Of a DNA stretch of 64,000 nt, positions 1 to 64,000 are shown piece by piece. A program made the translations under genes and the position numbers. Numbering within the stretch: position 1 is the stretch's first letter; each line of letters opens with the position of its first letter. The notes below the pieces were generated by a model. The model was not told where the DNA came from. It searched no databases and was given only the letters and a program-made list of their open reading frames with translations. Source of the stretch: Methylobacter sp. Lineage in GTDB: Bacteria > Pseudomonadota > Gammaproteobacteria > Methylococcales > Methylomonadaceae. The stretch covers positions 1 through 64,000 of the forward strand of contig JAUXTH010000146.1 of NCBI GenBank assembly GCA_030679035.1, read 5' to 3'.

Positions 1-244
1 TTCCTTCACAACTGGCGTTATGACTCGTGCGCGACTGAAGTCGCGGCTCCGTTTATGTTTTTCCCTGATTTTTAAAGCAGAACTTAAAATCACTAAGCAG
101 AAATTTGCACCATATCGCTTTATTTAAGCGCGATTGCCCTATCATCTGCGTTCCATTGTCTTTGATGGTTGAGTAGTTACAAGTATAATTGTTGGAGGGC
201 TTTCCTAGTGATGCTGTTAGCCGGGACGCTCCTCGGCAACCCGT
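1..244. other. Left edge, no gene recognised
   Basis: No convincing coding region is seen before the end of the moeB-like gene. The stretch holds a palindrome at 31-44 (GCGACTGAAGTCGC) followed by GGCTCC and a T-rich tail with TTTTTCCCTG. The same palindrome and a similar tail recur near 41.39 kb, so this is one copy of a dispersed repeat. Confidence 0.6.
31..76. repeat. Dispersed palindromic repeat, GCGACTGAAGTCGC type
   Basis: The palindrome GCGACTGAAGTCGC lies at 31-44, followed by GGCTCC and a short segment ending TTTTTCCCTG. The copy at 41389 onward has the same core, the same GGCTCC and a similar tail (GTTTTCCCTG). An inverted copy of the core lies at 41331-41344. Confidence 0.7.
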
Positions 245-991
245 TTATAATCCGCTGCATGTCGGGCAGTTAGGGTTTTTCCGTAGTTTCATCGTATTCC
301 ATTCCATCGTTAAGCCATCCAGCAGCAATAACCGTCCGGTTAAAGCTTCCCCGATATTCATGATCAGCTTCATCGCTTCCAGTGCCTGAATGCTGCCGAC
401 TATGCCGGTAATAGGCGCTATGACGCCGTTTGTCGCGCAATTTTGCAATTCTTCGCCGTCGCTGTTGTACAGGCAGTTGTAGCAGGGGCTGTTATTTTGG
501 CCCGGCGTAAATACAGTCACTTGGCCTTCAAAGCGAATCGCCGCCCCTGAAACCAAGGGTGTTTGGTGTTTGACGCAGGCGTTATTGATCGCAAAGCGCG
601 TTGAAAAATTATCGCTACAGTCCAAAACCACATCTGCTTGCATCACTTCTAACTCAAGTTGTTCACCCTCCAGCCTTTGTTTAATTGCTCTGATTTCGAC
701 ATCGGGGTTTAGCTGGTTAAGCGTTTGGCGGGTTGAAATAACTTTATCAGTCCCAATATCCGGTGTGTGATGAGCAATTTGCCTTTGCAAATTGGTTAAG
801 TCTACGACGTCATTATCATAAATAGTGATATTGCCGACACCGGCTGCAGCAAGATAAATAGCAGCGGGAGACCCTAGTCCGCCTGCGCCGATAATCAATA
901 TGCTGGCGGCGAGAAGTTTTTGCTGTCCCTCAATATCGACTTGAGGGAGCATGATTTGGCGGCTGTAACGCAGTAGTTGGTTGTCATTCAT
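245..991 (-). CDS. moeB: MoeB/ThiF family adenylyltransferase (molybdopterin-synthase adenylyltransferase)
   Basis: This 248-residue E1-like enzyme should adenylate the C-terminal Gly-Gly of a small sulfur carrier (MoaD in molybdopterin synthesis, or ThiS in thiamine synthesis). The nucleotide-binding loop GAGGLGSP is near residue 36, followed by the family's DNLQRQ-type arginine segment and the conserved D in LDCSDN. Zinc ligands are visible as a CYNC pair in the middle and CPTC at the extreme C-terminus. Length matches MoeB and ThiF. The family cannot be split securely by motifs, and no moa or thi partner lies beside it, so the moeB symbol is the likelier of two. It is divergent from groES with a repeat-bearing gap between them. 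Confidence 0.85.
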   Translation of the reverse strand: MNDNQLLRYSRQIMLPQVDIEGQQKLLAASILIIGAGGLGSPAAIYLAAAGVGNITIYDNDVVDLTNLQRQIAHHTPDIGTDKVISTRQTLNQLNPDVEIRAIKQRLEGEQLELEVMQADVVLDCSDNFSTRFAINNACVKHQTPLVSGAAIRFEGQVTVFTPGQNNSPCYNCLYNSDGEELQNCATNGVIAPITGIVGSIQALEAMKLIMNIGEALTGRLLLLDGLTMEWNTMKLRKNPNCPTCSGL

Positions 992-1065
992 AAGTCATGT
1001 TGATGCTGTATTGTGAGGTAGGGGCTGGCCTTGTGCCTGCCCACATAGGCTTTGTGCTTGTGTTA

Positions 1066-1091
1066 GGGCAACCACAAGGGATTGCCCCTAC
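1066..1091. repeat. 26-bp hairpin repeat, copy 1
   Basis: The segment from GGGCAACCACAAGG to ATTGCCCCTAC forms a GGGCAA/TTGCCC hairpin. An identical 26-base copy is at 10621-10646 just upstream of ribBA. In both places a second GC-rich hairpin (GGGGCNGG...CC-TGCCC type) lies a few tens of bases before it. Confidence 0.8.
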
Positions 1092-1140
1092 GGGTTTAAT
1101 GATGCCAAAGAACGGGGTAGACTGCAAAAACTGATTATTG

Positions 1141-1170
1141 TTGGCACTCTGCTCTGGTGAGTGCTAAAAT
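1141..1170 (+). promoter_or_regulatory. CIRCE operator overlapping the groES sigma-70 promoter
   Basis: TTGGCACTC at 1141-1149, a 9-base spacer, then GAGTGCTAA at 1159-1167 matches the CIRCE inverted repeat (TTAGCACTC-N9-GAGTGCTAA) with one mismatch. TTGGCA (1141-1146) and TAAAAT (1165-1170), 18 bases apart, form a good -35/-10 pair, so the operator lies over the core promoter. CIRCE is the binding site of the heat-shock repressor HrcA, whose gene is not in this window. Repression by promoter occlusion is inferred. Confidence 0.9.
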
Positions 1171-1215
1171 TTAAAACTGAATTTAACCTTTAATTTTAAT
1201 GTTTAGGAGATATTG

Positions 1216-1503
1216 ATGAAAATACGTCCGTTACACGACAGAGTGATAGTCAAACGTGTTGAAGAAGAAACAACAACTGCCGGCGGTATTTTACTGCCAG
1301 GTTCTGCTGCTGAAAAACCAAGCCAAGGCGTGATTTTGGCAGTAGGTAGTGGCAAACAACTGGACAATGGCACAGTACGCGCATTGGAAGTTAAAGTCGG
1401 CGATAAAGTGCTGTTTGGCAAATATGCCGGCAACGAAGTTAAAGTTGACGGCGACGACCTGATCGTTATGCGTGAAGAAGACATCATGGGCGTTTTAGGT
1501 TAA
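1216..1503 (+). CDS. groES: Co-chaperonin GroES
   Basis: The 95-residue protein is the heptameric lid of the GroEL folding chamber in the cytoplasm. It opens [10 protein letters not shown] and carries the mobile-loop segment around TAGGILLPG near residue 22, where it docks on GroEL. Length equals the family norm. An in-frame TTG lies one codon upstream at 1213, but the AGGAGA at 1205-1210 is properly spaced only for the ATG at 1216. It is the first gene of a two-gene operon with groEL 42 bases downstream, controlled by the CIRCE element. Confidence 0.98.
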
Positions 1504-1536
1504 GCCTGAACACGTCAATTACATACAAATTATTAA

Positions 1537-3198
<1,662 letters not shown>

Positions 3199-3236
3199 TC
3201 TTGCTGCCTTAAAGCTTAACTGCTTTAAGTGATCTG

Positions 3237-3275
3237 AAAGCCCCGGTTGTTCTTGGAACAGCCGGGGCTTTTTTT
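3237..3275 (+). terminator. Rho-independent terminator of groES-groEL
   Basis: A 16-base-pair stem, AAAGCCCCGGTTGTTC (3237-3252) pairing with GAACAGCCGGGGCTTT (3256-3271), with one G-U pair and a 3-base loop, is followed directly by a T run. Confidence 0.95.
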
Positions 3276-3568
3276 ATTGTAGGATGTATTGAACGCAGTG
3301 AAACGCATCATTTACGATTGATCAGCCGCACATCGCCTAAAGCGCCTACTGTTGGTGTTTAGCTCATCCGACGAGACTTCGATATGGAAAGTTATCGGTA
3401 TTTCTTGTCGGCTATGCTAAATTTAATAAGAAACTAATACCTGAATTGGTCGGTAAAACCTGCGCAACCATGTAGGATGAATGATTTTTAGAGCAAATAG
3501 ATAAACAAAGTCCATTCGTCTCCAGAAAAATTTATAGCTGACTAAAGCAACTGACAACTACCTCCTCC
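3276..3568. other. groEL-mshE intergenic region
   Basis: No gene is seen. Just after the terminator there is a GTAGGATG...ACGCATCAT segment resembling the dispersed GTAGGATGCG-type repeats common in proteobacteria. The bases just before the mshE start read ACCTCCTCC, so there is no recognisable Shine-Dalgarno sequence for mshE. Confidence 0.5.
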
Positions 3569-5275
<1,707 letters not shown>

Positions 5276-5484
5276 TTAAATAAGGCGAAAGGCACAAGGC
5301 GAAGGGCGAAAGATGAGCTTCGAATTAACAAACATTTGCCCGAAGAACACGAAGTTTTCATCTTCGCTCTCGGCATGGTTTAATACTTTGAAGTAGTCTT
5401 AACCTTAAGCTACCGACCTTTGCCTTTAGCCTTTCGTCTTTCGGCGTTAGTTTTTAACCTTTAACCTTTAACCTTTAATTCCCA
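5276..5484. repeat. Heptad-rich repeat element between mshE and mshG
   Basis: The gap starts with AAGGCGAAAGGCACAAGGCGAA-like sequence and ends with the complementary-type CCTTTGCCTTTAGCCTTTCG followed by (AACCTTT)-like units running to 5479, six bases before the mshG ATG. The same design, a GGCGAAAGGC arm and a run of TTTAGCC heptads, recurs between nusB and thiL. It could form a long imperfect hairpin inside the operon. Confidence 0.75.
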
Positions 5485-6711
5485 ATGCCATTCTTCTTAT
5501 ATAAAGGACGAAACAACAAAGGCGAGCTGGTAAATGGCATGTTGGAAAGCTATGATCGTAATGCCGTGGCAAAACAGCTATTCAATATAGGCATTACGCC
5601 GATCGAAATTGTACCCGGCTCAGCACCTTCCACCGGGAACAATCCATTCACAAGCTTGTTTGAAGAATCTATAGAAACGATAGATATCATGATATTCAGT
5701 CGGCAGATGCATACTTTGCTGAAAGCGGGCATTCCTATTATGAACGCTCTGGGCGGTCTGCTGGCATCGACCAAAAACAAGTCATTGGTCAAAGTGATAG
5801 GCGAGATTCGCTCGAGCCTGGATAGCGGACGTGAGTTATCCGCCGCGCTCAACCTGCACCCGAAAGTGTTTAACAGTTTTTATGTCAGCATGATACGCAT
5901 CGGCGAAACTACCGGTGCGCTGGATAAAGTGTTTCTGCGCATGTTTGATCACCTTGAATTCGAAAAATTCATGCGCGATCAGATCAAAGCGGCGTTACGT
6001 TACCCCTCATTTGTGATGATGGCGATGGCTGTGGCGATTGTTATTATTAACATATTTGTTATCCCGGCATTTGCGAAAGTATTTCAAGGATTGGGTGCGC
6101 AGCTGCCCTTAATGACGCGCATTTTATTGGGGTTTTCTGATTTCATGGTGACCTCGTGGCCTTATTTGCTGGCCGGTTTCGGGGGGGCTGTGTACCTGTT
6201 TCTCACTTATATCGCATCGGAAAACGGCAGGTATCAATGGGACAGTTTTAAATTAAAAAGTCCCATTGCCGGCCCCATTGTCCATAAAGCAACCATGGCG
6301 CGTTTTGCCAGGAGCTTTGCCCTGTCCAGCAAAAGCGGCGTACCGATTATGAGTGGGTTAAATCTGGTGGCGCAAACCGTCGATAACGTCTTTATCGCGC
6401 GCAAAGTGGAACAAATGCGTTTCGGTGTCGAGCGCGGCGAAACCATTCTGCGCACAGCAACCAATGCCGGTGTTTTTAACCCGATGGTATTGCAGATGAT
6501 TGCTGTGGGCGAAGAATCGGGCGCATTGGATGATTTGATGGAAGAAATTGCCGACATGTATCAGCGCGATGTCGAATATGAAATCAAAACCTTGGGCGCC
6601 AAGATCGAGCCGATTATGATCGTATTTCTGGCTGTACTGGTGCTTATTCTGGCCTTGGGTATTTTCCTGCCCATCTGGGATCTTGGCAGGGCGTCGCTGC
6701 ATAAAAGCTAA
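5485..6711 (+). CDS. mshG: MSHA biogenesis inner-membrane platform protein MshG (GspF/PilC family)
   Basis: The 408-residue platform protein of the type II secretion/type IV pilus F family anchors the assembly ATPase at the inner membrane. It has two GspF domains (about residues 65-190 and 270-395) with matching segments (FSRQMHTLLKAGIPI and FARSFALSSKSGVPI), a strong hydrophobic helix near 172-195 and another near 375-400. The start MPFFLYKGRN is as in the family. It sits between mshE and mshF, with mshF only 2 bases downstream. The repeat-rich leader means its ribosome site is not obvious. Confidence 0.88.
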   Translation: MPFFLYKGRNNKGELVNGMLESYDRNAVAKQLFNIGITPIEIVPGSAPSTGNNPFTSLFEESIETIDIMIFSRQMHTLLKAGIPIMNALGGLLASTKNKSLVKVIGEIRSSLDSGRELSAALNLHPKVFNSFYVSMIRIGETTGALDKVFLRMFDHLEFEKFMRDQIKAALRYPSFVMMAMAVAIVIINIFVIPAFAKVFQGLGAQLPLMTRILLGFSDFMVTSWPYLLAGFGGAVYLFLTYIASENGRYQWDSFKLKSPIAGPIVHKATMARFARSFALSSKSGVPIMSGLNLVAQTVDNVFIARKVEQMRFGVERGETILRTATNAGVFNPMVLQMIAVGEESGALDDLMEEIADMYQRDVEYEIKTLGAKIEPIMIVFLAVLVLILALGIFLPIWDLGRASLHKS

Positions 6712-6713
6712 CG

Positions 6714-7172
6714 ATGAAGCTAAATGTTTTTCATTTTTCAGCCGCAAGCCTTTTCAATTTTGCAATCACCAACGGCATTATCGCCATACTGGTGTTCACC
6801 GTGCTGGCTAATATCAACCGAGCACAAAGCCAAGTTGAGGTGTCAATGATGGAAACCGACGTGGCCAACATACGTTGGCAGTTGCGCGAGTTTTGGGCTC
6901 ACCGGAATGCGATCGGGCAGTCGATTAGCGGCGGCGAGATAGAAAATGCCAATCCGCTACGACTGGTGAATGAGCGTCCGAAAAATTACAGCGGCGAGTT
7001 CGCAGATACACCGCCGGACGCTCACGCTATCTGGTATTTCGATACTAAAGCCAAGCGGCTGGTCTATGTTTTCAACAATGGCCGGCAAGTGCGCTACCGA
7101 TTGGCGAGCACTGCCGGGCTTAATCGGGCGTCACTGGGGGCGATCGGCGCGATGGATTTAGTGCTTGATTAG
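6714..7172 (+). CDS. mshF: MshF-like pilus biogenesis membrane protein
   Basis: This 152-residue protein has one N-terminal hydrophobic segment (about residues 10-33) followed by a polar periplasmic domain with WQLREFW and HAIWYFD segments. It starts 2 bases after mshG and occupies the place MshF has in Vibrio MSHA clusters (mshE-mshG-mshF). Similarity is by position and topology rather than strong motifs, so the symbol is an inference. The usual following prepilin genes (mshB, mshA, mshC, mshD) are absent: the next gene is grxC on the opposite strand. It may hold the platform or act like a minor pseudopilin, though it has no clear prepilin peptidase site. Confidence 0.65.
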   Translation: MKLNVFHFSAASLFNFAITNGIIAILVFTVLANINRAQSQVEVSMMETDVANIRWQLREFWAHRNAIGQSISGGEIENANPLRLVNERPKNYSGEFADTPPDAHAIWYFDTKAKRLVYVFNNGRQVRYRLASTAGLNRASLGAIGAMDLVLD

Positions 7173-7207
7173 CAAGTCTGAGTTGTGAAAAACACAGTCG
7201 CTTTAAT

Positions 7208-7465
7208 CTATGCGGCTGTCAGTAAATCATCCAGTTTCTTTTGTTGATCCAGCGCATGCAGCTCGTCAAAGCCGCCGACATGATAATCGCCGATATAGAT
7301 TTGGGGAACCGTGCGGCGGTTTGTTTTGAGCATCATTTCTTCTCTTAAACCGGGTTCGGCATCCACATTAACTTCTGTGTAGGTTAAGCCTTTTTTGTCG
7401 AGCAGGCGTTTAGCCATCATGCAGTAAGGGCAAATATTAGTCGTGTAGATCAGTATTTCCGGCAT
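7208..7465 (-). CDS. grxC: Glutaredoxin 3
   Basis: A small (85-residue) glutathione-dependent thiol-disulfide oxidoreductase of the cytoplasm. The active site CPYC is at residues 12-15, followed by the RTVPQIYIGDYHVGG segment with the cis-proline and glutathione-binding GG, all diagnostic for GrxC. Length matches. It converges with mshF across a short gap without an obvious terminator. The aldolase-like gene lies 31 bases upstream on the same strand, so the two may be co-transcribed. Confidence 0.95.
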   Translation of the reverse strand: MPEILIYTTNICPYCMMAKRLLDKKGLTYTEVNVDAEPGLREEMMLKTNRRTVPQIYIGDYHVGGFDELHALDQQKKLDDLLTAA

Positions 7466-7496
7466 ATTTCATTAAAGGGTGCAAAAATTAATCATT

Positions 7497-8144
7497 TTAT
7501 AGATTAATACGCTGTAGTTCAATGCTGATAGCGAGCGATAAATAGTTGATTAATTCCCACGCCGCTTCCTGCATGTTTCTACCGAACGCGACTACTCCGT
7601 CTTCATGTCCCAGCATAGTAAATAATGAGGGTTGCGTTAGCTTGCCGGATTGAAATAATTGCTCAACAGCCGTCGCCATTTCAACCGTGCCGTAGGGTAC
7701 GTCAGCGTTGGTGTGGGGCAGGCCAAGCGCCAGGGTATGCTTCCAGATTTCAGGGCTGTGTGCGTGAATAACGGCTTGAATAGCATTGTCCTGGGCGTAA
7801 ACGCTGGCGTGAGTCAAGGATTCGGACGAAGGCTTGCACAAGCCTCTGGATTGCAGCCTGTTTTGGTGGGGTTCCGCTTTGACGACGAGGCAATAGTGTT
7901 CGGGACTGAGTTGTTCAATATGCCCGGTTTGGGTGCCGCTGATGATGAATTGATCACTGTCAGCATCGACTCGTTGGCTGATATTGCCGAATCCGATGTT
8001 GTCGTATCGGTCAGGGTTTTGTCCGATCAAGTCAAGCCGGACGGCGATAGTGCGCCACGCGTTGATTCCGCTGAAAGGGAATGCCTGGATCGGCTGTTGG
8101 GTATGCTCCAGCTGATATTTTATGACGCCTTCTTGTTCTTTCAT
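7497..8144 (-). CDS. Class II aldolase/adducin family protein
   Basis: A 215-residue metal-dependent aldolase-fold protein. The zinc-site segment VIHAHSPEIWKH lies near residue 113, the probable catalytic glutamate in PYGTVEMA, and a C-terminal GHEDGVVAFG segment is typical of the class II aldolase/adducin family (L-fuculose-phosphate aldolase, MtnB and relatives). The frame stays open upstream to 8699, but that extension runs antisense through nrdR and has no family similarity, so the ATG at 8144 is chosen. No Shine-Dalgarno sequence is evident. The substrate cannot be told from the sequence, and no methionine-salvage or fucose gene is nearby. Confidence 0.85.
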   Translation of the reverse strand: MKEQEGVIKYQLEHTQQPIQAFPFSGINAWRTIAVRLDLIGQNPDRYDNIGFGNISQRVDADSDQFIISGTQTGHIEQLSPEHYCLVVKAEPHQNRLQSRGLCKPSSESLTHASVYAQDNAIQAVIHAHSPEIWKHTLALGLPHTNADVPYGTVEMATAVEQLFQSGKLTQPSLFTMLGHEDGVVAFGRNMQEAAWELINYLSLAISIELQRINL

Positions 8145-8346
8145 TAGGGTGCTGTAGTTGAGTAGTTGAGTAGCTGTGAGCGGGATGACAGTATAGTTCA
8201 GAAAATAAAATACAGATAACAGGCAGAGTGTTATAAAATTAACGGTTTTCAAATTTGAAGGCCGATTTTGCCGCGACCGCTCCCGGCAGTCGTCGGCATT
8301 TCCTCCATCCATGGAGGTCATCGATATATAAAACTGTGGCTTAATT

Positions 8347-8799
8347 ATGCGATGTCCGTTTTGTGGGGCACAAGATACGCGGGTTCTTGATTCCAGGTTG
8401 GCAAATGAAGGCGACCAGGTTCGCCGTCGGCGTGAATGTAACGCTTGTAAAGAACGATTTACCACGCATGAGGTGGCTGAGTTGGCGCTGCCGCGTATTG
8501 TTAAACGCGACGGGATAAGCGAGCCTTTCGAGGAAAATAAGCTGCGTGCAGGTATGCTCAGGGCGCTGGAAAAGCGGCCGGTAAGCAGTGACGATATTGA
8601 AGCCGCGATAAATCGGATAAAAAAGGATTTGCGGGCTTTGGGTGAGCGGGAAATACCGGCGAAGGAGTTAGGCGAAAAAGTCATGAAAGAGTTAAGCACC
8701 TTGGATCATGTGGCTTTTGTTCGGTTTGCCTCGGTTTACCGTAGTTTTCAGGATGTCAGCGAATTCACCGACATGATTGAACATTTACAAAAGAAATAA
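8347..8799 (+). CDS. nrdR: Transcriptional repressor NrdR
   Basis: The 150-residue regulator represses ribonucleotide reductase genes according to ATP/dATP levels. It begins MRCPFC and has a zinc ribbon (CPFC and CNAC) in the first 35 residues, then an ATP-cone domain (from PRIVKRDG near residue 49 to about 139). Length is exactly that of the family. Its stop overlaps the ribD start by one base (TAATG), the usual nrdR-ribD linkage in proteobacteria. Confidence 0.97.
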
Positions 8800-9884
8800 T
8801 GTCAGTACAACGCGACGCTTTTTATATGGCGCGAGCCATTCAGCTCGCTAAAAAAGGCCGTTATACGACCGACCCGAATCCCCGTGTAGGCTGTGTTTTA
8901 GTCAGGGACGATGCGGTAATCGGCGAGGGTTGGCATGTTCAAGCGGGCCAGGGCCATGCGGAAGTTGAAGCGTTAAAAAATGTACCGGATGCCAAAGGTG
9001 CAACGGCTTATGTTACGCTGGAGCCTTGCAGCCACCAAGGCAGGACGCCGCCGTGTTGCGAGGCGTTGATAAAAGCCGGAGTCAGCCGGGTAGTTGCGGC
9101 GATGCAGGATCCCAATCCGCAGGTGTCAGGCCGTGGGCTGGAAAAGCTCAAAGCGGCGGGAGTTGAAGTTATCTGCGGCGTCTTGCAGGAAGATGCACAA
9201 GCGTTAAATCGCGGATTTATCAAGCGCATGACCCAAAATTACCCGTTTGTGCGCAGCAAGCTGGCGATGAGCCTGGACGGCCGCACCGCGATGGCATCGG
9301 GCGAAAGCAAATGGATTACCGGAGCCGAGGCCAGGGCCGATGTGCAACGATTAAGAGCGGAGAGCTCGGCGATTTTAACCGGAATCAATACCGTGCTGGC
9401 GGACGATCCGGCGCTGAATGCCCGTGTAGATGAACTGGTTTTGCAACCGGTCAGGGTGGTGCTGGATACGCATCTGAACATGCCGGCTAACGCACAGATG
9501 GCAAAGCTTCCGGGACGCAGCCTGATTTTGACGTGTTCCGAGGATCAGCAAAAACGACATACGTTACAGCAGGCAGGTTTTGAGGTCTATCAACTGCCCG
9601 GTAAAAACGGACGGCTGGACTTGACTGCGGTAATGGATTTTTTAGGCCAACAGCAAATCAACGAGCTGCTGGTTGAAGCCGGTTCAGTGCTGAATGGCGC
9701 GTTGCTGGACGAAGGTCTAGTTGATGAGTATGTCATCTATATGGCTCCCTGTATTTTGGGCGATCAGGGGCGAGGGTTGTTTAAAGTACCTGGATTGCAG
9801 CAGATGGCTAACAAGAAGCAGTTAAAACTGCGCGATGTCAGGCAGGTCGGGCAGGATTTAAAATTAACTTACACACCACTGTAG
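8799..9884 (+). CDS. ribD: Bifunctional riboflavin deaminase/reductase RibD
   Basis: This enzyme carries out the second and third steps of riboflavin synthesis: deamination of the pyrimidine made from GTP, then reduction of its ribosyl side chain. The N-terminal deaminase domain (residues 1-145) shows the zinc site HAEVEAL and PCSHQGRTPPC. The C-terminal reductase domain (about 150-361) starts at VRSKLAMSLDGR and includes the GINTVLADDPALN loop. The 361-residue length is normal. It overlaps nrdR by one base and is followed 13 bases later by ribE. Confidence 0.97.
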   Translation: MSVQRDAFYMARAIQLAKKGRYTTDPNPRVGCVLVRDDAVIGEGWHVQAGQGHAEVEALKNVPDAKGATAYVTLEPCSHQGRTPPCCEALIKAGVSRVVAAMQDPNPQVSGRGLEKLKAAGVEVICGVLQEDAQALNRGFIKRMTQNYPFVRSKLAMSLDGRTAMASGESKWITGAEARADVQRLRAESSAILTGINTVLADDPALNARVDELVLQPVRVVLDTHLNMPANAQMAKLPGRSLILTCSEDQQKRHTLQQAGFEVYQLPGKNGRLDLTAVMDFLGQQQINELLVEAGSVLNGALLDEGLVDEYVIYMAPCILGDQGRGLFKVPGLQQMANKKQLKLRDVRQVGQDLKLTYTPL

Positions 9885-9897
9885 GAGCGGGGCATCC

Positions 9898-10554
9898 ATG
9901 TTTACAGGCATTATCTTGGCAGTGGGCAAAATATCGGCAATCGAGCAGAAAGCCAGCGATTGCCGCTTGACCGTAGCGACCGGAAAATTACCGCTGCACG
10001 ATGTCGCGCTGGGCGACAGCATCGCCGTCAACGGCGTGTGCCTGACCGCCGTGGAGTTGGGGGCGAATTATTTTTGCGCCGATGTGTCCAATGAAACCTT
10101 ATCCAGGACTATTTTAAATATCGCGACAGTCGGCACGCCGGTCAACCTGGAGCTGGCCTTAACGCCGTCAACCCGCTTGGGCGGGCATATCGTCAGCGGT
10201 CATGTCGATGGTATCGGTGCGGTAACGGAAAAGCAGGCGGACGGACGTTCGTTCCGCTTTAAATTTAAGGCACCCGATAACTTGGCTAAATATATTGCCG
10301 AAAAAGGCTCTATCTGCATCAACGGCATCAGCTTGACTGTCAATGAAGTCGATGGCGCTGTGTTCAGTGTTAACATCGTGCCGCACACGCTCAAGGAAAC
10401 CACGTTGGGCGATGCGGTGGTTGGAACCAAGGTCAACCTGGAAGTGGACTTGCTGGCGCGTTATATAGAACGGTTAATCAAGGGTGAGGCGGCGGCTAAA
10501 AGTTGCGGCGGCGTCACTGAAGAATTATTGCAAAAAAGCGGTTTTTTTGGCTAA
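9898..10554 (+). CDS. ribE: Riboflavin synthase alpha subunit
   Basis: This enzyme dismutates two 6,7-dimethyl-8-ribityllumazines into riboflavin. It starts with the signature MFTGII and consists of two similar barrels (about 1-90 and 95-190), each with a GHxVxGHVD-like or [14 protein letters not shown]-type ligand segment. It is 218 residues long, with a short extra tail after residue 200. AGGAG lies ahead of the ATG. It is the third gene of the nrdR-ribD-ribE-ribBA run. In E. coli the gene is called ribC or ribE. Confidence 0.97.
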
Positions 10555-10620
10555 CAACCGTTGGGGCCGGGCTTGTCCCCGCCCTTTTATCCGAATAATT
10601 GTAAAAAGGGTAACAATTAA

Positions 10621-10646
10621 GGGCAACCACAAGGGATTGCCCCTAC
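10621..10646. repeat. 26-bp hairpin repeat, copy 2
   Basis: Identical over 26 bases to the element at 1066-1091. It lies 14 bases before the ribBA start codon, after a GC-rich hairpin at about 10560-10583. No RFN-type FMN riboswitch is seen here. Confidence 0.8.
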
Positions 10647-10660
10647 AATCCAAAGGCAAA

Positions 10661-11764
10661 ATGAATACCATCGAAGAAATTATAGAAGATTTACGCTTAG
10701 GCAAAATGGTTATCATCATGGATGACGAAGACCGCGAGAATGAAGGCGATCTGGTCATGGCGGCAGCTTTTGCGCGACCTGAAGATGTTAATTTTATGGC
10801 GCGTTACGGTCGCGGCCTGATTTGTTTGACCTTGACAGCCGAGCGCTGCCAGCAATTGCGCTTGCCGTTGATGGTCAATGAAAACAAAACCGCCCATTCG
10901 ACCAATTTTACCGTATCGATTGAGGCGGCAACCGGCGTAACCACCGGCATTTCGGCCGCCGACCGGGCGCGAACCATTCAGTGCGCAGTAATGGCGGATG
11001 CCAAGGCCGACGATCTGGTGCAGCCGGGGCACATCTTCCCGTTAATGGCGCAATCCGGCGGGGTATTAAACCGTGCCGGGCATACCGAAGCGGGCTGCGA
11101 TTTAGCAAGGCTGGCAGGCGTGGAACCCGCGGCGGTTATCGTTGAGATCCTCAATGAAGACGGTTCAATGGCAAGACGGCCAGATTTGGAGGTGTTTGCC
11201 GAGCAGCACGATCTTAAAATCGGCACGATCGCCGATTTAATTCATTACCGTATCCAGCACGAAAATACCCTGGAACGCATCAGCGAGTGCGCTTACCCGA
11301 CCGAATTCGGCGATTTCAGACTTTACGCTTACCAGGACAGAAACGACAACAACCTGCATCTGGCGCTGGTGATGGGACAGGTTTCCGGCGACGAACCGGT
11401 TCTGGTCAGGGTTCATGCGCGGAATCTGCTGGATGATGTATTTGCCTCCAAGCGTAGCGATTGCAGCATTTCATTACGTACCGCGATGCAAAAAATCGCC
11501 GAGGAAGGGCGCGGCGTATTGGTGGTTATCCGGCAAAGCGAGGACAATAAATCGCTGGCGGAATTGATTCATCATTATCAGTTGGAAGATAACGGCATCA
11601 TTAATCCAGTCCAGGCTGCCGGAGCCGCAGATTGGCGCACCACCGGAACAGGAGCCAGAATTTTGGCCGATCTGGGTGTGCGCAAACTGAAGGTTTTAGG
11701 TCCCCAGAAAAAGTATGTTGCGTTATCCGGGTTTGATTTGGAAGTCGCCGAGCATGTGGGGTGA
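10661..11764 (+). CDS. ribBA: 3,4-dihydroxy-2-butanone 4-phosphate synthase with degenerate GTP cyclohydrolase II domain
   Basis: Residues 1-200 are a DHBP synthase (RibB), which makes the four-carbon unit of riboflavin from ribulose 5-phosphate: [16 protein letters not shown] acidic loop near residue 27 and [14 protein letters not shown] near 145. Residues from about 205 resemble GTP cyclohydrolase II, but the zinc site C-x10-C-x-C is broken: the first two cysteine positions read N and S (RNLLDD and RSDC) and only the last cysteine remains. The second domain is therefore probably not catalytic, as known for other proteobacterial RibBA-like proteins. The frame is open from 10484, but that overlaps ribE; the ATG at 10661 starts the family's MNTIEEI. 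A separate GTP cyclohydrolase II is expected elsewhere. Confidence 0.93.
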
Positions 11765-11790
11765 ATAAATTAGCCACAACGAGTAAAAAA

Positions 11791-11930
11791 ATAGCACACG
11801 GATGACACGGATTTGACAGATAAACACTGATAAAAAGATAAAATTTTTAAGGGATACTGTAAGGCGTATAACGCTTAGCTGTTTTAAAAATCCGTTTAAA
11901 CCCGTCTAATCAGTGCTATCCGTGTTCTAT
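11791..11930. repeat. Inverted repeat between ribBA and ribH
   Basis: The left arm ATAGCACACGGATGACACGG continues to ACACTGAT. The right arm ATCAGTGCTATCCGTGTTCTAT is its approximate complement, so the ends form a long imperfect stem across 140 bases. The rest of the 213-base gap (11765-11977) is AT-rich with no gene or riboswitch recognised. Confidence 0.65.
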
Positions 11931-11977
11931 TATTTAAAGATAACAACATTACCCCTTAATCACACGAGAGGAACATC

Positions 11978-12454
11978 ATGTCAACATTAAAAACCTTTGA
12001 AGGGAATTTGCTCGTTCAAGGCGGAAAATTCTGCATCATAGCCTCGCGGTTTAACAGCTTCATCGTTGAACAATTGGAAGCCGGTGCGATTGACGCGCTG
12101 GTGCGACACGGCGCCAATAAAGCGGATATTCATCTGGTTAAGGCCCCCGGCGCGTTCGAGTTGCCGATGGTGGTGCAACGCGTGGCGGCAGCGAAAAAAT
12201 ACGATGCGATTATCGCCTTAGGTGCGGTGATTCGCGGCGGTACGCCGCATTTCGAATATGTCGCCGGCGAATGCGTTAAGGGCTTGGCGCAGGTTTCCCT
12301 ACAATACGGTATCCCAGTCAGTTTTGGCGTATTAACCGTTGACAGTATTGAACAGGCGATAGAACGTGCGGGCACCAAAGCCGGTAATAAAGGCGCGGAA
12401 GCGGCCATGTCGGCCATTGAAATGGTAAGTTTATTTAATAATCTGGAAATATAA
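11978..12454 (+). CDS. ribH: 6,7-dimethyl-8-ribityllumazine synthase
   Basis: This enzyme joins the RibB product to the ribitylamino-pyrimidine to form lumazine, the substrate of RibE, usually in a 60-mer or smaller shell. Recognised by FNSFIVEQL near residue 26, the substrate segment GAFELP and [14 protein letters not shown] near 80-93 with the catalytic histidine, and [11 protein letters not shown]. The 158-residue length is normal. GAGAGGAAC precedes the ATG. The stop overlaps the nusB start by one base. Confidence 0.97.
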
Positions 12455-12888
12455 TGAGTCAAGCTCGAACCAATGCCCGAAAGGCTGCTGTACAGGCATT
12501 GTATCAATGGCAGATGGCCGGTCAGGATCTTAGTGAGATCGAACGGCAGTTTCTGGAAGAAGAGCGTTTGAAAGACGCTCAGAAAAGTTATTTTGTTGAG
12601 TTGTTTTACGGTGTGCCTAAAAATCTGGAAGCTATTGACCAAGCGTTGTCGGAATTTGTCGATCGTCCGGTCGATACGATTGATCCGGTTGAAAGGGCGA
12701 TTTTAAGAATAGGCGTGTATGAATTGTTGTACCGATTAAATATGCCGTATCGGGTTGTTTTAAATGAAGGGATTAATCTTGCCAAAGACTTTGGCGCCGA
12801 CGGCAGTCACAAGTATATTAACGGCATACTGGATAAGGTAGCTCAGCAAAAAAGAGCAGTGGAAATTAAGGCGAAAGGCGCAAGGTGA
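12454..12888 (+). CDS. nusB: Transcription antitermination protein NusB
   Basis: NusB binds boxA RNA with NusE (S10) and prevents premature termination in rRNA operons. The all-helical 144-residue protein shows ARKAAVQALYQWQ near the start, VDRPVDTIDPVERAILRIGVYEL in the middle, and the AKDFGADGSHKYINGILDKVA signature near the end. The coding frame overlaps ribH by one base, a common pairing. The last six codons (KAKGAR) and stop lie inside the GGCGAAAGGC-type repeat arm that begins the nusB-thiL gap, so the C-terminus is repeat-derived. Confidence 0.97.
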   Translation: MSQARTNARKAAVQALYQWQMAGQDLSEIERQFLEEERLKDAQKSYFVELFYGVPKNLEAIDQALSEFVDRPVDTIDPVERAILRIGVYELLYRLNMPYRVVLNEGINLAKDFGADGSHKYINGILDKVAQQKRAVEIKAKGAR

Positions 12889-12945
12889 AACGAAAGGCAT
12901 ATACTTTTAGCCTTTAGCCTTTAGCCTTTAGCCTTTAGCCTTTAA
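12868..12945. repeat. Heptad repeat (TTTAGCC)5 with complementary arm
   Basis: AAGGCGAAAGGCGCAAGG begins inside the nusB end. After a short spacer come five perfect tandem TTTAGCC units (12906-12940) and a final TTTAATC. This is the second copy of the element type seen at 5276-5484. It lies ten bases before the thiL ATG, so changes in unit number would alter the thiL leader. Confidence 0.85.
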
Positions 12946-12954
12946 TCTAACCTC

Positions 12955-13890
12955 ATGCCACTCTCCGAGTTTTCCCTAATCCGGCGTTTCTTCACCAAGC
13001 AGCGTATCACCAATCCCTCAACTCGCTTGGGCATAGGCGATGACTGTGCATTGTTGTCCATTCCTGAGGGTTTCGAACTGGCCGTGACCACCGATACCAT
13101 GGTGGAAAACGTGCATTTTTTTGCCGGGGCCGACCCGGAACTGCTGGGCCATAAACTGCTGGCCGTCAATTTGAGCGATCTTGCCGCTATGGGCGCAAAG
13201 CCTGTTTCGGTGACGCTGGCATTAACCCTGCCTAAGGTTGACGAAAACTGGCTGACGGCTTTTGCCCAAGGCTTTTTAAATCTGGCCGAGCGTTATTCAG
13301 TGGACTTGATCGGCGGCGATACCACCTCCGGTCCGTTAACCTTGACCGTCCAAGCTATGGGTTTAGTCCCGAAAGGTCGGGCGCTGATGCGTTCTGCGGC
13401 TAGGCCCGGCGACTTTATCTATATGACCGGTTTTTTGGGTGATGCGGGACTGGGTTTAAAGATAAACCAAGGTTACGACTGTGATGATCCCGAAGCAGCT
13501 TTAACGCGATTTAACCGGCCGGAACCGCAAGTCAAGGCCGGGCGGAGCATAATCGGCGTCGCCAATGCCTGCATCGATTTGTCGGACGGCTTGGCCGGAG
13601 ATTTGGGTCATATTCTGGAGCAAAGCCAAGTCGGCGCGTGTCTCGATTGGGACGCGTTGCCGTTGTCAGAAGCGGTGCTGGCCTACATCAACGATACCGG
13701 CGATTGGTCCATGCCGCTGACTGCCGGGGACGATTACGAACTGTGTTTTACCGTAAGTCCCGAGCAGACAGACAAGTTGACCGTAGCGGCCACCAAAATC
13801 GGCATTATCGAATCCCAGCCGGGTTTGCGCTTGAACAAGTCGGGTCATATCCAACCATTAGAGGTCAAAGGCTTTGAGCATTTTTCTTAA
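12955..13890 (+). CDS. thiL: Thiamine-monophosphate kinase
   Basis: ThiL phosphorylates thiamine monophosphate to thiamine diphosphate with ATP. The 311-residue protein belongs to the PurM/ThiL fold: GIGDDCALL near residue 24 (metal-binding aspartates), TTDTMVENVHF near 44, LSDLAAMGAKP, the glycine-rich DLIGGDTTSG near 120 and the C-terminal DLSDGLAGDL and AGDDYELCF motifs. All are intact. The start codon follows directly on the heptad repeat and has no clear Shine-Dalgarno sequence. It overlaps pgpA by 17 bases. Confidence 0.97.
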   Translation: MPLSEFSLIRRFFTKQRITNPSTRLGIGDDCALLSIPEGFELAVTTDTMVENVHFFAGADPELLGHKLLAVNLSDLAAMGAKPVSVTLALTLPKVDENWLTAFAQGFLNLAERYSVDLIGGDTTSGPLTLTVQAMGLVPKGRALMRSAARPGDFIYMTGFLGDAGLGLKINQGYDCDDPEAALTRFNRPEPQVKAGRSIIGVANACIDLSDGLAGDLGHILEQSQVGACLDWDALPLSEAVLAYINDTGDWSMPLTAGDDYELCFTVSPEQTDKLTVAATKIGIIESQPGLRLNKSGHIQPLEVKGFEHFS

Positions 13891-14380
13891 TACCCGGCTG
13901 GGTAAAAACAAACTGACACCCAGACAGATAATGTCCGATCCGATCCTGTTTCTGGCTTTCGGTTTCGGCTCCGGTCTGGCAAAAAAAGCCCCCGGCACTA
14001 TGGGGACTTTGGCGGCGATACCGGTTTACTGGCTATTTGCGCAAACCAATTTATACGTTTACAGCCTGTTGACGTTGTTCGTCACCGTTGCCGGTATCTG
14101 GATTTGCGATAGTGCCGCAAAAAAGCTTGATGAACATGATTTTGGCGGCATCGTTTGGGATGAGATTGCCGGTTACCTGATAACCCTGTGGCTGGTTCCC
14201 CTTTCCTGGCAAGCCATAGTATTGGGTTTCATTCTGTTCAGGTTCTTCGACATACTCAAACCGTGGCCGATCAAATGGATTGACCGGCAGGTGCACGGCG
14301 GTCTTGGCATCATGCTGGATGATGTGCTGGCGGGTGTGTTTGCAGGCGGTTTGTTGTTTTTGGCGTCAAGTTATTTTTAG
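13874..14380 (+). CDS. pgpA: Phosphatidylglycerophosphatase A
   Basis: An inner-membrane phosphatase that removes phosphate from phosphatidylglycerophosphate in phosphatidylglycerol synthesis. It has the family core FGFGSGLAKKAPGTMGTLAA, the acidic motif IVWDEIAGY and the FRFFDILKPWPI and DDVLAG segments, with about three to four membrane helices. The 168-residue form starting at 13874 includes an N-terminal stretch similar in length to that of E. coli PgpA. A second in-frame ATG at 13931 would give a shorter protein beginning MSDPILF. The thiL-pgpA overlap is typical of gammaproteobacteria. Confidence 0.95.
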   Translation: MSIFLNTRLGKNKLTPRQIMSDPILFLAFGFGSGLAKKAPGTMGTLAAIPVYWLFAQTNLYVYSLLTLFVTVAGIWICDSAAKKLDEHDFGGIVWDEIAGYLITLWLVPLSWQAIVLGFILFRFFDILKPWPIKWIDRQVHGGLGIMLDDVLAGVFAGGLLFLASSYF

Positions 14381-14699
14381 CTTTGGTTTGTGGTTAGCAA
14401 AAAAAAATCGCGGGCAGGGTTCCCGATCCTCTCTTCTAACGCTCTAATTTTCGGAAGCTCCAAAGCATCCGTCGTCGTACGTATCGGCAATAAACGTGGT
14501 CGATTAATCTGTGTATCCTATCTTCGCGTTCTATTGAAAATCCTGAAATGCGATCAGCGTCCAGGATTTTTAGATAAAGAACCCAAGCTTCCTTTGTCAA
14601 TTTCCTAAGCATTGCTTTAGTCTTCAATCTACACAAGTATTGTTGGTGTAAATTCAGGTTAACACACAGAAGCGTAAGCAGTCCCTGACAAGAGAGCTA
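14381..14699. other. pgpA / PAS-phosphatase convergent gap
   Basis: About 320 bases between two converging genes. There are two small overlapping open frames on opposite strands (near 14390-14608 and 14436-14636), neither with a recognisable family or good ribosome site. No clear terminator hairpin with a T run is visible. Confidence 0.5.
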
Positions 14700-17021
14700 T
14701 TAATGCTGCTTAAAAACCATTAACGTAATATCATCGTTAAAGGATGCACTGCGGCGAAATTGCTTTAGTTGCTCCAGCAGTATTTCAATGATGACCTGCG
14801 GGGATTGCTGCGAATGCTGGACAAGAATCTCGCTGACTCGCTGTAGGCCGAAAAACTCGCCCTCGGCGTTTTCAGCTTCGGTTAAGCCGTCGGTATACAG
14901 CAGGATTAAGTCGCCGTGGGTTAGCGTGATGGTTTTTTCTTCAAAAACGACATTTTTGTTTACGCCCAGAATCAACCCTTCTGCATCCAGTTCTCTGCAT
15001 TCGGTTTGAAAAGAGCTGAGCAGTAACGGGGGAGGGTGGCCGGCATTGGCAAAACTTAATTGTTGGTAGGTGATGTCATATTGCAAATAAAACAGGGTGA
15101 TAAAGTAGTCCGATTTGTCCAAATCCTCAAAAAGAAAATTATTGAGGACGCTCAGGGTTTCTGAAGGCGTGCCCGAGCCGCTGGCCTGGGATCGAATGGC
15201 GCTGCGGGTTTCCACCATAAACAGGGCAGGGCCGATTGAATGGCCGGAAACATCGGCAATGATCATGTCCAGGCGGTTCTCGTTACGGTAAAAATAATCA
15301 AAATAGTCGCCGCCAACCTGGTCGGCCGGCAGGCAGAAGCCTGTGACTTCAAAATGAGCGGATTTGATCGGCGCCGAAGGTGACAAGGATGCCTGAATGC
15401 GCTGGGCAATCTTGATTTCACTTTGAGCAATGGCCAAATTGATTTGCGCTTGGCGAATTGCCGCTTCTGTAGCTTTTCGCGTTGTAATGTCAACGATGGT
15501 ACTCAGCACCAGCGTTTCTTCTTTGCTATCGATTAGGCTGAGGCCTATTTCAACGGGAAACTCGGTCCCGTCTTTGCGTAACCCGTAGAGCTCTCGACCC
15601 ACTCCCATAGGTCTGGACACAGGGGCGGCAAGGTAGGCTTGGCGAAGGCCAATATGCGCACTTTGAAAGCGCTTAGGCACTAATATTTCAACCGGTTGGC
15701 CAATTAATTCAGCGCGCGAATAACCGAAAAATACCTCTGTTTGCGAATTGATCATCTCAATCGTTCCTGATTTGTTTACCATAACAATCGCATTGGGCGC
15801 CGATTCAACGGCTTGCCGAAACCGCTGCTCCAGGCGTTTACGCTCGGTGATGTCGTGGATAAAGCCGCTGAATATATACGCGTTACCCAGTTTTAACGGG
15901 GAAAAACTGAGTTCAACAGGAAATTCGGTACCGTCGCGGCGCATCGCGGTTTGCTCAAGCAAGCGATTTATCAACGGGCCGCCCCCGGTGCGCAGGAAAT
16001 GTTCCAATCCCTTACGATGTGTATCGCGCAACCGTGGTGGGATAATGAGCTCATCAAGACGCTGGCCGACGGCTTCATCCTTAGTCCAACCGAATGTTTT
16101 TTCTGCCGGATGATTCCAGTCGGTAATGATGCCGTAAGAATCCATAATCACGATGGCGTTCAGCGAGCTTTCAATAATCAGGCGAATGCGCTTTTCACTT
16201 TCGATCAGCGCATCCTGAAAATGCATCCTGGCGGTAATATCCCGATCGACCCCGCGCCATTTGAGCAGTTTTCCTTCGGCGTTGATTATCGGCAAGCCGG
16301 TTGATTCGGTCAGTATCTGGCGACCGTCTTTGTGTTGATAGTGGGACAGCAACGCATAAAAAGGCCGGTGGCTGGTCGCGTGGCGCTGCTGGTTTGCTTT
16401 ATCCTGAGGTGTTAAAAATTCGGTATAGTGTTTACCTAGCACTTCATCCGGACTATAGCCCAGTATTTGGCTAACAGCAGCACTGCTATAGTTATAGTAG
16501 CCATTAGGATCCTGCTCCCATAACCACTCGCCGGCCATTTCCGCCATTTGTCGAAAACGTCTTTCGCTTTCGGCCAACGCTGATTCGGCGCTGAGGCATT
16601 CAGAAGCCTCTTCGACTCCGCTCAGGACAGGCCCTTCGGCGTTGCTCAGGACAGGCTTGTCCTGAATCAGTAAAACAATGTCGGTTTTATTGGGAGTCTG
16701 GGTAGATAAGGCAGTTAACGAGATGAAGGCTCGGACTTTGTTGTTTGCCTTGGTGACTATTTCGCCTACAAAGCTTTGGTTGGTGTTTCCAGCAGCCATG
16801 GCGGAAAAAGCTGCTTGCCATAACGCCTTGTCGCTTCCGGCAGCGTAGATAAGGTCAACAGGCTTGCCGATCAGATCTTGCCCGCTATAGCCTAAAAACG
16901 TAGCGGCGGAAGGGCTAAGTTGTTTAATGCAGGGTGCAGCATTCTCTGAATGAACCTGCTCAAGAATAAGAATGTGGGGGCCGGGCTGTTGCATGAATTG
17001 GGTGAATTTAAACAAGTTCAT
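14700..17021 (-). CDS. Multi-PAS sensor with SpoIIE/RsbU-type PP2C phosphatase
   Basis: A 773-residue cytoplasmic signalling protein. Four PAS-type domains are visible: residues about 10-120, 150-270, 275-395 and 400-520, the last three with PAC-like closings (WRGVDRDITAR, FSGFIHDITERK, LSTIVDITTRK). Residues from about 540 are a SpoIIE/RsbU serine phosphatase domain with QVGGDYFD, the metal-binding IADVSGHSIGPAL and the terminal SFNDDITLMVF. Such proteins dephosphorylate STAS-domain anti-anti-sigma factors; a STAS gene lies at 46.6 kb but a partnership is only speculation. A 16-residue repeat-derived insert lies between the first two PAS domains. It is the last gene of the minus-strand adhesin/second-messenger run, 97 bases after tpsB. 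Confidence 0.9.
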   Translation of the reverse strand: MNLFKFTQFMQQPGPHILILEQVHSENAAPCIKQLSPSAATFLGYSGQDLIGKPVDLIYAAGSDKALWQAAFSAMAAGNTNQSFVGEIVTKANNKVRAFISLTALSTQTPNKTDIVLLIQDKPVLSNAEGPVLSGVEEASECLSAESALAESERRFRQMAEMAGEWLWEQDPNGYYNYSSAAVSQILGYSPDEVLGKHYTEFLTPQDKANQQRHATSHRPFYALLSHYQHKDGRQILTESTGLPIINAEGKLLKWRGVDRDITARMHFQDALIESEKRIRLIIESSLNAIVIMDSYGIITDWNHPAEKTFGWTKDEAVGQRLDELIIPPRLRDTHRKGLEHFLRTGGGPLINRLLEQTAMRRDGTEFPVELSFSPLKLGNAYIFSGFIHDITERKRLEQRFRQAVESAPNAIVMVNKSGTIEMINSQTEVFFGYSRAELIGQPVEILVPKRFQSAHIGLRQAYLAAPVSRPMGVGRELYGLRKDGTEFPVEIGLSLIDSKEETLVLSTIVDITTRKATEAAIRQAQINLAIAQSEIKIAQRIQASLSPSAPIKSAHFEVTGFCLPADQVGGDYFDYFYRNENRLDMIIADVSGHSIGPALFMVETRSAIRSQASGSGTPSETLSVLNNFLFEDLDKSDYFITLFYLQYDITYQQLSFANAGHPPPLLLSSFQTECRELDAEGLILGVNKNVVFEEKTITLTHGDLILLYTDGLTEAENAEGEFFGLQRVSEILVQHSQQSPQVIIEILLEQLKQFRRSASFNDDITLMVFKQH
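16610..16657. repeat. Two 24-bp repeat units inside the PAS-phosphatase gene
   Basis: Two tandem 24-base units, both with CTCAGGACAGGC, lie in the coding frame (16610-16633 and 16634-16657) and add two 8-residue units, PVLSNAEG and PVLSGVEE, to the linker after the first PAS domain. The unit resembles the CTTCGACAAGCTCAGGACAGG repeat found between genes in many bacterial genomes. The 24-base length keeps the frame. Confidence 0.85.
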
Positions 17022-17118
17022 CGTCCGGTCACCTGAATTGCCGCTAAAGTTGTAAAGGTGGATTCGCTGATAGGCAGTCCACCGTCACCTTGATTTTGCA
17101 GATAATATGACTAAACCG

Positions 17119-18735
17119 TCAATACTTAAACACAATATTGGCATGAATGCGGTTATTACCGGCCTTGGTTGTCCCCGCCTCAACCGTGTCCAGCGCCGTG
17201 GCGAAGGCAATATTGCCCATGAAATACTCACGCCATTGATAGCGCGCGCCAATTCCCGTGCCGCTCAGGTTCCAGTCCTTGACTTGTCCCGCCGTTATGC
17301 TTTGCAGGCGACCGTGTCCATAATCGTAAAAGGCAAATAGGTTGATTTTTTGCCCTTCGATTGCGCTCAGGGTTGGTAACGCGGGCGTGGTGATTTCAAA
17401 TTTTACAATCTGACCGCTATCGGCTCCTGTTTCGCGTTGTTCATAGCCTCGCACATCAAAACTGCCGCCTATGCCGAGTTGCTCTCCGGCTATCAGCGGG
17501 CCGTGACTTTGCTGACCGGTCAGGGTGGTTTGTAATAGCCAGTCTTTAACATTGACTGAAAAATTGCTGCCGTAGCGCAGCAAGTCCCAGTTTTGCTTCG
17601 CATTAAAGCGGGCCGCTTGGTAATGTGCATCGGTATTGTGTCCGCCGAAGTCGGTATTGCCCACCCACTGTACATAATAGCCGGTATGGGTGTTTTGCCA
17701 GGGATATTCGCCTTTATAAAGCACACTAAACGGCGCACTGCGGACATTGGCGCCCAATTGGGTATTTTGGAATTGAATATCATTGATGAAATAGCGGTTA
17801 TCAATGCCAAAATCCAGGCTATGTTCGTATTTGCCTAGTTTGGGTAAATACTGCTGATAATGGATGCCATACATTTCACCCGATCCGGTGACCGTTAAAT
17901 CGGTAGCAACCGTGCCCGTATTAACCGAGGAGTTGGCATAATAGGCGCTTAGCCAGCCTTTGAGTCGATAGATAGGCAGACTGTAACTGCCCCCGTATTG
18001 TTGAACTTTTTCGGACTGATCAGGGGAGGTCGAGTAACTGGCGTTGACGATATGATCCAGTCCCCATAAATTGCTGTACTGTAACGCGCCGGTCATCCGG
18101 TAATCACCCGAAGTCTTTGTGCCGTAATTATTGAAAATTAAAGATGCCTGATAGGGTCGATGTTCGGACACTGCAACATTAGCGTCCAATTTATCAGGGG
18201 TTTTACTGGGTTTGAAGATGACTTGCACCTGTTTGGAAGGATGCTTATTGGCTACTTTAATGGCTTCGGCCAAATCCTGGGTATTGGGTGACGACTCCTG
18301 CTTATTTAGGACGGGTAAACTGGCGACGATGTTGTCTTGGCTAAAGTATTTATTCCCGGTCACTTCGATTTCGCCCAGGGTAAAGGAGATAACTTGCAGT
18401 TTTACATCGCCGGTCGCCAAAGTTTGCGGCGGCACTATAACCCGATAAAACGGATAGCCTTGTTCGCGAATAATCTGCTCAAGCGCCTTGCTGACTTCCT
18501 GTAGTTCTTTAAGCGTGTAGGGTCTATTTTGTAACGGCTTAAAATAGTCGTCTATAAATGCTTGGGAAAGCGGCGACAAGCCTTCAACCGAAAAACGCTT
18601 AACGTCGAACTTGAATTCCTGCGGCGCTTCAGCTTGGCAAAGTGTTGGTGGGATTAATAAGCATAGACCGGCAGCGAATAAGGCTACTCTAACTAACTGG
18701 CCTGTAAACCAATGATTTTTTTGTTGTTTTTTCAT
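17119..18735 (-). CDS. TpsB outer-membrane transporter (ShlB/FhaC family)
   Basis: The outer-membrane pore of a two-partner secretion system, expected to export the TpsA protein encoded upstream. It has a signal peptide (cleavage probable after LCQA near residue 36), a POTRA domain opening FSVEGLSPL, a second POTRA around GEIEVTGNKYFS, and a 16-strand barrel from about residue 190. The conserved L6-loop VRGYE motif is present (GGSFDVRGYE) and the protein ends in an aromatic-Lys-Tyr (VFKY) barrel end. The 538-residue length is normal. It lies 54 bases downstream of the FecR-domain gene. Confidence 0.93.
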   Translation of the reverse strand: MKKQQKNHWFTGQLVRVALFAAGLCLLIPPTLCQAEAPQEFKFDVKRFSVEGLSPLSQAFIDDYFKPLQNRPYTLKELQEVSKALEQIIREQGYPFYRVIVPPQTLATGDVKLQVISFTLGEIEVTGNKYFSQDNIVASLPVLNKQESSPNTQDLAEAIKVANKHPSKQVQVIFKPSKTPDKLDANVAVSEHRPYQASLIFNNYGTKTSGDYRMTGALQYSNLWGLDHIVNASYSTSPDQSEKVQQYGGSYSLPIYRLKGWLSAYYANSSVNTGTVATDLTVTGSGEMYGIHYQQYLPKLGKYEHSLDFGIDNRYFINDIQFQNTQLGANVRSAPFSVLYKGEYPWQNTHTGYYVQWVGNTDFGGHNTDAHYQAARFNAKQNWDLLRYGSNFSVNVKDWLLQTTLTGQQSHGPLIAGEQLGIGGSFDVRGYEQRETGADSGQIVKFEITTPALPTLSAIEGQKINLFAFYDYGHGRLQSITAGQVKDWNLSGTGIGARYQWREYFMGNIAFATALDTVEAGTTKAGNNRIHANIVFKY

Positions 18736-18789
18736 GACTTTTTTGCGTTGTATAGCCGAATCGGTTTCAGCGTTTCCTGTATAGAGAGA

Positions 18790-20217
18790 TTAACAACCAT
18801 CGGCTGAGTCGTCTGTAGTGCTGTTAAATGAGCCGTCATTGGCAGCCGGATTGTTACCGGATGGATTATTGTTGTGTGTCGTATCATTCGGTTGAACAGG
18901 AGCCGTCTTTGTTTCGCCATTCTTGTTGGTGGAGCCGGTTTCGCCTTCTTTTACTGAAGTTTTTTCGCCTTTGCTATTCTGAACGCCGGCATTCCCGCTA
19001 ATAGGGGTAACGCGCGTGTCTCCTTTGGCGGCGGCAGGCTTTTCCTTGAATACGTCTTTAGGGTCGGATTTATTGGCATCCGGTCTGGGCGGGTCATTGG
19101 GCTTGGGGCTAGACGGCGGTGTGTTATATATCTGCGGCGTTGAAGACGGATCCTTCATGGAGAGGGTTTGCCCCTCCCGGACATCGTATTCTGTATTATC
19201 CTGAGTTCTGACAAAAGTTGCGTCTTTCCAGGTTTCCTGTTTAAGATTCGACCCGTCTGTATCAGTGTCAGAACCGGAGCCTCTTATGCCGATAGTGGCG
19301 ACCGGGGTGTCCAAGGTATAGGCGCCGTGATCGGCTTTGCCGATGCTGCCGGTTAGCGCCCGCAAACCGCCGGTTGCCAAGCGCAATAACACCTGGTCTT
19401 TTTTGTCTTTAATCTGATAGTTATATTGTTTAATATCCATTTCACTGCTGGCTTTCAGGGTTATTTTTTGGCCGTCAGGAAATAATAAAAGCGCATAACT
19501 CTCCTGTTCGCTGGAAATGGAGTCGGAGTTATACACGGCGTTGCCTAACGACAAGGGACGCTCTTTCGCATTCTTGTCGGCACGGTTTATAGCGCTTACC
19601 TCACCTTTTATCTCAACTACCCGAGCCACTGGACTTTTCTCGGTTCTTACCGCATTGGCTTCGGCTTCTTTTTTGGATCTGTCTTCGCACTCCTTGTCGC
19701 AAATGCCTACATTGAATTCAGCTTTTTTGGATTCGGGTTTAATAGTGGCGGTCGGGGTTTTTATTTGAAAACTTTCAGGATTATCTTTGGCAATATCGCC
19801 GGTGTTGGCATTTACGCTGCCTTGATGCAACACTAATTGTGCGGTTTTGTTGGCGGACTGATTGTCGTAATGATCGATAGTAAAGTTACTGTCTGGACGC
19901 ACGGTCACTTTGGCGCCGTCGGTAAATTCAATGATTACAAAGCTGCGCTCGGTCGTCTGGATATTGTCGCCCTGAAAAATTTCTGCGTCTTTGCCGAGAA
20001 TTCGCGGCGCAGCTCCCGGTTGCTGGGCGGCATTACTGCCTTTGGCAAAACTGATATGACCGACGACTTGAGAGCCCGCATAGACGGGCAGGGCAACGGC
20101 TAAGCCAATTATCGACAGGCTCAGGGGCAAGCACAGCCGAAGGCCGTAACGTTTAAGGGCATTGGCTATTCGAACAGGCATGGTCTCTCTACAAAAAGAG
20201 GATGAATAAATTATCAT
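18790..20217 (-). CDS. Secreted double FecR-domain protein
   Basis: A 475-residue exported protein with two FecR-like beta domains (about residues 50-165 and 195-330), each with a DGAKVTV or DGQKITL core and a TPTATI or TPVATIGIRG motif. The C-terminal third is low-complexity (Pro, Asn, Lys, Asp, Thr) and the protein ends in Cys. Two starts are possible: the ATG at 20217 overlapping the tpsA stop (ATGA) with GGAG upstream, or the ATG at 20181, which begins a more compact signal peptide ending near PVYA. No TonB receptor, sigma factor or transmembrane FecR context is present, so this is probably a periplasmic or surface protein working with the TPS pair rather than an iron regulator. Confidence 0.85.
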   Translation of the reverse strand: MIIYSSSFCRETMPVRIANALKRYGLRLCLPLSLSIIGLAVALPVYAGSQVVGHISFAKGSNAAQQPGAAPRILGKDAEIFQGDNIQTTERSFVIIEFTDGAKVTVRPDSNFTIDHYDNQSANKTAQLVLHQGSVNANTGDIAKDNPESFQIKTPTATIKPESKKAEFNVGICDKECEDRSKKEAEANAVRTEKSPVARVVEIKGEVSAINRADKNAKERPLSLGNAVYNSDSISSEQESYALLLFPDGQKITLKASSEMDIKQYNYQIKDKKDQVLLRLATGGLRALTGSIGKADHGAYTLDTPVATIGIRGSGSDTDTDGSNLKQETWKDATFVRTQDNTEYDVREGQTLSMKDPSSTPQIYNTPPSSPKPNDPPRPDANKSDPKDVFKEKPAAAKGDTRVTPISGNAGVQNSKGEKTSVKEGETGSTNKNGETKTAPVQPNDTTHNNNPSGNNPAANDGSFNSTTDDSADGC

Positions 20218-23210
20218 TTAGTACATACTCCATTGGTTTTCTTGTCTTTTTCCGTCGTTTGTACTGTGTTTCCACCGGTGTCTTCATCGGCTGATGGCTG
20301 TATCGATGGCATTGTCCCCAATACCCCGGCGATAGTTATCTGTGTGAGCTTCGATAAGGTATTTCCACCAGCCGAAGCATTATTAAAATATTGCCAATAT
20401 AAATTGGCATAGCTTCCGGTAAGCGAACCGCCCTTCAGGGTAATGCCGCCGGGGGCGGTAATAAGCGCATTAATGGAGAGAGTGTCACTGGTGCCGGCTG
20501 CAAGACTTACGCTGCCAGCGCCAGCACCCGCATTGATCGGGTTAAGTACGGTCAATGCGCCTGAAGTGGTTGTTAGCGATACATTTCCGCCGTTGGTGAT
20601 AATGCCGTTTATATCGTAATTGTGAGGCGCGGTACCGCCGCTCAGTTGTGTAACGTTTACCCCCTTCGCGTTATTAAAAGTAAAGCTTTGCCCCAGGGTT
20701 TTTGCGGCAAGATTGGTGATGTTATTGGCTGCGCTGAGCAGCACGGTGCCGTTTGCTTCAATACCCAAATCCTGTACATTAATACCGGTCGATCCTTGAG
20801 TAATGCCAGCCCCGCTTAGTAGGCCAATGCGGGTGGTTACTGCATTCCTGTCAGTGAGGGTTGAGCTGCCGGAGGTGATGCCGCTAACAAAAATGTCTCC
20901 CGCATCATGTTTACCGAGGCCGATAACCGGGGAGGTTACTTTCCACAACTCGGTTATGCTCAGGCAAGTTCCGACGCCGCCTATACATTCCGCACCGACA
21001 GTGACAGGGCGGCCCGCAGTTAAGGGGCGGATGCCTACTTGATTGCCAGAGACTTTACCAATGCCCCCACTATCCCAGGCCAGCTTATCTGTGGTCAGAT
21101 CCACGCTGCCGGTGCCGACATTTATGGGTTTATTGATGTTCAGGGCATTCGAAAAAAGGCTTACAGATTGATTACTGGTAGTTATGCCTGTCGTCGAACC
21201 AACCGAACCAATGTTCAGGTCGGTAGAGTTTGTGAAGCTGAAACTAGTCCCCCCCGTGACGCTAGCAGCAAGCGTGTTGACCTTATTGGATCCGCCCAGA
21301 AGGACACTGCCGGCAGAATTGATTTCCAGTGTGTTGGTAAGAATCGTATTGTTGTGGTTAGCGTTATCTATTCCGCCAGCTCCGGCAACAAGCTTAACTC
21401 CGCCAGCGGTTCCGCCGCTGGGTACTAGATTAATGCTGGCATTTGAGTTGGTCAGGTCTATTCTATTTCCGGCCTGAAGAACCACGTCGAGTTTTCCGCC
21501 TGCTGTCGTATTGGTATTAGAGATCGCGTTGTTGAGGATGATGTCTTTAGCGGCATCCAAGGTAAACACCGCAGCAGTCGATCCTGGAGTAGATCCCACC
21601 GTGGAGCGTGTAATCGCCGCGTTTACGGTGATGTTGCCCGCATCTGTACCGGGACTTGCAGAGTTACCGGTGGAAATAGTGACGCTAGTGCCATTGGTAA
21701 GTTGGTTGTTTATGTCGGTGTTGAGAACAAGTGAGTTAACAGATCCCGCCGTCCAGTTAGGGAACGTTGGCCCCGCTGTGGTTGATCCAGTGGCGTTAAT
21801 GGTGACGTTGTAGGGATCAAGCAGCCATTCGCCGCTATGACCATAGGCCGAAGAGGCATTGATCCTAATACCCGTCGTATCCAGCCAATGCCCCGATGTT
21901 TCGATAAAGCCGCCGTTGCCGCTCAGGCTGCCGCCTTTGGCGCTGATGTCGCCGTATACGCGGGTCGATTCATCCGACCAAGCGATGATCTTGCCGCCGT
22001 CGCCATTAGTTTCGGCATCGGCTTTGATGATCGTGTCTTTACCTATATAGGTTGCTTTAGCATTGTGTACATCAGAATTTTTGCCCTGATAGTCACCGCC
22101 GATTAAAACTTGTCCGCCGCCGTTTTCGCCGCTGGCGTCAATGTGCGCCTGATCCAGTACGCCAACCCGCTCACCGAGCAGTTCTATGTTGCCGCCTTTG
22201 CCTGTAGTGAGCTGAGGCGAACTGCCGGTTTGGCTTGCTTGGCCTGCCGTGAGCCCAGTCGAACGGGCTTCAATTGTGCCTTGCGCTAGGGTAGTGCCGG
22301 TTTTGCTGTCTATGTGAATAGTCCCCGCATCGCCCTGGCTGTTGTTGGCCGATATTGTGCTGCCCGACTCTAAAGTGATGTCTTGTTGCGCAACCAGCTG
22401 GATATGGCCTTGTTTGTCGACCTGGACACTGTCGGCATTGATTTCACCGCTGTGGGTGATGGTGCTGGCAAACACGTTGATAGCACCGCCTTCAGCTAGC
22501 AGTTTGCCGAGATTAAGCACGCTGTCAGCAGGAGCCTGGATTTGAAACCGGATATCCGGGTTGTCCAGGTTGGTAATGGTCAGTTCATGCCCTGCCGCCA
22601 GGGTGATGGTGCCGCCATCGCTCTTGATAACGCCGTTGTTTTCGATTTTTGGGGCAATCAGAATAATATTGCCGTCTTTCCCGGCGCGGATAATGCCTTC
22701 GTTGACGATGTTGCCTGCGCTGGAACCGGCCATGAAGTGGTAGTTGCCGCTCAGAAAATCCTGGTCGCTTAGGTTAAGGGTGGAGGCAATCAGGCCTTGA
22801 GTATCAATCACCGAGCCTGCGCCGAACACGATGCCGTTGGGGTTGATTAGGAAAACTTTGCCGTTGGAGACCAATTGCCCCAAAATTTCACTGGGATTTT
22901 GGCCGATAATGCGATTGAGTACTGCGCTCTGACCGTTCTGCTGGATAAACCGGGTGAGTTCGTTTTGGCCGATGCTGAAATTTTGCCAGTTGATAATCGC
23001 ATTGGGGCTGTTGGTGACCGTGGTCACGCCCGGCGTGGAGGTATCAATGCTGACTTGCCCGTTGATAACTTGCGCTCCGCCCGGGTTGGAATGAGCAAAA
23101 GAAGGGTAGAGTAGCGCTAAAATAGCCAGGTTAAGCACGCTACGTAGCGGCAGGCTCGCGCTAAACACTGATTGGCAGCGCGCAGACTGTTTTTTTCTGT
23201 AGGCTTTCAT
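20214..23210 (-). CDS. TpsA filamentous-haemagglutinin-like adhesin
   Basis: A 998-residue secreted beta-helix protein. After a long basic signal peptide (about residues 1-41, ending FAHS) comes the TPS secretion domain: GGAQVINGQVSI, INWQNFSIG, and FLINPNGIVFGAGS with the diagnostic NPNG motif, to about residue 280. The rest is a Gly/Asn/Thr-rich right-handed helix repeat region with segments such as GNISLTTTSGALTV. It is short for a TpsA and ends in GVCTK with a single late cysteine. Export through the TpsB encoded two genes downstream is expected, giving a surface-bound or released adhesin. It overlaps the FecR gene by the ATGA. Confidence 0.92.
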   Translation of the reverse strand: MKAYRKKQSARCQSVFSASLPLRSVLNLAILALLYPSFAHSNPGGAQVINGQVSIDTSTPGVTTVTNSPNAIINWQNFSIGQNELTRFIQQNGQSAVLNRIIGQNPSEILGQLVSNGKVFLINPNGIVFGAGSVIDTQGLIASTLNLSDQDFLSGNYHFMAGSSAGNIVNEGIIRAGKDGNIILIAPKIENNGVIKSDGGTITLAAGHELTITNLDNPDIRFQIQAPADSVLNLGKLLAEGGAINVFASTITHSGEINADSVQVDKQGHIQLVAQQDITLESGSTISANNSQGDAGTIHIDSKTGTTLAQGTIEARSTGLTAGQASQTGSSPQLTTGKGGNIELLGERVGVLDQAHIDASGENGGGQVLIGGDYQGKNSDVHNAKATYIGKDTIIKADAETNGDGGKIIAWSDESTRVYGDISAKGGSLSGNGGFIETSGHWLDTTGIRINASSAYGHSGEWLLDPYNVTINATGSTTAGPTFPNWTAGSVNSLVLNTDINNQLTNGTSVTISTGNSASPGTDAGNITVNAAITRSTVGSTPGSTAAVFTLDAAKDIILNNAISNTNTTAGGKLDVVLQAGNRIDLTNSNASINLVPSGGTAGGVKLVAGAGGIDNANHNNTILTNTLEINSAGSVLLGGSNKVNTLAASVTGGTSFSFTNSTDLNIGSVGSTTGITTSNQSVSLFSNALNINKPINVGTGSVDLTTDKLAWDSGGIGKVSGNQVGIRPLTAGRPVTVGAECIGGVGTCLSITELWKVTSPVIGLGKHDAGDIFVSGITSGSSTLTDRNAVTTRIGLLSGAGITQGSTGINVQDLGIEANGTVLLSAANNITNLAAKTLGQSFTFNNAKGVNVTQLSGGTAPHNYDINGIITNGGNVSLTTTSGALTVLNPINAGAGAGSVSLAAGTSDTLSINALITAPGGITLKGGSLTGSYANLYWQYFNNASAGGNTLSKLTQITIAGVLGTMPSIQPSADEDTGGNTVQTTEKDKKTNGVCTK

Positions 23211-23308
23211 GTAATAAGTCCACTGTGAATAGTGTAATCATTTTACTACATTTTATTGGCTGTTAATTAGATTCCTTAGGTCTTCTAATGGAATAGTTAT
23301 AGGGACTT

Positions 23309-25543
23309 TTATTTGCTGGTATGGGTAAATGCACCATCCCAGTTGGTTTCAGGCGGCGATTGAAGGTAGTAGGCTATTCGTTCTAGATAAATTGAGTATA
23401 GTTTATCATGTGGGTGCTGCTCTGACAGTTGTTCAAAAATGACTTGTGCCGATCCCCATTGCTGTTGCCGATAGTTGTGCAGGCCCTGATTCAATAAGTC
23501 GAGAGTCTGTAATTGTTCGGGGCTGATGTCAGCTGTCAGGCCCAGCGGTTCATAAATAGCAATGGGTTTATGTTTGCCCTTGACGCGTACTTTGTCGAGT
23601 TCCCGGTAGGTAAACTCGGGGGCCGCCAGCAGGGTACTCTCGCTGACGATCATTTTTACGCCATATTGCTTGGTGAGTCCTTCCAGACGCGAACCCAAAT
23701 TGACCGCATCGCCCATCACCGTGTAAGCAATGCGAAATTGCGAACCCATATTGCCCACACTCATTTTTCCGGTATTAAGGCCTATGCCTATATCGATTTC
23801 CGGCCAGCCTTTGGCTTTAAAATCCTGTTGGATGGTCGTCAAAGCCTGCAAGATTGCCAGGCCGGCTCTCACGGCGTAGCTGGCATGTTGCGGATTGTGC
23901 AGCGGCGCGCCCCAAAACGCCATGATCGCATCGCCGATATATTTGTCGATCGTGCCTTTGTGATCATGTATGACGTGGGTTACCGGGGTTAAAATGTCGT
24001 TAATCAATTCGCACAGTTCCTGCGGCTCCATGCCTTCGGAAATGGTGGTAAAGCCTCTGACATCGGAAAATAATACGGTCATTTCCCGGCTTTCGCCTTT
24101 TAAGGAAAACTCTTCATCCGATTGGCTCATCTGCTCGACCAATTCGGGTGGAATATATTGGCCGAACATGTTGCCCAGTTGTTTTTTCTTTTGGCTTTCG
24201 AAGAAAAAACCGAAAAATATCTGGATGCCGTATAGCGCTGTCAATAAAGTGATGGGTGTTGCCAATATGGTGTCGATGTTCCAAATGGTCCAGCAGTAAA
24301 AATTGAAGGCTACCACGCTGATCAGTAATACGCCGAATATAACGGCGGATAAAAACACCGGCAAGCGGGGAAATACAACGATTGCAACCAAGCAGATCAA
24401 CAGTAGTTCAGCCAATTCAGCCCCAAGGATGTTGCTGGGTCTGGATTTGATGGTTTGATCAAGCAAGCCGCTGAGAATATTGGCATGAACTTCCACACCT
24501 GCGTAGACGTTTTGTACCGGTGTTACTCGTAAATCGAGCAAGCCTGCCGCCGACGTACCGACAATCACAATTTTGTCTTTTAATTTGGCTACGTCAACGG
24601 CACCGTTAAGCACATCGGTTGCCGAAATATAAGGGAAACTTCCTTGCCGCCCGCGATAGGGTACCAAAAGAGTGCCGCTTTGATCGACCGGGATATGAAA
24701 ACCTTCAATCTCCAGACCTTCCAGGTGGCTGTCGATATTATTTTTGCCATAGCCCTCGCCGGTAATAAATTTAACTTCCGGCTTGTCCAGCAAGGTTCTG
24801 AATAAGGCCAGCGACAATGCTTCATAAACCTGATGGTTATAATTGATTAACAGCGGCAGTCTTCGATAAACGCCATCCTCGTCGACATTGGGATTGTTAA
24901 AAAAGCCGCCGGACATTGCCGCTGTTTGCAGTTTCGGCAGATTAGCGGCATAACTTCTTTCCTTGAACAGTAAAGGGCTGAACGGGTGTTCATCTGCCGC
25001 TGCCAAAGGAGCCGGCAGCATACCCACTTCCGGCGTCTTTTCTGTTATATGACTGGCGAAATAACCCAAGACCACAGGCCGGTTTTCCAGGCTTTTGGCA
25101 AACATATCATCGTAAGATAGTTGCGGGCGCATCGTTTCCAGCGTCGACAAAAAACCGGCATCTTTTTGCAGCGGGCCGGATGCCAGTTTTTCCAGCAACT
25201 CAACGCCACCGCTGGTATCCGGCTCGGAAAAAACCACGTCAAAACCCAGTAACTTAACGTTGTAATAATCAAACAGCATGTCGACCAAATAGGCCAATTT
25301 ATCTCTGCGCCAAGGCCAACGGCCTTCTTTAGCAAGGCTTTCCTCGTCTATATCGATAATGACTATGCGCGGATCGACGGTGTTAACAACCGTCGTCCGC
25401 AAGCGTAAGTCATATAAAATATTTTCCATGCGCTGTAGCGTTGGAATATTCAGCCAATGTGCGGTGTGCGCCATAAATAACAGCGTGATCAGAGCGCAGG
25501 CCAGGAAACGATAGGATTTAACCCATTTGTTACTGAATTTCAT
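23309..25543 (-). CDS. CHASE2-domain nucleotide cyclase
   Basis: A 744-residue inner-membrane class III cyclase. Residues 1-25 contain a membrane anchor, about 30-330 the extracytoplasmic CHASE2 sensor (DLRLRTT and ILGFDVVFSEPD-like start), about 350-440 three membrane helices, and about 480-660 the catalytic domain. Both metal aspartates (LFSDVRGFT and DKYIGDAIMAFWG) and the GDAVNLGSRLEGL segment are present, so it should be active, making cAMP or possibly cGMP. A TPR-like tail follows. CHASE2 cyclases and FecR proteins are often neighbours, suggesting a shared envelope signal. It lies 98 bases upstream of tpsA. Confidence 0.92.
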   Translation of the reverse strand: MKFSNKWVKSYRFLACALITLLFMAHTAHWLNIPTLQRMENILYDLRLRTTVVNTVDPRIVIIDIDEESLAKEGRWPWRRDKLAYLVDMLFDYYNVKLLGFDVVFSEPDTSGGVELLEKLASGPLQKDAGFLSTLETMRPQLSYDDMFAKSLENRPVVLGYFASHITEKTPEVGMLPAPLAAADEHPFSPLLFKERSYAANLPKLQTAAMSGGFFNNPNVDEDGVYRRLPLLINYNHQVYEALSLALFRTLLDKPEVKFITGEGYGKNNIDSHLEGLEIEGFHIPVDQSGTLLVPYRGRQGSFPYISATDVLNGAVDVAKLKDKIVIVGTSAAGLLDLRVTPVQNVYAGVEVHANILSGLLDQTIKSRPSNILGAELAELLLICLVAIVVFPRLPVFLSAVIFGVLLISVVAFNFYCWTIWNIDTILATPITLLTALYGIQIFFGFFFESQKKKQLGNMFGQYIPPELVEQMSQSDEEFSLKGESREMTVLFSDVRGFTTISEGMEPQELCELINDILTPVTHVIHDHKGTIDKYIGDAIMAFWGAPLHNPQHASYAVRAGLAILQALTTIQQDFKAKGWPEIDIGIGLNTGKMSVGNMGSQFRIAYTVMGDAVNLGSRLEGLTKQYGVKMIVSESTLLAAPEFTYRELDKVRVKGKHKPIAIYEPLGLTADISPEQLQTLDLLNQGLHNYRQQQWGSAQVIFEQLSEQHPHDKLYSIYLERIAYYLQSPPETNWDGAFTHTSK

Positions 25544-25642
25544 TAAGGAAGCCTAGTTGACAGCAGGGTGCGCAGTGCAGCCTTCATTGATTTGGGGGGA
25601 TGGTGCGCGTGCGTACCCGGACAAGATTTTCGTGTTTGATCC

Positions 25643-27340
25643 TTAGTCTATGTCGATTTGGAAATCATCCAGGAATTTTTCAGCATATTTTTTATAGATC
25701 TTCTGTTCGATAAAGGCGTCATACAGGTCAGGATCAATGTGACCTTCTTCTTTCATTTTTTTCAGAATAAACAATGCTTCGGAGATTTTTTTTCCTGGTT
25801 TATAGGGTCGGTCTTGAGCAGTCAATGCCTCGAATACGTCTGCGATAGCCATTGCCCGTGCCGGGATGGACATTTCTTCACGACAAAGCCCTTTGGGATA
25901 CCCTTTACCGTCCATGCGTTCATGATGGCCACCCGCATATTCAACGACGTGTTGTAAGTGTTTAGGGAATTTAATGGCTTCCAGCATGGAAATGGTAACG
26001 TTGATATGGTTGTTGATGATTTTTCGTTCCTCCGAGGTCAACGTGCCTCGGAATATGCTCAAATTGTAGACCTCTTCGTCACTTAACAGAGGGAGATCGA
26101 CATTGTTCAGAGACCATGTCAGTTTTTGTAAGGACTGAAGTCGGGCAATATCCTGATCTGACATGGCTTCGCCGCCGTGATTGCAGTTGCGGATAAACGC
26201 CAAGGCATCATCTGCATGGGCAATATTGGATTGGAAAATTTGTTCCAGTTGCCGCGATTGTTCCTTCAATCTTGCGGCACTTTCCCCATCCATGGGGGTC
26301 GCTGGTGATGAGGTCTTATTGTTTTGCAGATCAGTAAGCTGCTGCTTTAGATGGGCAATCTCATGATCACGCTTAAGTACTTCAAAGCGTGTTTCCAGCA
26401 AATGAATGCGGTCAAAAATGGTTTCCAGTTTTGTCGCTTTATCAATGACGTGGGTGGGTGTGATGATTTTGCCGCAGTCGTGCAACCAACTTGCTATACT
26501 GAGTTCGTAACGATCTGCCTCGCTAAGTTTAAAATCCCGCAAATAACCATGATCGGTATTATGGGCCGCTTCCGTCAGCATTGAGGCCAATTCCGGGACA
26601 CGGCGGCAATGTCCGCCGGTATACGGCGATTTTTCATCAACGGCAGTCGCTATTAATTTGATCAGCGACTCAAACATGTTTTCCAGATCGGTAATCAGTT
26701 GTTGCTTGGTTAAGACTGTTGCCGCTTGTGAAGCCAATGCTTCAGCAAAGCGTTGTGAGATTGAATCAAACGTGACGATTTTTTTGGTTTCAGGATCAAT
26801 GGCGTTAATCAGCTGCAGGATGCCGATGATCTCGCCTTGATGATCAGTCAAGGGAATGGATAGGAAAGACTTTGAGCGATAATTATTTTTCTTATCGAAT
26901 GCTTTGGTGCCGGTAAAATCAAAATGAACTGCATCGTAGGCATCGGCAATGTTGATGGTCTTATTGTAGTGATACGAATAACAGACGACATTTTTAAGAT
27001 TGGGTTCCCCCTTTTCTCCGTACAGAGGAATATTCGGGATGTTTATGGGATTTCCGCCGCCACCCAAAGAAATGCCCAGACTATCTGAGCGAATGATTTC
27101 TATTTTGATCGTGTCGCCATCGACAACCCGGTATATCGTTCCTCCATCCGAATTAGTAATAGATTTTGCCCCAAGCAGGATTTTTTCCAATAACTGCGTA
27201 GTATCCTTTTCTGTGGAAAGTGCAATGCCGATGTCAGTTAACTTCTCTACTTGGTTGATAATTTTTTGTAAGTCAGCAGAAAATTCGCTACTAAGGGTGG
27301 CGTTTTTTTCAAACTGATGGACGATCTTTTGCGTAGTCAT
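25643..27340 (-). CDS. GAF-HD-GYP c-di-GMP phosphodiesterase
   Basis: A 565-residue cytoplasmic protein. A GAF domain (about 30-215) precedes an HD-GYP domain. The metal-site HD is in SWLHDCGKI near residue 288 and the signature HHERMDGKGYP lies near 475, so hydrolysis of c-di-GMP is likely. Between them is an insertion of about 130 residues, largely coiled coil, after the segment DKATKLE, a feature seen in one HD-GYP subfamily. It heads the minus-strand run HD-GYP, CHASE2 cyclase, tpsA, fecR-like, tpsB, PAS-SpoIIE, with gaps of about 100 bases or less, so it is a candidate first gene of that operon. Confidence 0.92.
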   Translation of the reverse strand: MTTQKIVHQFEKNATLSSEFSADLQKIINQVEKLTDIGIALSTEKDTTQLLEKILLGAKSITNSDGGTIYRVVDGDTIKIEIIRSDSLGISLGGGGNPINIPNIPLYGEKGEPNLKNVVCYSYHYNKTINIADAYDAVHFDFTGTKAFDKKNNYRSKSFLSIPLTDHQGEIIGILQLINAIDPETKKIVTFDSISQRFAEALASQAATVLTKQQLITDLENMFESLIKLIATAVDEKSPYTGGHCRRVPELASMLTEAAHNTDHGYLRDFKLSEADRYELSIASWLHDCGKIITPTHVIDKATKLETIFDRIHLLETRFEVLKRDHEIAHLKQQLTDLQNNKTSSPATPMDGESAARLKEQSRQLEQIFQSNIAHADDALAFIRNCNHGGEAMSDQDIARLQSLQKLTWSLNNVDLPLLSDEEVYNLSIFRGTLTSEERKIINNHINVTISMLEAIKFPKHLQHVVEYAGGHHERMDGKGYPKGLCREEMSIPARAMAIADVFEALTAQDRPYKPGKKISEALFILKKMKEEGHIDPDLYDAFIEQKIYKKYAEKFLDDFQIDID

Positions 27341-27447
27341 TTACTTATGCTGAGATTCTGGGGAATTGTTTCAAACTATAGTCCAAGTGGGTTGACGACG
27401 CAAAAATAGATTGCCGTTTATCCAGCTTATCCAATAAGTTGACTATC

Positions 27448-28374
27448 CTAGCCAGTCATCAGGGCCTTAACATGAACGGCAACACTTGCAGCTAATGCCT
27501 TGAGATTATAACCGCCTTCCAATGCCGAAATAATCCGGCCTTTGCAGCAGTTGTCAGCGATGGACATCAGTTCTTGAGTAACCCACTTGAAATCCTCTTC
27601 AACCAGCAGGATGGAGGCTAATGGATCATCCTTGTGCGCATCAAAACCGGCTGAAATGAGTAATAAATCAGGTTTGAAGCTTTTCAGCGCCGGTAAAATA
27701 ATACTGTTGTATTTTTGCTTAAATTCAACCCCTGAGTCACCCGCAGCCAGCGGCACATTGATAATATTGCCGACGCCGGTTTCTGAAGGATGTCCGGTGC
27801 CGGGGTAATGGGGCATTTCATGGCTGGACGCATACAGCACATCGGGTTGATTGTAAAACGCCGCCTGCGTGCCGTTGCCGTGGTGGACATCAAAGTCGAC
27901 AATGGCGATGCGTTCGAGTTGATAATGTTGACGCGCATAAGCGGCTGCAATCGCAATATTATTAAACAGGCAAAAGCCCATTGCCAACTGGGGTTCTGCA
28001 TGATGTCCCGGTGGACGTATCGCGCAAAAGGCATTGTCGGCTTTGCCGGTCAGGACTTTGTCAACCGCATCGCAAACAGCGCCTACCGCACGGAAAGCGG
28101 CTTGCCCTGAGCCAGGCGAAAGCACCGTGTCCTGATCCAAATAGTGCTCCCCTTGTTCGGGGATGGCTTCAAGAATGGCGTCAATATAATGCTGGGGATG
28201 AATCAGCCTGATTTGCTGTTCTGTGCCGAGCGGCGGAGCTTGCCGGATTAAATTGGAAAACTCGGGCGCTGCCAATGCCTTTTCAATGCTCCTGAGCCGG
28301 TCAGCGCATTCGGGATGCCCGGTACCTGTTTTATGAAAAAGGAAATCAGGGTGACTGTAATAAAGTGTCTTCAC
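27448..28374 (-). CDS. Histone-deacetylase-family hydrolase
   Basis: A 308-residue zinc deacetylase of the class II HDAC/acetoin-utilisation (AcuC-AphA) superfamily. Visible active-site segments are IRPPGHHAEP, the FNNIAIAAAYA stretch, IVDFDVHHGNGTQ (zinc aspartate and histidine) and LLISAGFDAHKDDPLA. The length suits the bacterial class II enzymes that deacetylate proteins or polyamines. The substrate is not predictable. It stands alone between the HD-GYP gene and the winged-helix regulator. Confidence 0.95.
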   Translation of the reverse strand: MKTLYYSHPDFLFHKTGTGHPECADRLRSIEKALAAPEFSNLIRQAPPLGTEQQIRLIHPQHYIDAILEAIPEQGEHYLDQDTVLSPGSGQAAFRAVGAVCDAVDKVLTGKADNAFCAIRPPGHHAEPQLAMGFCLFNNIAIAAAYARQHYQLERIAIVDFDVHHGNGTQAAFYNQPDVLYASSHEMPHYPGTGHPSETGVGNIINVPLAAGDSGVEFKQKYNSIILPALKSFKPDLLLISAGFDAHKDDPLASILLVEEDFKWVTQELMSIADNCCKGRIISALEGGYNLKALAASVAVHVKALMTG

Positions 28375-28495
28375 AACGCCTCGGTTTAGAATTTACGGGT
28401 AAGAAAATAAATGACTATCTGATATTACACAAACCACATAAAAACTTCACGAAGAGCATGAAGAAAAATTATCCTTAGCGGTAAAAATGCCTAAG

Positions 28496-29374
28496 CTATT
28501 GCGCCATATTGTTTACTACCTTCATTTTCCTGAATGTCGGCGGATTCTCTTTAGTAGATGCACTCACATCCAGCTTGTATCCAAACCCCTTCACAGTCAA
28601 AATCCATTGCGGATTATTCGGATCGATTTCAACCTTTTTTCTTAATAAGTGCATGTATTGATAAAGATCTGATTTGGTTACCCGGTTATTTTCAGGCCAG
28701 ACATGGTTGATGATTTCGTCACTCATAAACACACGATCAACATCTTTTGCCAACAACTCGAAAAGCTCAAATTCTTTACGGGTCAAATTCAATGATTTCC
28801 CGTTTAACAGGACACATTTTGATCGCTGATCAATCTGGAAAGGTTCAACTATGAAGTAATCGGTATCACCCGTTTTGGGTATGCTATAAACCAACTGCTT
28901 ACTGCAGACAGCCTCATTTTGCTGCTCAAGCATTAACAGCCTGCGATCATTGGCGGCTCGCCTTGCACGATTCCTTTTTTCTTGAGTAAAGAGATGATGA
29001 TGCTTGAATCGGCTGAGCAGATAGTCATCCAGTTGATTAAGATCAAGAGGGGCATCCAAAATTGCGTCAATCCAGCAGGCTAGGTTCCTTTCCAAACTGG
29101 AAGCGCTATTAATGTCACGCAAGTAGCATACGGGGATTTGCAGGCTAAAGCTCATCTCGCGAATCAACTCAAAATCAATTTTTGGGGGGCGATCTTGCGT
29201 CAGATCCATAGCAAGAATAACCAGGTTTGGCTGTATCTGAGCCATTGCATGAAGTGATTTCTTGTTGATGGCTACTTCAAAAATATTATAGCGATGTACA
29301 TAACAATATCCTTTTAATAAGCCCAAGTGATGGGGGTCATCACTCAGTAGTGCAATTCGAAAATCGATAGTCAT
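28496..29374 (-). CDS. Winged-helix regulator with degenerate receiver domain
   Basis: A 292-residue DNA-binding protein. Residues about 195-285 are an OmpR/PhoB-type winged helix (LNLTRKEFELFELLA, then GFGYKLDV at the end). The N-terminal 120 residues follow the receiver fold, with an acidic pair (LLSDDP) and hydrophobic strand VILAMDLT, but the position of the phospho-acceptor aspartate is alanine and the conserved lysine is also missing, so it is unlikely to be phosphorylated. The frame is open to 29428, but GAGGA five bases before the ATG at 29374 supports that start. It has no partner kinase nearby and is divergent from the PAS-GGDEF-EAL gene. Confidence 0.82.
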   Translation of the reverse strand: MTIDFRIALLSDDPHHLGLLKGYCYVHRYNIFEVAINKKSLHAMAQIQPNLVILAMDLTQDRPPKIDFELIREMSFSLQIPVCYLRDINSASSLERNLACWIDAILDAPLDLNQLDDYLLSRFKHHHLFTQEKRNRARRAANDRRLLMLEQQNEAVCSKQLVYSIPKTGDTDYFIVEPFQIDQRSKCVLLNGKSLNLTRKEFELFELLAKDVDRVFMSDEIINHVWPENNRVTKSDLYQYMHLLRKKVEIDPNNPQWILTVKGFGYKLDVSASTKENPPTFRKMKVVNNMAQ

Positions 29375-29428
29375 AGGAGTCCTCGGAAAATCCATTAAAG
29401 CGAACAGACACGGGGCCTGAGGGGACAA

Positions 29429-29884
29429 GCAGTAAAGAAAAATAAAAGGTATAGTAAATTAGCAAGTTACAATAAACATTATCACAACCGTGACGTAATA
29501 CGAATTAGTAGTACTGCGTAAGGATTTACTGATTACAGCCATGACCGCTTTAATCGGCAATGATGGTTCTTAGCCAACAGCGTTGTTTCTCTACCCGCTT
29601 AAAAATCGTGTTACTGCACGGGCAAACTTTCGTCGATCTTTAGGTATTGGCACGTATTTAATTTATGCGAGTGCTTTGTTAAGGTTAACAGCATCAATTT
29701 AAACTTAAAAAGTACTCTTTTTTTTCTTAAATTTAATAGACAAGTAATTAAATTTAATTGGATTTTTCAGTTCATTGCGGAAATGACCAGTCTATAATTA
29801 GCTGATAATACGATTCTTAGTAAAGGTAGATTGCCGCGAAATGTTTTACCCGGCGTGTACGCCATAAACTTGCAAAGGTGATGT
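29429..29884. other. AT-rich divergent regulatory region
   Basis: About 450 bases between the winged-helix regulator (minus) and the PAS-GGDEF-EAL gene (plus). It is AT-rich, with TTTTTTTTCTTAAATTTAATAG-like runs near 29.7 kb. No gene, tRNA or clear repeat is seen. It must contain the promoters of one or both genes, but no single -35/-10 pair stands out. Confidence 0.45.
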
Positions 29885-32497
29885 ATGAGAAAGGACACGA
29901 TTGAACGGAACCCGCTATGGGCAAAAGCCGAGGTGCAACGGTACCCTGCCTTGATAAAGGAGCCCGCAGTTCGCCCCGCTGACGAATTACGTAATGAACT
30001 ACAAATGTACCAGCTTGAGCTGCAGATGCAGAATGAGGAGTTGCGGCGTACACAGATCGCTCTGAAGGAGTCCCGTGACCGTTATGCAGAATTTTATGAT
30101 TTTGCTCCGGTCGGTTACCTCACCCTAACGCATAAGGGCCTGATTACCGAGATCAATTCCACTGCCGCCGGGCTGCTTGGCATGGATCGGAAAAAATTGC
30201 TGCACCGTTATTTTGCGGCCCTTGTCACCACCGATGACGGCGACCGTTGGCATCATTTTTTCTCTGAGGTAAACAAGCGTAACGAGCGGCAAAATATCGG
30301 GCTGACGCTTAATCGCAACGATGGCACCGTGTTTTCTGCTCGGTTGGACTGCCTGCATGTCATGACCGGTGATAAAGAGCCGGTGCTGTATATTGCGCTG
30401 ACCGACATTACCGAAAGCAAGCATGCAGAGGCGATCCTGCATGAGGTTGAAACGCATACTCTGTCTATGGCCTTGGCTTGCGCCGAGATGGGTTCATGGG
30501 ACTGGGACATCAGTTCCGGGCACGTCATTTTCAATGAACGATGGGCCAAGATGCGCGGTTACCGGTTGCAAGACTTAGACCCTCACATAGATACTTGGGA
30601 AAACGGTATCCATCCCAATGATTTTCCCGCCTTCCATGCCGCTTTGACGGCGCACTTGGAAAATCGCACGCCTTTTTTTCAAGCCGAATACCGTGTCCGT
30701 ACCCTAGCGGGGCCATTGATTTGGCTATTGAATCGCGGCACCGTGATCAAGCGCGACGCCCAGGGAAATCCCCTGCGTATCGCAGGTATCGAGATGGACA
30801 TCACTGAGCGTAAACATAATGATGAAGAACTGCGTATCGCCGCCATTGCTTTTGAGTCCCAAGAGGGAATGATTGTAACGAACCCCAATGCTGTTATCGT
30901 GCGGGTTAATCAGGCTTTTACCCGTTTGACCGGTTACAGCGCAAAAGAAGCCGTAGGCCAGACGCCGCACCTACTCAGTTCAGGGCGACATGACAAAACC
31001 TTCTATCAGCGGATGTGGGCGTCTTTGAAAGAGCACGGTTTCTGGCAGGGCGAGATATGGAACAGGCGCAAAAACGGCATGATTTACGCCGAGTGGCTAA
31101 ATATTTCCTCTGTCAGCGCAGCAGACGGCACCATTACTCATTATGTCGCGTCTTTTACCGACCTCACCAACAACAAGGAGGCGGCAGCCGAAATTCATCG
31201 CCTGGCGTATTATGATCCTCTCACCCAGCTGCCAAACCGCCGCCTGTTTCAGGAACAGCTGGGCAAGGCGCTCGCCGTCAGTGGCAGAAGCCGAAGGTAC
31301 GGTGCATTGCTGTTCATTGATCTGGATAACTTCAAGTCGTTGAATGATACCTTGGGCCATGATATGGGGGATATACTGTTAACACAGGTAGCCATGCGTC
31401 TGCTGGGCTGCATACGCGAGGGCGACACGGTGGCTCGCCAGGGCGGCGACGAGTTTGTAGTCATGCTGGAAGAGTTGAGTCAAAATCCCGAAGAAGCTGC
31501 CATTCAGGCAGAGGAGATAGGCGATAAAATCCTAGCAACCCTGAATCGGCCCTACCAGCTCACCAGCTATGAATGCCACAGTACCCCCAGCATTGGCATT
31601 ACTTTATTCAATGATCATTTTGAGGCCGTGGATGAGTTGCTGAAACGGGCTGATATTGCCATGTATGCGGCCAAAGCAACAGGCCGCAATACCTTGCGTT
31701 TTTTTGACCCGGCCATGCAATCTGCGGTTACAGCTCGTGCCACATTGGAGGCGGACTTGGACCGCGCATTAGCGAAAAATCAGTTCAAGCTGTATTTCCA
31801 GTTGCAGGCGCACCACGACCATCAGGTTATCGGCGCCGAAGTGTTGCTGCGTTGGGAACATCCTGAGCGCGGACTCATTTCGCCTTCGGAATTCATCCCT
31901 TTGGCTGAGGAAACCAGGCTGATCCTGCCCATCGGTTTGTGGGTGCTGGAAGCGGCTTGCGCCCAGCTAAAAAGTTGGGAAGAGTTTCCCCAGACCCGGC
32001 ATTTGCAGCTTGCCGTCAATGTCAGTGCGCATCAGTTTCATCAAGCCTGTTTTGTCGAGCAAGTTTGTGCTGTGTTGGAGAAACATGCTGTTCAACCCGA
32101 GCGACTCAAGCTTGAGCTGACTGAAAGTCTGGTGCTCGACAATATAGATGACACCATCATCAAGATGCAGGCGCTCAAAAAAGTTGGGGTAGATTTTTCC
32201 ATGGATGATTTCGGCACTGGCTATTCATCACTGGCTTACCTGACTCAACTGCCGCTTGATCAATTGAAGATCGACCAGTCTTTCGTGCGTAGTATTGGTG
32301 TAAAACCTGGCGATGCTGTGATCGTGCAAACCATTATCGGCATGGCTGACAATCTGGGCATGAAAGTGATTGCCGAGGGCGTTGAAACAGAAGAGCAACG
32401 CGCATTTTTAGAGCTTCACGGTTGCTCTGCCATTCAGGGCTATCTGTTAGGCAGGCCGGTGCCATTGGATGAGTTTGAACATTCATTGGGGATTTGA
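29885..32497 (+). CDS. PAS-GGDEF-EAL c-di-GMP turnover protein
   Basis: An 870-residue cytoplasmic protein: a coiled-coil start (LRNELQMYQLELQMQNEELRR), three PAS domains (about 65-180, 190-310, 315-440), a GGDEF domain (about 445-605) and an EAL domain (about 625-865). GGDEF is intact and preceded by the inhibitory-site R-x-x-D (REGD). The EAL domain has all usual catalytic positions (EVLLRW, NVSA, ELTES, MDDFGTG, LKID, EGVE). Both synthesis and hydrolysis of c-di-GMP are therefore possible. AAAGGTG precedes the ATG. It is a paralogue of the MHYT protein encoded convergently at 33.4-36.4 kb. Confidence 0.93.
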   Translation: MRKDTIERNPLWAKAEVQRYPALIKEPAVRPADELRNELQMYQLELQMQNEELRRTQIALKESRDRYAEFYDFAPVGYLTLTHKGLITEINSTAAGLLGMDRKKLLHRYFAALVTTDDGDRWHHFFSEVNKRNERQNIGLTLNRNDGTVFSARLDCLHVMTGDKEPVLYIALTDITESKHAEAILHEVETHTLSMALACAEMGSWDWDISSGHVIFNERWAKMRGYRLQDLDPHIDTWENGIHPNDFPAFHAALTAHLENRTPFFQAEYRVRTLAGPLIWLLNRGTVIKRDAQGNPLRIAGIEMDITERKHNDEELRIAAIAFESQEGMIVTNPNAVIVRVNQAFTRLTGYSAKEAVGQTPHLLSSGRHDKTFYQRMWASLKEHGFWQGEIWNRRKNGMIYAEWLNISSVSAADGTITHYVASFTDLTNNKEAAAEIHRLAYYDPLTQLPNRRLFQEQLGKALAVSGRSRRYGALLFIDLDNFKSLNDTLGHDMGDILLTQVAMRLLGCIREGDTVARQGGDEFVVMLEELSQNPEEAAIQAEEIGDKILATLNRPYQLTSYECHSTPSIGITLFNDHFEAVDELLKRADIAMYAAKATGRNTLRFFDPAMQSAVTARATLEADLDRALAKNQFKLYFQLQAHHDHQVIGAEVLLRWEHPERGLISPSEFIPLAEETRLILPIGLWVLEAACAQLKSWEEFPQTRHLQLAVNVSAHQFHQACFVEQVCAVLEKHAVQPERLKLELTESLVLDNIDDTIIKMQALKKVGVDFSMDDFGTGYSSLAYLTQLPLDQLKIDQSFVRSIGVKPGDAVIVQTIIGMADNLGMKVIAEGVETEEQRAFLELHGCSAIQGYLLGRPVPLDEFEHSLGI

Positions 32498-32519
32498 CAG
32501 TGTGATCATCAAGCACAAA

Positions 32520-32560
32520 GCCGGAAAATAGGTTGGCAAAATCCGCTACAATCAAGGTAA
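32520..32560. repeat. Forty-base element with CCGCTACAATC core, copy 1
   Basis: GCCGGAAAATAGGTTGGCAAAATCCGCTACAATCAAGGTAA lies just after the GGDEF-EAL gene. A near copy, differing at a few positions, is at 49259-49297, 40 bases before the dehydrogenase start. The core contains TACAAT, a possible -10 hexamer, but no matching -35. Confidence 0.7.
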
Positions 32561-32576
32561 TTGAATATTTTTATCC

Positions 32577-32634
32577 ATCACGAAGACACGAAGTATTATT
32601 TCTTCGTGCCCTTCGTACCCTTCGTGGTGAAAAT
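32577..32634. repeat. CACGAAGACACGAAG / CTTCGTGGTGA palindrome, copy 1
   Basis: ATCACGAAGACACGAAG pairs imperfectly with the right arm ending CCTTCGTGGTGA. A second, better preserved copy is at 33026-33092 in the same gene-poor stretch. Confidence 0.8.
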
Positions 32635-32672
32635 ATTTGCTGATTAGCAAGGAACCTCAGTTAGCGCCGTCA

Positions 32673-32690
32673 TACTGGCATGGATGCCAG
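32673..32690. repeat. Short palindrome ACTGGCATGGATGCCAGT
   Basis: An 18-base palindrome (ACTGGCAT/ATGCCAGT) followed by ATCCAGT, of the type found in dispersed intergenic repeats. A single copy was noticed in the window. Confidence 0.6.
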
Positions 32691-32745
32691 TATCCAGTCA
32701 CATGGATGTAGGTAATGGGAGTGAACAGGGGCGGAAGTTTTGCGC

Positions 32746-33018
32746 CTAAGTCGAGCGCAAAGTACTTGGCAAGTTATCATCTTCCAGACTCAAACCCTTA
32801 AGCTGTTCACGAAACAACCAGACTGTTTTGTCATCTGACAGATTGTGCAGTTACTGGAGCACCAACAACTTGAACATCAGCACGACATCAAAGGGTTTAG
32901 CACCCGCCTTACTTTTCCTGTTTTTTTCATGAATCCGATTGAGCTCAGGGCGAAACGCCTCCCAGTCTATGCGTGCGCTTAGGCCATTTCCATGAAAGAA
33001 CATACCCGAATTACGCAT
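32746..33018 (-). pseudogene. IS5-family transposase remnant
   Basis: Reading the minus strand from the ATG at 33018 gives about 90 codons with one in-frame stop. The translation includes ARIDWEAFRPELN, KSKAGAKPFDVVLMFKLLVLQ, then the stop, LHNLSDD and KTVWLFREQL, all typical of the N-terminal half of IS5-group transposases. Comparison with the family suggests an internal deletion between LHNLSDD and KTVWLFREQL. The DDE catalytic part is absent, so this is a dead fragment. Terminal inverted repeats were not found. Confidence 0.85.
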
Positions 33019-33025
33019 TATTTTC

Positions 33026-33092
33026 TCACCACGAAGACACGAAGGACACGAAGTTTATGTTTTTCTTCGTGCTCTTCGTGTCTTCGTGGTGA
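33026..33092. repeat. CACGAAGACACGAAG palindrome, copy 2, inside transposase remnant region
   Basis: TCACCACGAAGACACGAAGG with ACACGAAG (33026-33053) pairs with CTTCGTGCTCTTCGTGTCTTCGTGGTGA (33065-33092). The long stem lies immediately upstream of the transposase fragment, between it and a possible second fragment. Confidence 0.85.
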
Positions 33093-33122
33093 ATAAAAAA
33101 TAAATTATACGAGGTATATTCT

Positions 33123-33260
33123 TTACCGGACATATCGCCTTAATCCCACTAACGGATCACCCATTTCGGTGAGTTGAGCGGCTCGTTCTTCTACATCGGA
33201 TAATCCGGCTGGCGTGGGTGTTTCATTGGCAAAGTCTCTTGGTGGCTGTGCCGCTATTAT
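33123..33260 (-). pseudogene. Possible N-terminal transposase fragment
   Basis: The minus strand has an open stretch ending at a stop at 33123-33125, containing GLSDVEERAAQLTEMGDPL and then VGLRRYV. The GDPLxxL pattern followed by the separate DWEAFRPEL fragment fits the order of an IS5-type transposase N-terminus. No start codon is clear, and the match is short, so this is tentative. The remaining bases up to the MHYT gene end at 33351 hold nothing recognised. Confidence 0.35.
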
Positions 33261-33350
33261 CTCATCTTGTTACTATTATTGTGCACCCAAAAGCCACTGG
33301 AAAATGGGGGGATTATTAGAGATGCCTTCTTAAGAACGGTTTCATCCTCC

Positions 33351-36300
33351 TCAAAACTCATATTCCCCCAACAACGCCTCAAACTCGTCGATCGGCACGG
33401 GTTTGCTGAACAGAAAGCCCTGATATGCCATACAGCCGTGATGCTCCAGAAACGACAGTTGCGCTTCGGTCTCTACCCCTTCGGCGATGACGTTCAGATG
33501 AAAATTGTGTGCCATATTGATGATGGTTTGCACTATTATGGCGTCATTGGGATCGGTTGCAATATCGCGCACGAAGCTCTGATCGATCTTGAGTTGATCG
33601 AGCGGCAGTTGCTTCAAATAGGATAGCGATGAATAACCCGTGCCAAAATCGTCCATCGACAATTTAATGCCGAGTGCTTTCAGGGCGCCCATCTTTGCCA
33701 CAATATCGGCGACATCGGTTAACATCATGCTCTCGGTCAGTTCCAGCTTCAGGCGCGCCGGATTAACTTGATGAGTACGAATCACTGAGGCAACATTTTC
33801 AACAAAGTCGCGCTCTTTGAATTGCAGCGCGCTGACGTTGACGGCCAGCTCCAAGTCCCGTGTTTGTTCACGTATACTCCACAGCACAAGCTGCCGGCAG
33901 GCTGTTTCCATTACCCAATGCCCGATATCGAGAATCAGCGAACTTTCCTCGGCAACAGGAATGAATTGCGCAGGCGATACCATGCCGCGATTGGGGTGTA
34001 TCCAGCGCACCAATGCTTCAGCACCCAGTGGCTGCTGATCGCTGTCTACCTGAATCTGGTAGAACAAACGCAATTGCCCATCGGACACGGCACAGCGCAA
34101 ATCCGCCTCCAGCGCGACACGCGTTTCCACGGCCTGCTGCATGGCCGAGTCGAAGAAACGCACCGCGTTGCGCCCTGCATCTTTCGCCTGATACATTGCC
34201 ATGTCGGCATGTTTAAGCAAGGTATCTACCGACTCTTCATTGCCGCGATACAAGCTGACACCAATACTCGGTGAGCCGCGATACTCATGATCCTTGAGAT
34301 GATAAGGCGTCACCAGACTTGCGCGTATCTTCTCGGCAATCAGCGTCACTTTTTGCGCCGCCTCTTCAGCTTGATCATCAACATCTTCAATCAGTACCAC
34401 GAACTCATCGCCACCCAGACGGGCAACCGTATCCGCCCTGCGTACACAAAACTGGATGCGCTGCGCTACATCGATCAGCAACAAGTCGCCGTAATCATGT
34501 CCAAGCGTGTCGTTGAGCGTTTTGAATTTGTCCATATCAAGGAACAATATCGCGCCGTAATTTTGACTGCGTGCTGATGCGGTCAGCGCGAGGTTAATTC
34601 GATCCAGCAATAAACGTCGATTCGGCAGCTTGGTCAACTCGTCATAGAACGCCAGATTGAGGATTTTCTGCTCGGCTTCTTTACGATTAGTGATGTCGCT
34701 GAAAATAGCGACATACTCGGTCGTTTTGCCGGTATTGTCCTTGACTGCCGTAATGGTCATCCACTTCGGATAAATCTTCCCGTTCTTGCGCCTGTCCCAC
34801 ATCTCACCGGCCCATGTGCCGGTATCCTGCAACTGTTGCCACATCGCCGTATAAAAGGCTTTGTCATGATGGCTGGAGCTCAAGATGCGCGGATTTTTAC
34901 CCAATACCTCTGCCGAGCTATAACCGGTGATGTCCTGAAACGCCTGATTGACGCGGATGATATTCGAGTTGGCATCGGTAATCAGGATGGCATCATGCGT
35001 CTCAAAGGTAGCCGCTGCGATACGCAATGCATCGTTCCTTAGTTTTTGTTCGGTGATGTCTTGCGTCATACCGGTCGAGCTCAGCGGCTTGCCCGAAACG
35101 TCAAACTTGCTGTTCCAGTGCTCGCGCACCCATTTGACTCGGCCATCCGCAAGCCGCAACCGATATACGATGTCGTAGGGCCGGCAATCTTCTAACGACT
35201 GTGTATAGGCCTGATTTACTTTGTCGCGGTCATCAGGATGAATCACACCCATAAAATTCTCATAGGATGGCGAGAACCGTGTACGATCAAGCTCAAATAT
35301 CCGGTAAATCTCATCCGACCAGTGCAACTCGCCGTTTACCAAATTCAGCTCCCAGCTGCCCAATTGTCCCAGTCGCTGCGCTTCGTTGAGTAAATCCTGA
35401 TTGTGCTGCAACGTCAGTTGGGTAAGTTTGTGCGCGGTGATGTCGGTGCGTATCGAAACGTATTGAAACGGTTTACTATCACCGCCCATGTTAGGAACGA
35501 TAGTGGTTGACACCCAATACAGACTGCCATCCTTGGCACGATTGCAACAATCTCCGTGCCATACCTTCCTATTAGCAATAGTTCGATACATGTCGCTAAA
35601 AAATTCTCTCGGATGTGTATCGGAAGTGAGTATGCGGTGATTCTGCCCGAGCAGCTCATCGCGTGAATACTGGCTGATGGCGCAGAATTTCTCGTTGACG
35701 TAAGTAATCGTGCCGTGCACATCGGTAATCGACACAATCGAGTGCCGATCCAGCGCATATTTTTGATACTCCAACTCCCTTAATGTCTGCCTATACGATT
35801 GTTCGAGTTTCGCCAAGGCCTGCGCGTTCTGCCGCGCCATGCGCTGATCAGTCAAGGCGGCAAGGATACCGCCACCCAACGCAAAACGGAGCATCGGCGT
35901 CAGTTTGACGCGCTCGCCCCGATACATCATCAGCAACGCGCCCCATGAAGCGGTGACGGCACAAACCACGGACAAGATAAAAATCAGCGGGGCATAGCTG
36001 ATCGGCGGGGACATACTGAGTGCTGCCATGCCGGTATAGTGCATGATACTGATGCAGATGGCCATTAGCACGCCACTCACAATAATGCGAACAATGCCGA
36101 TGTCCGGTTTGCGCAGCACGTAAAAACCGAGCATAGCTGCGGCAATCGTGAGCAAAGCAGAGAGCAGGGTTAATGGCAGGTCGTAGCCGAGGGGAATGGG
36201 CAAATGAAAGGCCGACATGCCGATGAAGTGCATGGACCAGATTGCCAAGCCCAGTGTCATGCCAGCGGCAACCATCCATATCCACGCCGAACGACCGCTG

Positions 36301-36353
36301 CTCTCTGGCATACGCTGTGCGGTCTTAATGAGATTTTTCTGTGAGTCATCCAT
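33351..36353 (-). CDS. MHYT-PAS-GGDEF-EAL membrane c-di-GMP turnover protein
   Basis: A 1000-residue protein. Residues 22-150 are an MHYT membrane sensor with motifs WSMHFIGM and IMHYTGM; this family is thought to bind copper and sense O2, CO or NO. The first helix of a complete MHYT domain is missing: the protein begins with a short hydrophilic stretch followed at once by GRSAWIWM. Three PAS domains follow, then GGDEF (R-x-x-D site RRAD, RLGGDEF) and EAL (GAEALVRW, NVSA, ELTES, MDDFGTG, LKID, EGVE), all intact. The start overlaps the preceding HEAGH gene by 8 bases; a stop lies four codons upstream. It is the last gene of the chemotaxis run and a paralogue of the 29.9-kb gene. Confidence 0.92.
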   Translation of the reverse strand: MDDSQKNLIKTAQRMPESSGRSAWIWMVAAGMTLGLAIWSMHFIGMSAFHLPIPLGYDLPLTLLSALLTIAAAMLGFYVLRKPDIGIVRIIVSGVLMAICISIMHYTGMAALSMSPPISYAPLIFILSVVCAVTASWGALLMMYRGERVKLTPMLRFALGGGILAALTDQRMARQNAQALAKLEQSYRQTLRELEYQKYALDRHSIVSITDVHGTITYVNEKFCAISQYSRDELLGQNHRILTSDTHPREFFSDMYRTIANRKVWHGDCCNRAKDGSLYWVSTTIVPNMGGDSKPFQYVSIRTDITAHKLTQLTLQHNQDLLNEAQRLGQLGSWELNLVNGELHWSDEIYRIFELDRTRFSPSYENFMGVIHPDDRDKVNQAYTQSLEDCRPYDIVYRLRLADGRVKWVREHWNSKFDVSGKPLSSTGMTQDITEQKLRNDALRIAAATFETHDAILITDANSNIIRVNQAFQDITGYSSAEVLGKNPRILSSSHHDKAFYTAMWQQLQDTGTWAGEMWDRRKNGKIYPKWMTITAVKDNTGKTTEYVAIFSDITNRKEAEQKILNLAFYDELTKLPNRRLLLDRINLALTASARSQNYGAILFLDMDKFKTLNDTLGHDYGDLLLIDVAQRIQFCVRRADTVARLGGDEFVVLIEDVDDQAEEAAQKVTLIAEKIRASLVTPYHLKDHEYRGSPSIGVSLYRGNEESVDTLLKHADMAMYQAKDAGRNAVRFFDSAMQQAVETRVALEADLRCAVSDGQLRLFYQIQVDSDQQPLGAEALVRWIHPNRGMVSPAQFIPVAEESSLILDIGHWVMETACRQLVLWSIREQTRDLELAVNVSALQFKERDFVENVASVIRTHQVNPARLKLELTESMMLTDVADIVAKMGALKALGIKLSMDDFGTGYSSLSYLKQLPLDQLKIDQSFVRDIATDPNDAIIVQTIINMAHNFHLNVIAEGVETEAQLSFLEHHGCMAYQGFLFSKPVPIDEFEALLGEYEF

Positions 36354-37089
36354 GATGATGCCTTACGTTGCTTCTCCGATTTTGAAAATGAGCTACCGCC
36401 TGATCAAGCGTTGAAGCAATCTCTTCACAGTAAATAATATTTTCATTACTGCCAAGAATATAATCAGCCAGCTGGGTGATTGCCGCCCAGTTTGCATCAT
36501 TATTTATAAAGTCAAATGCTACGGTAAATAACTCAGCCAATTTTTTATCTTTTTGTTGTTTATCGGCAGAGAAACTTTGTAAATATTCATTAGCCAAGGC
36601 AATATCGTAACTGCCTCCATAATTTTCTAATGCTTCCAGATTGACTAACTGATGATTGAAGAGCTCGTCATCGGTGTGAGCGACATGCTTAGCTTCAGCC
36701 AACGGCCCGATAAGTAGATTAATAATATCTGCCTCACAAGCCAGCATATAATCATTCACCAATCTCACTATGGCGGCATTGTGTTCTGTTAATCCCACGC
36801 CCAGACTATCAATAGGAGCAGGTAACCATTCAATTAACCGTCCTCCTTTCACTCGTGCAATACAATCGCCATGGATTGTTTGATAAGCCATACCTTCTGT
36901 TCCTGTCATGTCACCCATATCCTTAAAAATAATTTTAAAAAAAACCGGTGGCAGCTGTCTGGCTTTGTTATTTAAATGAATACCCGCTGCATGTCCTGCT
37001 TCATGAAAAGCAACACGTTGTTTATAGTCTATTAATTTACCATTATTGAAAACCTCAATTATCTTGTTTCGTTTCATACTAAGCACCAT
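36346..37089 (-). CDS. Stand-alone HEAGH peptidase-like protein (M41/FtsH-like core)
   Basis: A 247-residue protein with no AAA domain. The segment VAFHEAGHAAGIHL near residue 27 matches the HExxH zinc motif of FtsH (M41) peptidases, and LLIGPLAEAKH near 140 is placed like the helix carrying the third ligand in that family. The function is unknown; a proteolytic role on a chemotaxis or c-di-GMP component would fit its place between cheB and the MHYT gene but is only inference. It starts 60 bases after the cheB stop. An alternative start is the second ATG at 37077. Neither start has a strong Shine-Dalgarno sequence. Base composition is more AT-rich than in the che genes around it. Confidence 0.7.
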   Translation of the reverse strand: MVLSMKRNKIIEVFNNGKLIDYKQRVAFHEAGHAAGIHLNNKARQLPPVFFKIIFKDMGDMTGTEGMAYQTIHGDCIARVKGGRLIEWLPAPIDSLGVGLTEHNAAIVRLVNDYMLACEADIINLLIGPLAEAKHVAHTDDELFNHQLVNLEALENYGGSYDIALANEYLQSFSADKQQKDKKLAELFTVAFDFINNDANWAAITQLADYILGSNENIIYCEEIASTLDQAVAHFQNRRSNVRHHHG

Positions 37090-37149
37090 AGATTTAAAAG
37101 AACTTCTATTAATTACAATTTAAACCACCATTTCTTTACAATCACCGAA

Positions 37150-38223
37150 CTATCTCCCTCCACCATACGCCACAATCTCATAAGCGATTTTATCTAACGG
37201 TAGTTCTTTGTTTACAGCGCCCAGCTTTACTGCCTCTTTCGGCATGCCATACACCACACAGCTGTCTTCATCCTGCCCCACGGTACGCGCCCCCATGTCG
37301 TACATTTCTTTTAGGCCTTTGGCGCCGTCATCGCCCATGCCGGTCATGATGATACCCAGTGCGTTTTTGCCCGCGCACTTGGCTGCCGAGCGGAACAATA
37401 CATCGACCGACGGACGATGACGACTGACGGGCGGCCCGTCCACAATCTCGACATGGTATTGAGCCCCGCTACGCTTCAGCAGCATGTGCCGCCCTCCTGG
37501 TGCAATCAGCGCGCGTCCAGGAATCACTCGGTCGCCATTGACGGCTTCGCGCACTTCAATCCGACATAAACTGTTCAGACGAGCAGCGAAAGCGCCGGTA
37601 AATTTTTCCGGCATATGTTGCACGATAACGATGCCGGGACAGACACGCGGCAAGGCGGTCAATACGACTTCCAGCGCCTGCGTACCGCCGGTGGAGGTAC
37701 CGATGGCGACGACCCGGTCGGTGGTTTCGGACATGGCGTGGAAGGAGGCAGGGAGGATGGCGTCTGCCGTTAATTTGGCCGGCACCGGCACAGCGGCTGC
37801 CGATGTGACCAGTCGGCGCAGGTTGGCGCGGGCGGCGGCTTTGACTGCGGCAACCAGATTTTCCGAGTCATCCTGCAAAAATTGCTTGAGCCCTACTTTA
37901 GGCTTGGTGACGATACTCACCGCTCCCGCCGCCAGCGCCTGCATGGTGGTTTCAGCGCCTTTTTCGGTGAGCGTTGAACAAATGACCACCGGCGTGGGTC
38001 GTTCGGCCATCAGTTTTTTCAAGAACGTGATACCGTCCATACGCGGCATTTCCACGTCCAGCACGATCACATCAGGCCATTGCGTCTGCATCCGCGTCAT
38101 GGCGAATATCGGGTCGGAAGCGGCGCCGATCACGTTAATACCCGGATCTTGCGACAGGTTTTCGGTCAATACCTGTCGCACTACGGCGGAATCATCCACT
38201 ATCAGTACTTTAATCTGGGTCAC
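37150..38223 (-). CDS. cheB: Chemotaxis methylesterase/glutamine deamidase CheB
   Basis: CheB removes methyl groups from chemoreceptors after phosphorylation by CheA. The N-terminal receiver (1-125) has the DD pair in [10 protein letters not shown], the phospho-acceptor in [12 protein letters not shown] and a lysine in VTKPK. The C-terminal esterase (about 165-357) has its catalytic triad in GTSTGGTQ (Ser), IVQHMPEKF (His) and MTGMGDDG (Asp). The 357-residue length is normal. It overlaps cheD by the ATGA. Confidence 0.97.
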
Positions 38224-38756
38224 CCCAGTCTCCTGTTTATGGTTTCAAGCTCGGCTATGGACAGCGCTTTAGTGTGCTTAACCCAAACCTCTCCGCTCCA
38301 CACTTCAAAAATCACGTTGCGATAACCGATGTCGCCCAAGTGCTCGGCCACGCAGGTAAAGTCATGTTGTTTTGCAAGTCGCCGCGCGGCTTGCCCATTC
38401 AGGATGCCGATCCGGGACATCCTGTTTTTAGGCGTTTCAGGAAACATATTGCCGCCGCCAAATAACTTGACCTGATATTCCTTATGGGAAGCGCCGACAG
38501 CATCGATTTTTTTCAGCAGCAGGGCCATTGCCTCATCGGCATAACGCCCGTCCGGCACTGACCGGCCGACTGTCCTGTGTGCGCTGCCACGCTCCGGCAG
38601 CATGTAGTGACACATTCCTCCTACCAGCAGTTGAGGGTGCCAAAAGGTCATCGAGACACATGAACCCAATACGGTGCGGATGCGGGAGTCCCGGCCAGCG
38701 AAGCAATGATCGCCGGGCTGAAGAAATATCTCTGAAGGATGCAAAGGCGTTATCAT
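38220..38756 (-). CDS. cheD: Chemoreceptor glutamine deamidase CheD
   Basis: CheD deamidates glutamines of chemoreceptors and in some bacteria stimulates CheC. The 178-residue protein shows the catalytic cysteine in GSCVSMTFW and the histidine in CHYMLP, and the glycine-rich KLFGGGNMF segment. It lies between cheR (1 base) and cheB (4-base overlap), the usual cheR-cheD-cheB order of proteobacterial clusters. No cheC is present in the window. Confidence 0.96.
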
Positions 38757-38757
38757 T

Positions 38758-39594
38758 TCAGGGCTTCAGGTAAACGGCCGGCTGCACCGGTCGTACGTCT
38801 TCGGTTATGCCGTTCAGCGTCTCGGAATGACCGACCAAAAAATGTCCGCCGGGGCGTAGCAGCGACAGCAGGCGCGATACAACCTGGCGTTTGGTATCCT
38901 GATCGAAATAGATCATCACGTTGCGCAGGAATATCACATCGAACTCTCCCAGTTTCGGCGGCGCTTCGGTGAGGTTATGTTGCATGAACTGGACGCGTTC
39001 GCGGAGTTTGCGCTCGATCAGTAATGTCCCCTCCTGGGTGCCGGTGCCTTTAAGACAGCAGTTTGACAAATAGCAGCTGGGGATTTCCAACATGCGCTCT
39101 ATAGGGTAAAGGCCGGTACGGGCCATCTCCAGCACCCGCATGCTAAGGTCGGAGGCAACGATTTCCCATGGCGCTTTGCCCAATACCTCATCCAGCAGCA
39201 TGGCAATACTGTAGGGTTCCTCTCCGCTGGAACAGGCGGCACTCCAGATGCGCAAGGGTTTTCCAGGTTTTCGCGTCGGTAAAATGCGCTGGCGCAGAAA
39301 ATCGAAATGTTTGGGTTCACGGAAGAAGTGCGTTTCGTTGGTGGTCAGCAAGTCCACCGCCATTTGCAGTTCTGTTTTGCCGTTGACCGCGGTAATCATG
39401 TGAAAATACTCGCCATAGCTCGCCAACCCGTAGTGTGTAAGCCGCTTCGCCAGGCGACTGGACACCAGCGCCTTCTTGGAGGGTGATAGGCTGATGCCGG
39501 CGATACGGTAGATCAGGTCGCGAAACTGTGCGAATTCCTTCTCTTGCAGCACCACGGCCTCAAAATTGGGTTTGTGAATTGCGTATGCAGTCAT
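38758..39594 (-). CDS. cheR: Chemotaxis protein methyltransferase CheR
   Basis: CheR methylates receptor glutamates using S-adenosylmethionine. The 278-residue protein has the N-terminal helical domain (ISLSPSKKALVSSRL), the FFREP segment, the SAM loop IWSAACSSGEEPYS near residue 118 and FDVIFLRNVMIYFD near 227. All are standard. No TPR or pentapeptide-binding extension is seen beyond the usual fold. A 332-base repeat-filled gap separates it from the diiron protein gene upstream. Confidence 0.97.
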   Translation of the reverse strand: MTAYAIHKPNFEAVVLQEKEFAQFRDLIYRIAGISLSPSKKALVSSRLAKRLTHYGLASYGEYFHMITAVNGKTELQMAVDLLTTNETHFFREPKHFDFLRQRILPTRKPGKPLRIWSAACSSGEEPYSIAMLLDEVLGKAPWEIVASDLSMRVLEMARTGLYPIERMLEIPSCYLSNCCLKGTGTQEGTLLIERKLRERVQFMQHNLTEAPPKLGEFDVIFLRNVMIYFDQDTKRQVVSRLLSLLRPGGHFLVGHSETLNGITEDVRPVQPAVYLKP

Positions 39595-39695
39595 TTTTTC
39601 ACTCCATTTATTTCATTTCGCGAAGCTGGAGCTTCGTCTTCGAGGTTCCCAATCTGGAGATTGGGAACCGGCAAACACTATCAAATCACCGTTGT

Positions 39696-39728
39696 GTTGT
39701 TTCATACCAGCCCGGAACCCACTTGTAG
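39696..39728. repeat. 33-base repeat, copy 1 (GTTGTTTCATACCAGCCCGG type)
   Basis: Matches 39921-39953 at 31 of 33 positions. The second copy covers the 3-prime end of the diiron protein gene. The rest of the 39595-39926 gap consists of other hairpins: a CTGGAG/CTCCAG-type pair near 39620-39670, AGTACAAGGCTGGCCTTGTACT at 39737-39758, and TGCAAGGCCAGCCTTGCA at 39771-39788. No gene is seen in the gap. Confidence 0.8.
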
Positions 39729-39797
39729 CCTGGTGGAGTACAAGGCTGGCCTTGTACTGATGCAATCGAATGCAAGGCCAGCCTTGCACTCCAGCCA

Positions 39798-39840
39798 CCA
39801 CCATGCGGGACGGGGTTTGCAACCCCGTCCCGCATGGTGG
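39798..39840. repeat. Perfect 20-bp hairpin
   Basis: CCACCATGCGGGACGGGGTT (39798-39817), loop TGC, and its exact complement (39821-39840) make a 20-base-pair stem. No T run follows on either strand, so it is a repeat-type hairpin more than a classical terminator, though it would strongly hinder RNA polymerase or nucleases. Confidence 0.9.
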
Positions 39841-39926
39841 AACGCCGAGTCCCAGCTCGGCTTTTAATTTTCTGCTTGTTTCGCGCCAAGCTGGGGCTTG
39901 GCGTTCCCGGAACAACGTTAGTTGTT

Positions 39927-40667
39927 TCATATCAGCCCGGACCCCACTTGTAGCTCTGAAAACCAATTGATGAAACGCTCTACGTCAGCGCCCTGATAAA
40001 TCGCGCCGTGTTGCGGGCAGAGCATGTCGATTTTCATGGCGGCCACGCGCTCACACCATAGGCGCTGGGCCTCGGGCGACCCCATCCAGCGGCGGTGAAA
40101 ACCCTCTGCATAGCGAATGTGGCGATCAAAATCTTTAACGAATAAACCATTCAACTCTTCCGGCAGCATCGCCGCGCCAATATCACCCGAGAAAAACAAC
40201 CGTGCGGTCTCGTCGTACAAATTGAAATTGCCGGAAGAATGCAGATAATGCGCGGGCACGGCTTGCAGCTTCAGCTTGCCGACAGTAATCACCGAGCCTT
40301 CATCGGGAATCCCTATAAGGGTTTCGTCGGTGCCGCCAAAATGCGGAACAAAGGTCGTCCACAAGCGGCTGAGATGACATTTGAGTTCAGGATTAAAATC
40401 CAGCCACAGAGACAGTGACGAAATGATGTCCGGATCCTGGTGAGAGGCAAACAGCACGCCTATTTTCGCAGGATCGAACGTTTCACAGATAGCTGCGAAT
40501 ACCGTTGAAAAAATTTCCGAACCGCCCGGATCGGTCAATAACGCCGTAGTGCCGTCAGTAATCAGGTATTCGTTGGTGTCGATCAAATAATTAGGGCGCT
40601 CCGGATCGCGCGCGACGGCAATCCATTGGTGCTGGCCGGATTGATAAATAATCGTTGCTTTTTTCAT
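39927..40667 (-). CDS. Oxygen-binding diiron protein (ODP-like MBL fold)
   Basis: A 246-residue metallo-beta-lactamase-fold protein without flavodoxin domain. The metal site is visible as HQDPD (near residue 75) in place of the lactamase HxHxDH, then PAHYLHSSGN, FFSGDIG and CPQHG, the pattern of FprA-like diiron proteins. In Treponema denticola a related protein (ODP) senses O2/Fe(II) for chemotaxis. Here it overlaps by 4 bases the gene for a receptor-tip protein and sits inside the che cluster, so a similar role is inferred. Its last eight codons (LQVGSGLI) and stop lie in a dispersed repeat. A plain hydrolase role is less likely because of the HQDPD site. Confidence 0.8.
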   Translation of the reverse strand: MKKATIIYQSGQHQWIAVARDPERPNYLIDTNEYLITDGTTALLTDPGGSEIFSTVFAAICETFDPAKIGVLFASHQDPDIISSLSLWLDFNPELKCHLSRLWTTFVPHFGGTDETLIGIPDEGSVITVGKLKLQAVPAHYLHSSGNFNLYDETARLFFSGDIGAAMLPEELNGLFVKDFDRHIRYAEGFHRRWMGSPEAQRLWCERVAAMKIDMLCPQHGAIYQGADVERFINWFSELQVGSGLI

Positions 40668-41248
40668 AAGCCAGTCTCTGTCAGTCGTGATTCAAGTTTC
40701 CTAACACGCACGGCAATATTGTCGACAACGTTTTCCACACCCTGCGCAATCTGGCGTAATACCGGCGTCATGACGCCACCGTGAGCCGCCTCGATGGCGG
40801 CCGAGTGAGCAATCACCACGCCGGTGGCGCATTGCTTTCCGGTGCGTCTCATCGTAATCTGCAACTCGCGCACCAGGCTCGCGATAAGTTGCTCCATTTC
40901 ATCTACATCGGCCAGGCTGTGCATACATGCCGGGGCGATACGGGTTTGCGCCAACTCGCCATAAGAACCGGCCTGGGTAAGCAAAACCAGGTTACGCGTC
41001 CGGTGACGCTTACCTGCGGTTGCCACTACCTGCCGGTAAATCAGCCCCGATAGCCCTTGCATGACAGTCGTCATCTTCTCGCTAAACATCCTCAGTTCAC
41101 GCGCTACCACGCTGAACCCCACGGCATTAATGCCCGCTTGTCTGGCGACCAGCATCGCATTGGTCGCAGTCAGGCTGATGTTTTCTGCTGCGTATACAAT
41201 GCTTTTAATCTCCTCATTGATTTCCGCGATAGCTTTTAATTCGTTCAT
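40664..41248 (-). CDS. Chemoreceptor signalling-tip-like protein
   Basis: A soluble 194-residue protein. Residues 10-60 (IKSIVYAAENISLTATNAML, then ARQAGINAVGFSVVARELR) align with the hairpin tip of chemoreceptors ([17 protein letters not shown]...GFAVVA.EVR), the part that contacts CheA and CheW. It has no membrane segment, HAMP, PAS or full coiled coil. The C-terminal half (helices with LITSLVRELQ-like repeats) is not recognised. The frame is open to 41362, but AAGGTG before the ATG at 41248 supports that start. Overlap with the diiron protein gene suggests the two form a receptor unit. Confidence 0.7.
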   Translation of the reverse strand: MNELKAIAEINEEIKSIVYAAENISLTATNAMLVARQAGINAVGFSVVARELRMFSEKMTTVMQGLSGLIYRQVVATAGKRHRTRNLVLLTQAGSYGELAQTRIAPACMHSLADVDEMEQLIASLVRELQITMRRTGKQCATGVVIAHSAAIEAAHGGVMTPVLRQIAQGVENVVDNIAVRVRKLESRLTETGL

Positions 41249-41330
41249 AAGCACCTTATATTTAAATAATTCATAAGCGTTACTGTAAAAAAACATCGTA
41301 TCAGCTTTAAATTTCATGGCGTTTGGAGAC

Positions 41331-41402
41331 GCGACTTCAGTCGCGGTGATGGCTGTTATCATCCCCGTCTAGGTATGAATTCTCATGCGCGACTGAAGTC
41401 GC
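41331..41402. repeat. Inverted pair of GCGACTGAAGTCGC elements
   Basis: GCGACTTCAGTCGC at 41331-41344 and GCGACTGAAGTCGC at 41389-41402 face each other in the 295-base gap between cheW and the receptor-tip gene. The right copy continues into a tail like that at 45-76. No gene is seen in the gap (41249-41543). Confidence 0.8.
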
Positions 41403-41543
41403 GGCTCCGGTTATCGTTTTCCCTGTCTTTTAAAATAGATGCTAAAAAACATCCACTTAACGCCACCAGGCAATTCATAATGACTGCATTCCCACGTCCA
41501 AGCGTGAAACGCAGACTCAGCCCTTACAACGTCATACGTCATA

Positions 41544-42101
41544 TCACTCCGCGAGTGCCAACTCGCTTGCCGAAGTAGAGCCCACCGTAGCCAGCTCAGC
41601 CATGTTATCCATCGACAGCACATGCTGAATATTCAGGATGATGACAAACTTGCCATTGATCTTGCCCATACCGGCAATAAAGTCGGCGCGGATGTGGGTA
41701 CCGAACGTGGGAGCCGGTTCGATCTCGCAGGCCGGAATCTCCAGCACTGCGTTCACCGCATCCACCATCACCCCTACACTCTGGGTTTCCTCTCCTATCG
41801 CCACTTCGATAATGATGATGCAGTTGCGTCGTCCTATTGAAGTAGGCGGCTTGCCGAAACGTGCGCTCAGATCAATCACCGGCACCACTGCCCCCCTCAG
41901 GTTAATAACGCCGAGGATGAAATCCGGCATCCGCGGCACTTCGGTCAGTTGGCCGTATTGAATGATCTCCTTGATGCGAAGTATGCCTATGGCATAGGTT
42001 TCACCGCTCAACATAAAGGTGAGATACTGCTGTTGCTCCTCCAGCGCCTGGCCGCCGACCGTGGCCGACAGCGTCTGTACCGTTTGTGTGATTGCATTCA
42101 T
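41544..42101 (-). CDS. cheW: Chemotaxis coupling protein CheW
   Basis: CheW links chemoreceptors to the CheA kinase. The 185-residue SH3-like protein has the family segments LTFMLSGETYAIGI near residue 27, IKEIIQYGQLTEVPRMPDFILGVINLRG and VVPVIDLSARFG, and GVMVDAVNAVLEI. It carries extra residues at both ends relative to the minimal fold. It lies 9 bases after the upstream mcp gene in the same orientation. Confidence 0.96.
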   Translation of the reverse strand: MNAITQTVQTLSATVGGQALEEQQQYLTFMLSGETYAIGILRIKEIIQYGQLTEVPRMPDFILGVINLRGAVVPVIDLSARFGKPPTSIGRRNCIIIIEVAIGEETQSVGVMVDAVNAVLEIPACEIEPAPTFGTHIRADFIAGMGKINGKFVIILNIQHVLSMDNMAELATVGSTSASELALAE

Positions 42102-42110
42102 GCCCGCCTC

Positions 42111-44267
42111 CTAAAACTTCACGAATTCGGCTTTGTTAGGCGCCTGTTTTGCCGCCACCGTTTTTCTAACCGCAGGCTTGAAAGGCTTGATATTTGGAGT
42201 CTTAGGTGCCGCCTCTGCGATATCACCCACTGTAAAGAATGCCATAAGCTCCTGTAGCTGCGCAGCCTGTCCGCTCATCTCTTCCGAGGTGGCGGCCAAC
42301 TGTTCCGATGAACTGGCATTCTGCTGAGTGATCTGGTTGAGCTGATCCATAGCGGTATTGATTTGGCCTACACCTGCCGATTGCTCTTCAGAGGCCGCCG
42401 ATATTTCCTGTACCAGGTCGGAGGTTTTCTTGATTGAGGGCACGATGGTATTTAGCAGCTTGCCGGCGCTTTCAGCCATCTCGACACTGCTGGAGGCGAG
42501 TTCGCCGATTTCCTGTGCGGCGACTTGGCTACGTTCGGCCAGTTTACGCACTTCGGCGGCGACTACGGCAAACCCCCTGCCGTGGTCGCCGGCTCGGGCG
42601 GCTTCAATCGCAGCGTTCAAGGCCAGCAAATTGGTTTGGTAAGCAATATCGTCGATAATGCCTATTTTGCCGGCGATACTCTTCATCGCGGTCACCGTCT
42701 GTTTCACCGCTTCACCGCCTTGCACCGCATCGCTACTGGCCTGGGTAGCCATACCGTCGGTGACTTTGGCATTTTCAGCGTTCTGATTGATGGAAGCCGA
42801 CATCTGTTCGACGGAAGCGCTGGTTTCTTCCACGCTGGCCGCTTGCTCATTGGTCGCCTGGCTCATGCTCTGAGCAGTGGCAGAAACCTCCTCACTGGCC
42901 GATGCGATATTGGAAGCGGCACCATTAACTTCGCTAATGACTTGTGAAAGTTTGGCGATGGTATTGTTGATCGTATCTTTGAAATCTTTGAGCTGCCCCT
43001 GGTAATTGCCATTGACGGCTTGGGTAAGGTCACCCTTCTCCATCTCGGTGAGAACTGCCACCGCTTCGTTCACAGGGAGGACGATGCCGTCCAGCGTGTC
43101 GTTCATGCCTTCGACAATTTTACAGTATTCGCCTTGGTGTTTGCCGGCATCGGCGCGGGTTTCCAGTCGACCTTCAACGGCGGCCTGAGCCAGCATGCCC
43201 GCGTCAGCTACCAGAGCATTGACGGCATCAATGGCCGTATTGAGGTTGTTCTTGATGACGTTGAAGTCGCCGTTATAAGTGTCCATGATTTTCGGCGGTA
43301 TATCGCCCTTGGATATTCGGTCGACATAATCTGCGGCAACGTTGAGCGGTTGAATGATGGCATCCAACAACTGGTTAACCGAATTACCAAACTCTTGGGT
43401 CGCACCACTAAATTCTGTTGTATTGATCCGCTCATTAAGTTGTCCGGCAATAGCGGCGTTGGTTACCCGTTTAATTTCTGCGATAGCTTTTACTTCTGCG
43501 GTGCAGTCGACCCATTCCACCGCATAGCCATTAATATTGCCCTGTTTATCCAGCACAGGAAAAACGGTTAAATTAAACGACATGTCCAAAACCTGAATGG
43601 TTGCTTTGTGCGGCATTTGGGTTGGATCAGCAAAAATGCGTTTTTGCATCTCGGGATTACGGTGAAAGGTATCGATACAGACGCCTATTAGCCGTTCAGG
43701 ATCGAAACCGGGAAAGGCTTTTTGCAATTCCGTTTTATATCGGTTTAATAGATTAATCAGAGAAGGATTGACTGAGGTAATCCGGCGTTCGAAATCGCAG
43801 GTCATCACCGGCATTACCATGTGCTGTAGCACCGATTTAGATCTATCGGCTTCCGCTTCCAGTTTCAATTGATCCGTTGCGCACTGGAATTCGAATACCC
43901 CGCCTTTAAAAATGCCTTGCTCATCGGCGAGCGGCAACAGCGAAACATGAAATTTTTCCTCTCCCAACGACATTATATTGGACCAGCTTTTATGCTGTTT
44001 ACGCAGTTCCGAAAAGACATGGGCAGGGATGGCGGTAAAGTTGTCTAGATTTGTACCAATAAGATGCTGACTATCGAAATCCGGCATCATTGTTTCAAAA
44101 ACCTGCCGGTGTTGCCTGAACAGTTCGGCTGCCGATTGGCTGACTCTGGAAACCACCAAATCAGCATTAAAAAACATAACGCCATTACCGGTTTTTTCTA
44201 AAAACAGCTGAAATTGGGTAATCTCTTCTTGCTGGCTACGATTGGAAAAGAAATCAAATACTCTCAT
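42111..44267 (-). CDS. Cytoplasmic PAS-HAMP methyl-accepting chemotaxis protein
   Basis: A 718-residue chemoreceptor with no membrane segment. Two PAS-like domains (about 20-130 and 145-265) precede two or three HAMP-like repeats (about 290-440, with ISKGDIPP and MEKGDLTQA) and the signalling domain (about 450-690). The tip shows [24 protein letters not shown]. Adaptation sites are plausible in the flanking helices rich in Q/E-A pairs. There is no C-terminal CheR-binding pentapeptide. A cytosolic redox, energy or ligand signal is likely. It is followed 9 bases later by cheW. Confidence 0.94.
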
Positions 44268-44334
44268 GGTATATCTCCTGGTACAGGTTATTTTTTTATG
44301 TTAAACGTAGGTTAATATGACTGATATGCGCTAA

Positions 44335-44395
44335 TTCCCAAGCTCCAGCTTGGGAATTCGGTTTTCCTCTGGGTTTCCAAGCTGGAGCTTGGGAA
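44335..44395. repeat. Two TTCCCAAGCT(G/C)(G/C)AGCTTGGGAA hairpins
   Basis: TTCCCAAGCTCCAGCTTGGGAA (44335-44356) and TTTCCAAGCTGGAGCTTGGGAA (44374-44395) are near-perfect palindromes in the 165-base gap between cheA and mcp. Related hairpins (TTCCCAATCTGGAGATTGGGAA and CCAAGCTGGGGCTTGG types) occur in the cheR-diiron protein gap. Confidence 0.85.
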
Positions 44396-44432
44396 CCAGC
44401 GTAAAAAGCGGTGCCCACCCTACAAATCTTCA

Positions 44433-46622
44433 CTATTTTGCTGCCATAGCGACTGTCATCTCGCCCATCCCCCTTTCGTGTTCTATCTGCCCCATCAGCC
44501 CCGGTACATCAACGATCAACGCAACCTCGCCGCTACCCAGAATGGTAAATCCGCCGATGCTCTTTTCACCTTTGAACAGCTTGCCCAGCGGTTTGATCAC
44601 GGTTTGGAATTCGCCCATCAGTTTGTCCACGACCAAGCCGGCCTTGTGCTCGCCATAGCGCACCACAACAACATTCTCGCGTTGCACCCTTTCGCCTTCC
44701 ATGTCAAAGTGGTCACGCAACCGTCGATACGGCAACACTTCACCGCGCAGATTCAGATATTGCCCATCTCCCTCGTCGCTTGCCCAAGCCCTTAATTCGA
44801 TACACTCAACTACCATGTCCAACGGGATAACGTAGGCGGCCTTGCCGACACCCACCATGAAGCCATCGATAATGGCAAGGGTGAGCGGCAGGCGGATGCG
44901 AATGGTGCTGCCTTGGCCTTCTACGCTGTCCAGATCTATGGTGCCGCGTAAGGCCTGGATGTTACGTCGCACCACGTCCATGCCGACGCCGCGGCCGGAC
45001 AGGTTGCTGACCGCATCGGCGGTGGAGAATCCGGCTTCGAAGATCAGGTTGTAGATTTCTTTGTCGGTCAGGTTTGCACTCTCGGCGACCAGTCCGCGTT
45101 CGATGGCTTTGCCCAGGATTTTTTCTTTGTTCAGGCCGCCGCCGTCGTCGCTAACTTCGATAACGATGCTGCCGGCGTCATGATAGGCGTTGAGCCTGAG
45201 GGTGCCTTTGGCAGGTTTGCCGCGGGCAATACGCAGCTCGGCAGGCTCAATGCCGTGATCCATGGAGTTGCGCACCAGATGGGTGAGCGGGTCGCCGATT
45301 TTTTCTACGACAGTTTTGTCGAGTTCGGTCTCCGCGCCGCTGATAACCAGGTCGATGTCTTTGCCCAGTTCTTTGCTGACATCACGCACTACGCGTTGGA
45401 AGCGGTTGAAGGTGCCGCCGATTTGCACCATGCGCAACGCCAGTGCGGAATCGCGGACTTCTTCCACCAGTCGCGACAGAGTGGCGGTGGATTCCATAAG
45501 ATCCGCCATTCCAGCGCGCCGGGCGATCAGGTTGGTGCCTGCTCCGGCAATGATCAGCTCACCCACCAGATTGATCAGTTCGTCGAGTTTTTCAGCATCG
45601 ACGCGGATCAGGTTGGCTTCGCTTTTTTTGTGGTCGTTAATCTGTTTTTGTTTTTCCAGTGCGGCTTCTACCACCGGCGGACTGACCAGTTGTTGTTCGA
45701 CCAGGACTTCGCCGATCGGCCGTTGCGGGGCATCGCCGTGTTCCGATTGAAAGCGCAGGATGTTTTCCAGTTCTTCCGGCGTTAAGGTGCCGCACTTGAC
45801 CAGGATTTCGCCCAGACGCATTTCTTGTTCCGGCAATTCCAGAATCAGGCGCTGGTATTCGGAGGCTTTACTGCGCGGCGGCAGTATGCGGATGAAACAG
45901 TCGCTGCGTACAAAATTGAAGACACTCTCAATGGCGAGCTTGTCGGCATCGCTGCTAAAGCTGATTTCAAAGCCCAAATAGCACGATTCAGGATCCATTT
46001 CTTCGGTTACTGGAATGGCGTCGATGAGGGTCACCAGTTGCACGATGCTTCCCAACGAGGACAGACAGCGCACAAAAGAAAAGGGATCCATGCCGTTCCT
46101 GAATACGTCCACTCCAAAGCGCAAGGACAAATGCCAAAGGTCGGTTCCGACCTCGTCGCTCTGTTCACGCTCCAGTTTGGACTGATGGACTACGGGCATT
46201 TCGCCCGAATGATCAGGTTGATCCGCCACTGCCTCGCCCAGATAAGCTTCCAACTGCTTTATTAAACTTTTACCGTGACTGTCGATTTCGCTGGCGGGGT
46301 GACTGTCTTCGGCAACATGATTGATCAATACGCTCAAATGATCGTGCGCTTCAATAAATAATGCTGCCAATACGGAACTCATGGCTATGTCACCGCTACG
46401 TACCCGATCCAGAACGCTTTCCGCCGCATGGGTAAATACCACGATAGGGTCGATGCCGAACATGCCGGCCGAGCCTTTAATGGTATGCGCCGCCCGAAAG
46501 ATGGCGTTGATAATTTCAGGATCATCTGCGGCCTGCTCTACGATTAACAGGGCTTCTTCCATTTGTTCGAGCAGTTCCCTGCATTCGACAACAAAGGTTT
46601 GTAGATATTCGTCTGGAATCAT
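44433..46622 (-). CDS. cheA: Chemotaxis histidine kinase CheA with tandem MshEN-like motifs
   Basis: A 729-residue kinase. The Hpt domain has the phosphorylated histidine at H46 (FRAAHTIKGS). Residues 156-250 resemble a response-regulator-binding P2 domain. Residues 269-292 match the 24-residue c-di-GMP-binding MshEN motif at every key position (RLGxxL, G at 10, L at 17, L at 21, Q at 24); 302-325 is a second, weaker copy. P3 dimerisation starts near 335, the kinase domain has the N box (HLVRNSMDHG), G1 (VSDDGGG) and G2 (GRGVGMDVV), and a CheW-like P5 ends the protein. It follows the STAS gene with a 4-base overlap. c-di-GMP binding is an inference. Confidence 0.95.
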   Translation of the reverse strand: MIPDEYLQTFVVECRELLEQMEEALLIVEQAADDPEIINAIFRAAHTIKGSAGMFGIDPIVVFTHAAESVLDRVRSGDIAMSSVLAALFIEAHDHLSVLINHVAEDSHPASEIDSHGKSLIKQLEAYLGEAVADQPDHSGEMPVVHQSKLEREQSDEVGTDLWHLSLRFGVDVFRNGMDPFSFVRCLSSLGSIVQLVTLIDAIPVTEEMDPESCYLGFEISFSSDADKLAIESVFNFVRSDCFIRILPPRSKASEYQRLILELPEQEMRLGEILVKCGTLTPEELENILRFQSEHGDAPQRPIGEVLVEQQLVSPPVVEAALEKQKQINDHKKSEANLIRVDAEKLDELINLVGELIIAGAGTNLIARRAGMADLMESTATLSRLVEEVRDSALALRMVQIGGTFNRFQRVVRDVSKELGKDIDLVISGAETELDKTVVEKIGDPLTHLVRNSMDHGIEPAELRIARGKPAKGTLRLNAYHDAGSIVIEVSDDGGGLNKEKILGKAIERGLVAESANLTDKEIYNLIFEAGFSTADAVSNLSGRGVGMDVVRRNIQALRGTIDLDSVEGQGSTIRIRLPLTLAIIDGFMVGVGKAAYVIPLDMVVECIELRAWASDEGDGQYLNLRGEVLPYRRLRDHFDMEGERVQRENVVVVRYGEHKAGLVVDKLMGEFQTVIKPLGKLFKGEKSIGGFTILGSGEVALIVDVPGLMGQIEHERGMGEMTVAMAAK

Positions 46623-46960
46623 GTCGATTTACCTTCATGTGTGGGCTTGTAGACAAACAGCAACGGATCGCCGAAAAAACCGGCCAAGCCGGACAAATCC
46701 AGAAGATCCAACACTACAGGACTGTGACCGGTAAAGCGCAAGACTTTGCCTAAATCCGCCGCCTCCTGTTTTATCATCACCAGCAGTTGTAATCCGGCGG
46801 CATCGAATTCACCGACGCCGGACAGATCCAGCTCCAGTTCTTCAGTCGTCGATAGACCCGTCAGCAACTTATCTTTCAATTCCATAGCGGTATAAATTGT
46901 CAATTCACCTTCTATGACGAGGCGACCGCTTTGCTGATTTTTATTTTTCACGTTCGCCAT
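46619..46960 (-). CDS. STAS-domain protein in the chemotaxis operon
   Basis: A 113-residue single STAS (anti-sigma factor antagonist) domain. The phosphorylation-loop region reads GVGEFDAAGLQLLV, where family members usually have D-S-(S/A)-G; here the serine position is alanine, so phospho-control of the SpoIIAA type is doubtful. It lies 14 bases after cheY and overlaps cheA by 4 bases, so it is co-expressed with the kinase. STAS genes at this position occur in several proteobacterial che clusters, with no firmly known role. Confidence 0.88.
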   Translation of the reverse strand: MANVKNKNQQSGRLVIEGELTIYTAMELKDKLLTGLSTTEELELDLSGVGEFDAAGLQLLVMIKQEAADLGKVLRFTGHSPVVLDLLDLSGLAGFFGDPLLFVYKPTHEGKST

Positions 46961-46974
46961 AAGTTGCTCCCGTT

Positions 46975-47343
46975 TTATGCCTGGATAAGCTGCGAAACCG
47001 CAGCCAGTAGTTGCGGCGGCTGAAAAGGTTTCACTATCCAGGCTTTTACACCGGCCGCTTTGCCTTCATTCATTTTCGCTTCCTGGGTTTCGGTGGTCAG
47101 CATGATGATCGGGGTGAATTTGTAGGCCGGTAGTTGTTTGGCCGTCTTAACAAACGTGAGACCGTCCATATTAGGCATGTTCACGTCGCTGATGATCAGG
47201 TGTATTTTGCAACCGTCCAGTTTGGTCAAGGCGTCCTGACCATCACAAGCCACAATCACTTCGTATCCCTCGCGCGTCAGGGTGCTCTTCATCACCTGCC
47301 TAACCGAGGCGGAATCTTCTACAAACAGTATTGTTTTTGCCAT
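46975..47343 (-). CDS. cheY: Chemotaxis response regulator CheY
   Basis: A 122-residue single-domain receiver. It shows the acidic pair in LFVEDSASVRQ, the phospho-acceptor in LIISDVNMPNMDG, a conserved Thr in LTTETQ and the lysine in VKPFQPP. The frame is open to 47418, but GAGGAA seven bases before the ATG at 47343 and the family start (MAKTILFVEDS) choose that start. It lies 10 bases downstream of the mcp gene and 14 before the STAS gene. Confidence 0.95.
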   Translation of the reverse strand: MAKTILFVEDSASVRQVMKSTLTREGYEVIVACDGQDALTKLDGCKIHLIISDVNMPNMDGLTFVKTAKQLPAYKFTPIIMLTTETQEAKMNEGKAAGVKAWIVKPFQPPQLLAAVSQLIQA

Positions 47344-47353
47344 GTCTAATTCC

Positions 47354-48838
47354 TCAAAAAAATGTAATGTTGGTTTGGTTGGTCTTGATCTCGGCCTTCG
47401 TACCGTCGTGCGCCGCAAGCTGCTCCTCCATGGTGTAAGTCTTGGTCAGTTCTTCCAGCCATAGCTCCACATTCACCGAGCGAGACAATCCTTCGCTGGT
47501 TTCTTCATTGTTAAGCTCATTCAAATGCTGTTCGAGTTTGTTCAAATCGTCACCGACCAGCGTTAAAATCTGGCTAACCCGATCCTGAAACTGCAAGGTA
47601 ACTAAAACATCGGATATTCCATGATTGATGGCATTATTTTCAGCACGCAACAGCGCCTCGGAGTCGGACATTCCGGCAGCCGCTTGGGTGAAGTGTCTCA
47701 ATACCGAAGCAATAATCCGCTCCGCATTACCCCGCGTCTCTTCGTCTTGCCGGGTGAACTTCCGGGAAATTATTAATGTCTCTTCAATCGATTCGCTGAC
47801 GGATTCAATCGTTTCGGTAATCTTTTTACCGACATCACCCGACGAGCGTGCTAATTTTCGCACCTCATCCGCAACCACTGAAAAGCCGTGTCCCGCATCT
47901 CCGGCTCGTGCCGCCTGAATGGCAGCGTTCAATGCCAGCAGGTTAGTCTGACTGGCAATACTGCTGACTTCCCATGCCATTTTGCTTAGTTTCTCGGTAA
48001 AGCAGGACAAGTCCTCAATTGAGCGCAGCAGTTTTTCCTTATCTTCCAGCGATGCGCCCAGCGCCTTGGTAATGGTGCCCAATTCCAGCTGACTATCCTT
48101 TAACAGTTCAACGATCCCGCCATGTGAGTCGTTATCGCCTTCCACAGTATTTTGAGTCGCTATAACGGCTGCATCGAGACGATGTGACAGGGCGTCGAAA
48201 CGTTCCGCCAATTCAGTAATGGACTCTTCGGTATGCACCCTGGCCATTTCGATTTGAGTCGACCAGATCGGTAATACTTTTTGACATAGTATGTCCAGCC
48301 CATCTATGCCCGACTCTTGTTTTTCATCGCCGGTCGACTGATCATCAAGATATTGCGTCAAGACATCGAAGCGTTGAGCCAAATCAGCAATCTGTGTTTC
48401 GACAGAAAGCCGCTCGATTTCGGCTTGTTGTGTTTTTTTCTGATCCTGTCCACCGAGACGGTTTGATAACACGTCAAAACGTTGCGCTAAATCAGTCATT
48501 AAGGTTTCGATATGTTTCCGCTCTGCCTCAACTTGATTGGCGCAGACTCGCAAAACAGTTTCATTATGCGCATCCTGCAATGCCTTGATTGTTCCCTCGT
48601 GTTTCTGTTGTAAACTTTCAAGCAGGCTCTGCTCGCTAGTTTGCAACGACATTCGATAGCGGTTCCGACTCCAGAAATGCAAGGCGACAGTCATGACGAT
48701 CAAACCAGTCGCCATGGTCAAACCATTCATTGCAAAACGGCTGGACACTGCAAGACCTAGCGCACCAAGTCCGCCGGATGACAATAAGGGAAACGCTTGC
48801 CAATAATCATTTCGATAAAATTTCATCGGTTCTTTCAT
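47354..48838 (-). CDS. Single-helix methyl-accepting chemotaxis protein with repeated LAxRFDxL segments
   Basis: A 494-residue receptor with one hydrophobic segment near residues 15-45, almost no periplasmic domain, and a cytoplasmic stalk in which [26 protein letters not shown] and [13 protein letters not shown] recur (about residues 100-240). The signalling tip is [20 protein letters not shown], followed by a region with LQFQDRVSQ, a motif common at the end of this receptor subclass. The frame is open to 48871, but GGAGG lies inside that extension, 10 bases before the ATG at 48838, which is chosen. It is the first gene of the che run. Confidence 0.9.
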
Positions 48839-48871
48839 ATTGCAATTTCCTCCGTGATCCTTGATTAACAA

Positions 48872-49334
48872 TATTCATTTACATGTAGTCGATGCGACCA
48901 CAGACAGCCGAAGACTTTGAGAAGCGGCCGCGTTATTTTTGTCGCTTGTTGGGCAGGGACGCGCCCAAAGAAGCTTTCGCAACATTAGCTGTTGCGCTTC
49001 GAACTTGAATCCGCCGCAGCTAAAGCTGATGATTTAAGATTTATGATGAAAATTTAATTATTTTTTAAGTTTAAATTGATGGTGTTTATCCTATCAATGA
49101 AAACGCATAAACATTATTCGTACAAACACCTACTATTTGTAATTTTTTAGGTAGAAGCTTTCATAAGCTGTGTCCATCAAACGGACGTTTTATAGACACA
49201 CAAAAATCTCATAAATCCAGCAAAATTAAGGCCGGATAAAAATATTATCTGAGTCTTGCCGGAAAGAAGTTGCCAAAATCCGCTACAATCAATGTAAATT
49301 AATGGTTTGTTGAAATACTTACGGTCAAAAGCTT
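48872..49334. other. Divergent gap between mcp and dehydrogenase
   Basis: About 460 AT-rich bases that must contain the promoter of the chemotaxis run (minus) and of the dehydrogenase (plus). The only repeat recognised is the forty-base element at 49259-49297. No gene is seen. No sigma-28-type flagellar promoter (TAAA-N15-GCCGATAA) was noticed upstream of the mcp gene by eye. Confidence 0.45.
49259..49297. repeat. Forty-base element with CCGCTACAATC core, copy 2
   Basis: GCCGGAAAGAAGTTGCCAAAATCCGCTACAATCAATGTAA resembles the element at 32520-32560 almost throughout. Here it lies in the expected promoter position of the dehydrogenase gene. Confidence 0.7.
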
Positions 49335-50276
49335 ATGAAAATTGCCATCATCGGAACCGGTCGTGTCGGTTCCACGCTCGCTTATGCCCTGGTGCTAAAA
49401 CAGACTTGCGACCATCTGGTGATTGCCGGTCGTACCTATGAACAGGCCAGGGGGGATGCGTTGGATTTGCAGCACACGCTGGCTTTTTGCTCGCGTCCCA
49501 TGCGTATCGAAGGCTGTACTAATGAGCAGGTAAAGGATGCCGACATTGTCGTCATCACCGCGTCGGTTGCGGCGGATGGACAGGTTTTGATCTCCCGCCT
49601 CCAATTAGGTGAGGAAAATACCCTATTGTTCAGGGAATTGATTCCGGTGCTGGCCGCCAATAATCCCAAGGCCATATTCGTTATCGTGACCAATCCGGTC
49701 GATGTGATGACTTATGCGGCGTATAAATTATCCGGTTTTGCAGCCAATCGGGTGATAGGGGTCGGGACGCTGGTGGATTCCGCCCGGTTTCGTGCCTTGC
49801 TGTCACAAGAAGAGCATATTCATCCTGATGACCTTCGCGCCTATATTCTGGGTGAACACGGCTCCAATCAATTGCCCATATTGAGCAGCGCTGAAGCGGG
49901 AGGAGAACCGATCGGCGACACGCCCATTCACCGACAGTTATTTGAGCAGGTTACCGCAGCTGGTTTTGAGGTTTATCGCCTCAAAGGCTATACCAATCAC
50001 GCCATCGCCACCGCGGCATGCATGGTTATTGAAGCCGTAGTTTTCGACGAATACCGCACCATGCCGCTCGCCACCTGGTTTGACGATTGGATGGGCATTC
50101 GCGATAACTGTTTCAGCATTCCGGTGGTGGTGGGGCGTAGCGGCATTATTCGCCATTTGCACCCTGAATTGAACAACGGAGAACGACAAGCCCTGCGTAC
50201 TGCGGCGGTCGCTATCAAAAGCGCCATTGTTTCATTGATACCCGACTTGGTGGACGACAGTCGCGTTGATCGTTGA
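49335..50276 (+). CDS. Lactate/malate dehydrogenase family protein
   Basis: A 313-residue NAD-dependent 2-hydroxyacid dehydrogenase. It shows the dinucleotide loop GTGRVGSTLAYAL near residue 7, the NPVDVMTY segment, the catalytic aspartate and substrate arginine in GTLVDSARFR, and the catalytic histidine in GEHGSNQLP. The substrate-specificity loop (residues about 85-97, between VVITA and SRLQL) is two residues longer than in ordinary lactate dehydrogenases and has alanine where Gln (lactate) or Arg (malate) is expected, so the substrate cannot be assigned. It is transcribed alone. Confidence 0.85.
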   Translation: MKIAIIGTGRVGSTLAYALVLKQTCDHLVIAGRTYEQARGDALDLQHTLAFCSRPMRIEGCTNEQVKDADIVVITASVAADGQVLISRLQLGEENTLLFRELIPVLAANNPKAIFVIVTNPVDVMTYAAYKLSGFAANRVIGVGTLVDSARFRALLSQEEHIHPDDLRAYILGEHGSNQLPILSSAEAGGEPIGDTPIHRQLFEQVTAAGFEVYRLKGYTNHAIATAACMVIEAVVFDEYRTMPLATWFDDWMGIRDNCFSIPVVVGRSGIIRHLHPELNNGERQALRTAAVAIKSAIVSLIPDLVDDSRVDR

Positions 50277-50312
50277 TTTTTTTACCCATGTTTCATGAAA
50301 CAATGTGCACAA

Positions 50313-50606
50313 TCACCATTCCAGCGTCGTGAAGTGAACGGCAACCTCCCAACCCTGTTCGGATTCGTTGGTCCGCACCACCCGTCCTTCACAGCGAAGA
50401 CGAGTCAAATTTCCTCCCCTTTTTTGCATGGAAATGAAGCAGCGCAGCATCAAATTCGGTTCAATGGCTTTATCCGTCGTAAAGCAAACTCCGGCAGTAC
50501 TCAGGTCGCGTGTTACGCCCGTACCTGAATCAAGCTCAACGGTACAAAAGGTAGGGTAGCGTCCGGTTAATCGATTTTCTTTGATGTCATTCATGTCTTG
50601 CTTCAA
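50313..50606 (-). CDS. PilZ-domain c-di-GMP receptor
   Basis: A 97-residue single PilZ domain. Both halves of the c-di-GMP-binding signature are intact: R-x-x-x-R in NRLTGRYP near residue 12 and D-x-S-x-x-G in RDLSTAGV near 34. It likely relays c-di-GMP level to an effector such as a flagellar, pilus or transcription component. A second in-frame ATG four codons in (MNDIKEN) is an alternative start. It converges with the dehydrogenase gene. Confidence 0.92.
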   Translation of the reverse strand: MKQDMNDIKENRLTGRYPTFCTVELDSGTGVTRDLSTAGVCFTTDKAIEPNLMLRCFISMQKRGGNLTRLRCEGRVVRTNESEQGWEVAVHFTTLEW

Positions 50607-51038
50607 TAGATGATTATGTTGGGCTCGGCAAATGATTATCCCTAAAGGGAAATGATAGTTTAGCTTTTATCGTAGAGAATTCAAATTCTGCTATCAATAA
50701 ATGCGATTACCTAACGGGCGATCCTGCTTAAGCTGAATATCCTGCATCATAAAGTTTTTGGGGCAAGTATATTTGCCTGTCTGACTGATTTTTTCGGTAG
50801 AAACAGGCTTATTCCGTCTTGAAAGTTACTGAGACTTACTTATTTTAGATGAATTAGGTAAAATTAGTCATTTGAAGCCCCTATAAAACTCTGGCCCACT
50901 GTTTGTTTAGTGGCGTTAGGGTTATTGCTAATGTCTACATCTTTGAGAAGGGCAGCCTTCAATCATCCATTCGTCCCCCATTAACAAAATGGGTACTCTT
51001 TTGTTGTGTACCGTGTGTACCTATTTTTTGCATAAAAC
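50607..51038. other. PilZ-prfC divergent gap
   Basis: About 430 AT-rich bases with no recognisable gene. GGGTACTC...GTGTACC segments near 51.0 kb may be part of the prfC leader. The prfC start has no clear Shine-Dalgarno sequence. Confidence 0.4.
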
Positions 51039-52625
51039 ATGTCGATTACTGAACTAAGCTCCGAAACCAAACGTCGTAGAACTTTTGCCATTATTTCCCA
51101 CCCTGATGCCGGTAAAACTACCATTACCGAAAAACTGTTGCTGTTCGGAGGCGCAATCCAGCTGGCAGGCTCGGTAAAAGGCAGGAAAGCCGCACGTCAT
51201 GCGACTTCAGATTGGATGGAAATGGAAAAGGAACGGGGCATTTCGGTGACCACGTCGGTGATGCAGTTCGAGCATAAAGACTGCATTATCAACCTGCTCG
51301 ATACCCCAGGCCATGAGGATTTTTCCGAAGATACCTACCGCACCTTGACCGCGGTCGATTCTGCATTGATGGTGATCGATGTTGCCAAAGGCGTTGAAGA
51401 CCGAACCATCAACCTGATGGAAGTGTGCCGCCTGCGTACCACGCCGATTCTGACCTTTATCAACAAGCTGGACAGGGAAGGGCGCGAACCTATCGAGTTG
51501 ATGGACGAGGTCGAAAACGTCCTGAACATCAAGTGCGCGCCGATGACCTGGCCTATCGGCATGGGCAAGCGTTTCAAGGGCGTATATCATTTATATAAGG
51601 ATGAAATCCACCTGTTCAGCGCCCAACACGGCGGCAAGATTGCCCAGGTTGAAATCATCAAAGGCCTGGATAACCCGAAGTTGGACGAACTGCTGGATGA
51701 TCAAGCTCAAGAACTCAGGGATGAAATCGATCTGGTCAAAGGCGCCAGCCATGAATTTCATCTGGAAGACTATCTGGCGGGCAAGCTGACGCCGGTATTT
51801 TTCGGCTCGGCTATCAATAATTTCGGGATTATCGAGTTGCTGGATGCGTTCGCCGAATATGCGCCGTCGCCAAGAGCCCGGCAGGCGGAGCAGCGCGAGG
51901 TGCTGCCTGAAGAACCCAATTTTACCGGCTTTGTGTTTAAAGTGCAGGCCAACATGGATCCGTCTCATCGGGATCGAATTGCCTTTTTACGAGTGTGTTC
52001 CGGCAAATTCGACAAGGGCATGAAAATTCATCATGTGCGTATCGGTAAAAACATCCAGGTTGCCAACGCGATCACCTTTCAGGCCGACAGCCGGAAAAGC
52101 GTCGAAGAAGCGTACCCCGGCGACATCATCGGCCTGCATAACCACGGTACCATCCAGGTCGGCGATACCTTTACCCAGGGCGAAACGCTTAAATTCGGCG
52201 GCATCCCTTATTTTGCGCCGGAATTATTCCGCCGCGTGGTATTAAAAGACCCGTTAAGAGCCAAAGCCCTGCAAAAAGGGCTGGTGCAACTGACTGAAGA
52301 AGGCGCGACCCAGCTGTTCAAGCCGCTAAAAAATAACGACCTGATTTTGGGCGCCGTCGGTGTGTTGCAGTTTGACGTGACCGCATTCAGGCTTAAAAGC
52401 GAATACAACGTCGAATGCGTTTATGACGCGATACCCATCTCAGCCGTGCGTTGGGTCAGTTCCGACAAACCGGCCAAGCTGGAAGAGTTCAAGAACAAGG
52501 CCTTTGATAACTTGGCTGAAGACGGCGGCGGTTACCTGGTTTATGTCGCCAACAGCCGGGTCAACCTGCAATTGACCGAAGAGCGCTGGCCGGATATTAA
52601 ATTCAGCGCGACGCGGGAGTTGTAG
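51039..52625 (+). CDS. prfC: Peptide chain release factor 3
   Basis: RF3 is a translational GTPase that removes RF1/RF2 from the ribosome after termination. The 528-residue protein has G1 HPDAGKTT near residue 22, switch segment [10 protein letters not shown]3 LDTPGHEDF near 88, and G4 NKLD near 141. The C-terminal domains are complete to [13 protein letters not shown]. All are diagnostic of PrfC rather than EF-G. It is monocistronic, with hairpin repeats downstream. Confidence 0.98.
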
Positions 52626-52640
52626 ATTACCCAAAGTAAG

Positions 52641-52778
52641 CTGCTACGGCTGCGTTCATGCAGCTGTAGTGTCGCTTTAAAATAATCATAGCTGCAACCT
52701 TGGCAAATATTGAGGCGGCCAAAGCAAGCTTTGGACTCCATGAAACTTGAATACTGGAGTTCAAAGCTTGCTTTGAAC
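52641..52778. repeat. Two hairpins downstream of prfC
   Basis: CTACGGCTGC (about 52645) pairs with GCAGCTGTAG to make a 10-base stem without a T run. Further on, CCAAAGCAAGCTTTGGACTCCA (52719-52740) pairs with TGGAGTTCAAAGCTTGCTTTG (to 52775) as a long imperfect inverted repeat. Either could end prfC transcription, but neither is a classical terminator. Confidence 0.6.
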
Positions 52779-52872
52779 TTTATGAGTTTAAATAGGGCAT
52801 TTTGTGACGTGCAGAAGCGAGTATTAGCCAGGGCGAGCAGTTCTCAAGTTTTTTTAACGGAAGGGCATAAGT

Positions 52873-53244
52873 GTGTTTTTGAAATGGTTGTGGTTATTTT
52901 TTTTGATCATTTTAGGCTTTCTAAGCCTGAACCCTTGGCTGCGTCCAGATTCTACGCAGGCTGTAGGGTTTATTACCTGGGATTTACTCGATCATGCAGC
53001 TGCCTACAGCTTGTTGTCGATCCTGATGATGGTCGCATTTCGGCAGCAGAACCGACCCTGGATGATGGCAGGCATCGTGATCCCGGTCGCAAGTCTGATC
53101 GGCGTTTTGTTTGAATATTGCCAGTATTGGTTTACTGTAAATCGGCAGTTTTCATTTTTTGATGCGTCCGCTAATGTTTGTGGCGCGGTGCTGGGTGTGA
53201 TTGTGTTCTGGGGTGTTCAGACTTATTGTAAACGCACTGTGTGA
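52873..53244 (+). CDS. VanZ-like family membrane protein
   Basis: A 123-residue inner-membrane protein with about four helices. The segment WDLLDHAAAYSLLS and later VLFEYCQYWFTVNRQFSFFDASANVCGA match the VanZ-like pattern (DKxxHxxxY... E..Q.......D...N..G). The function is unknown; VanZ itself gives low-level teicoplanin resistance. The start is a GTG at 52873, with GGAAGGG seven bases upstream. A longer open frame from 52710 is in another frame and is a shadow. Confidence 0.85.
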   Translation: MFLKWLWLFFLIILGFLSLNPWLRPDSTQAVGFITWDLLDHAAAYSLLSILMMVAFRQQNRPWMMAGIVIPVASLIGVLFEYCQYWFTVNRQFSFFDASANVCGAVLGVIVFWGVQTYCKRTV

Positions 53245-53273
53245 TGTGTAGCGCTTATCACTGATATAAAAGC

Positions 53274-55148
53274 CTACGCTTTATCATCAAACAGTTTTTT
53301 TCCGGTCAGTTGGTGGGGGGCTTGGGTTTTTGGGGAGCCGTCGTGTGCGTCCATGTGCCCCGTTGTTAAACCTGATGCTTCGAGCTGGTTTTTCAGGTAA
53401 TCCAGGTTGTGTTTGATGAGTTCAGTCGTTTGCGTGTTCTGGCTCTTGAAAAAGGTATTGATCACATCATGCCGGTAGGACACCATGCAATGAATCGTGC
53501 CCAGTTCCGGCGGGGTGATGGTGATATTAACCGACCAGTCGTTGCTGCCGGATTGTTGCTTGTTTTCCTTGTCCTGCTGTATTTCAATCTTGACCGATTC
53601 GGCCTGATGCCGGTCAATAAAGGGAATGTCGATGATCCATTGCTGCTTGGGGTTATCGTCCTTGGGCAGGGACATCAATTGATCCAGCACCAATTTGGCG
53701 ACGGTGTTCTCGGTTTTATTTTGCAGGTTCTTGAGCAGGTCAAGATCGGTTTGGTTTAGTTGCTGTTCGCCTTGAGGGTTAAGTTCCTGTTTTAAGGCAT
53801 GAATAAATTTAAGCAAATTGGCTTTAAAGTCCTCGGCGCTTGCTTGCTGCATTGTGTTTTTTCCGGCGGCATCCGTTGTCTCGACCAAAGCGCCCGCTTT
53901 GGCGGTGCTCAGCAGTTTATCCGCTTCTTTGCTGGCCATGCCGTCATCAGCTGGATTTACTGCTGGAGATGTTAACTCGAGCTTTGAACCAGCAAGCTGC
54001 TGTTCAAGACCTGAGCTGCCAGACAATGGCTGTTTTTGCGTCAGGTTCTGTAATATTTCAGCGGCAATGCGTTGCAATGATTGGGGTACGCTTTCATTTC
54101 TTATCAGCTGAGGTAACTCTTTAATCAGATCAGCCTGAGCCATTGCAGGCGGCAACTTGGCCTCAAGAAACAGCCCTGAATTGACTATGGATTGTTTAAG
54201 GCCCTGGCTAGTGATCAACTGTTCTTTTGGGGGCAGATTTTGGATTATTTTTGCGGCAATATCTTTTAGTGCCTGGGGCACGCTTTCATTTTTCATCAGT
54301 TTCGGCAAATCTTTTATTAACTGATTTAAAAAGATGGGGGCCGCTTCATGCCGCGGCAGAAACTGTTTTACAAACTCGGCTACTTTGGCTTCCGGGATGT
54401 TGACCGCAGCAGGTATGATCTTAAATTCCGGGGCGGTTCCGGCTTTGACGATTTCCAGGTTCAGGTTTTGTCCGACCTTTAAATCTGACGGTGCATTGGT
54501 CAGTTGAGTCCGGTCAATAGTGATCAGTGCAGCTTGTTTGCTGCCCGGTTCAGCTAGCGATGGGCTGGAAATTTGTAACTGGATTTTAGTGCCGATGATG
54601 CTGAGAATTTTTGCGTCTAAGGGTTGTCTTGGCTGCGATGAGGCCGAAGTGCTGTCCAGTTCCTTGCCGATTGCTACGCTCCCGCTATCCCCGGCAGTCG
54701 GTCGCATCGGTTCCTTCGGCAACTGCTCCATGCGTTGCTCTACCTCCTGCATCCGTGCAGTCGTACCGGTTGCGGCACTTCCGCCATCCTTGGCAGTCGG
54801 TATTAACTTTAAGCGCAATTCAGCGGTTTGGGTTTGGGGGTCTTGAAGTTGTATGATTTTGGCTTTTAATTCGGGCAAGGAATCGAGGATTTTAAATTCT
54901 ATGGACGGGGCGATTTGGGTAACCTGAATTTTTAAATCCTGCCCGGGGCTTATCGTAATCGGCTGGTTGCTTTGTACGGTGATGTCCTTGTCCCCCAATG
55001 TTAAGGTAATCGCATTTTTTGCCGCCTGTACATCAGAGCCGATCACTTTTACATCAAGCTGTTGCCCGACCTTCAGGTTTAAAGCGTTTTCTACTAACCG
55101 GTTAGGAGAAAATAGGGGGAGGGTATTTATGAACGAATTAATATCCAT
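53274..55148 (-). CDS. fliK: FliK-like flagellar hook-length control protein
   Basis: A 624-residue Gln/Lys/Pro-rich protein. The C-terminal 120 residues (WSVNITITPPELGTIHCMVSY, LIKHNLDYLKNQLEASGL) form the Flg_hook domain of FliK, which measures hook length and switches export specificity. The N-terminal part contains three related segments of the VGQQLDVKVIG / PGQDLKIQVTQ / VGQNLNLEIVK type, and about residues 285-395 hold a clear internal duplication (LIKDLPKLMKNESVPQ and LIKELPQLIRNESVPQ). No other flagellar gene is in the window. It is followed, after 9 bases on the transcript's 5-prime side, by the HDOD gene. Confidence 0.8.
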   Translation of the reverse strand: MDINSFINTLPLFSPNRLVENALNLKVGQQLDVKVIGSDVQAAKNAITLTLGDKDITVQSNQPITISPGQDLKIQVTQIAPSIEFKILDSLPELKAKIIQLQDPQTQTAELRLKLIPTAKDGGSAATGTTARMQEVEQRMEQLPKEPMRPTAGDSGSVAIGKELDSTSASSQPRQPLDAKILSIIGTKIQLQISSPSLAEPGSKQAALITIDRTQLTNAPSDLKVGQNLNLEIVKAGTAPEFKIIPAAVNIPEAKVAEFVKQFLPRHEAAPIFLNQLIKDLPKLMKNESVPQALKDIAAKIIQNLPPKEQLITSQGLKQSIVNSGLFLEAKLPPAMAQADLIKELPQLIRNESVPQSLQRIAAEILQNLTQKQPLSGSSGLEQQLAGSKLELTSPAVNPADDGMASKEADKLLSTAKAGALVETTDAAGKNTMQQASAEDFKANLLKFIHALKQELNPQGEQQLNQTDLDLLKNLQNKTENTVAKLVLDQLMSLPKDDNPKQQWIIDIPFIDRHQAESVKIEIQQDKENKQQSGSNDWSVNITITPPELGTIHCMVSYRHDVINTFFKSQNTQTTELIKHNLDYLKNQLEASGLTTGHMDAHDGSPKTQAPHQLTGKKLFDDKA

Positions 55149-55157
55149 CGCAATACC

Positions 55158-56039
55158 TTAAGCCAGCAATTGCCGGAGTTGCTCGATTTCATCTTTGGCC
55201 TTATCCAGTATATTGATGCTGTCGTTGGCATCCAGATGGACGGACAGTTTTTTGTAAGCGGGCAGGTCGTCTATTTTAGGTATTTTTTTTATATCGACTT
55301 TGCCGATGAAGCTGTGCAGCTGCGAGATCATTACGATGTCTGCGTAACTGGATGGATTGTCGTCATTGCGAAACCAGTTTTCGGCATTGATGACCACATC
55401 TTCAAAATCTTCGGGAAATCCCCACTGGCGAATGATTTGCACGCCTATGTCTGCGCGCAATTTCTTTACTATATCCGTGAGACTTTTAGGATAAGCAAGA
55501 ATATCGGGGTGATCATCGGCATAAGTCAAAATGGGCACGATGCCGATGTCATGTATCAACCCGGCCAGCATGGCCCGGTCAGGGTCAAAACCAGGGATTT
55601 TATGGGCGAAGACGGCGCTGATGGAGGCGATATAACTGCTGTGCGCCCATAACTCGGCCATTTTCTGACGAATAACGGGGGACTTGGCGTTAAACACCGA
55701 TTGCAGTGCAAACGTGGTAATAATGTCTTGAGAGGTTGTTAATCCCAGTCTGGTCAGCGCTTCGGGACAGCTTTCAATTTTTTTTCGGCCCGAATATAGA
55801 GCGCTGTTGGAGATTTGTATCAGTTTGGCAGTAATTGACGGATCGACTTGGACTATGCGTGCTATTGATGCGACGCTGGCGTAATCATCATTAATGGCGC
55901 GGCGAATTTTGAAAGCCACATCAGGAATAGTAGGCAACACCAAATCTTCGGATTGCATATGCCGATAGCAGTCCATTAAAAGTTTGTTTTTAGCCAAACT
56001 GGAGGCGGTATTGCTAAGGTTTTTGTCGGTTGGACTCAT
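55158..56039 (-). CDS. HDOD-domain protein
   Basis: A 293-residue protein with an HDOD domain (about 25-220), a catalytically altered HD relative. It has LPTIPDVAFKIRRAI at the start, SITAKLIQISNSALYSG and LTRLGLTTSQDI, and GLIHDIGIVPILTY near residue 163, where an HD pair is retained. HDOD proteins act in signalling and often accompany chemotaxis or c-di-GMP proteins; the precise role is unknown. It lies 9 bases upstream of fliK on the same strand and is divergent from prmB. Confidence 0.9.
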   Translation of the reverse strand: MSPTDKNLSNTASSLAKNKLLMDCYRHMQSEDLVLPTIPDVAFKIRRAINDDYASVASIARIVQVDPSITAKLIQISNSALYSGRKKIESCPEALTRLGLTTSQDIITTFALQSVFNAKSPVIRQKMAELWAHSSYIASISAVFAHKIPGFDPDRAMLAGLIHDIGIVPILTYADDHPDILAYPKSLTDIVKKLRADIGVQIIRQWGFPEDFEDVVINAENWFRNDDNPSSYADIVMISQLHSFIGKVDIKKIPKIDDLPAYKKLSVHLDANDSINILDKAKDEIEQLRQLLA

Positions 56040-56135
56040 ATTATGTTTATTTAATATTCAAACAAGCTGGCAAAGTTTAGTTTAAAATCTACCCCTACGT
56101 CGAACCGTATTGTATCCATCTTACTTTGCCCTGCA

Positions 56136-57065
56136 ATGAAAACAACGCCATCCGAAGTTTTAACCACTTTAGCCACTATTCGCGATTACATCCGCTGGGC
56201 CGCCAGCCGTTTTACCGAGGCCGAACTGAGCTTCGGCCATGGCACTGAAACAGCGCTGGATGAAGCGGCGGCGCTGGTTTTGCATACCGTTCGCCAGCCT
56301 TACAACCTGGCCGATGCGTATCTGCAAAGCGTTTTAACGCTGACCGAGCGCCAGGCAGTCATCGATATGATCGACAGACGCATCAACGAACGCATACCGG
56401 CTGCTTATTTAACCCATGAAGCCATTTTTGCAGGCCTGTCGTTCTATGTTGACCAGCGGGTATTGGTGCCGAGATCGCCTATCGCCGAATTAATCGAACA
56501 GCGTTTTGCTCCTTGGGTCAATGAAGAGCGGGTCTTCCGCATCCTGGATTTGTGTACCGGCAGCGCCTGCATCGCCATTGCCTGCGCTTATGCCTTCCCC
56601 GACGCTAACGTCGATGCGGTGGACTTATCGGAAGATGCGCTGGCCGTCGCCGAAATGAATGTCGCCAAGCATCAGATGGAAGATGCGGTAACCCTTTACC
56701 GTTCGGACTTGTTCAATGAGCTGCCTGAGTTTCGCTATGATGTGATCGTCAGCAATCCGCCTTATGTGTGCCTTGAAGAATGGGAGCAGTTGCCCGCAGA
56801 ATTTCGCGCCGAACCCGATATGGGCTTTAAAGGCGGACACACAGGATTGGACATTGTGTTGCGCATCCTGGTCGATGCCGACCGCTATCTGGCAGAGCAG
56901 GGGATTTTGATTGTGGAAGTGGGCAGCAGCGCGGAAACGTTGCAGAACGCTTTCCCCGACGTGCCTTTTTACTGGCTGGCTTTTGAGCGCGGCGGCGATG
57001 GCGTGTTTTTGCTGTCGGCCGAACAGGTTAGGCTATACAACGAATTATTTTTAGCGGCTTTATAA
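56136..57065 (+). CDS. prmB: Ribosomal protein uL3 glutamine methyltransferase PrmB
   Basis: PrmB methylates a glutamine of ribosomal protein L3 using SAM. The 309-residue protein has an N-terminal helical domain, the SAM loop [16 protein letters not shown] near residue 132 and the N5-glutamine methyltransferase motif NPPYV near 207. PrmB is preferred over PrmC (HemK) because of the length, the [28 protein letters not shown] segment and the aroC neighbour, a common pairing in gammaproteobacteria. aroC starts 2 bases after its stop. Confidence 0.95.
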
Positions 57066-57067
57066 CT

Positions 57068-58156
57068 ATGTCTGGAAACTCAATAGGAAAATTATTTACC
57101 GTCACCTCGTTTGGCGAAAGTCACGGCCCTGCGATAGGCTGTATCGTTGATGGCTGCCCTCCGGGCATGGCCTTGACCGAAGCCGATTTGCAGGAAGACC
57201 TGGATCGCAGGAAACCCGGCACTTCGCGGCACACTACCCAACGGCGCGAAGCCGACGAAGTTAAAATCCTGTCCGGCGTGTTCGAAGGCAAAACCACCGG
57301 TACGCCGATAGCCCTGCAAATCGAAAACACCGACCAGCGTTCCAAGGATTATTCCAAGATCGCCGATACCTTCAGGCCCGGCCATGCGGACTATACCTAC
57401 CAGCAAAAATACGGCATCAGGGATTATCGGGGAGGAGGGCGCTCATCGGCCCGTGAAACGGCCATGCGCGTTGCGGCGGGCGGCATCGCCAAGAAATACC
57501 TGAAGGAACAGGCAGGTATAGAAATACGCGGCTACCTGTCGCAGCTGGGGCCGATAAAAATCGAAAAAGTCGATTGGGCTGTTATCGACAGCAATCCTTT
57601 CTTCTGTCCTGACGCAGATAAAGTCGAGGAAATGGAAGCTTATATGGATGCGTTGCGCAAAGAGGGTGAATCCATTGGCGCGAGAATCGAAGTGGTCGCA
57701 ACCAACGTTCCACCTGGTTTGGGCGAGCCTATCTTTGACCGTCTTGATGCCGATCTGGCCCATGCCTTGATGAGCATTAATGCGGTCAAAGGCGTGGAAA
57801 TCGGCGACGGTTTCGATTGCATCGACAGCAAAGGCACACAGTTTCGCGACGAAATCACTCCTGACGGTTTTTTAAGCAATCATGCCGGCGGCATTTTGGG
57901 CGGTATTTCCAGCGGCCAGCATGTTACGGCCAGTATCGCCTTGAAGCCGACTTCCAGCCTGCGACTGCCGGGCAGAAGCATCAACCTGCAAGGCGAAGCG
58001 ATTGAAGTGGTCACCGAAGGCCGTCATGATCCCTGCGTGGGCATCCGCGCAACGCCGATTGCCGAGGCGATGATGGCGATAGTGATTATGGATCATTTGT
58101 TGCGGCACCGGGCGCAGAACATCAACGTGCAATCAGGATTGCCGATCTTAAGATAA
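57068..58156 (+). CDS. aroC: Chorismate synthase
   Basis: The last shikimate-pathway enzyme, converting EPSP to chorismate with reduced FMN. The 362-residue protein shows [20 protein letters not shown] near residue 10, the [12 protein letters not shown] segment near 120, GGISSGQHV near 278 and [17 protein letters not shown] near 318, all signatures of AroC. It sits 2 bases after prmB and 3 bases before the MFS gene, so the three are one transcript. Confidence 0.98.
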
Positions 58157-58159
58157 ACC

Positions 58160-59323
58160 ATGTCCGTTCCATACTGGCGACTGTCAGGCTTTTATTTCTT
58201 TTATTTCGCCACAGTTGGTGTTTTTCTTCCTTATTGGGGCCTTTATTTAAAAGGAAGCGGTTTTAATCCCGTTGAAATCGGCGAGCTCTCTGCAATGCTT
58301 AGCGGCACAAGAATCATTGCGCCGATTTTATGGGGCTGGATTGCCGATCATACCGGAAAAAATCTGCGCATCATCCGCATAGCCACTTTTTTAACGGCTG
58401 CATTCTTTGCCGGATTTTTATTTGTTCATGGCTATTTCTGGTTTGCCTGGATAACGATAGCCTTTAGCTTTTTTTGGAACGCCGCCTTGCCGCAATTCGA
58501 AGCGGTCACCTTATACCATCTAAAAACTGAACCGCATCGCTACAGCCGGATAAGGCTGTGGGGTTCTATCGGTTTTATTGTTGCGGTGCTGGGAGTCGGT
58601 TGGTTATTGGATTATCAGCCCCCGGTCATAATCCCACTATCGATTACCGCATTAATGACTCTCATCTGGCTGGTCAGCTTAATGACGCCGACAATCCAAG
58701 CTCCTCACCAGGAGGACACCGCCGTCGGCATCATGCAAATCATGAAGAGACCGGAACTGTGGGCTTTCCTGGTCGTTTATATGTTGTTGCAGCTTGCGCA
58801 CGCGCCTTATTACGTTTTTTATTCGATCTATCTTAAGCATTATCAATACACGGCCAGTCTGACCGGATTTTTGTGGGCGCTGGCAGTTTTTGCCGAGATT
58901 GTTTTATTCGTATATATGAGTCGCGTGCTGAAGCGTTTTTCCCTGCGGGCGGTTTTATTGACCAGCATTTTGCTGTCGGTGCTGCGCTGGTTGGTGATTG
59001 CCTGGTGTGTCGATTCCTTTTGGCTGTTGCTTATTGCCCAGCTATTGCATGCGGCAACGTTTGGCGGTGCTCATGTGGCCGCGATTCATTTGGTTCATTT
59101 GTATTTTGGCGACCGGCATCAGGGTAAAGGTCAGGCGCTATACACCAGCTTAACTTTCGGCTTGGGCGGAATGCTGGGCAGTTACTTTAGCGGCTATTAT
59201 TGGGACTCATTGGGCGCAGAGTTTGTCTATTCAATGGCGGCAGTTTTTTGTAGTATTGCGTTTGTTATTGCCTATATTTGGGTTGGACGGGAAAGTTCTC
59301 AAGATGGAACTGTATTAGGTTAA
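58160..59323 (+). CDS. MFS transporter (MFS_1-like, HcaT-type)
   Basis: A 387-residue inner-membrane transporter with about 12 helices. The start (PYWRLSGFYFFYFATVGVFLPYWGLYLKG) and RIIAPILWGWIADHTGK loop match the MFS_1-like group that includes the phenylpropionate permease HcaT and sugar permeases. The substrate is unknown. It is translationally close to aroC. Its stop is followed almost at once by a GTCGGGTTGCGCTAACCCGAC palindrome before exbB. Confidence 0.9.
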   Translation: MSVPYWRLSGFYFFYFATVGVFLPYWGLYLKGSGFNPVEIGELSAMLSGTRIIAPILWGWIADHTGKNLRIIRIATFLTAAFFAGFLFVHGYFWFAWITIAFSFFWNAALPQFEAVTLYHLKTEPHRYSRIRLWGSIGFIVAVLGVGWLLDYQPPVIIPLSITALMTLIWLVSLMTPTIQAPHQEDTAVGIMQIMKRPELWAFLVVYMLLQLAHAPYYVFYSIYLKHYQYTASLTGFLWALAVFAEIVLFVYMSRVLKRFSLRAVLLTSILLSVLRWLVIAWCVDSFWLLLIAQLLHAATFGGAHVAAIHLVHLYFGDRHQGKGQALYTSLTFGLGGMLGSYFSGYYWDSLGAEFVYSMAAVFCSIAFVIAYIWVGRESSQDGTVLG

Positions 59324-59329
59324 AATAGT

Positions 59330-59350
59330 GTCGGGTTGCGCTAACCCGAC
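59330..59350. repeat. Palindrome GTCGGGTTGCGCTAACCCGAC
   Basis: A near-perfect palindrome between the MFS gene and exbB, related to the TTGGGTTA...TAACCCAA elements near 63.81 and 63.85 kb. Confidence 0.8.
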
Positions 59351-59372
59351 CAGCAATTTTTTGGGAAATAAT

Positions 59373-59987
59373 GTGTTTGAAATTATAAAAAGCGGCGGCT
59401 GGATGATGCTGCCAATCATACTGAGTTCCATTGGTGCCATGGGCATTATCGCGGAACGTTTTTGGTCTTTACGTAGAAAAAAGATTTTGCCGCCCGCGCT
59501 AGTCGCGCAAGTATGGCGTTTATCTCGAGACAAAAAGCTGGATGATGCCACTTTGCGCCATTTGAGAAACAGCTCGCCGCTCGGCTGTATTTTGGCCGCA
59601 GGCCTTGCCAATAGCCATCATGGCAGAAAATTCATGAAGGAATGTATCGAAGAAGCCGGTCGCAGGGTCGTGCACGACCTGGAGCGCTTTCTTAATACCC
59701 TGGGTACGATTGCAGCAGTCAGCCCATTGCTGGGTTTATTAGGCACCGTATTCGGCATGATTGATATTTTTGCGTCTCTTTTGCAGCATGGCTCCGGCAA
59801 TCCCTCCGTTTTGGCTGGCGGTATTTCGGTGGCCCTGATTACGACGGCAGCGGGTTTGACGGTGGCTATCCCCAGCCTGATTTTTCATCGTTACTTTGAA
59901 AGGCTGGTTGATGAATATGTGGTCATCATGGAAGAGGAAGCGTTAAAACTGATCGATATTTTGCACGAAGACCGGAAAGCGTCCTGA
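59373..59987 (+). CDS. exbB: MotA/TolQ/ExbB proton-channel family protein
   Basis: A 204-residue three-helix inner-membrane protein of the ExbB/TolQ family that forms a proton-driven motor with ExbD. It shows an N-terminal helix (GGWMMLPIILSSIGAMGIIAE), then the family segment LGTIAAVSPLLGLLGTVFGMIDIF and AGGISVALITTAAGLTVAIP. The frame is open from a GTG at 59328, but that would place the palindrome inside the gene; the GTG at 59373, with GGGA upstream, starts the family's short N-terminus. It overlaps exbD by one base. Position before lpxK is common in gammaproteobacteria and may serve the envelope rather than a specific TonB. Confidence 0.92.
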   Translation: MFEIIKSGGWMMLPIILSSIGAMGIIAERFWSLRRKKILPPALVAQVWRLSRDKKLDDATLRHLRNSSPLGCILAAGLANSHHGRKFMKECIEEAGRRVVHDLERFLNTLGTIAAVSPLLGLLGTVFGMIDIFASLLQHGSGNPSVLAGGISVALITTAAGLTVAIPSLIFHRYFERLVDEYVVIMEEEALKLIDILHEDRKAS

Positions 59988-60418
59988 TGAAGTTCCATCG
60001 TAAAAAAAGGGAAAATGTTGATATTACGTTGATCTCGATGATTGACGTGCTTTTTGTGCTGCTGCTTTTCTTCATGGTTTCCACAACCTTTAATCAAAAT
60101 ACGGAAGTCAATATCAAGCTTCCCGAGGCGGAAGGAACAGAGGCTGCGGAACATCCCAAAACAGTCTCCCTGGTAATTGATGCGGACGGCATATACTCCT
60201 TGATCGGTGAAGACGGCTTGCCTCATCAATTAATCGATCAAAACAGGGCAGGCTTAAAACAGGAATTAAGCAGGCTTGCAGCACAGTCCAGGGATCTCCC
60301 TTTTATCATCAATGCCGATGACAAAACGCCTAACAAAGCGGTTATGACCGCGCTGGATATTGCAGGCCAAGTGGGATTCAGTCACATCACCTTTGCAACG
60401 CTGCATCCGACCGAATAG
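59987..60418 (+). CDS. exbD: ExbD/TolR family protein
   Basis: A 143-residue partner of ExbB with one N-terminal membrane helix. The basic start, ITLISMIDVLFVLLLFFMVSTTF with the essential aspartate in the helix, and the periplasmic domain ending HITFATLHP are typical. It overlaps exbB by one base (TGATG) and lies 2 bases before lpxK. Confidence 0.95.
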   Translation: MKFHRKKRENVDITLISMIDVLFVLLLFFMVSTTFNQNTEVNIKLPEAEGTEAAEHPKTVSLVIDADGIYSLIGEDGLPHQLIDQNRAGLKQELSRLAAQSRDLPFIINADDKTPNKAVMTALDIAGQVGFSHITFATLHPTE

Positions 60419-60420
60419 CC

Positions 60421-61431
60421 ATGAAAAAAACCTTATCCCGATGGCTGGTAGACATCTGGTACAAAGACCCGTTTATCGGCGTATTCCTGATGCCGCTGGG
60501 TTTTTTATTCAGCGACTTCGTTAAATTCAGGAAGTTTTTGTATCGTATCGGCGTGTTAAAAAAACATAGCCTGCCGGTTCCGGTTATCGTGATAGGCAAT
60601 ATCACCGTGGGCGGCACCGGCAAAACGCCGTTGATTATCTGGCTGGCTGGATTGCTTAAAGCTGAAGGTTTCAAGCCCGGCATCATCAGCCGAGGCTACG
60701 GCGGGCAAGCTGAAGTCTGGCCGCAATGGGTCGATGCAAATAGCACGGCGGAACAGGTCGGAGACGAAGCCTTGTTGATAGCCAAGCAAACCGATTGCCC
60801 CATGGCAGTCAGCCCGATACGTGCAGATGCTGCCAGACTGCTGCTTGAAAAATCAGACTGCAATGTCATTTTATCCGACGACGGGCTGCAACATTACGCG
60901 CTGAACAGGGACATTGAAATTGCCGTGATCGACGGTGAAAGGCGCTTCGGTAACGGTTATTGCCTACCGGCAGGGCCGCTCCGCGAACCGATAGAAAGAT
61001 TGCAGAGCGTCGATTTTATCGTCGTCAACGGAGAAAAATCGGAAGACAACGAGTTTTCGATGCAAATCACCGGCGATACCGCCGTCAATCTCGCTACCGG
61101 ACAGCAAAAACCGTTGCAGGAATTTAGCGCAACCGGCTGTCATGCCTTGGCTGGTATAGGCAATCCAGACCGATTCTTTAAACTGTTGGAGTCAGCCGGT
61201 TTGATCTGTAAAACCCACAGCTTCCCCGATCATTATAAATTCCTGGTTGGCGACATCTCGTTTTCTGGTTCCGAACCGGTATTAATGACCGAGAAGGATG
61301 CGGTCAAATGCATGGGCTTTGCAGGTGAGCAGCATTGGTACGTTCCGGTAAAAGCGGTTCCTGAAACAGGTTTCGCCGAGCAGTTATTGGAGCGGCTACG
61401 AGAAAAGATCAAACCTAACCATGTAAAATAA
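60421..61431 (+). CDS. lpxK: Tetraacyldisaccharide 4-prime-kinase
   Basis: LpxK phosphorylates the lipid A disaccharide at the inner membrane, using ATP. The 336-residue protein has an N-terminal hydrophobic anchor, the Walker A loop NITVGGTGKTP near residue 60, SRGYGG near 91, and DDGLQHYAL near 156. All are intact. It follows exbD by 2 bases. Presence of lpxK confirms a lipopolysaccharide-bearing outer membrane. Confidence 0.97.
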   Translation: MKKTLSRWLVDIWYKDPFIGVFLMPLGFLFSDFVKFRKFLYRIGVLKKHSLPVPVIVIGNITVGGTGKTPLIIWLAGLLKAEGFKPGIISRGYGGQAEVWPQWVDANSTAEQVGDEALLIAKQTDCPMAVSPIRADAARLLLEKSDCNVILSDDGLQHYALNRDIEIAVIDGERRFGNGYCLPAGPLREPIERLQSVDFIVVNGEKSEDNEFSMQITGDTAVNLATGQQKPLQEFSATGCHALAGIGNPDRFFKLLESAGLICKTHSFPDHYKFLVGDISFSGSEPVLMTEKDAVKCMGFAGEQHWYVPVKAVPETGFAEQLLERLREKIKPNHVK

Positions 61432-61460
61432 ATTACTCTGAAAAATAATGAGGTGATTAT

Positions 61461-61676
61461 ATGATTACATTAGACCAACAGCTAGAGCACCAGCTTGAGC
61501 ATATCGCAGTAGAGCAGGGCATCAGCGTTTCTCAGCTGATTAAAGACTTTATTCTTGATTACCAGTCCGAAAGGGAAGCGGTTGCACGGGCCGAACAATC
61601 CTATGCTGAATACAAGCGTACAGGTCAAACCGTGTCTTTAGATCAACTAATAAAAGACAATGACTTGGAAGATTGA
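61461..61676 (+). CDS. RelB/CopG-like antitoxin
   Basis: A 71-residue acidic protein that begins MITLDQQLEHQLEHIA, followed by GISVSQLIKDFIL, the strand-helix-helix pattern of ribbon-helix-helix antitoxins. The C-terminal half (QTVSLDQLIKDNDLED) would wrap the toxin. GAGGTG precedes the ATG. It overlaps the RelE-like gene by 17 bases, the usual antitoxin-first arrangement, and probably autoregulates the pair. Confidence 0.88.
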   Translation: MITLDQQLEHQLEHIAVEQGISVSQLIKDFILDYQSEREAVARAEQSYAEYKRTGQTVSLDQLIKDNDLED

Positions 61677-61926
61677 GTTTACTGTTCAAGCAGCAAAACA
61701 GTTTAACAAGTTGGATAAACCGATACAGCAAAGGATCAGTACCTTCCTTACTTCCCGGTTGGCTAAATTAGACGATCCACGGCAACTGGGAAAACAACTG
61801 CAAGGCCCGTTGTCGGAGTTTTGGTCTTACAGAGTTGGCGATTACCGATTATTGGCAGTATTTGAAGGTGATCGATTGATAATTGTTCTTAACGATATTG
61901 CTCATCGAAAACATATTTACAAATAG
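61660..61926 (+). CDS. RelE/ParE-type toxin
   Basis: An 88-residue protein with the RelE fold pattern: WKIEFTVQAAKQFNKLDK at the start, SEFWSYRVGDYRLLAVF with the conserved R and Y positions, and IAHRKHIYK at the end, where the H-R and Y residues of the RNase site of RelE relatives are found. It is therefore more likely a ribosome-dependent mRNA interferase than a gyrase inhibitor. It overlaps the antitoxin gene. Confidence 0.9.
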   Translation: MTWKIEFTVQAAKQFNKLDKPIQQRISTFLTSRLAKLDDPRQLGKQLQGPLSEFWSYRVGDYRLLAVFEGDRLIIVLNDIAHRKHIYK

Positions 61927-62135
61927 CTGTCAAAATGTTCGGAATGGAGTTGTAAACTCAGCCTACGGAACTAAAACAAGAAAGTAGCGGTTATTTCTAA
62001 CCCCCTCCAAGATGGTATTGGTTTTTAGTTGAAACTGAATATCAGCTTCCAGCCAAAACCGGTCATTGAGAGCAAGTCTTTCAGAGTTGAATCCACCATC
62101 ACCATGACAAATAAAGCCATGGAACCGCAATAAAA

Positions 62136-62591
62136 ATGAGTATGAAAATTTCCGTTATTATAAAAAAACTATCAAATCCTCGTATTAGAAGGCGATTAAA
62201 AATTGGCCTTTCTGTTTATGGTGTCGTGATTATCATTGGTCTGTTATTTAAGGTCGTCTATGATATTGGTTATTTTAACGCGCAGTCACTTAAAGATGAT
62301 AAAAACGCTGAGCAACTTATTACGCATCAAGTGCTGACAATGGAAGCTGCTCAGCGTATTGTGTCAGGCGCGCTAAAAGAAGACCCTCTGAACCCAAAAA
62401 CAATTGTGGTTCAGATTATTGATGACAATCAGAAACTTTCAAGCATTATTATAGAAAACAATCAGCAAAGAAAAATTGCTTGGATTATAGATATGCGTTT
62501 GTTTTTTACCAATGATCTATTCAATTACGAAGGTTATAATTTAACTGAAGGTATTGAGCATCAACACAATATCAATCGTGGTGATCATTGA
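62136..62591 (+). CDS. Hypothetical single-pass membrane protein
   Basis: A 151-residue protein not recognised. A basic start (KKLSNPRIRRRLKIG) precedes one strong membrane helix (about residues 26-46, VYGVVIIIGLLFKVV), then a soluble domain with HQVLTMEAAQRIVSGAL. The start is either the ATG at 62136 or the one at 62142; no good Shine-Dalgarno sequence is seen. The gene is AT-rich compared with neighbouring housekeeping genes. The gap before it (61927-62135) holds nothing recognised. Confidence 0.6.
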   Translation: MSMKISVIIKKLSNPRIRRRLKIGLSVYGVVIIIGLLFKVVYDIGYFNAQSLKDDKNAEQLITHQVLTMEAAQRIVSGALKEDPLNPKTIVVQIIDDNQKLSSIIIENNQQRKIAWIIDMRLFFTNDLFNYEGYNLTEGIEHQHNINRGDH

Positions 62592-62865
62592 TTGCCCGTA
62601 ACAGGACTAGCGGGGGCATTTGAACAGAAACTTATGGCTGTCTATGCTAATTCAGAGAATCGTTCTGGAATTGACGGAGCTGAGTGCCTCAGGTCGCGGC
62701 CATTAGGAGACAGACACAGGTTTACAGTGGACGGCTGATCATCCTTTGAAATCGGTCATTCAGTGACTGCCAGTGATCGGAAGTCACTTACCGCTGACGG
62801 TGAATGATCTGATTGAACAGGTTTCGTTGGAAATAAACGGCTGCAGGAATGCGATATTTTCTTTA
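62592..62865. other. Gap without recognisable gene
   Basis: About 270 bases with no open frame of recognisable family on either strand. The stretch has frequent stops and looks like decayed sequence, but its origin was not identified. Confidence 0.4.
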
Positions 62866-62970
62866 TTAACTCTTAGAATCTTTCTTGGATTTCTTTGCCG
62901 CCTTTTTTTCTTTCGGACTCAGAGCAGGCTTTTTCTTGTCTTCTCTATTACTTTTTTGTTCCTTACTCAT
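62866..62970 (-). CDS. Small highly basic protein (34 residues)
   Basis: Reading the minus strand from the ATG at 62970, a 34-codon frame starts MSKEQKSNREDKKKPALSPK and continues with EKKAAKKSKKDSKS and a stop at 62866-62868. About 40 percent of residues are lysine. GGAG is placed eight bases before the ATG, an ideal spacing. Similar tiny lysine-rich proteins with the KKKPA-(L/M)-(S/T)-PKEKKAAK pattern are known as conserved hypotheticals in proteobacteria. Function is unknown; RNA or DNA binding would suit its charge. Confidence 0.7.
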   Translation of the reverse strand: MSKEQKSNREDKKKPALSPKEKKAAKKSKKDSKS

Positions 62971-63138
62971 GGTATTCGCTCCAAATAATTAATGGGTTTT
63001 TCTGAGAATTCATACAAAATACACCGGTATGCCAGTGCATCACCAATGAATTGAAACAACCGCCTTAGAATGGAAGAATGCAAAGATGAACACATGCATC
63101 CAAGTCGGTTTCGAATCGTAACAACCCTCGACTTCCTA

Positions 63139-63483
63139 CTAGAGATCGCGTGCGCGGATGAGAACCGAACCATCCTCTTCATAGATTTCGTTTTCTATGA
63201 GCCTTCTCGCTGCCTCTTGTATAGTCGATCTATGCCGAGCTACAAAACGCATGGGCTCCTCTTCTGAGGAGCCGAATTTATCTCTCAAGCTCCCCAGTGA
63301 TATTCGGCAGAGCACACGTTTTTTGTTGACCACCGCCGCAACGGTCGCCACTTTGGTTATGGTATTCCAGCACTCAAGCATAGGGAATGAAATCACTGTG
63401 TTTCCTGAAGCAGATATTCGATTTTGGGTCAAGTATACACACCATTCCTGCTCGCTGGTCCAGTGCAACTCAGTTTTTGGCAA
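63139..63483 (-). CDS. DUF1488-like protein
   Basis: A protein of up to 114 residues. From about residue 31 (ISFPMLECW) through KKRVLCRISLGSLRDKFG, FVARHRSTIQEAARRLI to the end EDGSVLIRARDL, the pattern fits the DUF1488 family, small proteins of unknown function. The frame opens only with a TTG at 63483, and no ATG lies before the domain, so the true start is uncertain. No Shine-Dalgarno sequence is clear. Codon use looks less biased than in neighbouring genes, so partial decay is possible. Confidence 0.6.
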   Translation of the reverse strand: MPKTELHWTSEQEWCVYLTQNRISASGNTVISFPMLECWNTITKVATVAAVVNKKRVLCRISLGSLRDKFGSSEEEPMRFVARHRSTIQEAARRLIENEIYEEDGSVLIRARDL

Positions 63484-63895
63484 GGGTAAACAGGCAACTG
63501 CTGTTGGCCCGCTACTTACGGAACCAAGCTTAGCCGTTGGCGACTAAGCAATCGGCCATCGCGGCACTGAACTGCTGGAACTGGTGATATGTCGAGAAAA
63601 CAACGTGATCAAAGATGAACTTAATCAGAGGATTCATCCTGAGTATACTCTAAGGTACATCTAATAGTTGATTTATTATTTCGTGGTGATTCGGTTCAGT
63701 TTGGAGATAGGTAAATAAGAGCCTCGGACAGTGACCGTAGACCGGAAAAACGATGCTGGAAGTGATAAATATTGAACGACAAAAGACTTTTTTCATTGTC
63801 CACAGTGCCGTTGGGTTAGGCGCTAGCCGTAACCCAACACAATCGCGCAAAATGTTGGGTTACGCTACCAACCTGCAAACCACCTTCCTACCGTT
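63484..63895. repeat. Gap with TTGGGTTA / TAACCCAA palindromes
   Basis: No gene is recognised. Two palindromes lie near the right end: TTGGGTTAGGCGCTAGCC with CGTAACCCAA (63811-63837), and GTTGGGTTACGCTACCAAC (63854-63872). They are related to the element at 59330-59350. Confidence 0.65.
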
Positions 63896-64000
63896 TTATT
63901 TCACCCGCTCAATATGAACCATCGTCGCCCGTAAAGAAGCCAGCACGTCGATAAACAAGCAAACCATTGAGCTGAAAATAAACAACACGCTGAACACGAC
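63896..64000 (-). CDS. Membrane protein, C-terminal part (cut by window end)
   Basis: The last 34 codons of a minus-strand gene that starts beyond the window. The visible residues are one hydrophobic helix (VVFSVLFIFSSMVCLFIDVL) followed by SLRATMVHIERVK and a stop. This tail resembles that of DUF2721 inner-membrane proteins, but the piece is too short to be sure. Confidence 0.6.
   Translation of the reverse strand, partial: VVFSVLFIFSSMVCLFIDVLASLRATMVHIERVK

Follow-up and report, generated by a model that had tools for sequence, protein, structure and literature searches.

The 64,000-nucleotide stretch of DNA analyzed here (the window) carries, within a chemotaxis operon, adjoining genes for an ODP-type diiron protein and for a small soluble protein that is predicted to consist of two receptor hairpins in tandem, folded as a single helical bundle like a receptor dimer in one chain. 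The pair is probably an auxiliary O2/Fe(II) sensing unit of the chemosensory array, in which the ODP would switch a single-chain pseudo-dimer docked with CheA and CheW.

On the minus strand, genes for a CheY-like protein, a STAS protein, CheA, a receptor, CheW, the tip protein, the ODP, CheR, CheD, and CheB follow one another in this order and make up a complete che set, CheY having been read by eye:

46975–47418, minus strand: CheY-like response regulator (read by eye; the true start is probably downstream of the listed TTG)
46619–46960, minus strand: STAS-domain protein (PF13466, E 6.9e-19)
44433–46622, minus strand: CheA with Hpt, dimerisation, ATPase, and CheW-like domains (Pfam domain matches)
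42111–44267, minus strand: soluble-looking receptor of 718 aa with PAS, HAMP_2, and MCPsignal domains and a canonical tip (domain matches; highest 19-residue hydropathy mean 1.31)
41544–42101, minus strand: CheW (PF01584, E 9e-40)
40664–41248, minus strand: soluble receptor protein of 194 aa with predicted tandem tips (MCPsignal, E 1.5e-4, below cut-off; hhalign; AlphaFold2 model)
40967–41248, minus strand: N hairpin of the tip protein, residues 1–94 (hhalign, 99.0% to receptor tips; column counts)
40676–40957, minus strand: C hairpin of the tip protein, residues 98–191 (hhalign, 96.4% to receptor tips; helix break at residues 155–157 of the window model)
40664–40667, minus strand: ATGA overlap of the tip stop and the ODP start (sequence)
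39927–40667, minus strand: ODP, diiron sensor of the metallo-beta-lactamase fold, 246 aa (PF19583; PDB 6qrq/6qnm)
38758–39594, minus strand: CheR (PF01739, E 4e-57)
38220–38756, minus strand: CheD (PF03975, E 1.6e-24)
37150–38223, minus strand: CheB (PF01339, E 3.7e-66)

The coordinates and strand of the pair, the lengths of its two products, and the four bases shared by its genes had been given correctly in an earlier note on this DNA. The pair sits between cheW and cheR. Among 80 loci fetched by ODP alone, which are the best 80 of 571 confirmed relatives and are referred to below as the ODP-anchored loci, the order CheW–tip–ODP–CheR–CheD–CheB also occurs in seven (L036, L037, L040, L043, L053, L069, and L079). 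The closest named relatives found are Methylobacter MAGs with ODPs 88–90% identical to that of the window, which comes from a Methylobacter-like methanotroph. A GGDEF–EAL gene (33351–36353, read by eye) lies near CheB, and directly after CheB a gene at 36346–37089 encodes a 247-aa protein with a HEAGHAA peptidase-like motif, for which NCBIfam returned no match. Intergenic inverted repeats with 21-nt arms (95%) and a 34-nt direct repeat surround the tip and ODP genes (window positions 41325–41408, 39734–39793, and 39696/39921), and these repeats resemble small mobile or repetitive elements.

A longer in-frame start is available for the tip gene at 41362 (232 aa). The 194-aa version is favored because the ORFs of L003, L005, and L149 start at the same MNEL and because AAGGTG, read by eye, lies just upstream; the ORF of L004 is longer too. 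Rough dN/dS values against four congeners are low, at 0.06–0.09 for the ODP and 0.10–0.29 for the tip, so that both genes look maintained.

The product of the downstream gene belongs to the ODP family, matching PF19583 over residues 29–221 with an E value of 1.7e-71 (240.5 bits against a cut-off of 27.2) and the solved ODPs 6qrq (8.4e-65) and 6qnm (1.9e-59). HQDPD stands at residues 76–80, and alignment with 6qrq and the flavoprotein 4dik finds all six diiron ligand positions present (H76, D78, D80, H143, D162, and H220), roles that we assume from flavodiiron proteins. The likeness to the Treponema ODP that the earlier note had read from this motif and the MBL fold is thus borne out. The ligand residues are intact in 80 of the 81 ODPs of the ODP scan (best of 571), the remaining one being cut by a contig end; in 30/30 ODPs of a spirochaete set (best 30 loci of 63 matching genomes); in all three ODPs of the window's genome, including the window's own; and in 24 of 27 ODPs of the tip-search set. 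The other three (L012, L026, and L028), which all come from the window's taxonomic family, have lost ligand residues (D162 to S; H76 to N with H143 to Y) and kept the upstream tip gene; judged from these substitutions, they are possible metal-free pseudo-sensors.

By homology, the ODP most likely provides O2/Fe(II) input to a chemosensory array. Its sequence resembles flavodiiron proteins, ligand positions included, which would also suit an enzyme that, like those proteins, mainly scavenges O2 or NO, the tip merely placing the ODP at the array. Such a role is quite improbable: no flavodoxin domain was found in the 246-aa protein, whose Pfam matches are to ODP and Lactamase_B only, and both a partnership of ODP with a receptor and a sensor role have been described for T. 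denticola in the accessible parts of PMC7666581 and PMC6978683.

The tip protein matches MCPsignal (PF00015) over residues 7–77 at an E value of 1.5e-4 and 22.1 bits, which is below the 34.6 cut-off, but profile comparison upholds the similarity to receptor tips asserted in the earlier note. Eighty non-redundant members of the tip family were compared by hhalign with a receptor-tip profile built on five non-redundant MCPs, hhalign E-values referring to a single comparison. The N half (residues 1–93) reached 99.0% probability and the C half (residues 105–191) 96.4%, and the two hairpins matched each other at 89.8%; with reversed profiles the probability was 0.3 to 4.2%, and with parts of the receptor other than the tip it was 0.6 to 8.5%, the match covering one or two columns. 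A transmembrane segment is not apparent (highest 19-residue Kyte–Doolittle mean 1.35).

AlphaFold2 predicts helices at residues 2–94, 98–154, and 158–191 of the window protein (pLDDT 96.9, pTM 0.87) and at 2–48, 51–102, 109–162, and 166–201 of a Methylomonas relative (pLDDT 95.4, pTM 0.87). In the model of the relative, the helix breaks coincide with both tip motifs; in that of the window protein, DSSP shows helix 2–94 continuing unbroken through the first tip. Taken together, hhalign and the predicted models point to the make-up of a single-chain receptor, with two signaling hairpins in one chain and a four-helix bundle. The best full-length Foldseek matches of both models are designed single-chain proteins (TM 0.49–0.61 for the window protein, where they stand in place of receptors, and 0.42–0.51 for the relative). 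These are maquettes, which are four-helix bundles, and matches of this kind are expected for a bundle folded at the tip. As a structural match to receptors, Foldseek gave weak hits to 9a69 and 2ch7 (E 0.03–0.32), presumably because the library holds single chains and a receptor bundle is made of two.

The restriction of the Pfam match to residues 7–77 would fit a single hairpin acting as a bare, detached tip that replaces classical receptors, as the earlier note had it. This version is very unlikely, given the second hairpin seen in the profile comparison and the models and the classical MCP encoded in the same operon. What stands of that account is the pairing of an ODP-type sensor gene with one for a separate, soluble signaling part; the detached single tip gives way to two in tandem, the hairpin at residues 98–191 having been missed, and the idea of a unit used instead of a classical receptor finds no support, given the 718-aa PAS–HAMP–MCPsignal protein.

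The two hairpins of the predicted pseudo-dimer have diverged in the residues by which receptor tips make contact. Equivalences to Tsr, whose residue numbering is used here, follow the hairpin register of the hhalign profile alignment, and counts refer to 80 of 108 tips (80% filter). In the window protein, the N hairpin has N30 at the position of Tsr N381, G39, F45 at F396, E51 at E402, and R53 at R404, with V and Q at the positions of E385 and R388; the C hairpin has E153 at E385, within AAIEAAHGG, with S and H at the positions of N381 and R388. Across the family, E385 is found in 0/79 N hairpins versus 78/80 C hairpins, N381 in 75/78 versus 11/80, R or K at the R388 position in 65/80 versus 9/80, F396 in 74/80 versus 9/80, and E402 in 41/80 versus 17/80, and the V399 position holds V, I, or L in 79/80 N hairpins. 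N381 in the N hairpin and E385 in the C hairpin occur together in 73/78. The canonical contact residues that PF00015 proteins carry in one hairpin are therefore divided over two, whereas spirochaete receptors adjoining an ODP have N and E in a single hairpin in 30/30 (best 30 loci of 63 matching genomes).

In receptor trimers, partner dimers are connected by E385–R388' ionic locks, according to the accessible part of PMC8144572. With tips this divergent, below the Pfam cut-off and with E385 absent from 79/79 N hairpins, normal trimers of dimers are doubtful. The double tip could accordingly be a decoy or an array cap that competes for CheW and CheA or caps array edges, its availability being set by the state of the ODP: E385 and R388 are no longer in the same hairpin, so that normal trimers would be impossible, and in the window protein the R388 position is taken by Q. 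That is an unlikely, if arguable, explanation, as the conservation of N381, F396, and the V399 position in the N hairpin suggests an active contact face, and TDE2496, the T. denticola counterpart, can modulate CheA (PMC7666581, accessible part).

Tentatively, and with fairly low probability, the split may mark a widespread, naturally evolved asymmetric pseudo-dimer. Its N hairpin would retain the GF..V..ELR face together with N381/R388, E385 would be left to the C hairpin, and array or trimer contacts would form between unlike hairpins, from R388 of the N hairpin to E385 of another chain's C hairpin or to a canonical receptor. If so, such contacts would give the dimer fixed inner and outer sides and make it an ODP-controlled entry point for O2 signals.

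The adjacency of the two families seen in the window proved to be conserved. A tandem tip lies directly upstream of the ODP in 79/80 of the ODP-anchored loci (best 80 of 571), which argues that the adjacency is not chance; the stretch of the remaining locus (L104) starts 218 bases before the ODP, at a contig edge. The spacing is −4 in 34/79, the genes overlap in 47/79, and they lie within 50 nt in 76/79 of these best matches, whose hosts, by record title, include Pseudomonadota, Myxococcota, Nitrospirota, and Leptospirales. In 143 gammaproteobacterial genomes, 15/17 tip places adjoin an ODP, one of them partial (G578), and the two without an ODP are broken copies in a second che operon of the window's genome (L146). 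Conversely, 15/37 ODP places in these genomes adjoin a tip and 22/37 do not; no tip was found at E values up to 1 in the ORFs of L148 and 21 other receptor-less loci (L168–L188), some of whose stretches end at contig edges. Pairwise distances of ODPs and tips are correlated (Mantel r 0.805, 0/1000 permutations as high, 77 pairs, with L082, L100, and L104 excluded), which shared descent alone can explain. In an ODP tree made by a quick method from 78 of 161 ODP rows left after a 72% identity filter, with labels assigned by locus set, the ODPs with tandem tips (46 rows, support 99), with single-hairpin receptors (12, 99), and without receptors (20, 87) each fall on one side of a branch.

Variants of the arrangement were also seen. 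One locus of a Lambdaproteobacteria MAG (L082, 3249–4741) has two tandem ODP genes downstream of a single tip gene, and in two congeners (L149, 9005–9622, and L150, 3431–4057) the tip gene is preceded by an additional, diverged one that, as judged by eye, has deletions in the linker and damage in the second hairpin. Eight long ODP ORFs (281–464 aa) were considered as tip–ODP fusions and rejected by eye, their N-terminal extras being upstream starts in the ODP frame that overlap the tip gene.

The window's genome holds further copies. Its second che operon (L146; G000 contig 120, 6000–22628) has two degenerate tip copies and CheB, CheD, and CheR 91%, 82%, and 86% identical to those of the window; no ODP was found in it. 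A second tandem-tip/ODP pair (L147, 14715–16084, G000 contig 1) ends another che cluster with a ParA-like ATPase and a STAS protein. A third ODP (L031/L148) has no receptor and is followed 2 nt downstream by a GGDEF–EAL gene (L148, region 8510–11472, G000 contig 113), which may represent a c-di-GMP output for that ODP. GGDEF–EAL was rejected as a regular ODP partner: of nine neighbor proteins, drawn from 8 of the 21 further receptor-less loci (L168–L188), seven matched unrelated families and two matched none. Since no common neighbor emerged among the receptor-less ODPs scanned, the GGDEF–EAL gene of L148 counts here as an isolated case.

Within about 4 kb on either side of the pair, BLAST with the window's Che proteins found no che gene in 61/80 ODP-anchored loci (best 80 of 571; some contigs are short). 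At those loci the pair would have to act in trans, and gene order alone is insufficient to establish coupling to an array. Together with the GGDEF–EAL gene near CheB in the window, these loci leave room for a pair that has left chemotaxis and serves another output, such as c-di-GMP or a non-flagellar che pathway. That prospect is remote enough to rank as improbable, considering that a complete che set surrounds the window pair and that receptor tips are the elements that contact CheA and CheW.

The favored reading, an auxiliary sensing unit of the array, suggests the following mechanism. The diiron site of the ODP would take up iron and O2 and thereby alter the state of its partner, a single-chain pseudo-dimer with two hairpins in one four-helix bundle and both tips at the same end; binding of the ODP to the tip protein is assumed here by analogy with T. 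denticola. The tip protein would dock with CheA and CheW, probably next to full-length receptors in mixed arrays, and O2 or redox state would in this way bias CheA output. We infer this docking, the mixed arrays, and the resulting behavior. With the 718-aa receptor encoded in the same operon, the pair is more likely an added array input. Weighing against this reading, besides the divergent tips and the loci with no che gene found nearby, are the unbroken first helix of the window model, the best Foldseek matches to designed proteins, the three ODPs that lost ligand residues, and the 22/37 ODP places with no tip. In Tsr, some 80 or more residues separate the methylation helices from the tip, and the bundle of the tip protein extends at most about 57 residues from its tips. 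It is too short for methylation helices, and adaptation would therefore come through other, neighboring receptors.

Pairing of an ODP with a receptor is already known, contrary to the earlier note, in which no such pair was held to have been described. As stated in the accessible part of PMC7666581, the T. denticola ODP (TDE2498) is an O2 sensor genetically coupled to TDE2496, which can modulate CheA although it is without transmembrane and sensing modules. The accessible text of PMC7319448 credits Muok et al. 2019 with finding ODPs that share operons with receptor genes, in one of two orders, and ODPs also occur there with other signaling genes and as fusions to other signaling domains; PMC6978683, in its accessible part, reports that the interaction of an ODP with its cognate receptor is conformation-dependent. 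No printed account of tandem-tip or single-chain ODP receptors turned up in a literature search that left most subscription papers outside its scope, and the accessible parts of PMC13401364, PMC6194562, PMC9665402, and PMC10653840 hold nothing on a tip/ODP pair. As far as these searches reach, what is new is the architecture of the receptor, a minimal pseudo-dimer of two unequal tips in tandem, which in the sampled rows is tied to a single ODP clade. The pair would offer a small, soluble, O2-responsive module for in vitro study of signaling from a stand-alone sensor to a receptor.

Like TDE2496, the window tip protein is soluble, has no membrane or sensing module, and adjoins an ODP. The 30 Treponema-like loci, the best of those in 63 matching genomes among 392, all have the receptor ORF downstream of the ODP (30/30); this ORF is 279–323 aa long and has N381 and E385 in one hairpin. 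Scanned for the tip motif, 29/30 showed a single tip close to the middle and L143 showed none. T. denticola itself is apparently absent from the 392 genomes, as the best match to its ODP is 63% identical. In place of a single hairpin downstream of the ODP, the window pair has its receptor upstream, at about 200 aa in the family, with tandem hairpins between which the contact residues are split. This receptor-first order is probably one of the two ODP–receptor operon groups of PMC7319448, as far as its accessible text indicates.

A second comparison is with single-chain receptors, for which the accessible part of PMC4692393 is the source. Each dimer of a receptor trimer has an inner subunit, turned toward the trimer axis, and an outer one, turned toward CheA/CheW. 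These inner and outer roles cannot be split by conventional mutations, and it was to split them that single-chain receptors were engineered; the single-chain Tsr~Tsr supports chemotaxis. Natural soluble single-chain MCP domains also exist and were likened to single-chain Tar signaling domains, their role being unknown, with no sensor partner mentioned in that part of the paper. They share two signaling hairpins per chain with the window-type tips, which differ in being minimal, diverged, tied to an ODP, and spread over several phyla. A natural family of short soluble proteins whose hairpins have already diverged, E385 being kept by one and N381/R388 mainly by its partner, would reveal which residues each position needs. 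With Tsr~Tsr the window protein shares the covalent receptor dimer, which in the engineered case is aimed at separating the inner and outer subunit roles; Tsr~Tsr consists of two full-length subunits and a linker, whereas the window protein appears to join two unequal minimal hairpins. The joined, unequal double tip thus looks like a natural version of the receptor dimers engineered in the laboratory as single chains.
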